Shown here: positions 1-64,000 of the stretch, one piece after another
Layout: every line of letters starts with the position of its first letter
Position numbering within the stretch: the first letter of the stretch is position 1
From: Polytrichum commune
Taxonomy: Eukaryota > Streptophyta > Polytrichopsida > Polytrichales > Polytrichaceae
Reading direction: 5' to 3'
Assembly (NCBI GenBank): GCA_950295325.1
Contig: OX485804.1
Span: 66,564,033 to 66,628,032, forward strand
DNA: 64,000 nt
Made by a program: the position numbers and the translations under genes
Notes under the pieces: model-generated
The model's input: only the letters and a program-made list of their open reading frames with translations
Databases searched by the model: none
Told to the model about the DNA's origin: nothing

Positions 1-799
1 GGATGAGAAGTACTGTCAACCACGATCATGCATAATTTGGGGAAATTTATTAGTATATACAAATTCTTTTATTATAGTATGGATAACTTGCTAGTATATG
101 TTGGACGTTGTTGGTAATTGAAACTAGTTAAAAAAAGTCATGCACTTGGTTTTTCTTAGTATGCACAAAATGGGAGAATTAAAAAACTACATTAACCATG
201 TGATTTAGCGTGGTAGTGAATAAGTTGGTGTGCCATGTTGATTTCGGTGTACTTTCATACTATTTTTATTTCTTATTTTTAAAAAATAAACTTCTTGGTG
301 GGTGTTTTTAATTTGATTTTGGATGCATATTTTACCAGTGAGGGTCCGAAGTTTTTTTTTGGGCTGCCCATGCATGCGACCACTCACTTAATACGGAGAG
401 AGGGAGTTATAATATACAAAAGTACCTCTATTCATTCAATGTAAAAGCCTTGAAATAATATGCAACCCAGAGGTTACATTTGTTCAGTTGATTCAACACC
501 GGACTTAGATTTAAAGACCTTGAATTAGTCTAGCCCAAGACATTTGAGATGAATCGGCAACACTTCTATAGGGGGTTTAAGTTTTTATGCTGGATGGATG
601 AGAGTTACGAATGTGTATGACAATTCCCTCCCTCTGCTCAAATTAAGTTACTACTACAATGGATCTCTCATAAGAAACCAACAGAATACTCCCCCAAAAC
701 AACACCTTATTTCTCATGATCTCATAATTCTTACCTTTACTGCAACTTAGGGATGTGCTCATCACTGTTGTCATAAGAGGCCAATAAAAGCAAGCGCGG
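1..799. other. Intergenic DNA with one dispersed-repeat copy
   Basis: No gene is supported here. Positions about 515-640 resemble 13290-13420 and 35475-35590: each has a TTAGTCTAG motif, then a GAATC stretch, then TATAGGGGG (CATAGGGGG at 13.3 kb), then GGATGGATGA. This suggests a small dispersed element family of unknown class. The rest is AT-rich with only short, non-coding-looking ORFs. Confidence 0.5.
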
Positions 800-1181
800 C
801 TACACTAAATATGATATTTAGTGTCACCAATTCTAATTATCTTGTTCAATACTAATTGTAAACTGCAGTATAGTGTCACCAACACTAAATGTTGACCCAA
901 CATTATTTGTCATTCCTTCTAATTAATTTTTTTGGGATTCTAGATTCACCGAATCTGGCAATTACTGTCACTTACCAATCGATTTTTCATCCAAATTTCA
1001 ATCATCCATGACAATATTTCATCACAAGTTGCTGACAAGAGGAAGTTGGGTTTGGGCCAATGGATGAACTCATCCATCATCCATGACAATACTTGCTCAC
1101 TTCTTCATAAGAAGTGTGATCCGAAAAGTTACCATAGTGACATAAAGGACCATATGACACTAAATAACATATGTAGTGTAG
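800..1181 (+). mobile_element. MITE family A, copy 1
   Basis: About 382 bp flanked by short terminal inverted repeats: the left end reads CTACACTAAATATGATATTT and the right end is an imperfect reverse complement ending TAGTGTAG. It is clearly related along its whole length to 13950-14305 and 39126-39503, sharing blocks such as CAATATTTCATCACAAGTTG. It has no coding capacity, so it is called a non-autonomous inverted-repeat element. The superfamily is not assigned because no convincing target-site duplication was found by eye. Confidence 0.8.
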
Positions 1182-1550
1182 TTTCCCAGTTTCCTGTGTG
1201 CCGGAGCTCTTGGATTTAGTGTGTCGGCCACCTTTGTCGCCACCTACTGTGAAGCAGATGTGCTCATCCCATCGACCGACGACGGCGATAGAATCTCTCA
1301 TCGCTTTTTCCGTTTCCTTTTTTTCTCTTTCACTCTTCGATCGTGGTAGGTCGACGCGCAGTCATAGGCCGGGTAGTAGGTTATTCATTCATTCATCGAT
1401 TCATTCATTCGTTTTGTAGGAAGTATATTTTTTGTTTTAAGGCAGCCGGAATTGAGGGATGTGCTCATCGTCGTTGCCATCACAATTCGGTGGAGCTTGG
1501 GGACTGTGGAGTTCCAATGGTCCTCGTCGTCTTCGTCGGAGCTGCAACCA

Positions 1551-1601
1551 GGAGAGGAGAGAAGAGGAGAGAAGAGGAGAGAAGAGAAGAGAAGGTGAAG
1601 T
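1551..1601. repeat. Purine-rich GGAGAGAAGA repeat
   Basis: Imperfect tandem repeats of GGAGAGAAGA. Strand asymmetry is near total (purines on +). It lies about 1.2 kb upstream of the ZIP start codon. Confidence 0.85.
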
Positions 1602-1840
1602 GTGGGCCAGGTGAAGTTGTAGTTGAGGTAAGCTGAGAAGTCGGATATTGGAGGCGTATGACGACACTATTGTCTGTGTGACCTTCGGGCACATCCAAGC
1701 GCTGCCTGCTCGATTTGTGTTTCAAGCTCTTGATGAGTAGTATAATAGCTTCCGAAGAGGGTTGCAGACTTTGAAGTTCGAACTTGGGGAGCTCCCGGAC
1801 CGGTTTCTTCGTTGTTGTACCAGGTGTGTGTTGTACCGTC

Positions 1841-1879
1841 TCCTTCCTTCCTTCCTTCCTTCCTTCCTTCCTGCCTTCC
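1841..1879. repeat. (TTCC)n microsatellite
   Basis: About eight consecutive TTCC units followed by one interrupted unit. Confidence 0.95.
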
Positions 1880-1929
1880 GTTTTAAGTATAATCGCACGA
1901 ATTTGAAGTATAAGTGTACCGCATGTCGT

Positions 1930-1941
1930 CGTTGTTGTTGT

Positions 1942-1974
<33 letters not shown>

Positions 1975-1975
1975 G
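1930..1975. repeat. (GTT)n-(GAT)n compound microsatellite
   Basis: A short GTT run passes directly into about ten GAT units. It is the cause of poly-His, poly-Ser and similar artefact ORFs on both strands. Confidence 0.95.
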
Positions 1976-2823
1976 CGTGTAAGTACGCTGCTGGATCGAT
2001 TGAGTACATGATTACACAGCTGCGTCATCGTCACCTTTCTTTCTTTCTTCTTTGAGCTTGTCTTACGTGTCGAGATTTCCAAGGCGGTGTTGGAAATGTT
2101 TTTTTTCTTTTTTTCCCCTTCTTGTTTCTTCTTCCTTGCGCAGAGTCAGAATCTGAGCCGTTTGTGAATATTTTTGTTTGGTGTCAAATTTCGTGCGGTG
2201 AGAGTGAGTGCGTGCTTTTGGTGAGGAGGAGGAAGCTGAAAAGGCTTATATGGACTAGTGTGGAGGTCAATTCGAATTTTAAATCAGCGAGGTTCGAATT
2301 GATTCAAAGGTTTTGAACAGCTTTGAATCCTTCCTTACGGTATTACGAGGAAGTGTACTTTTGGACGGGGAGGCACAGTTTCTTTAAAATATCCTGTACC
2401 AGAGTTGTGACGACTTGTAGAAATAAATGGCATATTGAGCACCAGATAAGTAGTCGACATGAAACGAGACGCAATGCGGAATTTGAATTGAATTTCGCAT
2501 TGCAATCAACGATTCTCTCTTCGCATTCATTGACCTTTGCTAGCTACGTAGGCCTGAAGAAACTCTTGCTTTCTTGTTCACATCAGTAGCGAATGTCTGA
2601 GTGGAGTTTCGGGTTTCTCTTCCCCGACCTTGTTTCGAAGATTCTTACATTCTCGGCACGTAACACTTCTGGTAAGCTCAATTTTCATGCACACATCTCT
2701 CTCCCACTCTCTCCTGCACATACATATGCATCGTGGAGGGGGATGCATGAGGGCTACATGGTGCTGACCATATTGTTTGTTTTTATTTATTAAATGTGTG
2801 CAGGTACAAATTCAGAAGACAAA

Positions 2824-4713
2824 ATGGGTGACTGCGGCCCTACCATCGATATGGCTTGCAGGGATGTTTTGCTTTCCAAACGCTTGAAAGGCGCAGCAAT
2901 CGCCACCATCCTCACTGCCAGTGCCCTAGGCGTCTTGTTACCGCTTCTAGGTCGGAACCTCAGGTTTCTGAGAACAGATGGGAATCTCTTCTTCATCTCC
3001 AAAGCATTCGCAGCTGGGGTGATTTTGGCTACCGCATTTGTGCACATGTTACCCAGTGCGGAGAGCACCTTGGCTAACCCGTGCTTACCTGCCCATCCGT
3101 GGTCGAAATTCGCGTGGGCAGGTTTCATAGCCATGTTGGCCTCCCTTGGGACCCTTGTGGTGGACTTTGCTGCCACAGAATTCTATCAAAAGCGCCACCT
3201 CCACAATGCAACGTTAGACAAAGTTGTGGACGCTTCAGGTGAAGCTGGTATGCATCTGTACCTGTTTAACTACTGATTGAATGATCTATCTTATTTCCTT
3301 ATGTTCATTAGAGTTATCCTGTAACTCAATGGAACTTTTCGTCAGGAATCGATCCCCTATGATTTTCCTTGGTTGTTTTGCATACGATGACAATATTTCT
3401 TTTCACTTGTGGTGCATACTCGGAGGTAGTGTTTGAATTTTAACGAAGAGCAACCTATTTCGGTTCATTGAGGGCCAAACACATTTTAGCACCTCTTGAA
3501 AGTGATTCTCAATGAGCCCATATAAAATGTTCGTTCAAACTTCCACACTACCTCCAAGCATGCATAGTAAGCGTACCAAACATAGATGGTGTTGTAAGCA
3601 AAACAACTAAATCCCGACCAAAAGTCATGCTGAGTTAGGGAATAACTCTACTCTTTGTTGAATGAATTATGTTGCTGTCAAGAATTATGTTAACATTGGG
3701 GCTCACATACTCGGTCGTTTCCCAGCAGGTTTAGCGAAAGGAGATCCCGAGAAGCAGGAGCCAGACGAGCGATTGAACATTGTAGGAATGAGGGCTCATG
3801 CAGCAGCTCATAGTCATAGCCACCCCGAGGGGCATCATGAGTGTGTGGATGTGACTCACCCTCACACGCATGGGCATATGGGTCACTCTACGGAGGATAG
3901 GGCAGCACATATCAGGCACATTGTTATAGCTCAAGTAAGTTTTGTTAAAGAGCTCAAGAATATTTTTCAGTGGGATGGAGTTAAAATTTCTTAGAGACTT
4001 GTGAAGAGGATTGAGCTGAAGAGTTTACAAATTGTTCCTAGGTGGTGTGGAGATGATAATTGCCTCGTGTTTGGTTACTCACAGAAACGGTTTTCTTGCT
4101 GATTTTGCAGGTGTTGGAGTTTGGGATCGTGGCTCATTCTGTGATCATTGGCATTGCACTGGGAGTATCAGACAGTCCTTGCACCATTAGGCCCCTTTTT
4201 GCAGCCCTCAGTTTCCATCAATTTTTTGAAGGCTTTGCGCTTGGTGGATGTATATCCCAGGTGAGCATTGATGCATCTTTGGGATTGAGGGCCAATTTGC
4301 TGAAGTCAACCTATTCGATTCAGGCATGCAGTATACTTTGATTTTTATGTCAAGGCAGCTAAACCTTCTTATGACTGACTGTTGTTTCCCACCCCCCCTG
4401 ATTGTAGGCTGGTTTCCGTAACCGTTCTGCTGCATTCATGGCTTTCTTCTTTGCTATCACCACTCCAATAGGAATTGCGATCGGAATGGGGATTTCGACA
4501 TCTTACAATGACAACAGTCCAACAGCGCTGGCTGTGCAAGGTGTGTTTGATGCTATATCAGCAGGTATCCTTCTGTATATGGCTTTGGTGGACCTGATTG
4601 CAGCGGACTTCCTCAGCAGCCGCATGCGATGTAACAGACAGCTTCAAGTCTATTCTTACCTTGCACTCTTTGCAGGAAGTGGTGCCATGTCGCTTCTTGG
4701 TGTCTGGGCTTGA
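2824..4713 (+). CDS. ZIP-family zinc/iron transporter
   Basis: Four exons: 2824-3247, 3729-3934, 4111-4260 and 4408-4713. All junctions are GT-AG and in phase, giving 361 residues, normal for plant ZIP/IRT proteins (about 330-370). An untranslated leader intron, about 2672-2803, is likely just upstream (GGTAAGC donor, GTGCAG acceptor). ZIP proteins carry Zn, Fe or Mn into the cytosol across the plasma or an organelle membrane. Seen: hydrophobic segments near 23-42, 59-78 and 97-117, then a long loop (about 125-205) with a His-rich metal-binding patch ([20 protein letters not shown]). The family signature follows in helices [15 protein letters not shown] (219-230) and [11 protein letters not shown] (246-256). 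The C-terminus ends in a last membrane segment, as is usual. Intron 1 holds a MITE. The gene converges on the CFAP119-like gene. The metal transported cannot be told from sequence. Confidence 0.95.
3311..3652 (+). mobile_element. MITE family B, copy 1 (in ZIP intron 1)
   Basis: About 340 bp with roughly 60-bp imperfect terminal inverted repeats: GGTTGTTTTGCATAC near the left end, and its complement GTAAGCAAAACAACTA near the right. The element is the reverse complement of 29928-30296, sharing GATCCCCTATGATTTTCC (GGTCCCCTATGATTTTCC there), CACTTGTGGTGCAT and TTTTAGCACCTCTTG. No ORF. It lies wholly inside an intron, so it should be spliced out. Confidence 0.75.
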
Positions 4714-5119
4714 AACCCTCATCCGCCATGTATTTTTGTTCAAATAATCATGCTCAGGATCCCATTCACATCTTAACAGTTACAAATCCCTCCAGTCGAG
4801 TGAAATAGGATCTTTGAAATCAGAATACCTTGGGGCATACTGGCTTTTTGCAGTACCCTTTCGAAATGTAAAAATAAAATTTAATACATTTTTGCACTTA
4901 ATTGGTGATTACCAAGACAATTGCATCACCAGAAATCAGTTCACTCGAATCTTTGAGGCTCTATTTTCTATTTATGTGTTTGTTTCCATATTCCTTTCTA
5001 TGTGTAATTCCCTATGAGATCTATTATCATGAGTTTCACTTGGTATTTGGAGAGGCCCAGATCAAGCACATTTTTCACATAAAGATGTCTTTTCAAATCC
5101 ATTGCCAAGCTCAATGCTT
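4714..5119. other. Convergent intergenic space
   Basis: The 3' flanks of the ZIP gene (+) and the CFAP119-like gene (-). AT-rich, presumably two overlapping or adjacent 3' UTRs. No other feature seen. Confidence 0.6.
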
Positions 5120-8078
5120 TTATTTTCCTCCTGGTCCTTTCACCTCTGCTTTCTTGGCTGCTGCAGCCAGTTTGCTGGCGCTGTCTATGCCTGTTAGCTT
5201 CTGTGTCACTTTCTCTTCTGTTGTGTGAATCTGGCCATCGAGTTCTGTCCTCATTTGCGCCAGGTGCTTTTGCAAAGTATCCATCACTTTCTGTGTTATC
5301 TCGTCGGGTATTGCAGCTGTCATGGAAAGTCATAAGAATTGAGATGAGAAGGTCCATGTTTTCACAGACATATCCTTTTAATCCAAAGAGACATGTCGGT
5401 GACAATATGAGCTTGAGAATTGCTGTGTTTTCTGGACATGGCAGTGTTGAAATATTGTTGGGTATAGAATTCAGGAAGATTACCCAGGTAAGCGAGTTCA
5501 ATTTCACGTTGTCTCGCAGCTTCTGCAGCCAATCTCTCCTCTTCTGCCCTTCGGGCCTCCTCATCCTATCCACCACCAGTAAAAGATTTAGTGTTGTATA
5601 CACATGTTGCCTTTGCAAGAACCATAGTTTACACATACTGTATTACTTTGAGTATGCAATACATGATGAAAAACACGACAGCTTAGCTGAATATGGGAAG
5701 TCGGTCTGTGACAAACACACCTCTTTCTCTTTCTGGATTCGTTCCATCTCTGCATCAAACTCATCTTGGGGCAAAAACTTAACCAGAGGAGGAACTGCAG
5801 GGGGGAAATCCACAAAATTGCCAACTTCGAGCGTTTCTAGGGTCAGTATGAAAGTAGGCATACATGCATATTGGTACATTTTGTAGTGCCTGAAGTATCT
5901 GTTTCCTCAACCCATCCCATCCTATCCCTTCAACAAATTCTTCAGATTGCAATACCGCCAGCTGAAGCTGAATGAGAAGCATTTTCTACACTGGGAACTA
6001 CTCATTACAACCACATTGATAGCAAGCACCCACACTGCAGCATTCTCCGAGGTCCAAATTGGAATGGATGTTTCAGAAGTTCATGATGTAATAAAAAATC
6101 AGGTGCAATCACTACAAGCATACGAGTCCTGGGCAATTGACTTGGGTCACTGACAAAGTGTCCTACGTCACTTGGAAATCTGCAAACCTTCCATCGGGAT
6201 GGTAGATTTACATATTTCTCTCACCCACTCAAGATGATTGCCCAAGACTCATATGCTAGTAGTGAATAGAATGAAAATAATTGATTGAAAACGTACGTGT
6301 GAAGCAAATAATGACTAATGGCTTGTAAATCTGCCAAGGAGAAGATGCTGATTGAAAATGGTGGTCGTTGGACACTGTGCGTGAGCAAGATCTTCTTCGT
6401 CTTCTCCCAACTCAAATCCATTGGCATACGCCCGGCTGGGGGTAATGAACCACGGAGCGAGTAATTAATATACTTTAGTGTTGATGATTGTTGTTGATGT
6501 GTTTCCGGTTAACCCTCAGTGCTGCTTCTAGCATGTTCATGATAATTGTATATTCTTTTCCTTTATACTTGATGATGTGAAATCTTCATCAAACTCTTTC
6601 AAAGTCAATTTTGTGTGGATGTCAAGAAGAATGACCTTGGAAGACAATAAGCTATGACTATCTACCAAAAAGTCAGTCACATCACAATCTATATTCACGT
6701 TGTGCAATTTCAACAAACCGTAATGTATGAAGCCCAAAATTGGGCTCCAAAAGCGTTGCGGGGTTAATCGATCAAAATGCGCAAAGGGTAATGTACGTGA
6801 AGTAGTATTGATGGTGGGATTCTAGGGTTTTCAGCCCTTCACTCTCGGAGATATGGAGCTCTTAAACTTTGGACCTTCCTATATACAGAGCCAATTCTGC
6901 ATTTGGTTTTCATGCCTGTTTGCTTTCTCACGGAAGAATTTTTTGAGTACAGGGGTTAGTGGATTACAAGTGGACTGTTCGTGAATGACTTTCACGATGG
7001 ATACCAGGGCAGAAGTCTTTTCCATGGTGAATCTTTTCTCTTGCGCAAATCTGTTTTTGAATAGGTTAAGTTGAATTGTTTTCGTATATAGCTTCTCTTG
7101 ATTTGTACGCAAGGTTTATTACGGCGAATTCTCTCCCCAGTAACTGAACCAGATTATGGGGGACTTTTTCATTAAGAGTCATTCAACAGCTTCAAAAAGT
7201 TAGGCGGCGTAGGAAATTGTTGGACAGTGGACATAAATCAAAGGATACACAATGGCATTGTAGTACAGGTCAACAATAATTTCTGCAATTTCATCTCCAT
7301 CGTCTACAATGTTGAATGCTTCCCGCACATTCCTGCATGCAAGTTATCAGTATCTGCTGATGGAAGTGAAGGGAAGAAAGAAATAGGACGACAGAAATGA
7401 TTCCTCCTTCATTGATTGCAAGTTGTGCCGAAAAGAGTGAGAATATCTCTCACGGAACACAAGACGTTTTATTGGAAGTAAACGAGTCTGGAAGCATGAT
7501 GAATTTGGAGTACCTTCTCACATGTACTGTCTCCTTCGGCTCCAAAATCTCAACCAGCTGAGCCTCTGAGAGATCCTTCCACGCTAAAACTTCAGCCTAT
7601 GTGAAGCCACAAAATATACAGTCACCTAAATTTGGTATTCAGACAGGACTCTGACAAATAAAGGAGATGATTTATATCGTCAGTAGTTACGTAATTTGAA
7701 GCTTTAGCAATCTGTTAGTCAGAGGTATCAGAGGTATGATGCCACCAAATTTTGTCACCTTATCACAACCGTTTTATTCTAAACTTGTGACAGCCCCGAG
7801 TGAATTTGTAAACATGCAGAACATTCTATTTGTCACTATTTGTTTCGAATTGCGGCGTAAGAGATTTCCTCGTGATTGATATCCTTAGGACAGGCTTCTC
7901 ACATATTTCTGCTTGTTATTCTTGTATCATGAAGGAATGGAATCTGAAGATCGAGTCACCGTCGACATTACTGCTAAGAGAATGACTCTGGAATTCTGAG
8001 ATTGCCCTACCATGCTTGTTTTCGCTAGTGTCTTCGGCGGCGGCTCGAAATTTTGCCTCCAAGCTTGATAAAGTGAAC
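5120..8078 (-). CDS. CFAP119/CCDC189-like flagellar protein (DUF4508), 5' end missing
   Basis: Exons read on the minus strand: 8011-8078, 7514-7589, 7249-7332, 6932-7050, 6297-6435, 5721-5898, 5484-5565 and 5120-5316. Every junction is GT-AG and keeps frame, giving 313 residues to the stop. The first exon starts in phase 2, so at least one 5' exon lies upstream of 8078 and was not found. The middle matches what I know of the CCDC189/CFAP119 family (DUF4508): a DLYYNAIVFAQEKRF segment leading to MEKTSALVSIVK, then HSVQRPPFSISIFS, then the TYFRHYKMYQY block. The C-terminal third is a charged coiled coil rich in E, R and A, ending in a Lys-rich tail. In animals and algae this family is an axonemal protein. 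In a plant it points to swimming sperm, and expression would be expected only in antheridia. The family assignment is by recognised motifs, not by search. Confidence 0.82.
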
Positions 8079-8339
8079 CTGCTAAAAAGTAGACAAACAC
8101 ATTGATGCCATGGCTATAGTCATGGCCAAACCCTTACTCTATACCGTGGAAAGATGCATGAGAGACTCGAGTTGAAGTGGCTTCATGAAAATATTATGGA
8201 GGCGACTGACCTCCATACAGTCTAAAATCCATACTGACAAGCAAGTGTATGTAGGTGTCACAGTTCGACTATGGTGTGCTAATCTCACAAATTTCGGCAG
8301 CTATTTCTAAACGTCGCATGGTGACACTGAAGTTTCAAC

Positions 8340-9370
8340 CTTACTAACTAAGCAACGCACCGCATGAACGAACCTCAACCGTTGGTTACTTCCGCCTTCC
8401 TTTTCAATTACGTCCACTTCAATTCATCCTATATTAAAACTGCAGAAGTTTCTTCCAACCATTCCTCGATGGCATTTACTTAGGTCATTTGTCAACACTC
8501 GCTCGTAGGCTTTCAGGCACAGTTGTTTACTCCTAAACTACCTATGTCAACTAGTATTTCTTTCGTTGTTGAAGTAAAGTTGTATTCCACAAGTCTCATG
8601 TAACGGTATTTGGGTGTATACTGATGAGAGTGTTTGGGAGTTCTCTGCCTAACAGTATTCGTTATACATGCCAAACACTAAGTAAGTTACAGTACTGCTG
8701 TGTCGGAATATGAGGTTCGCACCGTATGAACGAGCCTCAACCGTTGCTTATTTGCTGCCTTCCTTTTCAATATCTCCAATGCAAATTAGGCCTACAAATA
8801 AAACTGCAGAAATATTTTCCAATTTCTCGTTGACGTATGACGAGTCATTCGTCAACACTCCGGCTCATAGGCTTTCAGGTACAGTTGTTTGCTCCTAAAC
8901 TGACTAATTCAACTTGTCTCTCTGTGCGTCGTATGTCGTTGCTGAAGTGAAGTATTATTGATGGGAGTGTTTTGGAGTTCTCTGCTTAACAATGTTCATA
9001 ACAGCAAGTAAAAAACTGCTGTGTCAGAGTAGGAGGGCCGCTTTCAATCCAAGAGGTGCACATCAGATGTCATGCACATACTCAACGTCGGAGTAATCCA
9101 GTTTCTCACTCGAGGATGCAAGTTTGTCATAGGTCATTTGTCAGCACTTGGTCTTTGGCTTTCAGGCACAGTTGTAAAATCCTAAGCTGACTATGTCAAT
9201 ATGTCTTTCTGTACGGTGTATCTCGTTGTCGAAGTGGACTTGTAAGTATATGATGAGAGCCTTTTGGAGTTCTCTGCCTAACAATGTTCGTAATTACATG
9301 TCACAAACACCAAGTAAGTAAAGAACTGCTGTGTCAGAGTAGGAGGTCCGCTTTCATTCCAAGAGGTGCA
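8340..9370. repeat. Degenerate tandem repeat between divergent genes
   Basis: Three diverged units of about 300-360 bp. Shared blocks are ATGAACGA.CCTCAACCGTTG (near 8363 and 8724), GGCTTTCAGG.ACAGTTGT (near 8508, 8869 and 9157) and AACTGCTGTGTCAGAGTAGG (near 9015 and 9326). They fill the space between the CFAP119-like gene (-) and the SEC1 gene (+). No coding function is seen. Confidence 0.7.
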
Positions 9371-9681
9371 GTTAACCATCAGAAATCTTGCACAAGCTCA
9401 ATTTGGGAACAATCCAGTTTTCTCTCACTTAAGTCAACGATCTCAAATGTTGGAGGCATTATCTGTTGGCACTTCCAACTTGACCGACTACATATCTCAA
9501 GATGGTGGTCACGTCACTTGTCAAGGCTTGGATACCACAGGGCGGTTTGACAAAGCAGACTGTGACCTAATTCAAGAAGCACATGGTGATAGACGGACAA
9601 TGGTATGTTATAGTGTGATAGAGGATCAATTCATTCTTCAGAGACTTCCATAGTCGAGAAGACAGTCAAAGCGAAGTAGCC

Positions 9682-12600
9682 ATGGCGACGTCTTCGCCTC
9701 GCGACACGATGACTCCCAGGCGTGGCGTCTATCGCTCCTTCAAGCAAATTACAAAAGAGCGTGAGTGTTTGTGTTATGTTGCACACGTCCTAATGGTTAC
9801 TACGGTGAGCTCTTCTGGACCTCATGGTCCACAATGATCACCTCGGAGTGGATTCCTCCTAAATCTGAGATCCTATATTGTCAATCAGAAAATTTGGAAA
9901 CTGTGTATATCTATGGTCATGTACCCTAATGATTATTAAGGTGAGCTCTTCTGGAACCATGGTCCATAATGATCATCGGATTGGATTCCTCCTAAATCTG
10001 AGATCCTATACTTTCAATTAGAAAATTTGGAAACTATGTATCTCTATAGTCATCTACCCTAATGCTTATTAAGGTGAGCTCTTCTGGAACCATGAAGCAT
10101 AATGATCACCTCGGAGTGGATTCCTCCTAAATCTGAGATACGATACTTTTAATAAGAACAATTTGAAGCTATAAATCTCAATAGTCATTTTGTAGAAATC
10201 AGCTATTCCTGATAGAATCACTTCATAAAGAGAATTACCTTCTTCACTGATCGGTGAATTTCTTAGTATCAGCAGTCTCAATCACAGTGAGGACAAGATG
10301 GCAGGAGCACATCAATATAGCCCATTCTCTGTTCCACTCAAGTTGACTAAGTAGAAGCAAGAAGAGAGTCTTTCGAATATACTGAACCGGCAAAACATTG
10401 TGGCATAGATTGTGCAGGTCTACTGGAAATGCTGCGAACGGCAAAAAGCGGTGTAAAGTCGATCGACTGGAAGGTTTCGTTCCTCTTTACCTCAACAAAA
10501 ATTCATTCATAATGTTTAGATGGGTACAGAAGGGAAATGGTCATATCTTCATGCTTACCTACCGTGTGGCTCTGATGATGGCGTGCTTGCAGGTGCTGAT
10601 AGTAGATGCAATAACAGTGAAGGTGATATCCTCTTGCTGCAGTATGTCAGAAATAACCGAAGAGGGAATCTCTTGTGCGTGTTTTTCCTAAGTAGAACTT
10701 CTGAAAGCCTTCCGTATATTTCTCAGCACACACAGTAAAGCACCATAGCTTTACTGTGATAGCTCTCTGCATCTTGCGAAAGCCAGAAGTGCTTTTGAGG
10801 CGTTAGTGTACAGAAATTTGATATTTACTTGTAGGTCATACTCTCTGGAATATGGTGCCGTTAAACTTTCTTTAGGGATTGGTCATATTTTTTTGCCTTT
10901 ATGATGTTAGGGTTCAAAACACTTATTCTCAACTGCTGAAATGGTCCGAAGAAAAATCAAAATTAGAAGGAATATATTTTGGTGAACGTGTTGTGGCCTG
11001 TGTACAGTGGTGGAGGATTTGATGAAAGGCAGAGAACCATTACCTTCTCTCAATGCTGTGTATTTCATTCAGCCAACTGCAGACAAGTATGTGCAAAACC
11101 ATGTAACTTGTCCTAAGATTATAAACTCCCTTGCTCTACTCGCAGTTGGAAACCCACATATTGACATAACACTGGAGGCTTAAGATAATTAAGTAGACTT
11201 ACTTTAAGTCTTGGAGGAATGTCATTTGAATGTTTTTTGTGGCAGGTTGCCTTGTTCAGAGAAATTCTCTTTACATGTTGAAAATCACATCCATTTTGTG
11301 CAGCTTAACAACTTGAACTAAACTTTTGCAGTGTGAAAATTATGATTGGAGATATAACGGGGAACATACCTAAATACCAGAAGTATGGAAATCCCTTCAT
11401 CCATTTTGTCATTCCTCCCGTATTGAGATTCATTTCTTTTTATGGCAGATTAATATCAAGGGGCCCTTATGAGACGTCATACATTTTCAATTTTATCTAT
11501 GATCCGCAATGTAATTGTAATGGTTGTTATAGGTTCTTTTATGACAGGATATACGTTTTCTTCAGCTCACCAGCTCCTCCTCATCTAGTGGAATCGATTA
11601 AGGACAATGTGACTGCCCTCAGTAAAATTGCAGCTCTTCGAGAGGTGAGAGCTCATGAATCTAACTTCTGACCTACCTAAGTCAAGACTTGTACAAAGGT
11701 TACATTCATCTTGCAGGCTTTAGCATCGACAACAAATGTACTAGCCCAAAACTTCATAGAAAGCAGCAACTCTACTTCTTTTTGCCAGCTGTCTTGACAT
11801 CAGTGGAAATTCTTGGGTGACACATTTTCTGGGTACAAACTGCTCTTATCGAACTTTCTTGTGGTGGTGAATGTTGTATGAGGTGCAGATGAATTTGGAG
11901 TTTATTGCAGTTGACACACAGGTAATCTTTAACAGCGGTGGACTCCTTTAGAATTGATGAATTTATATTATTGTATGATCATGCACACTATCAGCAAGGA
12001 AGTCCCATAGCACTAGTCTTGTGTCACTGGAGAATGAACATAACTATATTGATGGTAAATCTGCAGATTCTCCAGTGATGCGTTCAGTATTGCATACTTG
12101 ATGCCTTCTTTGACTTGCACGTCTTGCACATTTATATGAACCCAACTATTGCACTGCATCCTTGTAGTTGGTTTCGGTATAATTGAGTATACTAGTTACG
12201 TAAAACATCATATCTGTCCAGCAATCTGCAATCTAAGAGAACCTGTATCCACAGTGGCTGTATCTAGTTGGATGGAATCATTGTAAGTGAATGAAACAAA
12301 GATTTCTATCTACAATATATGTTGGACGTGAGAGCAGGTTACAATTTTGGGCTGATCGATTTTGATGGCGAGGTAGGGGTTTACAACAGAGCATGACAGA
12401 TCCATGGAGCATCTGTTTGGGGAGCATTCAGATCATTCTGAAGCATATGAAATCTGCATACAAAGTGTGGCAATACGACTATCAACAGTCTTCGCTTCCA
12501 TGAAGGTACAGCTAATCTTGATGTATTCCATGCACGTCACTTCTGTTGTTCCTTGCAAATATGGGATCTGGCCCAACAAACAAACAAACACAAGGATAGA

Positions 12601-15600
12601 TAGACACAAGAAAGAAAAAGGAAAAAGAAGATTGACTTGTGAATCTTGATCACATTGTCACCCTTTCATGCTTCAGCTAAATAATAGTTCTCAAGTGGGA
12701 GGCATCCAGGAGTTTCCTTTTGTGCGCTATCATGCAGCTAAGCCACCAACTGCTGACTTTAAAAGTGCAGCTCGAGACCTTGTACCTACGAAACTGGCAG
12801 CTGCACTCTGGGACCGCCTTGTGAGATACAAATCCTCTTTAAGTGACTTTCCACAAACAGAGACCTGCGAGCTCATTATTGTTGACCGGTCAATTGATGC
12901 AGTAAGCTTCCTTACACACATCTGTGGTCCACAAACTTCAAGCAGTTTAGTGGGTCAACACAATCTTGTGTGGGTATTTTTTTATTCATATACCAGTGGG
13001 TTATTGAAAAGAGCACTAAGAATCTGATACCTAGACGGTAGTGGTATTGAAAATATTATTGATATGTCCAAGGGTATGGAGGTGTTGCCATCGAATTTTG
13101 CAATCGTTTGTGCACAACTATCAAGTGGGGTATCAACATTGGTATTGAGGATGTGATACCCCCATGATACGGGCTGTGTCAAGTATATTGGCCAGGGATT
13201 CGTGGCACTCACTTAGAATCATCCGTGCGGATGAAAAAAACACAGGAATCATCTAAATGGCTATTTTTGGGAAATTTGATTCCGGAAATAAAGTCAAAGG
13301 CCCCGAATTAGTCTAGTGACGTCACATTCGAATGAATCGGCCCTCAACCCCATAGGGGGGCTTTTTTTATTGGAGCCACTTCATCCACGATATCTTGGAT
13401 GGATGATTCTAAGTGAGTGCCACGAATCCCATACACGTACCCAGAGTGATACCCGCTTTGAAGTTGGATACCCTCACAACATTGGTCAAACCATAAACAT
13501 AGATACTGATCAAAGAAAGTGGATGTGTCAAGTGTTAGTTGTAATTATAGTCCAAGGCCTACTTGAGGAGAGAGGTTTGGAGGTCGTAAAAAATGAGGGG
13601 TTTGTGGAAGTTTGTTCCCCATAAATCCTTGCATTAAGAACTAACAACGTAGCTTTGACCTTTGCTGGTGGCAGGTGGCACCAATCATACACGAATGGAC
13701 ATATGACGCCATGTGTCACGATCTCCTTGAGATGGATGGCAACAAGTTTGTGCATGAGGTACTTCAGCACTGAGCCAGCAGATGTTGATTTTTATATTTC
13801 CTGGATCTGCAATCTTTTTTTATTCTGGTGGTTGGTAAAAACCGTACTGGTGAAGGACTCTTTAAAAGACCAGGAGAATATTAAGTCAGCGGTTTTTGAG
13901 TTGTGACTCAAATAATGATGGGTCTTATTTCTAAACTCTAATAAAAAAACTGCATTAAATATGATATTTAGTGTCACCAATTCTGATTGTCTTGGTCAAT
14001 ACTAATTGTTAACCGTGGTGTAGTGTCACCTACACTAAATGTTAACCCAACATTATTTGGGGATTATAGGTTTGCAGTGTTGCAATTACTGTCACTGACC
14101 AAGTGATTTTTCATTCAAATTTCAATCATCCATGACAATATTTCATCACAAGTTGCTGACAAGAGAAGGAAGGGTTTTGGCCGATGAATGAATTCATCCA
14201 TCATCCATGACAATATTTTCTCACTTATTCATAAGCAGTGTCATCCGAAAAGTTACCATAGTGACATAATATACCATATGACACCAAATATCATATTTAG
14301 TGTAGTTCCTCATTGTCATGTAGCATATGAAAATGGAGTTCTTAGGGTAATCCTTGTCACTTTCATGAAGCGCACTTACTGGTACATTATTGACTTTATA
14401 CTTTTCTCTTGATGATGGTCCATTCGAAATTGTGATACACACTATAGATATATCTACCCACACCTAATTTTTAGTGTAATCGGTAGGTAAATTAGTGCAG
14501 AAAGCGTCACCCACCAGTGGTCTGGATTGGGTTTGGACACAGCAAATTCTATATTCTTGGTCCCAATTTGATGTCTACTAGATTATAAATATGCAGTTTC
14601 CTTCAAGTCGAACATCGAAAATCCGACCATAGCTCAGTTGGTAGAGCGGAGGACTGTAGAGGTGCAGGTATCCTTAGGTCACTGGTTCGAATCCGGTTGG
14701 TCGGAGGTCTTTTTGATTTCTCGAATTGAGCAGAAGAACCACATTTACTTTTTGCTTCACTTGATATTTACACATTTCCTGTTTGTTTGTTTGTTTGTCG
14801 TGAAGAGAGTTGAAGTAGATATTCTCGCAATCTTTCATCTTTCGCAATGAAGATTTATTACTGAGGTCATTGCAGATTACTACATCCTCAGGCAAAAAGG
14901 AAAGAAGAGATGTGCTTCTGGAGGACCATGATCCTGTCTGGCTGGAATTACGTGACCTTCACATTGCTGATGTGAGTAAACTGTTCTCTTTTGTTCACCC
15001 AATCGGTAATTTGTTGCTTAAATACAGAGAATGTTCCATTTTAACATCTGAGGTTTTATTTGGAACACATTTCAAATGAGACGCAGAAGATGCACAACTT
15101 TTGCCTAAAGTATCCATGTTTTGGACCTTTGGACACACCCTCTTTTGGTTGTTTACACTGTCATTGAGCCAAGTCTCCTTAAAACCCAACTGTGGGTTTA
15201 ACGTAGCTCTTCCTTTCGCCTTACAAGGAGCAGGCAAGCTTGCGACTGACCGGAAAAATGCAAGAATTTGGATCCAAAAACAAAGCAGCTCAAATTCGCT
15301 TGGGGACTAAGTATGGTGAACCTCCTGATACACTTTCCTTGAGTATGTTCTAGGTTAAGGCCTCCCTCCTGAAAACAAAGGAGACAAATTACTTTAACAT
15401 CAACCTTGAGTCTCCAACATCACCCATCTGCGATCACATGGGTGGGCATATCCATGATAACTTTATGGTTTGCTATTTGACTGGAGACTGATAATAACCT
15501 TGCCTTTCAATTGTTTTTGGAAAGCCAAATTGTAGTTTGGAAGATGTAGTTTTGTTCTGATGAGCTACTTTGCTGTTAACAGAGGACAGGAAATATCTAC

Positions 15601-18514
15601 CAGAGATATGCAGAAAATGGTCCAAGCTCTGCCTCAATATCGTGAAGTGATTGAAAAACTCGGTTTACACATTCATGTATGTTTTCAACGAATTCTGTAT
15701 ATTAAGGTTTAATAGAAGGGCTTAGGCACGAAGGGAGAAGAAAATACTCAGTGATGTCCTCGGTTACATTAAAAGCAGTTCATCTCTCTTTTTCCCAAAC
15801 GGGTCTGCATTATGTACAACTACTTTTTCCCAAACGGGTCTGCATTATGTACAACTAAAAGGCTCATGGATATTGGTGTCGTTTGCAGATTGCAACAACA
15901 CTGAATGAAAAGATTAAGAAGGATTGTTTAAATGATATTGGGAAGCTGGAGCAAGACTTCGTGTATGGGGAAGCATCCAGCAAGGATCTTCTCGGTATAA
16001 TAGCTTCCATGCAGGTCAATCACTGTCATATATAGAACACCAGATTGTTGTACTTTCACTCTCAGAAGCATAACTTAAACCTGATCTAATATATGCAGGG
16101 CATGGCACCGGAAAACAAATTGCGGCTGCTACTTATTTATGTCGCCACTCACCCTGAAAAATTGGATACAGCAAAACGCCTACAATGGATGAAGGTTATC
16201 ACTTATTTAATAGGACCACCAGCTTCTTTCTGCAATAAAAGGAAAGACTAATTCCGTGCCCCTTCTGAAGATTTTATGCTTATCTCTGAACTTCCTAACT
16301 GCCTGTCCATAATAAAATCGATCCCACAATCTGCAAGTCATTCCTGTGGAACTTATCACTCCCAAAATTCTGCTGGTAGTCTAATTGAGTTGGATTTGCA
16401 GGTGGCGAAGTTGAGTGGTGACGACATGAATGGCATCAATAATTTGGAATATCTTGGAATTTCAGTTTCTAAAAAACAAGCAGGACCTGTATCTCTAAAG
16501 TTTCGGCAAAAGAAGGTAAAAATGAGCAAGCATGTAGCTACCAAATGTGTGTTTTGTATGTTGTGTGGTATTCTCACCATCTCCTTGCAATATGATTTTT
16601 CGTTCTCCTCATAAATCTTACATTAGACTGGAAACAGATATTTGATGTTGTGCCATACCAAAGTATAAAATATTTGTAGTGGGTTTGCAAATCTACAATC
16701 AGAAATATGTGGACGTAATTATCTAGAGAATTCCTACCAAAGCCACTGACTGAGAAAGCTAACCTTGCAACACAGATGAAAAGGCCACCAAACAGGAAGG
16801 AAAAGAATCAAGATGAAATGAGTTGGCAGCTGTCACGATTTTACCCACTTGTAGAGGTAACCCTTCTGTAAAAGAGTTACATTTTCTAAGAGGTGCTATT
16901 CAGAGAGTTTAAGAGTGAATGTATCCTACTGATCAGTAGTACCAATTTACTTCAGAAGACCATCACATTACTACCCATGTGTATTCCAGTCAATCAGGAG
17001 AATGATGCTTCCTTGGGAGTTGCAGTTGCAGACAAAAAAATGATATATTCTACAGAGGAAAACTTTTTTAGATTTTTAGATTGAAGACACTTCAATATTT
17101 GTTGCCCTGGCGAAGATTGCAGGATATTGTGGAGGCAGTAGAGAAAAATGAGCTTTCCAAGGAGGAATACCCCTATGTAAAACTGCCACCATCACTAGGT
17201 CCAGGAGACGGTGCGGGATCCCCTACCCTTAAAAAGCCACATTCTGTACGCACATTTAGATACCGTTGGCCAGATGAACCCAGGTATCCACTCTGGATCC
17301 CTGCTTTACCTTGTATACTTTGTCCTTGTACTTCAAAAATAATTCCTGTCATTGAGTAACTGATATTATAGTCAGTCATGGTTTAGGTATTGTGTCTCGA
17401 TTCTCCATGACCTGGTGAGGTAGATGGGTCTTAAATGGTTACGTTTTCCAACTAGCCCACTTCTCCTAAGATATGAAACACGAGATTAGTACAAGATGGT
17501 TAGTGAATCCAAATCAAGGCCGTAGCCACTTTCCTCACACTTTCAGGAGCTCATATGAATATCTTGTTCAATATCAAAGTGAAGATACTCGTGTTCATTA
17601 AGTAGTCATATAGGTCCTCCCCAGTTGTGTTGAGTATTGAGCTTAGAATGGTTATCATACTTTGGGCATGTAGTCCAATCTCGTTTGAACACATGTATTT
17701 TTGGTATTTGATCTTGGTTCTACACCTAATCACATACCACATAAAAATAGGTCTTCGATTAAGAGAAGTAACCCAATTAGGCACGTCTACTTCATTATCT
17801 TGAGTCATAGTTTCCTTTACAGTGACTCTGCTCTGATGGAGAGATTGATAGCTGGACCAAAGATATTCATCTTTATTGTAGGTGGAATGACACACTCCGA
17901 GGTACTTGAAACTTGTCCCCAAAACGCCGTGTGTCCTAAAATCGAAGTGTATTTTAAAGTAATAGAGTTGGGATCCCGAGAATTTGACGACTGTAGATGA
18001 GGATATTGTTATCGAAAGTATTATATTTGAGAACACAGGAGGAATTTATCGCAAGGGTGCAACCAAGTAGATGTGATTTTTGACAGATTAGTATTGTAGG
18101 GGGTTAGGCATTCAACCTATACATGTCTCCCTGCCTAAAAGCAGGGCCATGTAGAGGCAAACAGACCCTTTTTGACATCACACAAAAACAATGTTCCTTT
18201 TTGCTTTCTATTTCTGGGGGTTGTCTTTTCACAATTATCTGTTGGGGGTGGATTTGAAGCTTCGGACAGTGCACAAGCTGACATTACAACTGAAACGTGA
18301 TGTGATTCTGGGATCCACAAGTTTAGATACTCCGCAGCAATTTGTCCATGTAAGATAATATTGTTGCACCTTAATTTGGCAGCTAATATGTTTACTACTT
18401 GTTCAAGTATGAGAGTCACTTTCATGAGTTGTTCCGCAGTACATTAAAGCATTCTCTCTCACTTGTGTCTTGCAGAAATTGAAATCTTTGAGTACACTAG
18501 GTGAATTTGATTGA
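9682..18514 (+). CDS. SEC1: Sec1/Munc18 protein, KEULE/SEC1 type
   Basis: A complete gene of 21 exons: 9682-9760, 10418-10473, 10593-10674, 11008-11086, 11332-11382, 11533-11644, 11889-11921, 12377-12505, 12710-12901, 13675-13758, 14876-14971, 15234-15310, 15583-15676, 15889-16014, 16099-16194, 16402-16515, 16776-16856, 17123-17283, 17823-17901, 18260-18349 and 18476-18514. All junctions are GT-AG and phases agree, giving 649 residues (Arabidopsis KEULE is about 666). Family landmarks in order: RSFKQITKE at the N-terminus, [20 protein letters not shown], a YFIQPT block, [92 protein letters not shown], and [13 protein letters not shown] near the end. Such proteins bind syntaxin (KNOLLE-like Qa-SNAREs) and drive vesicle fusion at the cell plate and plasma membrane. 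Intron 1 carries a tandem repeat; intron 10 carries a MITE and a tRNA gene. Confidence 0.96.
9790..10195 (+). repeat. Three-copy tandem repeat in SEC1 intron 1
   Basis: Three direct copies of about 135 bp, starting near 9790, 9926 and 10059. Each runs through GGTGAGCTCTTCTGGA, AATGATCA, GGATTCCTCCTAAATCTGAG and a terminal TAGTCAT-like stretch. The whole array lies inside intron 1, well away from both splice sites. Each unit contains a GGTGAGCTC donor-like string. Confidence 0.85.
13110..13510. mobile_element. Hairpin/TIR element in SEC1 intron 10 region
   Basis: A 27-bp perfect inverted repeat: ATTCGTGGCACTCACTTAG... at about 13199-13225 and its exact complement at about 13400-13426. Imperfect complementarity continues outward (GATACCC and CAACATTGG blocks on both sides). 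The loop includes the dispersed TTAGTCTAG/GGGGGG motif also seen at 0.5 and 35.5 kb. It lies between SEC1 exons 9 and 10. Class unassigned. Confidence 0.6.
13950..14305 (+). mobile_element. MITE family A, copy 2 (in SEC1 intron)
   Basis: About 356 bp, colinear with copy 1 at 800-1181. It has the same TAAATATGATATTTAGTGTC left end and TAGTGTAG right end, with a few small deletions. It sits inside SEC1 intron 10, on the same strand as the host gene, between exons 13675-13758 and 14876-14971. Confidence 0.8.
14623..14705 (+). tRNA. tRNA-Tyr (GTA) with intron
   Basis: The cloverleaf can be read directly. The acceptor stem is CCGACCA paired with TGGTCGG, with discriminator A. The D-arm is GCTC...GAGC. 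The anticodon stem is GAGGA/TCCTT, with loop CTGTAG-A and anticodon GTA at 14656-14658. The T-arm is ACTGG-TTCGAAT-CCGGT. A 10-nt intron (14660-14669, AGGTGCAGGT) interrupts the loop after position 37, where plant tRNA-Tyr genes normally carry one. The CCA is not encoded. The gene is nested in SEC1 intron 10 on the same strand. Confidence 0.95.
15789..15857 (+). repeat. Short exact tandem duplication in SEC1 intron
   Basis: Two nearly identical copies, about 35-37 bp each, of a block containing TTTTTCCCAAACGGGTCTGC and ATTATGTACAACTA. It looks like a recent duplication inside an intron, 30 bp before the 15889 exon. Confidence 0.9.
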
Positions 18515-19219
18515 TAACTTGCTCAATTTCCTTGTGTGGAGCATTGAAACATTTGGCCACTTAATTTTTGTCTATGTATACCCAAATTTGTCAGAGTTCA
18601 GGGGAATTTTTTTTGGTCCAAGACATTGCTCCATCTTAACCATACAGCAATGATACAAAAAGAGTCATCTTAGTCATAGCCAAAAGAATGCACACCACAA
18701 AATTGAAATGTTTGGGCAATTGAGTTTCTCCCTTCGTCATCTGTAACTTCCTACAGTCCATTGCACAACATGTTTATTCCTGGAGTATCATAGTTAATTC
18801 ATAGCATATCGAACTATGTAATCGGGTAATGCATTATACAATTTGATGGTAGGATCTATTACATGTGAAATTGGGTAGTCCACAAGCATCATAAAATGAA
18901 GACCTAATTCATGTGATCCATTCATATAATGCGAGCCCCTGGGATGGCAACTCCTAAATATTATTTATTATTTACCTAATTTTTATGATTTTGAATTATG
19001 GCTAAAAGTCTTACTGTACACATCGCTGTTTTATGATTATTATTGTTATCGTTATGAATCATTTCTCAGCATATCATATTCTTCAATTTTTGAGAAAGTT
19101 AAATATTAGTGTATTGGATTTCTTGTGCACTTTCAGAATATCTTCTTCAAAGTGTAATTGGGGGACGTTATCTTCGGATCCCCCTACAAGTTATAGTAGG
19201 AGGGTGTGTCAAGCATGGT
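18515..19219. other. 3' flank of SEC1, no gene seen
   Basis: AT-rich DNA with no recognisable ORF or repeat, probably the SEC1 3' UTR followed by spacer. Confidence 0.5.
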
Positions 19220-20250
19220 TGTGGACAAGAGTCTCACGCTTTTGGGCAACTTGAGCTCCCTCTATGCTCGAAGTAAAGTAAAATATTCCTTCCTTTCATG
19301 CTTGGCGCCCAACATTGCCCCCATATCTCATATGAATTGCTCTTCAAGGGCAAGCCTAGAGATTCAATATTTCCTCTCACCGGCCTCATTTGCAAAAATG
19401 TGAGATTTGATGGTGAGTTCATATGAAAAATGCAATCATAAAAGTAGGAGGTCAGTAAATCAATAACATAACCTTCTTCGTTTGAATAATGTATAGCGAG
19501 GCCTATATATTTTTCTTTTTTCATTTTGTAAATTTATGGTAAATTTTTCAATACAAGTGAAATGCTTTTCATATTTTTAGAATATGCAAGTAATCACAAG
19601 CCCCTTACAAGTTTTAAAGGTTGCTGTATCTCCTATGCAGTATTTTTAAATTGTGTAGTATTCTAAAAGATGTGGTAATTTTCTCAGCGTATTTTTTTTG
19701 AAATGAAGTGAACTTGTAAATTTAAATATCACTCGTAAGTTTTGAAAGTATGAAGTGCCCTTCACATGTATTGAAGTTTATTTTTGAAACCTAAAACTAG
19801 TGCATTATTCTACACATTTGTGAAGTGTAATTCAAAACCATCTAGGCCTCTCTGTACATGGTAAATAGTTTGAAAAACTCTTGCATTACAACAATTATTT
19901 TATAAAAAGGTGAAAACAATTTTTTTTCAAATGCATCTAGGCCTCTCTACACGTTACCTCAATCAAAGAAGGTTATCTTCCCAGGTAAGTTTTTTTACTT
20001 CCATTTTTTAAAAGTCCATTTTTTATATGAACTCACTGTCAAATCTCACATTTTGCACATGTAGGTGAGAGATTATATTGAATTTCCTTGCTTGCCCTTG
20101 AAGAGCAATTCATAAGGGATATGGTGGGGTATATGGGGGGCAGCTGTGGGTTCCAAAGGATGAAAGGAAGGTTGAGTTTTTTTCTTCTTCGGGCATTGAG
20201 GGAGCTCGTGCCGCCTGACAGTGCAAGACCCTTGCTCCCAACCCTATCTA
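19220..20250. mobile_element. Foldback element with long terminal inverted repeats
   Basis: The segment 19220-19440 is an imperfect reverse complement of 20029-20250. Paired blocks include GAGCTCCCTC / GAGGGAGCTC, TGAATTGCTCTTCAAGGGCAAGC / its complement, and AATGTGAGATTTGA / TCAAATCTCACATT. The roughly 590-bp loop is AT-rich and non-coding. The right arm abuts the next element at about 20247. Confidence 0.7.
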
Positions 20251-20752
20251 AGGGCCACTTCACACACAAGGCTGAGAGCCCGTGTCTATTCACTTCAAGC
20301 ACTCTCATTGGTGGAAAAGGCAGAGCCGGTCCAAGTTCACTTCACACTACACTTGAGGACCAACGGAGTATGTGAATGCAAGATGGATGTAAAGTCTACA
20401 TGGATTCCTACATGGCATTGAATGGATCATGTTTCATGGTCACTTGGACTATTTTCAACAACCACCTCTTGGAGGTAGGCCGAACACAAAACTGGGAGAC
20501 CATGGCACTCCGAACGCTCACAACCGTTGATTTATTCTATTTTATCATGTGTGAGGATCCGCATGAATAGACGTTCATTGAAATAGCATTTGGTTGAGGG
20601 CCCGGTCACATATGACTTCTCACTACACTTGAGGGTCCGTGACCACACTACGTGATTTTGGATGTGTGTTGGGACGGCCTTTGGACACTTTCTTTTGGGC
20701 TCTCACAATTTCATGGACACGGCTCTTGGCTCGTGTGTGAAGTGGCCCCAAC
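20247..20752. mobile_element. MITE-like element, TIR GGGCCACTTCACACAC
   Basis: A left end GGGCCACTTCACACA at about 20251 and a right end TGTGTGAAGTGGCCCC at about 20737 form an inverted pair. A further paired GACACGG.CTC block lies just inside. Direct repeats of CACTACACTTGAGG occur near 20344 and 20624. No coding capacity. The ends resemble those of the element at 22598-23005. Confidence 0.6.
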
Positions 20753-22464
20753 ATCCCCCCTCCTACAACAGCTCGTACAGTTCCTTGTGTTTTTAATGTC
20801 AGAAATCAGAAGCAGAGCATGAGAAGTGTCAATTCTATGTAAAGATAGTTCGTAACTTGATGTCCAATACCATCATCACCAACAACACCCCCTAACCCTT
20901 TGGCTCCTATCAGCATGAGAATGTCCAAGTATTTGTCTCCTTGCAGAACAGACACCTTTAGCCTCCAAGCACTGTCTATACAAAACTGCATATATATATA
21001 TGTTGGCATCCCTCCAAACTCTATAGCTTCCAACTTACATATCAACAATTACCCAAAAGTGAAAATATACCATGAACATATTGCCATTATGGGAAGCTGA
21101 AAACTTGGTTTAACTTAGTAAACTTTAATGAGTTTCCTATATTTTGGCTCCCTTCATCCCTCTTTAACTGGGATGCACACCATGTGTACAATTATCTATG
21201 TAACTGGAACTCTAGGGATGTGGATGCTCTCATCAACCTTTAGGATGGCAGATATGTAAGCATGTTATTTCTCATGTCGTTCACAAAGTAGACTACCTTC
21301 TACCCTCTACGCTTTCGTTCCATTATCTCATTGATGGCCACCGTGGACAATGCTCATCACACTTTGTTTGTGTTGATGGTGCCACATTCATGTTGAGGAC
21401 TTGCAATTTGGATTGCCCCTCGCAGCATAGAGTTATTGAGCATCTAAATGTAACTATTGACCTAATGCAACAAGAAGGCATCCCAAGTTGTAAAAAAGGA
21501 CAAGCAAGAACCTAAGAAAGGCATCTATCCACAACCTAATAGAGGCATCTATCCAAGGTGCCAACAACATAGAAAGCAAACTAAATGAGTGAATAACAAA
21601 GCAAAAAAATTGTGAATGAACAAGATAGAAAAGATAGGGACATAAAATAATTTACTCGGTGAATGTTGCCATGGAAGAAGCACGGCACTCCAAACGATTG
21701 TCAAAGATGCTACTAGGGTGTAGTACCACACATCATCGCGATGTCTCTGAGTGCAATGATCATGTACATGTGTCGAAATAACCTCCAACCATAATAAAGC
21801 TCTCTTGCACTTGCACTTGAGCACTCCAAGTAGCCTACTAGTGCCTCTCCACCTTGAAAGACTCAAACCCATTTGAAACCTCCATGGACAGTGACACTAA
21901 CAACATCGACAATACGTCTAAGAGAAAGCACAATGCATGGAGTGATATGATGATGAGGATGGGTATCAATGATAATAGCCCCTCCCTTTATAGGAGTTAG
22001 AGGTTGGCATGGTACATGACATCGTGATCTTGGTATGCATGGCATGACCATGATATGCCTATGTTCCATATGTGATGTTCCAATTAATCTCATGTTCTTG
22101 TTGGTTAAGTCATTTGGCACATATCATGTACGAGTGTATTTACATGACATGTCACATGTTGCAACCTATTGCTTTAGGTACATCTGTGGCCAAGTCATGA
22201 GTCAACGTCTTAAAGGCCGGGTCTTGGGCGTCCTTGATTTGCATTGTCAAAGCGCCACTTTATACTCAGTGGAAATGGAGGCTGGACCCGTTGGTTGCCA
22301 TAGTTGGCGGCAGACGGTGTACCATCATCTTTTACAAACCTTGGTTCATATAATCGGAGGGGGTTTTCGTGGACTTTGCCAACAAATTGATTCTACTGGA
22401 GGTGGGGTCAACCAAATTGGGAAGCTTCAACCTGTGACCATGGAAATCCCTTATTTTAGGGCAA
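20753..22464. other. Repeat-rich intergenic DNA, no gene seen
   Basis: Several ORFs of 80-170 codons exist on both strands. None shows a domain, splice structure or coding-like composition that I recognise. Probably old element debris. Confidence 0.5.
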
Positions 22465-23205
22465 GCCATACGTGTTCGAAAATGCCAGTTTTGAAATGGA
22501 GTTTGGTAAGCCAAGTCAAAAGAATTTTGCCCTTGACATGTGCATGACTTCGAGGATCTTGGTTTCAAGGTTGGTCGGTCTTTTACATGGGATATAAACG
22601 TCCCTTAAGGCCAATTCACATGGGGTCCCAAGTCCCAAGTCCCACTCATGTTAGCAAGTCCCAACATGGAGGCAAAGTCCCAAGTTTTGAGCCTGAAGAA
22701 CCATGAAAATATGGTTTATATTCATCGAAGTTAGATCTTGATTATAGTATGCAAAAATATTCGCGTGACTTATGTTGAGAGTTGGTTCTAGCTTTTTGCT
22801 CGACCCAACTCTCAACACAAGTGCCAAGCCTCACTTCCAAAAAGTGTTGCCATGTAGGCATCCATGTCATACTTGGGGACCTAGGACTTGACACCCCATG
22901 TGAAGTGGTAAGTCCCAACTTCCATGCTCTCAACAGCTGAGATTGCACGGATTGACCTCAAGTGACTTGGGACTTGGAACCCTGTGTGAACCGGACCTTA
23001 TTAGTCAACTCCGATCCAAAACGACAGTTTCAAAATATTTGAAATCTTCATTTTTGAATTGGAGGTGAAAATGAATTGTTTTAACCCAAAAAAAGGGACC
23101 AACCTTGAAACGTAGCTCCTCAAAGCTGGGCACACATCCAGGCCGAAATTCTTTTAGCTTGGAATACCAAACTGTGTTTCAAAACCGGCGTTTTCGAACA
23201 CGTGT
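22465..23205. mobile_element. Element with about 110-bp TIRs and a nested MITE
   Basis: The arms 22465-22580 and 23088-23205 are imperfect reverse complements; paired blocks include CGAAAATGCCAGTTTTGAAA against TTTCAAAACCGGCGTTTTCG. Nested inside, 22598-23005 has its own ends (TAAGGCCAATTCACATGGG at left; GTGTGAACCGGACCTTA at right) and repeated CAAGTCCCAAGTCCC strings. The arrangement reads as a younger element inserted in, or captured by, an older one. Confidence 0.65.
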
Positions 23206-26200
23206 GTTCCTCCACATGCGTAGGATTCTGTCGTTTTCAGAGGCATTTCCCTGCTCTGCTGGGGCATATTTGTGTATCAATCACGTCTTGCTTACAACAG
23301 GTCGATGGCGTCGTCAATTCTACAATTCTATAAGCTTAAGATTAGGCAAATGGAGGAGGAGAGTGGTGGTCTGGGATGAAGTAGGGACTTGAAATATCCA
23401 GTATGGCGAGTACATCTGCGGATTTGAGTGGGGGCGGATCTTCCACGGGCCATGACACTTCTCCAAGCTCCACCGATCCAATCATTTAAGTAGGTCTCAC
23501 TGTCCAAAAACCTTGTGACGAATCTTCGACATATTTTCACACTACAGGGTGTCTCTGTTTATCTCCAAGGATGCATGTCTTGAAGTTCATATTAGCTTAC
23601 CTATGACAGTGAGTGGCTTCAGGTCGTCTTGGTGACACAGTCCCTTCCAAGGCCTTTTGACAGGAAATAGGATGAGTATCTTCCTTGAGGAGCAGAAGCA
23701 ACGTGTAGCATAGATGTTGTAGTGGGATTCGTACGTATGCGTGTTTCATCTTTTCTATCGAGGGAAGAATTTGCAATTTGCAAGGGCAAGGTGAGAAGAA
23801 ATCCAGGATGATCGGCAGTCACTAATTAAGGTTCTCTGATAATAGTTGTGAGAGATTCTGCACAAGATCCGATTAGGAGGTTGATAGGAGTCGAGGTTGA
23901 GGAGGCCTGCATTATTGGAATGGACAAGTCTCACGGAGTTTGAATCCCTTGGTATCAAGGTATTTGTCAGACATGGTGTAGTTCACTTTTCATGATCAAC
24001 AGTCGCAGGGCTGAGGTTGCATAGTTGCTCGTCTTTTAGGTTTTACGTTTTACCTGGTTCAAAAATCTTGATACGTAGATGACAAGACGACGTCCTGAGC
24101 CAGTAAAGCCGGTTCTGTCTCCAGATGGCCAGCACTAATGTAGCTCAGTTGCAACAATGCAGCAATGTTGAAGGTGCCATAGACATTGAGCTCCAGGTGA
24201 AAGGCTGCGGAGTACTTCTTCGATGTCTGTGTGATTGCAGAGATTGATCAAGTGTGGAGACCCTGCAAATCATCTGGAAAGGAGTAAAGCAGGAGTTGCA
24301 GACCCTGTGAAAGATGATAAAGTCCGCCTCCAAAGGTCCTTAACGCTCTAATCCCAAGACCAGATGACATACAGACTAGTTCCTTGGCAAGAGAAGATGA
24401 GGATCAGGGACCTGGCACAGAAAGGAGTTTCAAAATTTATGTAGGGATGCACTTGAATGGGTGAAGTGGGCTATGTTTCAGCGAGGACCTCATACTGTGT
24501 TGGCAGAGCTGGACAAGTACATGGGGGTCCTAGAGGTGTGTGAGGAGCAATCTTCACTCTTAATGAATTTGCATATAGATGTCGGACAGGTGAATCTTGT
24601 CCCGAATCTGTCATCTGTGTCCCTTGTTTCCAACATGGTGATCATGCCAGTCATGGCTATTTTACAGATTTAGTTGCCTCTGGTGGAGTCGGATGCTGTA
24701 AGTGCGGGGATATTATTGCATGGAAAGAATTTGGTTCCTGCTCCAGGCATTGTGGTCCTGGCAAGGGGGCACCGCTGCCTCTCTTTACTGTGGAATCAGC
24801 ATCGTCTGTGATGGAAGCTCTTTTGCACCATTGGGTTCATCGGTTGAGTGTAGGGTAACCGTAGGGGCTCAAGATATGGAATCAGCAAACAGTGGAGGAG
24901 AAGGTGGCATCCCTACTTTCAGCAGCATGCATTGATATGTTACTGGATTTTTGCATATATGGTGAGGCCATGGTGGTCTTCACAGACAACCTTCACAACA
25001 ATCTGCGAAGAACTCAGAAAAATAGAACAAACTTTCATTTCCTCGAATTTTCCAACTCCTCAAGTCAATTCCCAAAGAAGGTCGTGCACAATTAGTTAGT
25101 ATTGGAAGGGCAAAGAATTATCAAGTGATAAGAAGCAGCACCATGCCCATTTCTCTTTGTTGAGGCAGTAGTCGTTGGGGGCCCTCTAATTCTCTTGATG
25201 CCCGTTTCAAGAATACATTAAGACTTGGACCAACTTGAAAATGAAGCAACACCATAATTCAAGCTGGTTGCAACGTCGGAGTGATCTTTCTCTTCCTTCT
25301 GTTGAATGTATTCCAGTGTGTTTCTATTGGGGAACATGCAACTCTGCAACAACTAATCTAGGAAGCATCCTACAAACAAAATGTGCACGAGCAGAAGTAA
25401 AGCCCAGTGTTGCTCCACATGCAGTGCCTGCTCAGGAGGGCGCGTGTATAAAGATACCTCTAACCTACACCTCCAAGAGTTCACCATTTGTGTTGATGTA
25501 TTGAACTGTGATCTGTAGATTCTAAAATCAGCGCATCACAAGGACATTTATCATCAGCATGCATAGTTGCATTTAATGTCACCGAAAATGTCATAAATTG
25601 TTCAGAGACTGTTAGATCCACAACCACTGAGTCACACTAACGGCAATGTTCAGTTTAGTGCAGGTCTGACTTCCTCTATGCGATTAGGGTTTGCATAAAG
25701 CTTCCCTGATAATTGTGCTAGGTAAAGTGCAAAATGTCCAGTGTAAACTCTACTGGTGTGTTGATCGCTCTGATGTGTTGCAGAATTTAAACGCTGGGTT
25801 TTCATTTGATGGGACCTTGCTGAACAGGGAGAATCGGACAAGCATCAGATGCTGATTTTGAATTAGAACTGGAAAGTCTTAATGAGTACAGATAAGATTA
25901 TGCGACAGTGTACAATGGCATGGTTTAAATGACATGTTATTCAACATAATACTTTGAGTTGGTAGACAATATACCACATTTGCATGCCCAGCTGAGAATT
26001 TGGGTAGGAATATAAGAACGTCTCATGACCTTTGACTCTTGAGCATATAACTAAATATCAGTTATGTGCTAAAAATTCCAAATATTTTGGTGTGATGTGC
26101 CATGTCACATGTGAAAGTATGCTACTGGCAATGACATATATAGGCCTACTGGTCCTTAATCAAACGGTTATCTTGACAATCAATCACACCCCAAAACAGG

Positions 26201-26753
26201 AACCAACCTTAGCCTTGATGATATATTACAATAGGACCAAAGTGCACAAAATCTTGCCTACATTTGAAAATGCAAAATTGTTCCTAAACAACCACTACGA
26301 ACTGCATAAAATTTAGACATGGAGGGACATTGATATTGTGCCTGTTCCAAGCTAAATTCACACCACCAGATTACTACCAAGGCAACAATGTAAGACAAAA
26401 CCTAAGACTGTAACTGTTACGTCAGATATTTGAGCTCGACGTGCATCCTCAATGCTAGCATGTCATGCTTTTTTTAACGTTCTATGCTCTTAACCAAGCC
26501 TTATCTGTATGCTCTTCATACCATTAAGGTTGTCGTTACTCAAATCCTTGAATGATGGACCTTTCCGCTATAATATTCTCTAATCACAACAGGATAATAA
26601 TGCAAAAGCATTTCTGTCAGTATGACACATATGTTTACCTTGTAACAACACATGTTGAATGGCATGATCTGAGATAAGAATCTCTGGAGGGAAAGCGTGA
26701 AAGCTCAAAGACTTAAAAGTGGCGTCGAAGAGGAAAAGACGTGAGACTTCTTA
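23206..26753. other. Intergenic DNA, no gene supported
   Basis: ORFs at 24461-24673 and 24702-24935 lie in a stretch of slightly higher GC. They might be remains of a degraded gene or retroelement, but I recognise no domain. The part just below 26754 is the 3' flank of the rhodanese gene. Confidence 0.4.
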
Positions 26754-29700
26754 TTAGTGCCGCAACTCGAAAAAGAAGCGACTGAGTTGTTGAGCACCCA
26801 CAAATGCAAGATCGACTGCTACCACCAGTGCAAACTGCACATAAACAAGCACAACATCAACTTCCAAACTCCATATTAAAACTAAGCTCATGAGCCTAAT
26901 ACAATAGCCATCTCATATATGTACCGCAGACACTTCGCTAAATGCAAATTTGACTAGTATGAGATCAACTAACATATTTAGAGTGAACTGAGTTTGCACT
27001 TGTTTGTCAAAGTGCAGAGAATTGCGAGAGATGCATAAAAAACAATCTAAATGATTACTTTAATCTACACCTTATGATGTTCTTACCAATCTTGCAAATA
27101 ATGCTGCACGATAACCAAAGCCCTGTTTCTTTGCTTCCAGTCTTTGTACATCTGTCCATCTACAGCACGCAATGCCCATAAATTAAAAACAGTAGCACCT
27201 CAAGCTCCAATAAGGTTTAACCTTTAGCAATTTTTAATTCAGATAGCCCCTTAGTAATACATACCAGTCCCCCTGCTCAACTCGTATGTTTTGTTTTCTT
27301 TCTGAGATTGACGACCTTGACCTACATGTCACTAACCCAAACTCTATCAAGACAATCAAATCTCTGGCACTCGCCGTCCAATTTACACCTTCTGCTTTAT
27401 GTACAACAGATCACTCCTTGGTGACATTTAGTGTAAACTCTAACGCTTGCAAGCTTAATATCACCATTAAGAACACAAATATCTGTTTCCTAAGATGGGA
27501 GGCAAAAAGCACATCTAATTTTTATTGGATGTGCAAACAACCTCAAAACACAGAGCAGATTAAAGAGCCGAACTCACCCAATAAACTCTGATACTCCGCC
27601 AATACCCCCAAAGGTGAATGGTTGGGATCCTACCCTCTCCAAGTCCTGTCCAAGAGATACGAATGTCACTAGCAATTAGAAATTGCAATCGATCACAAAA
27701 CCAAGTACATCGAACCATGAAACAACATCTGACATACTTGATAAGGAGACAAATCTAGCTTAATTAATACTGAAAGAGAAAAGAAAAAGTACAGACCACT
27801 ACAACATTTTCCAACCGTTCAAAAGCTTTTAAGTGCCAAAGGCTATTTTTGTTTTCAAATACCATTTGCCACAAAGTGCAGGAACTGCAACTAGCAGGCA
27901 ATGATGTAGATGGGTGAAAAAACATTGGGAGGTGCAATAAAAAGAGATGGCAAGACAAAAATAAAAAATTGATTGTAGGGACTGATGAGATTTCGAACCC
28001 AATTTTTGGATTGGGACATAATTGACAAGTGCTACCGTACACCAGAGACCCATGACTATTTATCTTGCATAATCAAGTATATGAATCAAAGCAATCAGAT
28101 AATGTTAAGCCCATTGTTAGACAGAGACATAATTTTAGAAAACCTCCTTAGTCAACTATATTCCTCAAGCCAAATTGCTAAATAAGAGTAAAGGGGTTTT
28201 GAATAATCTTGACAATCTAAGATGGTATGAGGAAATGAAGTGAAGATAGACATACTCCTTCTTGAACAGCATCCAAACCGCCATTGAGCCAAAACAGATT
28301 CCTATAGCCAGCCTTGTATAGTTGCTCGCATGCTGCCAATGACCTGTGAAATAATCTGGTCAGTAAGAATAATCTGATCCCTATGTATAAACTTGCACTA
28401 AATGCACCTGAGTGGGCACAACATCCACACAAAAGGAAGAGATGACTCACCGAAGGCCCTTCTGACACCCGACAATGATATTTGCACTTTTGGGGACTTT
28501 AGCAACAACATCGGGCATAAATCGCCTGCCACAAATCACCACAAACAACCAATCTCAAATATCTTTCCACATCGAAGTTTAATACCAGTATTCATTTACA
28601 TTAAAAAAGTATGAACTTCAAACACAAATTCATGCCAGCAATTTATCCTCCTCTCCACCATTTTCCTTCCCAACAGTCTGACCCGCTTGCATATGATAAT
28701 ATTTCACTATACTACTACATCAAGTGTGCTAGAAAAATGTGACAAGGTGATGGTCTCCAGTGCACTCACTCATTGTATTTCATAAGCGGCAGACCATTCC
28801 ACCAACCACCTGAAATGGCATTCCAACAAGCGGTAAAGCTGTTACTTTACAAGCTGTGGCACAGAGCAGAAATATAATAAATAAATGTCTATTCCTATCC
28901 AAGGACTGGTTCATCAGATCTTTTTATAAAAGAGTCTAGTTGACAACAGGTAGACAGTGGCTGACCAACATCCCAAGCTTTGCACAACAAATGTAGTTTC
29001 CTTTCATAAATTGAGGAAAAGATATACCCATAGTGAAGTTGGAGAATTTTCTCAATAATGTCCCAGGGTCCAAACTTTGATCAACGTCATATATGGGGAT
29101 CCAGATGGAGTCCTTTACATAGGCCTGAACAAACAAGCACCACACAAAAGCCCATATTCATTTATTTAAATTCGTATTCAATAGCTAATAAATAAAAAGA
29201 GGCAGATCAAAATATGACTGCTTCCAAAAAATTGTTTGTGCAACATTAGATGACAAATAGGTTAGATATCAAACACTCTTGTTGTCATATGTCCAGATAT
29301 GAAAAAATTAAGCAACTAGGGGCATGTAGAGTGTGTGCAGGATTCCATGTCTATTCTTTCCTGATTCAGAAACTAACAGGTTCATGTACCACAAAATTCG
29401 ATGTTTAATTTGGTGACTTGAGGCAGATGGAGGAGATAAGAATTATTGGAAATTTTAAAAAACTGCAAAGCAAACCTGCCATTTAGCATATATGTCAACC
29501 AGATCATCACCACTTCAATACTAGACCTGACGGCTAGAACGATAGACTTAGAATCCAGCTCACTATGCTGCAATGCTATTACCAAAACATAATCCTTCTT
29601 GCTTTGTACATAGTGCAGCTAAAATGCCAAATTCTCAATTTGCAGCCAACTACAATGCCAGGCTGGACTACCATTTGCTATTTGTATGGAAAAACATTTA

Positions 29701-31886
29701 CCACTCAAGGGCCATTCCAAATGCAAACAGAAGCATCACCACAATCAATAACTCTTACCTTATTACGTTCCGACGATGGCCGCACATCCAAGAGCGTGTA
29801 TCCATTCAGCTGGATAGCGTAACCTGCCTCCTTGGGTGACAGAGACTTCACCTTTCCTTCTTTCACCTGTCCCAGTCATACAAGCAAAAAAAAATATCCC
29901 TTCAGGATGTGCCACGCATTATTAAGCTATCCTCCAATCTAGCATGACTATCAATCAGGAGTTGGTTGTTTTGCATACAACACCTTCCATATTCGGTAAG
30001 TTATTGGTGCATAATCAGAAGGTAGTGTGGAGGTTTGAAGGAAGAGCATTCTATAGCAGTTCGTTGAGTGTCATACTCATTTTGGCATCCCAAGAGGTGC
30101 TAAAATGAGTTTGGCCCTTGCTGAACCCGAATAGGTTGCTCCTCAATCAGATTCAAACACTACCTCCGAGAATGCACCACAAGTGGAAAGTATGATATTA
30201 TAAGTTTTTTGATATTATGATATTGTACGCAAAACAACCAATGGAAAATCATAGGGGACCAACTCTGGACAAAATGCCCCATTGAGTTAGAGAATAAATC
30301 TATAGCTCTATTGCCCAGTACAATAAACATCAGGGTACATGGGATATGGGGTCCCACAAATGAGATGAAGGGTCTTAAAATGGGGTACTAAAGAAAAAAA
30401 CAATCTCCTATTGGTCGTCAGTTCATTTAACCATGTCAACCACGGGGAAAAAGTGCCACTTGTGGTTAGTTGCCCATAATGACTCCCAAATAGGTTAGTC
30501 ACCGCAATACATGGATGCTTGAGAATGGTGGTTGTGTGCACACATACAAAAAAGCTATCTTCTTCAAGAGGACTGCTCCTTTGCACTTAGCGCAATCACA
30601 AATTTGCACTTGAGCCATGTGGCCGGAGAATACTTCACTTTTGTCATGACATAGATCCCTTTATTTTTGTTCCTTAAGCCAAATATATTTATCATGAGAG
30701 AGTGGTACTAGTGCTAACGATTAGGGACCCAATATACTAGAACCATGTCATACTGGACACTACCACAGAAGAATACAGAAACCATGTAAAGTATATCTTA
30801 ATACTAGACTTACCTGTGTCTCCCACCGCTTCTCAGCTGCACGCATCGCCTTCATTTGATCTGCCAAGTCTTGGGCGCACCTAATTTGACCCTGCCACAA
30901 ATAACCCATGAAAATTCAAAATTGGTTGAAATTCCCTGTATGACTAATCTATGTCAATAATCAAACAACACTTGCAGATAAAGGTGACCAGTATATAATA
31001 AAGTAGCAACCCAAGAGAGATAATTAATCCAAAACTTTCAGAGTAGCATACTAATGCAGAGCAATGAAAAGGAGAAAACAGACATTAGAGTAAGATAAGA
31101 ATAAACAATTCACACATGTGGCAATAGCCAATTACATCTTTAGAGGTAACAGGAAGACTCAAGCAAATTGTGGTAAAGCATGTGTAGAAAGACCTCACTT
31201 TTGACAAAAGGAAATCATGAGAGGTAGGGCCAACCCCTGAAGTAGGAAAAACCAAAGCCAAAAGTTTAGTTTATTCAAGAAACCACCCTATTTTGCTAAG
31301 AGGGCTTTAACAAGCTCCCCTATAAGGCATTTTGCAAAGCCTTGATAATTGTTTCAAATGCAAGTAAGATAGAGCATGCTAGAACCCTCACCCCACCCAC
31401 AACCAACAACCTAAAATCTTGCACAATAAGTACATATTGATTTTGAGAGTATCCACCATCTTAACATCAAGCTTCCATGACAGTTTTGCATCATCCACCA
31501 ATAGAACATTGAACCTTTCTATCTTTTGCATATGAAATTAATATTAAGATATACTTTGGTTCACTGGAATCCCCTGTCAATTGCTCACAAAAATCAGTTC
31601 GAAGTTTTTCAATGTGACACTAAGTATCTATGCTCAGCAATGGTATAAGCACCATCTACATTACAGAAAGAGGAGTTAGGTCACTAACCGCAGCGGAATG
31701 TGATGACCACCTCTGTACTGTAGAATTGCGCAATGTGAGCGCCCGGAGGTGGGCAGTCAAGGCTGAAACACAGGAAAGTTGAGAGACTTGCATTTGATCA
31801 TTTCTGCAATGCCCTTTTCTCTCTCCTGTTTGAAGAGGCCCTGCCACCACTCCTGTGGCCTTCAAAGTCAGCCCCGCCATTGCCAT
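26754..31886 (-). CDS. STR11: Chloroplast rhodanese-like protein, STR11 type
   Basis: A complete ten-exon gene on the minus strand: 31689-31886, 30814-30891, 29759-29866, 29028-29124, 28770-28809, 28451-28525, 28256-28343, 27578-27645, 27087-27159 and 26754-26834. All junctions are GT-AG and in phase, giving 301 residues (Arabidopsis rhodanese-like protein 11 is about 290). The first 60 or so residues are rich in S, T, A and R with few acids, as in a plastid transit peptide. The rhodanese fold spans roughly 100-230: LLDVRPSSERN, then SIWIPIYDVD, GGWWNGLP, and the active-site loop IIVGCQKGLRSLA with Cys about 194. LFWLNGGLDAVQ follows, then the STR11-type tail GGIGGVSEFIGWTD and a last hydrophobic segment (ALVVAVDLAFVGAQQ) that could anchor it in a membrane. 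Rhodanese domains move sulfane sulfur or act as scaffolds; the substrate here is unknown. An intron holds a family-B MITE. Confidence 0.95.
29928..30296 (-). mobile_element. MITE family B, copy 2 (in STR11 intron)
   Basis: About 370 bp in the intron between exons 29759-29866 and 30814-30891, in the opposite orientation to copy 1. Terminal inverted repeats are again centred on GGTTGTTTTGCATAC / GTACGCAAAACAACC. Internal blocks GGTAGTGT...TTTGAA are shared with copy 1. Confidence 0.75.
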
Positions 31887-31949
31887 CTGTAACCCTCTGC
31901 AGGATCCTTTTCAAGCACTGCCAAAGATTCACACATACAAGTATTTCAG

Positions 31950-33235
31950 TACATCTCTTCTTTGAAAGAGACCTATCAACCCTGAACCTAAACCCCCAAC
32001 ACACTCAAAGGCTGGGAATTGTGTGATCTTGCTCACAATTACAAAACGTTTTTTTGCTTAGTTTTCTGCTACCCACATGTGCGGAATTTCTTACGAAGAC
32101 TCAAAAATCCCTTCAAGCACCGAGAGGTACAAACCCTGGCCCTAAACCCAAACACCATTCGGTATGATTTCAGCACAGCTTTTCTTTAAGGAGACCTATC
32201 AACCCTGAACCTAAACCCAACACTTCCAAACGCTGGAAATTGTGCACCTTGCACACAAACACAGAACCTTTTTTTTTCCTTAGTTTGCTGGTACCCACAT
32301 GTGCGAAATTTCCTATGAAGACTCAAAGGTCCTTTCAAGCACCGCCAATGATTCCCAAAAAACAACCGCTTCAGTGATACTTTCCTTCAAAGAAAAAGTA
32401 CCAACCTGACCCTAAACCCAACACCATTCAGTAAGAATTTCAGTAGAGCTTTTCTCTATGGACACCTATCACCCTGAACCAAAACCGAACACATTCGAAC
32501 GCTGGAAATTGTGTAACCTTGCACACAATCACAAAACCTTTTTTCCTTAGTTTTCTGGTACCCCAAGGTGCGGAATTTCCTATCAAGACTCAAAAACCCT
32601 TTCAATCATCATAAAAGATTTACAAGAACACTTTCCTTCAAGGAAAAAGAACCAACATTGACCCTAACCCCAACACCATTCAGTTAGAATTTCAGTGCAG
32701 CTTTTCTTTAAGGAGACCTATCAACCCTGAACCTACATCCAACACAGTCAGAAGCTGGAAATTATGTACATAAAACCTTCGTTCTTAGTTTCTGGTACCC
32801 GCATGTGCGGAATTTCCTATGAAGACTCAAAAGTCCTTTCAAGCACCCTAAAAGATTCACAAAGAACAATCACTTCACTGCAGCTTTCGTTCATGCAAAG
32901 ATTACCAACCTTGACCTTAAACCCCAACACATTCAACCGCTGGAAATTAAGAAACCTTCCAAACAACCACAAAACCTCGTCTTCTTGGTTTTCTGGTACT
33001 CACCGGTGCAGAATTTCCTAAGCAAACTCAAAATCCTTTCAAGCTCCGCAAGAGATTCACAAGCGAAACTTTGGTTCAAGGAAAAAGTGCCAACACTGAC
33101 CCTAAACACAACACATTCAAAGCCTGGAATTCGGTGTGAACTATGTGCAATCAATCACAAGGCTTTTCCTCAGTTTTTCTGGTACTCACCGGTGTAGAAT
33201 TTGTTGAGAAAGCTCCGAGGAATGTAATGTGAGCT
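31950..33235 (-). repeat. Tandem array upstream of STR11
   Basis: Five to six diverged units of about 190-270 bp. ACCTATCA.CCCTGAACC recurs at about 31971, 32194, 32464 and 32716. A CTGGTACCCACATGTGCGGAAT-type block recurs near 32071, 32290, 32560, 32800, 32995 and 33180. Read on the minus strand (the gene's sense), that block contains a GGTGAGTACCAG splice-donor-like string in the two outermost copies. The array therefore probably grew from the gene's own 5' UTR exon/intron junction. Confidence 0.8.
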
Positions 33236-33702
33236 TAGAGAGCCTTGATGAAGCTCAGTATCGTGACTGTTGATGAGCTCCAGATCTCGTGCAAATCTTT
33301 ACACCAAGGTTTCCAGTAAGGAGCCTGCCGCACTATCCCACTCTATCCACTTCCGAAATCCAACCAGTCCGCGTTGAAGTCCGGTGGACAATTCCGCCGA
33401 CCATCGGTCACTAGCTGCGTCCAGGAGATACGGATCTTATCCGCTCCTACGGGCGACCTTCGGTCGGTGAGAAAATCCCGTGAAAACCATCGCCCAAGAG
33501 CTCGAACTGGCTCTTTAATCCAGTCGGCGACCGGCGGGAATGAATCGCCCTAGTATATTCCGTTCGAAGTTTTCTATGTGTTCCGCACCACCCTTCCTAC
33601 TGCTTGAATTAACCAAGTCCACCACCCGAGCCTACTCAAGCTTTTAAGTTATTGCAAAATCTTCTTCACATTCTATTTCTATAGTTTCAACATCTATTTG
33701 AA
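33236..33702. promoter_or_regulatory. Likely promoter region of STR11
   Basis: Inferred only from position: this is single-copy, higher-GC DNA outside the tandem array and upstream of the minus-strand STR11 gene. No core promoter element can be assigned with confidence. Confidence 0.3.
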
Positions 33703-33943
33703 AATGAAATGAAATGAAATTGATTTTAATCTCCAGGAAGACCAAAAGGCTAATGGGACTGAAAGTACATCATGATGGTTTCAAACCAACTAATTCTCCA
33801 GAGTGGCAGAGTACGGTAGCTTCCGTGTGCTTTTGTAAGGAACTTGGGAATCAACCAGTTTGACACCATTCTGATGAATATTTAATCCCATCAGCCTTTT
33901 GTCTTCCCAATCTTTAAAATCAATTTCATTTCATTCCTTTGAT
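33703..33943. mobile_element. Small MITE, about 240 bp
   Basis: Terminal inverted repeats of about 50 bp: the left end has AATGAAATTGATTTTAA then GGAAGACCAAAAGGCTAATG; the right end carries the complement (CAGCCTTTTGTCTTCCCAAT, then TTAAAATCAATTTCATTTCA). No ORF. Confidence 0.8.
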
Positions 33944-36900
33944 GTCATTTCCCTCTCCACTTGGGCTTATGTAGAAGGTGTTAAAATCATTACTTTAAGT
34001 AGTGAGGATATATACTATAATTAGATTGATAAAAATGGAAGTTTCTTGTTAGCAAATTACAAAGGCTCTGCGATGCTCCATCCAATCATTGACAACAAGA
34101 AATGATTTAGGTAGCGGAAATTTTAATACCAATTAATATTGGTATATTTATTTAGAACAAATCATTTGTATTGTCAATATGTGTTATTTAAATTTGGATA
34201 TTGATATTTTTATAAGTTTTTAGTTTCAATATCGACATGTACCGTTGGAGGCCGGCAAAAGTTGTCCCTTGCATGTTCACTTTGAAGATTAGTTTTCATA
34301 ATATTTGATTATTAGATAATAATATTTAATCATTTTAATTAATGGAATATCATTTTTCATGGTATTTTCCTTATAAGAATTTAAATGAAATAATTTAGGG
34401 GTAAAACAACCATTTAAAAGCGTTGATTTCCAGTCAAATCAAAGATGTATTATGGAATGTAATTTAACCATTTTAAAATGAAAAATGCATGTGTATAGCA
34501 TGTGCTTATAAACGGTGGTTGAAACTTTACTAATGGATGAGCACTTTGGAGTTCATCACAAAGGGCATAAGCCATCTGCAAATGAGCCACTCGGGGCCGA
34601 GGCCTCTCCGTTGGTGGGAGGAGGAGGCCCCTCGTAGGAGAGGCGGTTCATTCGTATGCGGGTGTGAAGTTAAGACCAAACTCAATCATGATCTGCTCAA
34701 TAACGGGGGGCCAAAAAAAACCAAAAAAAAAACTTAGATTTATATCTTTGAGGTATAATTACATGTTGGCTTTGTGATCTTCACATTTCCTCATCCAAAA
34801 AACGCGACGTAAATTGTTCACAACATGCTTCCATTTCAGGCGAACTTATGATTAGTGTAACTTAATGTAACTCCTTTGGGGTATCCCACTTACATTTTGA
34901 GGTGGCCCTAGCGTGCATTAAAAGCACAATCATATATAGCAAAATGATGATGGTAATTGGGACTACACGAAGGAGGTAATCGATAGCCTCAGCAAACAAA
35001 AGAGAATCTACCAAGACTTCGTGGAAGATGAAATGATCAAATCAAGAACAAAGTACAAGTTACGTATTTGAGGATCACAGAGTATTTGAATCTCATGCAC
35101 ACCAAACCCGAAATCTGAAACCTTCCAGCATGTAAAAAGAAGATTAATTACCGTGGTAGGGTGTTTCTGCAATTTTTATTTGTAAAATAAACATAGGCTT
35201 GCTATAAAACTCAAACACTTGACTACACTATTTATCTCATTTAGTGAGGGTGGGATAATAGTGCGTGTGGGAAATTAGTGAAGGTGATACTAAAATTCTT
35301 CATGCTATGAAATTAGTGCCACCATAAGATCTAGGAAGCATTGTTCATCGCGGCAGTAATCACTGAAAGTACTAGCATTACTTACTATAAATAAATATAC
35401 TCACAACAAAAACTATTCACAACATTCATGCTATTCATACCAACATCAATGTCTCCTTATTATCTAAGTTTCTTTCCCAAATTAGTCTAGTTCAAGTGAT
35501 ATGAGCTGAATCAACAACAAACCTATAGGGGGTCAAGTTTTGATGTTGGATGGATGAGATATACGCCTATATGCAATAATTCCCCCTCTCCAAATATTTT
35601 GGAGTTGTGTACACAGGTAGATTACCTGGTTTATTCACAAACAAGTAGGTTTCATGAAGGGACAGTTGAGTAAGCATAATGAACTGAAATGTTTTACAAA
35701 TAGCACACAACATCACAAGTGCAGGATAAATTGTCGACCAAGTCCATTTCACTTTATATAATAATGCTAAAAGCACAGTTTATGTTGGGAGGACAGCCTA
35801 GTGTTGATGTCCAATTGCCTGGGGTAAGAGAAACTCTTAGATGGCACATGGTGTACTATAGTCGCATAATTTAGCTAATACTTGTCCCAAGAAAACTTTG
35901 ATGTGTCGATTTTTTTTCCTAAATAACCCTTTGAGGATGCCCGGGGAGGGCACTCGCGAAAATTTATTAAACCATGTGAGAAAGAATGTAGGGTATTTTT
36001 TATTCATTTGTGATAAAATTTATACAATTCTTCGATATAATGAAGCACCTCTTCAATTACAAAGTTGTGTGTATAAAAAAATAAGGGTACCATATAATGC
36101 ATCAATTTATCTAATTCTTTCAATCTAAAATAGGGTTGGGAATAGTAGGTAGAGAAAAAAAATATTGAGGCAGAGGTATATAATGCATTTTATGGTGGTC
36201 AATGGATGAAAAACTATCCATTTTCAATCCAAAGTCCCGAATGAAAAATTTGGATGACAAGGGTTTTGGTGTTCTTTGCTTTGTGCGTTGTATCTTTGAT
36301 TTTTGCCTAGGGTTGCTTGCGCCAATGCAGCGCTACTTGTGAGGCATGATTTGGTGTTGAAGTTCTTGACGTGCATTTTGTGGTTGTGTGCGGTTTTCGG
36401 AGTTCTAGTAGTAGAATCTTGTCTTCATTCGTTTTATTTTGGTGCTTCTCTCAAGTTTACTTGCTTCAAGTTTGTTTGATTTGAACATTGTTTGATGTAT
36501 GTTTTGGAACAATAGGAGGTCCTAATAATGCTTCAAGTTTTTATGTTTTGGTACATTGTTTGATGTCTTCAATCTAGACATGGTTTATTGAATTTTTACT
36601 ACAAACTTTCAAGAGTCCTATGAGTTGTCATTCATGGGGTCAAATATAAAAATTATAAGGAACATAGGGTTCTAGAAACTAGTTCAGTTGCGACTTTATA
36701 AATACAAATAGGGGCATCTAAAATGACAAAATTTAGATTTATATGTACTGATAGGGTGTAAAGAATTCCAATTTCTTAGATAAATAGCCCCATGATAAAT
36801 ACCCTTCCGTCGCAGATGGGTTATTAAATACATGTATGAGTGCCCTCCCCGGGTGAGGATGTGTGTTGAAGTTTATGTTCATGATTCTTTAATGACCAAA

Positions 36901-37032
36901 AGAGCCCTGATTCAGCTCCCAGTAAAGTTCTCCCTGCAAGTTTGTATTCTTATTGAATGATTTCCCTTGTAAAGGGACAGTATATACACACTACTTCCAG
37001 ATTTAACAAGACTGACACTTCCTTCCTCACAA
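33944..37032. other. AT-rich intergenic DNA, no gene seen
   Basis: It includes a GC-richer patch at about 34560-34700 unlike its surroundings, and a third copy of the TTAGTCTAG/TATAGGGGG/GGATGGATGA repeat at 35475-35590. The remainder is AT-rich and non-coding by eye. Confidence 0.5.
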
Positions 37033-37803
37033 CTAGGACAGGACTTTGAAGGCAGATCGTTTGGTACAAAGGTCATGAACATGTTGAATCATAACACGTT
37101 TCCGGCCACCTCGTGGTCTCATTCTGAATTCAATATCTTCAGCTTCAAAATCTACAACCTGTACCAGCCAGAACTAATGTCAATGAATAGGTCAATTTTG
37201 AGAGATGGTAGTATTAGGTCAGAGCGTTCTTTGCCATGAGATCTGCTGCAAAGTAGTCACTGTGCTCTATGATTTAGACACCTATCACCAAAAAATGACT
37301 CATATATCATTGTTGTACACTTAGACTTGGTTCAATAACCTACAAGAGAATACTTGCTCCTGAAGACATAACAGTTACATTCCTATCAAGAAGTAAATCC
37401 AATGTGAAGGAAAAGTACAACCAACTGGAGAAGCCCTGTCATGAGAACTAAGACCTCATGTATGCAGACTTTCCACAATGAAAAGATGATGGTTTACTAG
37501 AATTGAGTGCAAAACCTTTAGTACCTCTGATGACTGAGAGTGAACAACAACTTCATGCTTCTCAAGCACAACCTTGTATGGAGTTCGCATAGTGCACCAG
37601 GTCCAGTTGGTATCTTTCAAGGTGCAGATAAAGAGCACCAAAGAAACAGAAAAAACTTACAATTTCTTGTGTTGGAGGTTCATAATCAGACAAATTAGAA
37701 AGTTCTGCCTCTGCCAGCTCAAGCTCTTTAGAAGCCACCAAAATTTTCTCCTGCCACGTAGCTTCTCGTTTCTCGTTACTGGCATCATCACTTGTGTTGT
37801 AGC
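37033..37803 (-). CDS. Small unrecognised gene, 5' part unresolved
   Basis: Three coding-looking exons on the minus strand: 37661-37803, about 37525-37613, and 37033-37158 (stop at 37033-37035). The product is acidic and Glu-rich in the first exon (KELELAEAELSNL, probably helical). It then has TNWTWCTMRTPYKVVLEKHE, and ends in a basic tail with RMRPRGGRKRVMIQHVHD. The last junction is in phase (GAG|GTT). The first is not: the 47-bp gap has GT and AG ends but is short for a plant intron and shifts the frame by one base. So the model is incomplete, the gene is broken, or an exon is missed. A possible first exon lies at 39568-39693 (minus; ATG, MDPATRTAGTRKLEVEM), beyond the 218-bp array, but its donor phase does not fit directly. 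I do not recognise the family. Confidence 0.5.
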
Positions 37804-38200
37804 TATGTAGACATAGCCTCTTCAGTTTTAGAATGAATCAGAACTCAGCCTAATGCCCTTCAGTGCATTTCTCAATGGAGAATGAGTTTTGTATTCACTT
37901 TGAAAGGGGATGATGATGAGAACTTTAGGTTTTTTAGCCTCCACTACCTTACCTTAATGGGAAAAAACTTAAAAAAATTAGGAAGAACTAACACTGGAAT
38001 GAATAATGAACACTGTCAACATGAATAATGCCAATAGGAATAGTAAGAATATTATGAATAATGTCGGCATTTTCATTGATAGTTCTACTATGAATAACAA
38101 TTTCAAGGAATGATGCTAAGATGAACAATGGCTCTTGAGAATTTTACTGGGATGAACAGTGATTCTTGTGCATAGTGCCAGTAGTACAACTCCACCCAAA

Positions 38201-39045
38201 TTTTGAAGTTCATCATGAATGTATGAATAATAAATGAATAATCCCACTTTTTTCGAGCGCCCATGGAATTCAATTAACACAGTCCAATGTCATGAAACCG
38301 ACCCACATGCTTGAATAATGTTATGAACTACGTGATTGAGTAACTTATACATATTTGATTAGGGCAATGCCGCAATTGTGATTGCCGTGCAAGGCGGGCT
38401 ACCACAAGCTCATAAATGTTTTGAAGTTCATCATGAATGTATGAATAATAAATGAATAATCCCACTTTTTTCGAGCACCCATGAAATTCAATTGACATAG
38501 TCCAGGGTCATGAAACCGACCTACATGCCTGAATAATGTTGTGAACTACGTGATTGAGTAACTTATACATTTTTTATTAGGTTAATGCCGCAATTGTGAT
38601 TGCCGTGCAAGGCGGGCTGCCACAAGCTCTTAAATGTTTTGAAGTTCATCCTGAATGTACGAATAATAAATGATGATTCCCACTTTGTTTCGGGGCCCCA
38701 TGGAATTCAATTGACATAGTCCAAGGTCACGGAACCGACCCACATGGCCGAATGATGTTGTGAAGCACGTGATTGAGTAACTTATACATATTTGATAAGA
38801 TCAATGCCGTAATTGTGGTTGCCGTGCAAGAAGGGCCGCCACAAGCTTTGATGAATGTTTATTCCCACTTTGTTCGGGGACCCATGGATTTCAATTGACA
38901 TAGTATAGAGTCATGGAACCGACCCACATGGCCGAATAATGTTTTGTACTACGTGATTGGATAATTTACGTATATTTGATCATGTCAATGCCACAATTGT
39001 GGTTGCCGTGCAAGGAGGGCCGCCATAAGCTCTTAGAAATTGGAG
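38201..39045. repeat. Four-copy tandem array, 218-bp unit
   Basis: Units begin at 38201, 38419 and 38637, so the period is exactly 218 bp, followed by a shortened fourth copy at about 38845. Shared strings are TTTTGAAGTTCATCATGAAT, ACTACGTGATTGAGTAACTT and TGCCGTGCAAGGCGGGCT. No coding frame is conserved. The array may split the unknown gene at 37.0 kb from an upstream exon. Confidence 0.92.
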
Positions 39046-39125
39046 TTTACTGATCATGTCCCCCTGGCACAGAGTGGGGGAACAATTGTCTGCATGCCTA
39101 GTTGCATTCGCCTTCCTCCAACTAC

Positions 39126-39503
39126 CACACTAAATATGATATTTAGTATCATAAATTCTAATTGTCTTGCTCAATACTGATTGTAAACTGCAGTATAGTG
39201 TCACGACACTAAATGTTAACCCAATATAATTTGTCATTCCTTGTAAATTGTTTGGGTATTATAGATTTACAATGATGCAGTTACTGTCACCTACTAAGTG
39301 ATTGTTCATCCAAATTTCAATCATCCGTGACAATATTTCATCACAAGTTGCTGACAAGAGACGGTAGGGTTATGGCCCATGGATGAACTCATCCATCGTC
39401 CATGACAGTATTTGTTCGCTTATTCATAAGAAGCGTCATCTGAGAAGTTACCACAGTGACATTAAACACCATATGCTATTAAATATCATATTTGGTAGTG
39501 TAG
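39126..39503 (+). mobile_element. MITE family A, copy 3
   Basis: About 378 bp, colinear with 800-1181 and 13950-14305. The left end reads CACACTAAATATGATATTTA; the right end has AAATATCATATTTGG then TAGTGTAG. It lies just beyond the 218-bp tandem array. Confidence 0.8.
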
Positions 39504-42500
39504 TTGTGTCCGGAAGTTAGCTTTGCTACTGTACTTAAGTTAGAACTCTTTGCTCATGGCTTGCAAATCATTTTCCAGACACTGCATGTGATGGAGTGCG
39601 CTCTCGTTCCCGAGTGATGTCGAAAGTATTAATCATCTCAACTTCCAACTTCCTAGTGCCTGCTGTCCGCGTTGCTGGATCCATCTTTTGCATCTTAAGT
39701 GAGCACGTACAACTGAAGCTTCATAGAGAACTCAGATTCTGTCTTCTTCCCTGGATCTATCTTTGTGCTCGTGGGCGGAGAGTTTTGTTTGTGAGACTAG
39801 CTTGTTGATCTGTTGTGCGAAATGGTAGACGAGATATGTTGTGGTTCAACTACTTGTGCAATCCACAAAGTCCATTGTAGAGGTATAGAGCATTCTCAGA
39901 AACTTGATGTTGCAGTTACAGTTGTGGACTACTTAATATGGGTTTGTTGAGGAATGAGTCGACCTCTGAGATCGGGCAACGACAATAGAGTACCTTCAAA
40001 GGTGGCATAGCACCATAGCCATGCTCCTCTACTGTAGATCTGGTGGAGGGGACGTAGTGAATCGCTGTCCATTTAGTTTCCCTATTTCGAATAATAATGA
40101 TGTTTATGAGTTCAACTTGAATGTTAATGACAGTCGTGAAAATCAGGTGTGGGATCTCAACGAGCAGAACCTTATAAGTTGAACGCTTTGGTCGTTGGTG
40201 GTCTAACTATCATTTGTTGAGAGTCAGACATGTGCGATATTTTATGTCATAATGTATGTGGATTTCATTAGAAGTCTGGTGGTGGGTTTGGAGATAAGGT
40301 CATTGAGTTTTGTGATTGAGTGTTCGTGTATGTTTGTTGTGCAAGTCAGTGAACCAAGCAGTTTTTGTACTCCACATGGAGGAACATCAAGCAAGTTAGG
40401 ATATTTGTTGTAGTCTCAGAAGTAGTAGGAAATTTATCAGGCCTTTAAATTTTGTGGGTATCGAGTACGATCTAATTCGTTGGAAATGTGTCTCGTGGGA
40501 TCTTGAGCACGAGAACATGCATCCATGTTGCTCATTGTTTAGCAGGCACACGATCCACTGTATGTAACAACTATTTTAATACTTGGACATTTGACAACGT
40601 TTGGGGAAACGTGATGTTTGTTGTATTGATTCAAGGTTGTGACTATGCAGCCAACATCGATGATTTCATAAGTTATGAGTGCAACTTGAGTATTGGTGGA
40701 GCCTATGGTGGTTAAGTTGGGACGTACTTGAAGGTTTCAAAACACTTAGTTATCGTACATGGTGATGTTGTATCATTTCGAGTTAAACTTGCAATCTTTT
40801 GAAGTTTGATTCCTACCATTAAGAGCATTAGAGTGGGCGGTTCGGTTAAGGTGGTTAGATAAGGTTCAGGATGGTGTAAGGGATGCGGGTTGGGTTGAAT
40901 TTGATCCCGATTGTTGCCGATGTTTTGAAGTACCTAGAAGGTGAAATTGGTACATCTTGGTTGTGGGAATAGACGTGATAAACTTTAGGGTCTGTGAGGA
41001 GGAGAAATGAGGGGCACATGTGGATAATGAAGGTGCACATATGTGGTGGCCCCACTTACCAAGTTTGAACTAAACTCAAGTGACACGCCAACATCATTAG
41101 TTTAGTCACAATTATCTCTCTATCCTAGATTGCTGAGCCTCCAAAGGCGGCAGGTTGAACCTAATGTGTGAGGCTTGGCCCATACCTGCGCCTTCGTATT
41201 TTGGTTGCTTCAAAGTGAGCTCCTCCCCGCCGTCTTCGACTAATCATACATTGACCGACTGCATTGCACTTTGAGTTTCACCTTGGGCTTCAACTCTTGC
41301 CTTGGTAAAGGCGGACATTTATGATTCATTCTGAAAAGCGTGAGGATCTAGACATGGCGGATTTGGAGAGGTAGGGAGTGTGAGAACCACAAGTCTACTG
41401 AGAGCTTTATGTGGCATCAAGTTACAGATCCGCTTATGGCGATCCAGCGCCAGACGTGTCCAATTTCGTTAGCCTCATGATTCATTTAAGTTCCTCCTTC
41501 CTTTCGCATTATTCTGGCATTATGTACAAGGTTGAATGTTGTATAACAACATAGGTGAAAGTCAAGAAGGACTATATGTATTGTGTCACTGTCTTTTATT
41601 CCATTGTGATCCTTTGGACAATCGATGTTTTTGGAGTGACGAGGGTTTCATTGATGCTCTCATCCTTTATCTTCACACATACTTTAGTCTTTTCTATCCC
41701 GCTTTGTTTAAAGGATATGTTTTTTCTTTTTTTTCCAGCGGCATGTAGTTTTGCAAAAGGCCAACTTTCATTTTGTTTTTTGGTGTGGTTTCCAACCAAA
41801 AGTTTTTAGTTTGTATCCGTGGTTTCAGACCGTGCCCAAAAACTTAACTTCTGAGGTGTTCCTATATCGTGAGTTCATGAGATTTTTAGAGATTTGATGC
41901 TTAAAGGGGTCGCATTTACATGCTCTTATGCTGAATGGAATCAATGACATATATCCACGGGAGTACAAGTAGGTGTCGTAGTACCATGCTGCCAACTGGT
42001 TCAATCTCACATGCGTTATTAAGGATCTTTAAATGGTTAAAATCTTAGCGTTTGGATATTGATGTGAGTGGTGCCTATCATTGTTGAGCGACTAATCATA
42101 CACATGGGAAGTTCATGTATATTCTTCAGTTTGAAACTTGAAGGAATTTATAAACATTTGCTTAAGAGAATGTAGAGCATCAAGAGGATGCAATTCTTTA
42201 GGAATGTTGCCTAAATGCAACTAATTGGTCGATCTGCAACAAGATAATTAAGTTATAATAGTTATTCTTTGTAGGATTAGAAAGTAGCTCCGTCTCATAG
42301 ACACGTGGATCTCCTATAAAAAATACGACACAACCTCCGGAAATCTTGAGGTGGTGTCTTGAACGAATATGCTTTGGTCATATTTGTGGAGCTTCTTGTC
42401 TTTTGCTTTCTTGCCTGACTTTTCCTTTCAGATGTTTCATCACTTACCATTTGCAACTTTGGTGCTAGATCTATATTCTCATCCCCACATCAAGCGTCCA

Positions 42501-44354
42501 ACCTCCATAGATGGTCATGAGTCACCTTGTAGACTTAGGTTTTTAACACCAAAGTGCCTACCTTGCTCATCACCTATGTTATTAGAGTAACATTTAGCCT
42601 AGAATGCAAGGATTTTCAACGCTTTAAATTTGGGAGTCAATGTTACTTGCATGTATTTTCTGCAGATGAATAGATAGTGTAATACTTGTACGCTTGATTT
42701 TGCACTGTTGCTTAGCAATACCTTAGAATAACAATCCCGTCTTGCATTTTGCTAGACCAAAACACTTTCAATTGATGTTTTTGAGAAATCTACAACATGA
42801 AATTCCAACAACCTTTGAATGAGCAACAACATTGAGATGAGTGGGTAGCTTATGGTATCTGTGACGTTTAGCAGTGAGTATATTCAAAAACAACAATTTG
42901 TATTGTTGAAGGTAAAGAACATCATACTCTGCTACGAGGATTTAAAAAATGACATCATTATGAAAATGTTGCAGTTTTTACGCTTGCATTCAACATAAGT
43001 CTCTCAATTAAGTTGATGAGGTTCTAGACAATCAATCTTTTTTTCAAGTTAGGAGGAACATGGGGTTGGAGTGACTACCTACAGTATGATAAAAAGCTAA
43101 ACAACGGCTTTTCGAATTATGAATAGAGAAACAAAATATGAGATTATGCAAATTTATGAATTTCTTTTACTTTTATTACAATATGTCAAATATACTAGTA
43201 GCCACGTGTGCTCATTGTGATCTTTTCGGTGGCTCTGTGTTTAGGCCCACATTGAGCATAGCTAACGTGGCGCCAACACTAATTTTTGTTGAGGAGAATA
43301 TTCAAAAGTACTTCAAGGTGAGCCTATGACCACTTTCATGTTGCATTTGTGTTTTGTCATATAGGAATCTGTGAGCTAAGTTATTTATTATATTACTTGA
43401 ACAAAGTCATAGTGAGATTTCTATTTGCTCAGGGACAAAATGTCGCAAAGTATGGTCACGTTTTAAACCTTGTATTGTGGACAACGGGAGTCATCCATGC
43501 ATCAAGTTTTGTGATCCACAAATCACATATGTCTTACTTTTCTCTTCAATAATCATTTCTTACATCCTCAATGTGAGGATGTTGGGGTTAAACTCACAAA
43601 TATTCAATTTATGTTGACTTCAATCATTTTCTCATTTTTAAAAGCTATGTCCGATAAAAATAATAGGGTGCCTTATATTATTTAATGGCATAATATAAAC
43701 ACTATATTCGTTAATTGGAGACTTTGGAAAGTCTCAAAATAAATTGGACCCGTAGTTTCGGATGCGAATATTGTGAACGTAGGGAACATGGGGAACAATG
43801 GCAACATAATGTTCGAAAGATCCATATGTGATGAATATATATGTTTCTAAATATAGTAATTATTTGGGGGATAATCAAAACTACGCCAACACAATATTCC
43901 AATGTCACAAATTCACAATTATTTTGTATTTTTGATTTTGTATTGAACAAAATTAATGAATCTATAAATAGCCATCTGATTTTATATCTAGGGACTCTTG
44001 GATGCGTATCCCAAACATAACATCTTAGCCAATTGTGGGTGAATTGAACGGCACATCCCAAACGCAACAATATTAAAATAATTTGACAGTGTGTATAAGA
44101 AATTGCAAATTAGCATCTGCAATATAATTATATAGTTTGGACTCCACATCCGTAAACACAAACATATAAAAAACATTTGATAGCGCATGTGAAGTTGGAT
44201 TCCACATCCGTAAATCAATACAATCATGATATATAATTGTAATCTATAAAATTGCTATAAAATGTGTCTAATATAGTATTCGACCCCAATGTCATATATT
44301 TCATGAAAAACCAAGACACATTTCAAATAATTGTGGTCCAACCCTACGTCAATA
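39504..44354. other. Long spacer, no gene supported
   Basis: Many short ORFs but no domain or exon chain recognised. A stretch at 43138-43450 has short coding-like pieces that I cannot place. From 43.98 kb onward, diverged half-copies of the 22-bp palindrome appear (CATCCGTAAA at 44147-44156 and 44205-44214). This suggests that the left edge of the accessory unit lies near 44 kb. Confidence 0.45.
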
Positions 44355-47300
44355 TCATTCTCCATCTTCATCTTCAGCTTCATTTCCATTCTCGACATCG
44401 TTTTCTGCAGCAGCAATACGTGCCAAGTTGTCTTTGGCAAAATCTATATGTTTTTGGGGGATGGTCATTGTCTCTGATTTGGAACCTTTGCGTGGTTTCC
44501 AAGCACAAAGTATGGTATCTGTGTTTATCCATATTGGTTCGTATGCTGAGTCCATTGTCCATTTGAAACCTTTTTTGGTGTCCCACCCTAAATATGTGCG
44601 GAGCACATTTTGATCTTTGGTGCTGGGACGGCAATATTCCACCTCAATTTGATGAAAATTTGGGCTAGTTGGAACAAAATTTGGTGATGACAATGCTTTT
44701 ACCAACCAAATCGGTTTAGGGTGCTCCTCATCTCCAGGACGTACGAGGATCATATACCCTTCGTAGCAATCAACAGCCACACGAAATGATGGAGCCGGAC
44801 GATTACGAGCTGGGCCAACATAATGGTCGTCCGCTGCGAACTCTTCACGGATGTCCCCATTGTCGAAGAACATGGCCTCAGATTCCACGATTGTCACTCG
44901 GCTTTGTGGCCAAAAACCTTGTGTCAAACATGAATGTGTTTCGACATCGGGTGCTAGCAATGCTGAGCGAATGCGATCCCAGTACGTAATCAATGGTTCG
45001 TGGGTATCCCGAACACGCCTTGTGATGTCTTCCTCGCACAATTCTTTCCAATATTGGATGAATCCGGATATACCTTTGATGATTTCTGGTCCATTCCTCA
45101 TGGGGTTGGGTTTGCAAGGCTTCGGCTCCCCATCAGGTAGCATACATTTGCCTTCTTCGTTTTGGCGCCATACGAGTATCCCTTCCTCTGGACCCCAATC
45201 CGGGGAAGTGCACAAAACTTTGAATTGCATGGCCGGCAAACCATCATCACGCATATAGAATCGGAATTGTTGAGCCTTGGTATGGCCCACTAAACGGTCA
45301 CCTCCCTTAAGAATGAATGGTTCGATAAACGCTTTGAAATCGGGCACTTCTTCAATCAAATGCGGGATGACTGGCACATTATCCAAATCCATGTATGATT
45401 TCATGAGAAGAGGAATCGTCGGAAAATCCTCCTCGTGCAACTTCATACTCCAACGTCCAAATGAAGCGTCAATGTCATCATGCGTGTGGCCAACCATCAA
45501 AAAAGACACAAACACTTCTTTGAAAATGCCCTTGGCTACGAGCAATGACCAAAAACAAAACACGTATCGACATTTGTTGTCTTTGGCACAATTGTCCAGT
45601 TGCACATGTAGAGTTGGAGGCAAAGGTTTAGCAAGAATGGTTTGTTCAGGCGGTTCTTGCAGTGACGATAGACATACTTCTTTCCCCTCTAGCACAGCCT
45701 CATAAATCGGTGTTGTTCCACATCCAACAAAAAGAGCGCGAGAGGATGATGTTGGCGGACTCTCAAGATCTCGTAGAAGTTTTGCAAAAGACCCTACGGT
45801 ATGATTGGCGTCGCCTGGATAGAAATCCAAGCCATAATGTGCATACTTGACGTCCACATGGCCATGTGCGATCATACCTGAATTAAGACATACAAATGAG
45901 AAGTACATTCCAATATCATTTATAATAAAGAAATTCAATTTTTCCGCAAGCAGGCCAAGAAAATGAACAAACACTTACGGATGTACATCCGTAACTCTTA
46001 ACGATGAGTATGTGGGTTCGCAAAAAAAATGTGAAAACCAACGAACCTGTGACAGATATTGGGAGCTTGAAATATCCATCTGTAGCCTTTATTTTCCGTG
46101 CATAACAAGGGCACGCAGTCTTCGCATGGTCCATTTTGTCATGAATGATTGTCAAAACCTCATTCGGCCTCATTATCGATAATGCGCGATTCTTGTAGTA
46201 GTCTTGACGGTGTGCCTCTTGGTTGTTGACATGCTCAATGTATTTCCGTTGATGTCTATTGTGCGACTCAGTCCCTATGGGATGTGCATCTCGAAGGCCC
46301 TTGTATTTTTCACAAGCAGAACACCTGGCAAACTTATCCCCAGGCCTCTTTGTAATGTACTCTGCAAATTGTTGATTCTTGATCACACTCAATTTTGACA
46401 ACGAAATCGGCCCACATCCAGCCTTTTCGCCAACCTCATTAACATCCATAAGTATGTTCTTCCATTTTGTCCCTGTAGGCAAAACCATCTGGACAACCTT
46501 TTCCCCCGACGGCAGAGTCCGTGTTTTGTGTGGCATCGCATCTGCTAATGGCATAATGATGGTTGATAGTGTTGCAGTTGCTTGGAGTGTTGCCTCCCTG
46601 GGCTTCTTTGTACCAGAGTTGCCATGGAACCGAGAACGCCGTCCTTGCAGCGAGTAGTTCCGGAACCTATAAAAATCTGCCTTTGAAACTGCATGTATAA
46701 TGTACCATGCCGTGCAGCATACCTCTATATTTTCCAAGGTCACAACCTTACGACCTTCGGCATCAAAGTGCATGTTGCGATGGACTTCAAGTTTCTTTGC
46801 AGATCGCATCCGAAAGTCCGCAAGCCACATCTCTTGTCTCAAAGATTTGATTTTGTCACGGGGAAATAGTTGGCAACACATTTTTGCACAACAATCCTTT
46901 GTTGCTACGGACCTAATAGATGTGTCTCCCAATGTTAGATCTCGACGACGTTGCGTGGGTTCACGGGGCACGCGAACAGAATCATATTTACGCCGACCTT
47001 GTCTAGGACGCATTGTGGCGAACAAAGTCTTTTGTATTTCCTCAAAACGACGTGCATGATTCCACAAGCTGACACCATCGTGAAGAACACTTCGCAACGG
47101 CCATCGACGAAGAGAGAATCTCCAACCAGGAGGTACTTCCAATGGATGTAAGGAGTTCAAAATGCACACCCCAACATCTTCCTCCCCAAGGGGATTTGCA
47201 TCAATACAGTCCATAGGATTTGAGTTCCTACAAACACCATTGGCCACGGGGACGCCGTATCCATTGACTATGACAACATCAAGATCAATCCATTGTTCCC

Positions 47301-47451
47301 GCGAATAACCCTCACATGTTGGTATGAAATCATCCTCTGCATTGGCGACACCAATTGTAGTTTCATGTTCCATAACACCTTCAAATTCGCTAGCATAGCT
47401 TGACGCTTCCGAAGAGAACTCGAATGCACTATCTCGGACGTTGGAATCCAT
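44355..47451 (-). CDS. DUF7869-type protein, probably transposon-derived
   Basis: Two exons on the minus strand, 46047-47451 and 44355-45877. The GT-AG junction is in phase and gives 975 residues. I chose the ATG at 47451 (MDSNVRDS); an in-frame upstream ATG at 47511 would add 20 residues. The N-terminal 150 residues are acidic and unrecognised. A Zn-ribbon-like RCSACEKYKGLRD (376-388) is followed by YYKNRALSIMRPNEVLTIIHDKMDHAKTACP. After the junction come GMIAHGH, VQLDNCAKDNK (560-570) and VGHTHDDIDASFG (598-610). These spaced blocks match the DUF7869 proteins that are multicopy in some plant and animal genomes. The acidic residues D437, D563 and D602-605 could form an RNase-H-like catalytic triad (inference). 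The single intron holds a copy of the 22-bp palindrome. Confidence 0.82.
45974..45995. promoter_or_regulatory. Palindrome copy in the DUF7869 gene intron
   Basis: TTACGGATGTACATCCGTAA at 45975-45994 is fully self-complementary. Compared with the common core, the four central positions are changed in matching pairs, so symmetry is kept. It lies in the 169-bp intron 45878-46046. Confidence 0.85.
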
Positions 47452-47592
47452 GGCCACTACAAGTGACCCACATGAAGAGTATGTCAAAATATCCCATTCA
47501 ATAAATGTCATGGATAGTCCTAACGCTTATTGTCAATGAAACACAATGTCAACAATAGTGGATTTCATGGCCTGGAAACAAAGACACATTGG

Positions 47593-47819
47593 TATACGAA
47601 CGCGCGTACGTATATCTCCATGTAACAACATTATCAGTGCAAGCACGCGCATACATATGTCTTTATTTGTTCATAGTCGGCGGAAAGGTCCAGACAACAA
47701 AAACATGACAGTTTTATGGGCGCGCACCCGTAAATCTCTTCGTGGTCAAAGAGGTCAATATCATGCGCAAATGTTTTCGCAAACTATACAACATAGGTAT
47801 ACGGACGTGCGTCCGCAAA
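47593..47819. repeat. Diverged palindrome copies upstream of the DUF7869 gene
   Basis: Three 22-bp sites, at 47593-47614, 47713-47734 and 47798-47819, keep the ACG...CGCG...CGTA layout with several substitutions. Another weak copy lies near 47640. They begin about 140 bp upstream of the gene's ATG. Confidence 0.7.
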
Positions 47820-48050
47820 CATCCGAATGTCAAAAGTCAGTGTTGTGCAAGACACACAGAGGTTTAGGAAACCAAGATGTCCAGGTGCCAGGTTCCTACT
47901 GTGTATTATGAATGTCAAAATATTATACTATGACACATAGGGTGATGTAAGCTTAGGGTTTAGGGATCTTATACCTCCATTGACCGTACAGTCTCAATGT
48001 AATATTCTACATGGCACATAGTGAAAAGTATGGAACCAAAGGTTTGCAGG

Positions 48051-48540
48051 TTTACGGATGCGCGTCCGTAAACCTCTCTGTACCTCATTACTAGCACAAA
48101 TAGGTTTAGGTTACTGGACGTGAGTCAGAAAATTTTCATGACAATACAGTCTCGTTGGTATACTATACATGGCAAGTGGTCATGATGTCAGCTCAGGTGC
48201 AATACCGAACAATGGAACAAAAAGGTGCAAAAGTTTACGGACGCGCGTCCGTAAACCTTAATGTACATGAAATAGCTGAAGTATAATTCTCACAACAATA
48301 GATATCCAATCAAGCAAGAGGTTTAAGGTTTACGGACGCGCGTCCGTAAACCTCAATGTAAATGAAATAACTCAAGTATAATTCTCACAAAAATACATAT
48401 CCAATCAAGCAAGAGGTTTAAGGTTTACGGACGCGCGTCCGTAAACCTCAATGTACATGAAATAGCTCAAGTGCAATTCTCACAGAAATAGATATCCAAC
48501 CAAGCAAGAGGTTTAAGGTTTACGGACGCACGTCCGTAAA
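48051..48540. repeat. Palindrome array 1, 95-bp period
   Basis: Sites at 48051-48072, 48234-48255, 48329-48350, 48424-48445 and 48519-48540. The last four are spaced exactly 95 bp apart. The spacer (AATAGCTCAAGT, CAAGCAAGAGGTTTAAGG) is also repeated, so this is a true tandem array of about 95-bp units, each centred on the palindrome. The core is TTACGGACGCGCGTCCGTAA, extended by matching bases to GGTTT...AAACC. It lies 0.6-1.1 kb upstream of the DUF7869 gene. Confidence 0.95.
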
Positions 48541-51500
48541 CCTCCGTGATTTGCGGCGCCATAATAGGACCATTTCACCAGGAACGATACTTGCCATAAA
48601 CAAAAATCAATCACTATAAGGATCCAGACAGTGCAATCCACATAAAATTGGCTCCACTAATGGGTTTATGGCTTGGAATTTAGTGTTTAGGGTATAAAAG
48701 GTCCATTGCAATAGGATCTGTACCTGCACGAAATAAACATCCAGAACACTACAAGGGTCCAAGCAGCGCAACCCACATCTGAGATGCAAAAAGAGTCCCT
48801 TGGTGGAGGGGTGTCCCCTTAAGTACTGATCGTTTCCCTTGGATCCGTTTTCCAACATAGGATACTAGCCACCATCTACGTCCTATAAATAAAAACCTAA
48901 CATTACTACATTCCGTGTGCCAGCCTTACAATGGAATGTGTATTCATAGTGGACAACATGCATAGACGATGAGTCCACATAATGACAAAGCAAAAGGCAT
49001 CTACGTATTTATGGTGGACAACAAAGAAAATAGGCTAATAATATATGAGCATTGAACATTGTTGAGGGTGGTTTATAATATTGAAGTACCTAATATTGAG
49101 AGGTCATTGTAGAACTAGGAGACAGAACATTATAGTGTCGTGTGAAACATCAACCACAACAACAACAATAGTACATGGAGTATAAAAATACGTGTCATTC
49201 AAAATTAAACTAGCATCTATTTTATTGTTTTGCATACGATGTAATGATATTCACTCCAATATCATGTTATCTCCTCTCATCTAGCATTTAAACTAGTAAT
49301 TACATTTGCCACCACCCTACCATCCAACCCGTTTAATTTACCCACTTTTACACACCTATACATAATTATACTAATACGTACACAAACTTTGAGCGCCTAG
49401 ATGCCATGAAAATAGCACATCTATTGTCATAGGCACTATGGGTTGCTTTAAAATCAATATTCTCAATTTCCTCTCTTAACTTTAGGGCCCCCTTCAATAC
49501 ATCAACATTTATTTCAAAAAAAAAAATACTAGCATTCTTAATGTACTATACGTGAGACAAAAAACAATTTTTAGTACCCCATGTACATTATCTACAATAT
49601 TGACTCAAACAATAGCAGTTGTTGTTCTAAGTAACATTATGAGCCCAACAAACCATAATGGAGAGAAGGGGAGGGTAGGGTATCCAAATATTATAAAGGC
49701 AAGCAATTTTAAGTTGGTGACAAAAGGGGGATACTCTCATTAGTTCATACGTGGTACCCTAAATCCTAAACCCTAAACCCTAAACACTATACCCTATACC
49801 CTATACCCTATACCCTATAACCGCCCACCCCTGAACAAACACAACGACATACGGTACGCATGGTTAACTGAATAACTCCCAATACATGTGTAGCCTTAAG
49901 TGGAAGTAATTCAAAACTATATGACTACCTTTAAATTTTGTAAAAGAAAACCATAAACATTTCAAATGTGAAGCAAATTTAGGGGTAACCTTACCTTTCA
50001 TTTTTTTAAATCTTTCTTTGGCTTTAAACCATTTGCTTTAAACATATACTTTTGATGAAAGGTTTTGAAGATCGTATATTGGTATTCTATAATCGAGTCC
50101 TAAACACAACTCACCACCGAAAGAAAACTCCAAATATAAACAAGTTTGCTACTACTTATAAGCGATAATACAAGCTGAGGCCTATGTGTGGAAGGATTGG
50201 ATGGATCCGAAAGGTTGTTTAATGTACAAGAGGGATGTACATTCAACACATACCCATGCATTTTGTTTTAATACAAGCTTAGACCTATGTGTGGAGGGAT
50301 TGAATTAATCCGTAATGTTGTTTAAGGTATTACAAGCATATGAATTCTCCCCATATCTCGATGTTTCGGTTTTGTTAATTGCGTTTCACAACTTATTGCG
50401 ATAATTGAGGGATTCACAAGTATTTCTTGGCAAAGTTTCATGAGAATTTGTGGCCAATTGGTATATTGCCCCAATTGCATTTGAATCCCACCTTTGAGAA
50501 GAAAAAGAATTCTTATACTGAAGTTAATCAACAAGACATCCTTTTATTGAATATTATTATTATTCTCGAAATATAGAGTCCCCTCCATAGCTCGGGGGGT
50601 GCACTGTACTAAACATGTACGAGTTATACGTGAGTGCACAGGAGGGGTATTGATTTGGACCTTGCCGTATTGCATATACATATGGTATACATGTTATAAT
50701 TTATAGTTACGTACATATATGGAAGGCCTTTAAAAAGTATAGAATAATTGTACTTGTATGGTATTGTTACTATACTATATATCATAAGTGTTCATATTGG
50801 ATAAGTTTTCATAAGGTTTGGTTTGTTGGGAGAGTTTATAGGATGCGGAGGAAGTTTGGTAATCGTTGGGTGGAGTATAGGGATCCATTTGACTTGATGG
50901 ACCGTCCATCAAACGTGGAGATTGGTTTATGTTGGTATCAAAAGGGGCTAACAACAAGTGGACATATGATCTTATTGATCATTCCATGGTAGACTTCGAG
51001 ACAATAATTGCATTTGTATACTTATGTTAATGACTCTCGGGGGGGGGGGCAGTCATTGGTTGGAGTAGCAATATACGTGCAAACAAATGATAGGGTATTT
51101 TAAAAACATGGGGGCAAAAAATTATAAATGGACTTAAGAGTAATATAGGGTATCAAAAATGGCACTGGACATCTTTAAAGTAGTATAGGGTATGGAATAA
51201 TTGGTAATTTGGAATTATAAGTAATGCAAGCCATTTTTCTATTAACCCAAAGTAGAAATTTATATAATGATAGCATGTGAAAAAAAATAAGAGAATTGAA
51301 AGTAATACCCCCCTATATCCTTATTTTTTTAACACACTGCCCCCCCGAGTAATGACTAATATATATGAATGGATGTTTTTTTGTGTATACATATTGTTGC
51401 TTGTATATTTATTGTTGCAATTGTATGTGTATTACTTCATTTCACAAAAAATCACTTGTATATATTAGGGGGTTTTTAGAGTATGCAGTGAACGCACGTG

Positions 51501-52130
51501 ATTCTAGGTTTTAATGAAAGGTGCTCCCCCACTCTCCATAGAGGCCACACTAGAAATTGTAGTTAGTTTCTCTCATTGTTTGGAGTTCCAAAATGATATT
51601 ATTATTATTATTGATGTCATTTAATTGTTGACAATGACATAATAATTTACTCAACCTCACACCCTAATATAATTTCCTAAAATAATGAATACTTTCTAGA
51701 GCTCGTATGAATATTTCACTCATTATCAAAAGTGAAGAGAAGAGGCAACGAGATGGCTCATTTTATATTTAGAGTGACATTTAGTGTGACTTTTAACTTG
51801 CCTTAGCATAAACATAAGATGTTATTATGACATAATATGATAATAAAATCACCAAACTAAGTATAAATTAAACCCCTATTTCAATACCAAATATAGACCA
51901 GTAGGGTGATGCCACGTAAGGGTATAGGCCGGCGATTGGGCGCGACGTTTGGGGTAGGGACACGTGGAGGCACGCCATTGTTTTAGGGTTCCAAGTACTC
52001 CAGCACCCTTTCGCCCTCGCTCTTTGTGCTTTTCCTTCCTTCTCTATCATCTCTTCCTTCCGTTCCTTCTACTGTTGCTCTTGCTTCTCTTGCTTTAGGG
52101 TTATAGGGTTTCAAAGTACACCAGCTCCCT
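48541..52130. other. Spacer between the two palindrome arrays
   Basis: AT-rich, with no gene recognised. It contains a telomere-like tract (listed separately). A diverged direct repeat lies at about 50166 and 50270 (TAATACAAGCT.AG.CCTATGTGTGGA), and a G-homopolymer at about 51039. Confidence 0.5.
49752..49822. repeat. Interstitial telomere-like tract
   Basis: CCCTAAA units (CCTAAACCCTAAACCCTAAA) run directly into a tandem of CCTATA/CCCTATA units. CCCTAAA is the standard plant telomere repeat on this strand. Only a few perfect units remain. Confidence 0.85.
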
Positions 52131-52470
52131 TTTGCCCTCCTCTTCGTGCTTTTGCTTCCTTCTCTTGCAACTCTTGTTTATCTTGTTTCTCTTGTTTCTC
52201 TTGTTTCTCTTGCTCATCTGCTCTTGCTTCTCTTGCTCATTTGCTCATCTTCTCTTGCTCATCTGCTCTTGCTCATCTTCTCTTGCTCATCTTCTCTTGC
52301 TCAACTTCTCATCTTCTCTTGCTCATCTGCTCATCTTCTTTTGCTTCTTTTGCTTCTCTTCACTTTCTTCTCTTGTTTCTCTTGCTTCTTACCCTTATCT
52401 TCACTTTCTTCTCTCTCTTCTCTTGCTTCCCTTGCTGGTCTTGCTTCTCTTTCCTCACAATGCAAAACTC
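52131..52470. repeat. Pyrimidine-rich CTTGCTCATCTTCT repeat
   Basis: Tandem, shuffled copies of TTCTCTTGCTCATC-like units, almost all C and T on the + strand, with open frames in all three phases as a result. It may be the leader region of the downstream gene. It is followed at 52490-52501 by TGACGCGCGTCA, a 12-bp palindrome sharing the centre of the 22-bp site. Confidence 0.85.
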
Positions 52471-53284
52471 ATTCTTATTGGTCAATTGTTGACGCGCGTC
52501 AGAGCTAGAGTAAGTTCTCCTTGTTTGCTGCTCATTTGCTTATTAGCTCATTAGCTCATTAGTAAGTTTTGCTTGCTGCTTGCTTGCTTGCTGCTCATTA
52601 GATCATTAGGATGCTCATTGTTGCTTGCTACTGCTCATTAGGTTGTTTTCAGTTGTTGATCTCAGTTGTTGCAAGGGTAATTAGTGTTTCAGATGTTGCT
52701 CATTAGGGTTTCAGTTGTAGCTTCACCATGTAGTTCATTATATTTTTTGCATACAAATCAATAGTTTCCTTTCACTTGTGTTGCATGAATCTGATTTATG
52801 AGCAACTTTTTTGAGTAGTTCTCAATGTTGAATCATGCATGTGCACATTGAATTACTAGAGGTTTCTGACCTCAATTTTATTGTTCATTTGCAGTTGGTA
52901 TTAGCTGCAGCAGGAGCAGCTAGTTGTGGTTTAGGAGCAAACACTCTAGAAAGGTAAGTTTTTTAGAACATTGCAATTGCATTTTGTATGATTGCAATTT
53001 TGGGTTGTTGTGGTTTAGGGCTTAAGGTTAGCATGACAGAATGTGAGATTCCAGTTTCAAGGAATTCTGAATTTGTTTAGTACTTTGTCTATGGCTACAT
53101 TCTAAGAATCATTTAGTTATGGACATGTCAGTGTTCTGAAAGTGCCTTATGTTGTCAATCTGCAGTGCAGTGTTTGCTATTGCAGTGAAGTAAAATTGCA
53201 TTCTTATTTGGAGGGCAAAACCATATTGGACGACAAGGTAAAGTCCCGAAAAACACGGAGCATTAATGAAAACATTGGAATACG
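52471..53284. other. Possible leader of the ParB-like gene
   Basis: No ORF of note. Exon-like GTAAG and CAG junction strings (for example CTAGAAAGGTAAG at about 52947-52959 and TTTGCAG at 52889-52895) could be untranslated leader introns. This is inference only. Confidence 0.3.
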
Positions 53285-53790
53285 CAAACATTACAATAGC
53301 CTTTATAATCCTCAAAGTTTACGGACGCGCGTCCGTAAACTTTGTGGATCTTTGTGTAGGTGAGAGACAAGCCTCTCAAACAACATATTACGCAAACGAA
53401 GCCAAATATTGTAATATTAGGCATATTAAAATAGCCTTTATAATACTCAAAGTTTACGGACGCGCGTCCGTAAACTTTGTGGATCTTTGTGTAGGTGAGA
53501 AACAAGACTCTCAAACCGCATATTACGCAAACGAAGCCAAATATTGTAATATTAGGCATATTAAAATAACCTTTATAATACTCAAAGTTTACGGACGCGC
53601 GTCCGTAAACTTTGTGGATCTTTGGGTAGGTGAGAGACAAGCCTCTCAAACAATATATTACGCAAACGAAGCCAAATATTGTAATATTAGGCATATTAAA
53701 ATAGCCTTTATAATACTCAAAGTTTACGGACGCGCGTCCGTAAACTTTGTGGATCTTTGTGTAGGTGAGAAACAAGACTCTCAAAAATAT
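53285..53790. repeat. Palindrome array 2, 135-bp period
   Basis: Sites at 53318-53339, 53453-53474, 53588-53609 and 53723-53744, each exactly 135 bp from the next. Here the core is flanked by matching bases to AAAGTTT...AAACTTT, so these palindromes are longer than those of array 1. The spacer is repeated too (CAAGCCTCTCAAAC, AACGAAGCCAAATATTG). Because both strands read alike around each site, ORFs on both strands appear repetitive. None is considered coding. Confidence 0.95.
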
Positions 53791-53852
53791 ATGTAGGTGA
53801 GAAACAAGACTCTCAAAAAAATGTAGGTGTGAAACAAGACTCTCAAAAAAAT
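53757..53852. repeat. Short tandem repeat, 3 copies
   Basis: Three copies of about 30 bp built on TGTAGGTGAGAAACAAGACT and CTCAAAAA. They are derived from the spacer of array 2 but lack the palindrome. Confidence 0.85.
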
Positions 53853-53905
53853 ATTAACCGTAACTTGAATACATTGATATTTACCACCATACTATCTTTG
53901 CGAAG

Positions 53906-54050
53906 TTTACGGACGCGCGTCCGTAACTTATAGAGATATTTGAGTATATAATATACGCGTTATGCGTATTTGGAAGAAATGTATCTTTTCATTTGGATCC
54001 AAAAATGTAATTGAGACAATTTGGAAAACTTTACGAACGCGCGTTCGTAA
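53906..54050. promoter_or_regulatory. Two palindromes just upstream of the ParB-like gene
   Basis: Sites at 53906-53926 (common core) and 54029-54050. The second reads TTACGAACGCGCGTTCGTAA at its core: G to A on one arm is matched by C to T on the other, so it is perfectly symmetric. It ends 57 bp before the start codon at 54107, a position suited to an operator. Confidence 0.75.
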
Positions 54051-54106
54051 AGTATGATCTATATCTTTTGCCAAGAATTCTAACTTATCTATCTTATCAT
54101 TTGCAA

Positions 54107-57100
54107 ATGGCATCTAAAAAGAGACATGCAATTGAGATGTTCGCAGAAGCTCTCATTCCTCCGCTACCAGAAGCCATCAAAGACATAAGTCCCAACGACC
54201 ATTACAAGCCACAAGATGAAATTGTGGATAATTGGACAGTATTGGTAGAAAAGGACGAGAAAGAAATATTTGTGCTTAGATTTGCATATCAAATGAAGAC
54301 GGACATAGATGAAGCTGAGAAGTGGATAAAGCTTAAATCGTGGACAGTAGAGTGTGCAGTGGCACAAGGGGATTATGTAGTAATAGACCTTGAGAAGAAA
54401 GAAGATCGGGTCACTTTCATTTTGCACGAATCCTACCACCCCTTCAACAAAAATGAGTGTGAGAATGCTAGTACAGATGCGGCTTGCTTCAATCTCCAGA
54501 CGGAGTTCCAAGACTATGCATGCAATGCACCTTGGACGGGTAAGCGGCTTGGACGACTCTTGAACAATGTAACAAGAGTAAATGGAGCCTTGCTAGAGGC
54601 CAGAAAGGGGAAAGATAAGAAAAAACAAGTCGTTCCTGAACGACCTAAGCGTGTGCCTAAACCAGTGCCGGAATCCTCAAGGCCCTCGCAGAGTGGTGCA
54701 TCAAGAGGGAGCAGACAGGCGAGTAAACGCTCTCACTCGCAGATGGACTCTGGACTAACAGAGGGTCCGGATGTCAGCTCTACACTGACTGTCGCTCCAC
54801 TCCTCAAAAAGGGTCAACGCCCTGACGCCGAACTCTCAACAAAAATATTCCAAGAGTTCGATGAGAAGACGAAGGGATGCTGGCCCCTTGGCAGGTATTT
54901 TACTTTCGAAGTAGACGTCTACAAATGCCACAAGGGCACCGAAAGTATGAATACCAGAGCAAAAGAAGAAAGCGGTGTATGGTGGCAAATGAACAACATC
55001 ATGAACAACCCCAAGTTTGACAGGCAAACCATTTGTGTGACACCAAAGGATCCTATCGTTGAAGTCAACGAAAAAAATTGGCCGATTCTCAAGAATGGAG
55101 AGTTCTACATTGTCGACGGCCAACATAGTGTAATGGCTGCAAAAGCTCTCCTTGAAGACGACGAGTGGAAAAGCCCATTAAAGGAGACAATCCGATATTG
55201 GAAGGCATTTGTCGTGCATTCCAAGGACTCGAACCAACTCATAGCAATATCTGCCTTCATGAACCAGGGGAATAAAGTGAGGCAGTTCGAGGCTTCATGG
55301 GCAGCCAACATCGTGGCTGGGAGGACCTTGTGGGTGGAGCACGAATGTCCCCCAAAAGAAAGAGATAATGCTGTCGTGAAGAACCCAAAATGGCAGGTAT
55401 GTTACTCAAATAGATTTACGGACGTGCGTCCGTAAATGTGGCCCTTCTCCTCCCACTGCTTCAAATATTTGAATTTAATTTGTACTGAATTCAATGTTCT
55501 GATTTCTTGCAATTCGCGCCTCTTGCAGACATTCAGCAATGCCATATTGACAAAGTTCTCGAGTATAGACATGAAGACAAGCGGCATGAAAACAGTGCAT
55601 GAATTAAAAGGCGAACTCAAGCTCATCACTGCAACAGAAGAGACGTGGTCAATATGGTTGCGACTTTTCGATGCCCACAACAACGGCGACCTTGTCAATC
55701 CAGATACGGAGAACACCTACAAGAGCGACTCAAAAGTTAAGGTACCACCAATCCTGCGAGAGTTCTTTCGTCCCCTCCAAGGATTGATGGACTCGGAGCT
55801 GTACAGGGCAGCAGAACACATTCTTCTAGAAACTCCTAGAAGAACTCTGCCCTATCCCAAAATCTTTCTGAAGCGGCCGAAGCACATGAAGCCATCCACG
55901 TACCACATTAAGGAATGGTGCGATTACAGAAAGAAGAAGACCATGGCTGTAAGGGAGATTAGCAAATTGCTACCCACCCACAACCTCATTAATAGTGATG
56001 GTGAGATCGTGTGGGAGAATTGGAGGAAGCTGAAGGGTGAATACCACATCAATGGCGTCTCAATGCGAGCTTTGATAAGAGGGGCATCATCCTTCCTTGC
56101 CCAACGATCCAGAAGGAACGAAAAGAAGGGATCCATCGACGAGAGGGAGACAGGGTTGTATGTTCACTTTCTCGATAGGAAAAAGAACGCGAAATTTGGA
56201 GGGTTTGCAAGATTCTGCACGGTCGCAAAGGGCATGAAGTTCGGCGCATGGGACACCCATGCTTCAAGAGCCTCTGTGAGAGATGACCCCAGGGGTTGCC
56301 CTTTCGCCATTTTTGATTTTCGTGCAATTCCCGGAGCATGGAAGCAAGACGTTGCGGGAGCACCCTTCTACGAGCCCTTCTTAAAAGCCTTCAAGAGCTA
56401 TCGCTCGCCTGCCCTCTTCGAGCCTCATGTGTGGTTATGGATTGTAGAGCAAGAGAGGTCCACATCCATTGTCCATCTGTACACATCAACGATGGACCTC
56501 GAATACGATATGTACCACAGCACCTACATCCCAGCGAAGACAGAAGGGATCACTTTCATTCAAGAGGCAAGGGGGGTGAAGCAAGTGGGAGCTGTGCAGC
56601 TTTATTTCTTAACACGCAAGTCTTCCCCAACTGGGCGATTGCCCATTAAACCACACGAGGTGTTCAGGAAAGTCTATTCGTTGCCGCCACCACATCCCAA
56701 GGAGCTTGTTGAGGAGACAATGCATGCAATCTATCCGGCGTTCGAGCTCCGGATGGACTTTTATATAGGGGTCTTGAAGGCTTTAACTGTCATGAGTGAG
56801 ACAGTTTACAACGTCTTCGGAGGCACGAAGTTTATGTATGCAGCACTGGTGAGTATTTGTTTGTCTTTCAACCCACCTATCTTTTGCATAGTTATTTTAC
56901 GGACGCGCGTCCGTAAAAACCCAGTATCAGGTGCATGTGAATTTTACGACCGTGCGTCCGTAAAATTGTCCAACTTTTGAGTGGTGGTTTTACGGACGCG
57001 CGTCCGTATAACGTGTTGACATCTAGCCTCATTTATATGCAATCACCACTATTGTTCTTATCTAATTTTCTTGTTATGGTCCAGATGCTTGGCTTGCAGG

Positions 57101-58515
57101 TGAATTCTTTTGTGCAGGATTCCGACTACGATGACGCCCATACTCACAGGGTAATGGCCTCCAAAATGGATATCCAGGACATCATGGACGTCCTTACACC
57201 CCATCCTGTTGTGCCTCTTTCTTCTAGAGAAGAGGCAATGCCCGGAATGGAGACAGACCCTGAAGAGGACCAAGATCCCAGTTCCCCAAGAGCGCAACCC
57301 TCCACACAGGAGCCTTTACACGGCCTTGTTCGCGACCCAATTAATCCAAGTGCTTTCCTGCTGGGAACAGACGACACGGATGCGCAGGAGGCACGCGTGA
57401 ACTTCACTCCGATAAGGGTCCCTCATACCCCTGTTCTCTCACCTTTTGGGACTCCCACCTCTCGAGTTGGATTTCCCTCAACTGCGGGTCCATCTCGTGC
57501 TCCAGGAGTTATGGCCGAGAAGGATGTGGACCTTGCGGCAAAAGGCGGATGCACCGCTTCATCTGGAGGGGGGTCTCAACATTCAGATCTACCCCCTATG
57601 GAGGGGAGGGATGTGCTGGAGTTGATATTGAGGCCTGATATCTCTCTATATCGTGAGAGTCGACGAAAGAGGAACAAGACGCCATACAACGAATACCCTG
57701 AAGGCGCGGTCTTGGAGCTCTCCGATGAAGACGAGGATGAGATTAGGATTCACAATGCCATCTCTGCCTTGCCTACGGAACCTGGCAAGGTGAAGAAAGA
57801 GCCGATGTCAGTGTCCGAATTGGACGAGAAGATGGAGAGGCGAATGAAGGAAGAGCTTGACCAACGGCTTCGAGAAGCTAACGAGGAGCACGCCAAAAAG
57901 ATGGCCGCCATCCAAGCTGAGATGGAGCAAGCTAGGTTGGAGTCTGCTCGAAGGCACGCCGATCTCATGGCCCAAAATCAACAGTTCTTGGCCCAAAGTC
58001 AACAATTTATGAGCCTGATGCAGAGCTTGCAGGCAAGACCCCCTGTAGTCTATACAGCTCCCGATGCCGTCATGTCTATGCCCCCCACTCTCATGCGGCC
58101 TCCGTCTAGTAGCCATGCGGTGTATATACCCGAGCATGCTTATCCAGCCCCCGCGTTGATTGTCCCGCCCTCTCCCCTTGTTGTCGCCACTCCAGAGGAG
58201 CCCTCCTCTCATCCTACAGGAGTGGAGGAGATACCGGCACGTGACATGGCGGGTGCCGCCGAGACAGATGTCAATGAAGGCAATGCCCCCATCGGCGATG
58301 AAGATGTACATATGCGGGGCAGCCAAGACTCCACAGATGAGGATCAGCCTTACGTGGATACTCAAGGGTCGCAAGCGGCTGGAGACACCTTGTTGGTGGT
58401 CGAAGATCTGGACAATTTTGCGGACGCGCGTCCGGATCCTGTGCCCATGACGGGGCCAGGTGAGGGAGGCACTGCTGGCGCGGACCTCGCCCTTGAAGAG
58501 GTAATCAACCTTTGA
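54107..58515 (+). CDS. Large protein with ParB-like DGQH motif and C-terminal coiled coil
   Basis: Three exons, 54107-55396, 55529-56848 and 57100-58515. All are phase 0 with GT-AG borders, giving 1341 residues. The third exon could also start at 57118, through an alternative CAG. The stop follows EEVINL; a GAG|GTAATC donor there leaves room for further splicing. Seen: an N-terminal part without known motif, a basic S/P/K-rich linker (about 165-215), then GEFYIVDGQHSVMAAKALL (331-349). The latter resembles the ParB/DGQHR-type fold, where an acidic, Gln/Arg-rich helix binds a nucleotide or cofactor. The region 431-870 is a large conserved-looking domain I cannot name. Residues 871-1110 are P/S/T/D-rich, with a long coiled coil at about 1110-1183 (EKMERRMKEELDQRLREA) and an acidic tail. 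Both introns contain palindrome copies, and one copy is inside the last exon. The function is not known. Confidence 0.75.
55415..55436. promoter_or_regulatory. Palindrome copy in intron 1 of the ParB-like gene
   Basis: TTACGGACGTGCGTCCGTAA at the core; one central base departs from symmetry. It lies 18 bp after the donor in the 132-bp intron 55397-55528. Confidence 0.85.
56896..57010. repeat. Three palindromes in intron 2 of the ParB-like gene
   Basis: Sites at 56896-56917 (perfect), 56943-56964 (one arm changed) and 56989-57010 (edge changed). The spacing is about 46 bp, all within the 251-bp intron 56849-57099. Confidence 0.9.
58417..58436. repeat. Palindrome copy inside the coding exon
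   Basis: GCGGACGCGCGTCC lies in frame in exon 3 of the ParB-like gene and encodes NFADARPDP about 30 residues from the C-terminus. The flanks are changed (TTTG / GGAT) in a way that removes the TAA of the palindrome arm. Confidence 0.7.
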
Positions 58516-58527
58516 GCATGCCTCCCA

Positions 58528-58546
58528 CGTTACGGACGCGCGTCCA
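58528..58546. repeat. Palindrome copy between the ParB-like and HAD genes
   Basis: GTTACGGACGCGCGTCC followed by a changed right arm. It lies just after the ParB-like stop codon and 340 bp before the HAD start. Confidence 0.75.
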
Positions 58547-58888
58547 AAACTTCCTTGTCTGCCTCCTTCGTGGCGTGTGTATATTATCGAGTTCAATCCT
58601 CGACTTCGCCCGGCGGGTGGATACAATTTTGTTAGCATAGATTCCATTAACTTCAACAGATATTTTTTGCGACAATGTATATTATTCACCAAATGTATAT
58701 CACCAATTACATTAATACCAATTTTTCAACTGGATGGTTCGGATTATTTTTGGCCTTATAATTTGTGTTGAGTTTATCCATGCTTGTCAATTGGTTTTCT
58801 TGAGTAGTACCATTTACCTAGATAGAATGTTCCATCACAGGGTCCGTCGGAGATATGTCGCAACCCCGCGGGAAAACCAAGCGCGCCC

Positions 58889-59608
58889 ATGATGAAACCG
58901 TTCATAATATTTGACCTCAATGGGGTGCTTTGTCAATCCAAACATATCTCGAATAGTGCGTCCAAGGGGCCCTTCCGTAGTCCACAAGACATGGATTACG
59001 GCGGACATTTCGATACTCTCATAAATAAGAAGGTTGTACGTGCCCGCCCCGGTTTGAGGAGCTTCCTTCGTGAGGTCCTTGGCTTCGCCCATGTCATCAT
59101 CTGGAGCTCTATGCTCATGGACAACACGAAGGCCATCGTCGGTTTCCTTTTCCGAGAACTCGCAATGCCATGCTTGCTTCTCGGTCAAGAACACTGCGAT
59201 GACCTCTATGACCGTAGTGGCAATATTGTACCCAAGGTCGGAGGGGGTCGTGGGCCTCAATTCTTAAAGGTCCTGAGGAAGAACCTCTGGGTGGGCGTCC
59301 CTATGTTGGAGGGGGTTCCCCACGGTTGTTGGCCCACCCCGGATAACACACTCCTCATTGACGACAGCCCGGCAAAGAGTATTCTCAATCCCCCGGGCAA
59401 TTGCATATTCCCGGATCCTTGGGAAAGCGATAGAAATGACAACTTTCTAGAGAGTGAACTAGGACCCTACATTAGGAGGCTTGCCTATCACCCCGGAAGT
59501 GTCCCGGATTTTGTGCTCTCCAACCCAATTGGCAATAGGCCTCTAGGCCCACAAGATGAGGAATTTAGGAGATTGTACGGCTACGCTAGACTCAATAAAT
59601 TAATATGA
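58889..59608 (+). CDS. HAD/FCP1-like (NLI-interacting factor type) protein
   Basis: A single exon of 239 residues with two adjacent ATGs (58889 and 58892). Motif I is FIIFDLNGVLC (nucleophile D9; the usual second Asp is N11). Then come RARPGLRSFL and motif II IIWSSM (70-75). A conserved Lys is in the FLKVL area (about 127), and motif IV is LLIDDSPAK (155-163), followed by NPPGNCIFPDPW. That is the layout of SCP/FCP1-like HAD phosphatases. The DLNG form is known in a group of plant members, so it does not prove inactivity, but general acid catalysis would be impaired. It ends naturally at a TGA after NKLI. It belongs to the palindrome-bearing unit by position and strand. The substrate is unknown. 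Confidence 0.8.
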   Translation: MMKPFIIFDLNGVLCQSKHISNSASKGPFRSPQDMDYGGHFDTLINKKVVRARPGLRSFLREVLGFAHVIIWSSMLMDNTKAIVGFLFRELAMPCLLLGQEHCDDLYDRSGNIVPKVGGGRGPQFLKVLRKNLWVGVPMLEGVPHGCWPTPDNTLLIDDSPAKSILNPPGNCIFPDPWESDRNDNFLESELGPYIRRLAYHPGSVPDFVLSNPIGNRPLGPQDEEFRRLYGYARLNKLI

Positions 59609-59736
59609 AAACTTTGATGATTTTGGGTTTGTACTTGGACTCTCCATGTAAATATCTAACATTTCTCCCCTTATCTTTGTAATGTATTTTTGTGTCTTAG
59701 TTGCCTCACCAAGCACCCAAAAGTGTCGTCAATGGC

Positions 59737-60597
59737 ATGTCTGCATCTCAGGCAGACACCGGCTCCCTTTCCCTTGGTATGAGCGACGTTGCAATGCCTT
59801 CACTATTCCAATATTCGGCCGTCGATGCTGCCTCTGCTGTTGATTACTCCAAAGACTCCGGGTTTGAAGACGGAGTCGTGGATAGCCCTCCTGCAAAGGT
59901 TGCAAAACTCAATTACTCTCCAAGTCCATCTCCATCTCCCCTCCGCAGTGAGAAGCACGTCCGTAACCCACGGTCGACCAGACGCCTTTGCATGGATGAA
60001 CCCCAAATTGATGTCCCGGCGTTTGCGAACGTCCCTCTCGGGCTTGTATCTACACCCGTCGATGTCCCAAAAGCTCTAACCAGCGCCCCAAAGGCGAAGG
60101 TGCCCAACTATTGGCATTCTCAAGTTTTTCCTTGATGATTTCCGTGTATTAGTGCATTTCAACTTCTTGGGTTTTTCGGACTTCCATCCGTAACTTGTAA
60201 CCACTTATACTAACCCACTTCATTATATATATTTATGGTCATTGTTCAGACCCCAATGTACACGAATGTGGGCCGGGCATCATCGACTTCGTCATTGGAT
60301 AGGCGAACACTGAAGACAGCTTCTTGCGAGTCTGATCGTTGTTTGGCCCTACGGAAGAGTGCAAGACGTTCGGTTTCCCAAACGCATTCGTATTCCACTT
60401 ATTCGGAAGGGGGTCGGCAAATATGGGCAAATGGCGCATATTCGGGGTCAACAAATAAACAAGGTTACAGCCGCGGACCCGAGATCTTTAGAGCCATGGA
60501 GGCCATGAAAGCAAAGGAACGTGAAACGGCCGTAAATGCTAATAATAGTATTGCAAAAGCAAAAGTAGTGAGTCGTAATCATGATCCGAACGTATAG
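59737..60597 (+). CDS. Unrecognised two-exon protein
   Basis: Proposed exons 59737-60123 and 60250-60597 (GT donor after CAA; TTGTTCAG acceptor; phase 0), giving 244 residues. Without splicing, the first part stops at 60135. The N-terminus is Ser/Asp-rich with SPSPSPSP and a KVAKLN stretch. The second exon is basic and Ser-rich with a final helix-like region (IFRAMEAMKAKERETA). An acceptor-like TCTTAG just before 59701 means it could also be a 3' part of a longer transcript. No family recognised. It is the last gene of the cluster. Confidence 0.45.
60174..60196. repeat. Diverged palindrome copy in the last gene's intron
   Basis: TTTCGGACTTCCATCCGTAA keeps the CGGA...TCCGTAA arms but not the CGCG centre. 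It lies in the proposed intron 60124-60249. Confidence 0.55.
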
Positions 60598-61985
60598 GCT
60601 ATATTAACATACATGTAGTTGTGGAATTATGTTTCTAGGACTTTCGCCTAATATTGGATATTCCACTTGCATTTTGTACTTCAACCCCTATTCAATAAAT
60701 ATGATATTGATTTTCCATATGCAAATGTTTTCATATATCCCATTTTCTTATTGTTAATGTGTAGTTCCATGCATTTGAGTCTCTTATTTGTATCCAAAAT
60801 TGGGAACATAGCATATTTTTAGTGTTTTCATTCCTATAAATGTGAAAGCCACGTCCTTAAATAGTCTCAAAATTAACAAAAAGTCTCCAAATAACGAATA
60901 TAGTGTTTATAGTGATGTATACAACAAAATTAAGTAAGTTCATAGGTTTTATAGTAACATAGGGTTATGATTATAAGGGGCAAAGGACTTTAAATATGTT
61001 ACATGGATATAGGATGCTTGATGATTGGGATGCATTAGTATTGATTGATGAATTGTATGAGGTTCAATCAATAATCCTTATGGATTATGTTTATACACCC
61101 CCTATTTTGGATGTTTTTAGGCTCCTCCGCAGTGAAAGCCCATCAATGTCAATGAATTTCTGTCCATAACCTTGTCCTTAAATTGAATGTTTGGATTAAT
61201 GTTCTTTGAAGTCCCTAAGACATGAACTTTTCTTTTCCATTTCTATTTTACTTGAAATATTATTGTACAAAAAAATATATGCAAAAGCAACCAAACTCAT
61301 TAGGCTAAGTGGCATGTAAAGCAACTTGTTAACTTATAGCTCCAATGGAACTCTATTCTGCATCCTCTATGATAAGAATCAATAATGCAACGAGTATTGA
61401 AATCAACATATATGGCTCATTATTTTAATTGTTATAGGAAATCTTTGCATTATGTGTTTGCAAAATACTTGAGTCTTGTGACTTCGCCATGGTAGATGAG
61501 AATACGATCTAAGTTTCTTGTTCTTAATACCATGTTTTGTCGCTTGTATGCGGAGGATGCCTATTCTACTCATAAGATTTCCTATGTCAATCATTGTTAA
61601 TGATTAGTGATGCATGCAATGAGTTTTTGAATTGCATGGGAACTCCCACAAAAACATGTGGCCATGTTATTTATGTTGGGAGAATTAGAAGGAAGGGAGA
61701 TTTGATTATGAGCACAATTAGACGAGGAGAACAAATGAAACGTGCTATTTTGAAGGCTTATTTTCTATTGGCGTACCGTCCATCTTTTTTTGAGAATTTC
61801 AGGGCTTTACCAAGATCAAGAAAATCTCAATTAGAATGAATTTTACAACTGTGATTTGTAGAGGTGTTTAAAATAATTTGTTTGTACTAAGTGAAATTGG
61901 GAGTGTCGGATTTGTGTATGTTTACAAAAGTCATAGAATATGAAATGTTGGCAAAATTGATGTAAAATGTAGGTTTTATTCCGTC
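60598..61985. other. AT-rich spacer, no gene seen
   Basis: No ORF with recognisable features and no copy of the palindrome. The right boundary of the accessory unit probably lies at or before the start of this stretch. The last part is the upstream region of the kinase-NB-ARC gene. Confidence 0.5.
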
Positions 61986-64000
61986 ATGGCCGTCGAGCTT
62001 CGGCGAGTATTGGTGAAGCAACTGTCAATGCTTTGGCAGTTCATCAGCATTTGCTTCATATACTTCTTCACACTTGTTCAGAAAGAGGCACCGCATGCAT
62101 GCGAGTTTTTGGAATTTTTGCAATGGAAAGAGGAAGAATTGATCAAAATGCAAACTATTCTTCGACAAGATGATGTATTGAATAAGCGACAATGCACAAA
62201 GCTTGTTGCCAAGCTTTCTACAACCATGCATAGTATTATTGAGATGATCACATTCATCAAGCAATCCTTCGAAGTTAAGATGGTGGTGATGGAGTTACAT
62301 CGTATCATACAAAAAGGGGGAGTATTGGTGAATGAATGTGGGAGTGGAGATTGGTGTTGTGCAACTCTTTTCCAAATAAACAACAAAGAGGCCTTTCGGG
62401 AACTCGTGTCTGATTTGGAGTGTTGTTGGGAGGCAGTGCACGAGATATACTCGACAAACCATCCAAATCCACAAAACTACACAATGTGTACAGATTTGAA
62501 TGTGGCTACTTTGAAGGAAGTTGAAGGCGATGAACAAGACTTGTTGAACAAACTTGAAAATGTGCTTGAGGACTCCAAAGAACACAAATTAGCAAAGCAT
62601 TTGTGGAAGAGATTGAAATGTGACTTGCAACAAGTGAAAGGCGCAGAATTGGATGCTTTGGAAATACCTAAAGATTTTCCAAAACCTAGACTTGGGGAAC
62701 TAATGGGTACGGGTGCATTTGGATCAGTGTACGAATCAAAATGGTTGGGATTGCCAAGTGCAACAAAAAAGTTGATTGTTCCAGAGGATTTGTCTGGTTT
62801 TCGCAAAGAAGTTGGGATCTTGGCAGGCTTGAGCCACCCAAACCTCATCAAATACTTTTGTTGTGGAATAGACGAAGAATGTAAGGAGTTGTATTTGGTG
62901 ATGGAGTTGATGGACATGAGTTTGACAAAAATGTTGGTGAAGCTCAATAAGACACTCCTACCATATGTTATTGCAATTGATGTTATGCTTCAAATTGGAA
63001 GTGGCATGTGGTATCTTCACGACATGCATGTTGCCCATCTTGACTTAAAGCCGGACAATGTGCTTTTAAGCTCCATGACCATTGATGGAGCAAAGGGTAC
63101 TAGGCCTTCTCATTATAATGTCAAATTGATTGATTATGGCACTTCTAAAATGGAAGTTCAAAGCAAACCGCAAAAACAAAAACATGATTGTATTGTTGGT
63201 ACACCAAGGTATATGGCACCTGAGCAAAGGGAAATAAACCTCACTCATATGGCATGTCTTTTCCAAGCGGATGTATGGTCTTTTGCTATGACATGTTCAG
63301 AGATCCTTTCCCGGAAGGTACCATTTCATCACACACATGATATGAGAGAAATTCTTCCAAAAATAAAGAAGGGTGAAAGGCCGGAGCTACCTATCAATTG
63401 TGGGGAGCTTACCGAATTGATCGAGGAATGTTGGAGAGAGGATCCCTTACAAAGGCCGACATTCTCGGATATTTGCAAGAGACTTATAGGCTTGAAGAAA
63501 ATGTTCATGAAGGGAACATATTTGAGTGATATGGTTCCGCAATTTGATGGAGTTAGGAATCTTTTTCCAAAGTTGTCAACAACGTTGAAAGGTTGCAAAG
63601 AAGAAACGAATCACAGTAGTCGGAAGGTAAATGCCACTTCCATTACAGTGAGCTCACTATTTAAGTTGTTCTCAATTTATTAATTGCTTTGATTTATTAT
63701 TGTGGATGTTTGAAGTTGAACATATTTTTTTGGTGGTAAGATATAATAGAGTTTATTGATATATTTATGTGTTGTACATATAGGTGTTTGATGGAACATT
63801 ACTAAATGATCCAACGGTGGTTAGTCTTGAGAACAACCTTGCAAGGGTGAAAGATCGCCTCAAAGAAGTGAATACCTTGGGTATTGTGGGTATGGGTGGA
63901 ATAGGGAAGACCACATTGGCAAAGGCCATATTTGATGATGTGAAGTCCACATACGATGCATCATGTTTTGTGGGGCAATTGAAAAGTAGGAGTTTGCTTG
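61986..64000 (+). CDS. Protein kinase-NB-ARC resistance-type protein (5' part)
   Basis: Exon 1 is 61986-63626 (547 residues). Exon 2 starts at 63784 (phase 0, CATATAG acceptor) and runs off the window. An N-terminal helical region (1-225, hydrophobic at 15-30) precedes a kinase domain at about 235-505. Kinase landmarks: glycine loop GTGAFGSVY (241-249), Lys in ATKK (261/262), Glu in FRKEVG (275), HLDLKPDN (351-358, so the HRD Arg is Leu), DYGTS (383-387, DFG is DYG), APEQ, DVWSF and the conserved R490. Then come a linker and, in exon 2, an NB-ARC start with P-loop GMGGIGKTT (583-591). Leucine-rich repeats would be expected further on. Kinase-NB-LRR proteins are described from mosses as intracellular immune receptors. 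The HLD and DYG forms look non-RD but keep the catalytic Asp and Lys. Confidence 0.93.

Follow-up and report, generated by a model that had tools for sequence, protein, structure and literature searches.

A 22-bp palindrome repeated within a multi-gene DUF7869 transposon of the moss Polytrichum commune as a candidate family-private DNA tag

The DNA transposon En/Spm (CACTA) contains repeated short subterminal binding sites for TnpA. An anti-silencing system, VANDAL/VANC, has been described in Mutator-like transposons of Arabidopsis (PMC5735166, PMC10398659), and the VANC motifs are characterized in the accessible text of PMC5735166 as short (9-base), directional and arrayed in one orientation. 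Target site duplications (TSDs) measure 7 bp in Kyakuja and 8 bp in Zisupton, according to the accessible part of PMC12730594. Here we analyzed a window of 64,000 nucleotides of Polytrichum commune DNA (contig OX485804.1, positions 66,564,033 to 66,628,032), in which a palindrome is repeated within a single block of genes. The block turns out to be a mobile element, of which further copies are spread through the genome. Judging from the sequences and by analogy, we give a probability of roughly one half to a reading in which the palindrome serves as a DNA tag private to its transposon family, through which a dimeric protein encoded by the element would activate or protect its own family.

The element has terminal inverted repeats, a TSD and many dispersed copies, as TIR DNA transposons do (Table 1). 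The two copies that placed its left edge (C1:27.95 and 36.95 Mb) also placed its right edge, in agreement to within 3 bases with a copy at C1:37.11 Mb, the left part of which is absent from the stretch compared and which was used for this edge only. The ends start with AACACTA, and a 4-bp TSD was found at four insertions (TATA, CACT, ATGG and, in the F502 family, TCAT). Copies of exon 1 of the rightward gene (at least 97, some of them partial) occur on all seven large contigs and are 77-100% identical. The right end of the F692 element showed no resemblance to the terminal repeat of the window element, so terminal conservation is limited to F502 and, partly, F588.

Table 1. Features of the transposon and of its palindromes (positions in the window)
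Feature	Position	Strand	Remarks
Complete DNA transposon, 17,210 bp	43698..60907		Left edge from copies C1:27.95 and 36.95 Mb
Target site duplication TATA	43694..43697 (left), 60908-60911 (right)		
Left terminal inverted repeat AACACTATATTCGTTAATTGGAGACTTT	43698..43725	+	Near-identical end in F502 family
Right terminal inverted repeat, imperfect	60880..60907	-	
DUF7869 gene, second exon, probable transposase core	44355..45877	-	PF25273, E=4.8e-40
DUF7869 gene, intron with palindrome 45975	45878..46046	-	F692 reads through without intron
DUF7869 gene, first exon	46047..47511	-	Conserved in F547, F502 and F692 families
Palindromes upstream of DUF7869 gene	47594..48544		Weaker 47594, 47714, 47799; also 48052; 95-bp array 48233-48544
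Palindromes upstream of rightward gene	53290..54050		Includes 135-bp array
Rightward gene, exon 1	54107..55396	+	'ParB-like' by DGQH motif only; at least 97 copies
Phase-0 intron with palindrome 55416	55397..55528	+	Donor context in 4/5 loci scanned
Rightward gene, exon 2 (ORF4)	55529..56848	+	Without known domain
Phase-0 intron with palindromes 56897, 56944, 56990	56849..57084	+	
Rightward gene, exon 3 (ORF5), with palindrome 58418	57085..58500	+	
Phase-0 intron with palindrome 58530	58501..58840	+	
NIF/HAD phosphatase-like exon, motif DLNGV	58841..59608	+	PF03031, E=4.4e-13 for frame from 58826
ORF7 and ORF8, degenerate palindrome 60174 between them	59701..60597	+	Conserved in F547, F502

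The element encodes a DUF7869 protein and a divergent multi-exon rightward gene. Splicing of the former is supported by an uninterrupted homologous reading in locus L008. The DUF7869 protein is probably the transposase of the element. As to a possible DDE type, seven sequences showed one D and one N without variation together with a GHTHxDxD block, and a profile search for a solved relative found none. Identity to the window was 84% (F547) and 66% (F502) for the DUF7869 exon and 71% and 66% for the first exon of that gene, while exon 1 of the rightward gene reached 41% and 34%. The donor context of the intron that follows this exon is present in L021, L022, L016 and L017 and absent in L014. 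No DNA-binding domain was found in the rightward gene by Pfam and PDB sequence searches, and AlphaFold single-sequence models had mean pLDDT values of only 33 and 34. Exon 1 carries a DGQH-type motif that we take to be the basis of its earlier 'ParB-like' label. A ParB domain was rejected after no match appeared in Pfam searches of seven homologues or among PDB sequences, and the label is left without support beyond this short motif. The same homologues gave a lone DUF6551 match (E=0.12), and a YEATS domain was dropped (E=0.02 in the window, a weak match in one of the seven). A search for relatives in viral contigs yielded 91 stretches that fitted a pattern, 0 of which were confirmed.

Scanning the window for the exact core at up to 3 mismatches gave 18 matches (0 expected, 0 in 100 shuffles), all of them within the transposon. 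When the central 2 bases were left free and up to 5 mismatches were allowed, the whole window held 22 sites, from 45975 at the left to 60174-60193 at the right, and none lay outside the element; at up to 2 mismatches the count in the 46,790 window bases beyond the element was likewise 0. The first-pass annotation had described about 21 palindromes confined to one gene cluster. This is borne out, as the 22 sites are the 21 places it listed plus 60174, all inside the element. Its positions hold, mostly as starts of the 22-bp form, 1 base ahead of the 20-bp core; site 53906, which it called a variant, is actually perfect. Spacings of 95 and 135 bp reflect tandem arrays. Comparison by eye showed that the units of these and other arrays have only the palindrome in common, without one conserved tandem unit, and they are therefore not one satellite.

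The same palindrome (M1) was found at 6407 sites in the genome at up to 3 mismatches, a threshold at which some sites of a second motif, M2, are included, compared with 2 for the reversed control. The corresponding counts were 1141 and 0 for M2 with centre AT (1 mismatch), 13499 and 1 for M3, 1502 and 6 for M4 (at 2 mismatches, which takes in M5) and 1129 and 0 for M6. Among the 71 distinct sites listed, which are exact matches from one stretch of one contig, 70 had the rightward gene within 15 kb and the other fell in a truncated copy. The suggested clustering of sites around genes of the block was recovered among these 71, and so far as tested the sites are neither spread evenly nor an ordinary satellite.

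Repeated palindromes were also present in 8 of 9 other DUF7869 loci, from about six families, and were mostly different in sequence from that of the window; together with the latter they form four unrelated classes. The remaining locus (L012) has a DUF7869 gene and one isolated 22-bp palindrome, but no repeated one. In a motif-by-element matrix, every element tested scored for its own class alone, with cross-scoring of M1/M2 and of M4/M5 because one position per half differs; random palindromes of the same composition (20 per motif) totalled at most 1. The homologous intron separating exon 1 from ORF4 carries a different palindrome in each of four families: M1 (window), M2 (F547), M3 (F502) and M4 (F692). 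Within a family the palindrome is nearly fixed, and in related families other palindromes occupy equivalent places. In a homologous DUF7869 intron, the palindromes of F692 and F677 differ by two symmetric changes. Both are of the CpG-to-TpG type, which is favoured by mutation bias.

By their inferred gene structures, the palindromes lie mostly in spacers and introns of the elements. Across six elements, 3 of 149 sites (up to 3 mismatches; tandem-array members are included, so that sites are not mutually independent) fell in coding cover, a measure that under-covers ORF5. These were 1/20 in the window, 1/26 and 1/21 in two others, 0/28 in F547, 0/40 in F502 and 0/14 in F692, for a coding cover of 50, 50, 36, 38, 43 and 25%, respectively. 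With whole open ORF5 frames counted the number was 7 of 149, all in ORF5, including 2/28 in F547 and 2/40 in F502. Site 58418 is the only coding-region palindrome of the window. Each site consists of two near-fixed half-sites around a free 2-bp centre, which is not kept symmetric (symmetry of the central dinucleotide 0.43 vs 0.48 in the control). This form, and the presence of other palindromes in related families, fit the earlier proposal of a site that a dimeric protein would recognize. The richness of the site in CpG is not essential, the half-sites of M6 being free of CpG.

M3 was found as well in four elements (L031, L032, L034 and L036) that we take to be MULE-like, on motifs presumed to be of MULE type and a sub-threshold Pfam match to SWIM. 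No protein common to F502 and these elements was detected, L032, L034 and L036 being partial loci. That both transposon types nonetheless carry M3 suggests that it has a host reader, that hijacking has taken place or that some homology escaped detection. Confinement to one block of genes stands, the block being a transposon, but a binding protein supplied by the block itself may be an oversimplification. A family of host DNA-binding proteins, activating or silencing, might read the palindromes while the elements track it. We regard this as quite unlikely, given that each DUF7869 element tested scores for one class only and that sites are kept and multiplied in tandem arrays, which is unexpected under a hostile reader. 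The sites might instead serve transposition, much as the subterminal repeats of En/Spm do, with the transposase binding there or else an accessory protein involved in pairing or loading of the ends, or they might have a partition-like ParB/parS function. The element does encode a probable transposase, and degenerate site 60174 lies towards its right end. Such a role is nevertheless unlikely, since the strong sites of the window are mid-element and intronic rather than subterminal, and since the palindromes of the window and F502 elements are unrelated even though their DUF7869 exons are conserved and their terminal repeats agree in at least 16 terminal bases.

The many sites within inferred introns would also suit RNA hairpins acting in introns or leaders, in splicing, export or small-RNA production, and symmetry extends slightly past the conserved core (0.51 and 0.47 at offsets 12-13, vs 0.32 and 0.35). 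However, the pair beside the free dinucleotide cannot form over a 2-nt loop and is conserved like the outer pairs (0.96). This value equals its control, indicating that sequence and not pairing is kept. Arrays are also present in spacers where no gene was found, and we consider hairpins improbable. Least probable are selfish mini-palindromes or an ordinary satellite without function for the element. Tandem arrays and high copy number would be expected of these, but not the clustering of the 71 listed sites near the rightward gene, array units of unequal length sharing the palindrome alone, or a motif at a homologous intron that varies by family.

Under the family-tag reading, a sequence-specific dimer made by the element would bind both half-sites on each copy of the same family, and bound copies would stay transcribed or unsilenced, as with VANC on VANDAL elements. 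Avidity would come from the dense arrays, and a sequence private to the family would keep harm to the host low. The likelier source of the reader would be the fast-diverging rightward gene rather than the slowly diverging transposase. More tentatively, we propose a group of multi-gene transposons with an independent, re-targetable self-recognition, in which each family would pair a private 22-bp dyad, multiplied through spacers and introns, with a reader of its own. Dyad and reader would be re-coded in concert and may pass between unrelated transposons, as DUF7869 and MULE-like elements share M3. If confirmed, sequence-specific self-recognition would not be peculiar to VANDALs but would have arisen in another transposon type. 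The families of one genome would then supply a ready-made series of motifs, each with its candidate protein, from which a code of recognition could be read directly, possibly for use as programmable activators.

A literature search, covering few subscription papers, returned no match for DUF7869 or such an element. Pfam searches at E up to 1 found no TET/JBP or KDZ domain (Pfam includes a KDZ model) in eight window frames including the DUF7869 exons. En/Spm is alike in having repeated short sites within a DNA transposon, but the window element differs by internal and intronic sites, AACACTA ends and a 4-bp TSD. The same TSD length separates it from Kyakuja and Zisupton, while KDZ and other TET/JBP-carrying fungal DNA transposons are similarly multi-gene and carry chromatin-related genes, according to the accessible part of PMC12730594. 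A VANC homologue (DUF1985 or DUF287, as named in the accessible text of PMC5735166) was not found in the frames scanned (Pfam, E up to 1). As far as the accessible parts of PMC5735166 and PMC10398659 go, VANDAL/VANC nonetheless offers several likenesses: motifs private to each family that lie outside coding sequence, among other places in introns and upstream of genes, and here likewise in non-coding arrays; spread by tandem repeats with fast motif turnover; and a transposase better conserved than the other protein. The differences are a DUF7869 protein here and a MuDR transposase there, and a 22-bp dyad in place of the directional 9-base motif of VANC.

We delimited the palindrome-bearing block by comparing the window with other copies from the same genome (L001-L006). 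Two copies define a sharp left edge at 43698; the same two place the right edge at 60907, and a third, for which no left part was located, agrees within 3 bases. Since these sharp edges are joined by inverted-repeat termini and a 4-bp target duplication that varies from insertion to insertion, the block is, judged by its sequence, a 17.2-kb DNA transposon. Among the matches listed, one other copy of exon 1 ties in score with that of the window and many others show 99-100% identity, so this family has probably moved recently. The spacer of the element also holds a telomere-like ACCCTAA array (49756-49822).

The first-pass annotation had reported a palindrome (M1) repeated in the window and confined to one gene block, and both observations held. 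M1 matched 18 times at ≤3 mismatches against 0 in 100 shuffles; leaving the central two bases free (≤5 mismatches) gave 22 sites. Across the 408 Mb scanned, nearly all in seven large contigs, 6407 sites were found at ≤3 mismatches, compared with 2 for the reversed control. The matches listed included 71 distinct exact M1 sites, all on one contig, of which 70 lay ≤15 kb from a copy of the rightward gene (expectation, 2% of the stretch) and the remaining one inside a truncated element copy.

Features of the window element and palindromes of related loci
Feature	Position or locus	Direction	Sequence or remark
DUF7869 protein gene	two exons	leftward	PF25273
Rightward gene exons	54107-55396, 55529-56848, 57085-58500, 58841-59608	rightward	phase-0 joins, read from sequence
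M2	L014		TTACGAACGnnCGTTCGTAA
M3	L007		TTTGGGTCGnnCGACCCAAA
M4	L008, L013		CCACGGGTGnnCACCCGTGG
M5	L015		CCACGGGCGnnCGCCCGTGG
M6	L009, L010, L011		GGTGAGGCAnnTGCCTCACC
MULE-like L031	G000 C1:3487500-3496500		M3 sites in divergent spacer and in one intron inferred for the transposase

The inferred gene models were built from open frames and splice signals; of five homologous loci scanned, four have the first donor context of the rightward gene. Its last exon, followed by ORF7 and ORF8, encodes a NIF phosphatase-like domain. The NIF/HAD motif there reads DLNGV in the window, L021, L022, L018 and L016, with Asn at what we take to be the position of the second Asp, and DVNGI in L019.

Nine additional DUF7869 loci (L007-L015), picked from 150 scored matches mostly for different frame length and score, fall into roughly six families: L008 agrees with L013 at 98.6%, L009 with L010 at 97.5% over the compared part, and L011 has the palindrome of the latter two. 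Eight of the nine carry a repeated palindrome; none was found in L012. Because M1 and M2, and likewise M4 and M5, are near-alike, the palindromes form four unrelated classes including M1. No cross-occurrence between classes was seen in a motif-by-element matrix at ≤2 mismatches. The window's gene set is complete in families F547 (L018, L014) and F502 (L016, L007) and partial in F692 (L017, L008). Outside the element, three mutually similar near-palindromes (window 1059, 14183 and 39378; e.g. ATGGATGAACTCATCCAT) are possibly another family. At L003:1743, a 26-bp palindrome, GTGGACTTCCATGGATGGAAGTCCAC, adjoins DUF7869-like remnants of a neighbouring element.

All four inferred introns of the window element contain the palindrome. 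Taking tblastn-covered sequence as coding and counting sites at ≤3 mismatches, we found 1 of 20 sites in coding cover in the window, 1/26 at C1:37.2 Mb, 1/21 at C1:30.5 Mb, 0/28 in F547, 0/40 in F502 and 0/14 in F692; this cover is a lower bound (the C1:30.5 Mb element was analysed without its left end, F692 only partly covered), and members of one array are not independent. Whole open ORF5 frames add two probably coding sites each in F547 (L018:7453, 7850) and F502 (L016:6217, 6286), bringing the total to 7/149, all in ORF5. Depending on the family, M1, M2, M3 or M4 occupies the intron that separates exon 1 from ORF4. Between the DUF7869 intron palindromes of F692 and family F677, two symmetric positions have changed, both of CpG-to-TpG type; their DUF7869 genes share 85.6% DNA identity and the elements little else, the other side of the F677 copy looking decayed.

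Symmetry was assessed in 89 site contexts, which remained from 219 sites after those with similar flanks were removed. The half-sites are near-fixed, symmetry of the central dinucleotide is not maintained (0.43 vs 0.48 in the control) and that of the next pair outward is 0.96; this pattern fits a predicted DNA-bound dimer better than it fits a hairpin. Outside the core, symmetry is raised only slightly (offsets 12 and 13). Some M1 sites (L021:3302, L024:8083 and others) have long symmetric arms of up to 11 extra pairs with site-specific sequence, as if produced by inverted duplication.

As to the reader, the probable transposase (the DUF7869 protein) seems unlikely, because between the window and F502 the DUF7869 exons and terminal repeat change slowly, yet the palindromes are unrelated. 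The ends of family F588 resemble those of the window element in part, but the right end of F692 differs. Divergence is faster in the rightward gene than in the transposase. The reading of the palindrome as a family-private tag for a dimeric element-encoded protein has, in our estimate, about even odds. It must be weighed against MULE-like transposons (L031, L032, L034, L036) that carry M3 of F502 together with a second palindrome, M7 (CCTGTGCGTnnACGCACAGG), and whose rightward gene contains a DGNHR motif. M3 sites guided the choice of L031 and L032; L034, L035 and L036, chosen for the DGNHR-motif gene, all have palindrome arrays (M3 and M7 in two, a new, less perfect palindrome in L035). Since a search for a protein common to F502 and the MULE-like element found none, the palindromes might be read by a host protein, or a recognition system may be shared between transposon types or hijacked.

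DUF7869 was not mentioned in the literature searched. Pfam gave no VANC-domain match in the frames scanned, and the element's apparent resemblance to the VANDAL/VANC system is anatomical. As is described for VANC targets, the motifs are family-private, lie in non-coding DNA and introns, and occur in tandem repeats that change fast while the transposase is conserved.
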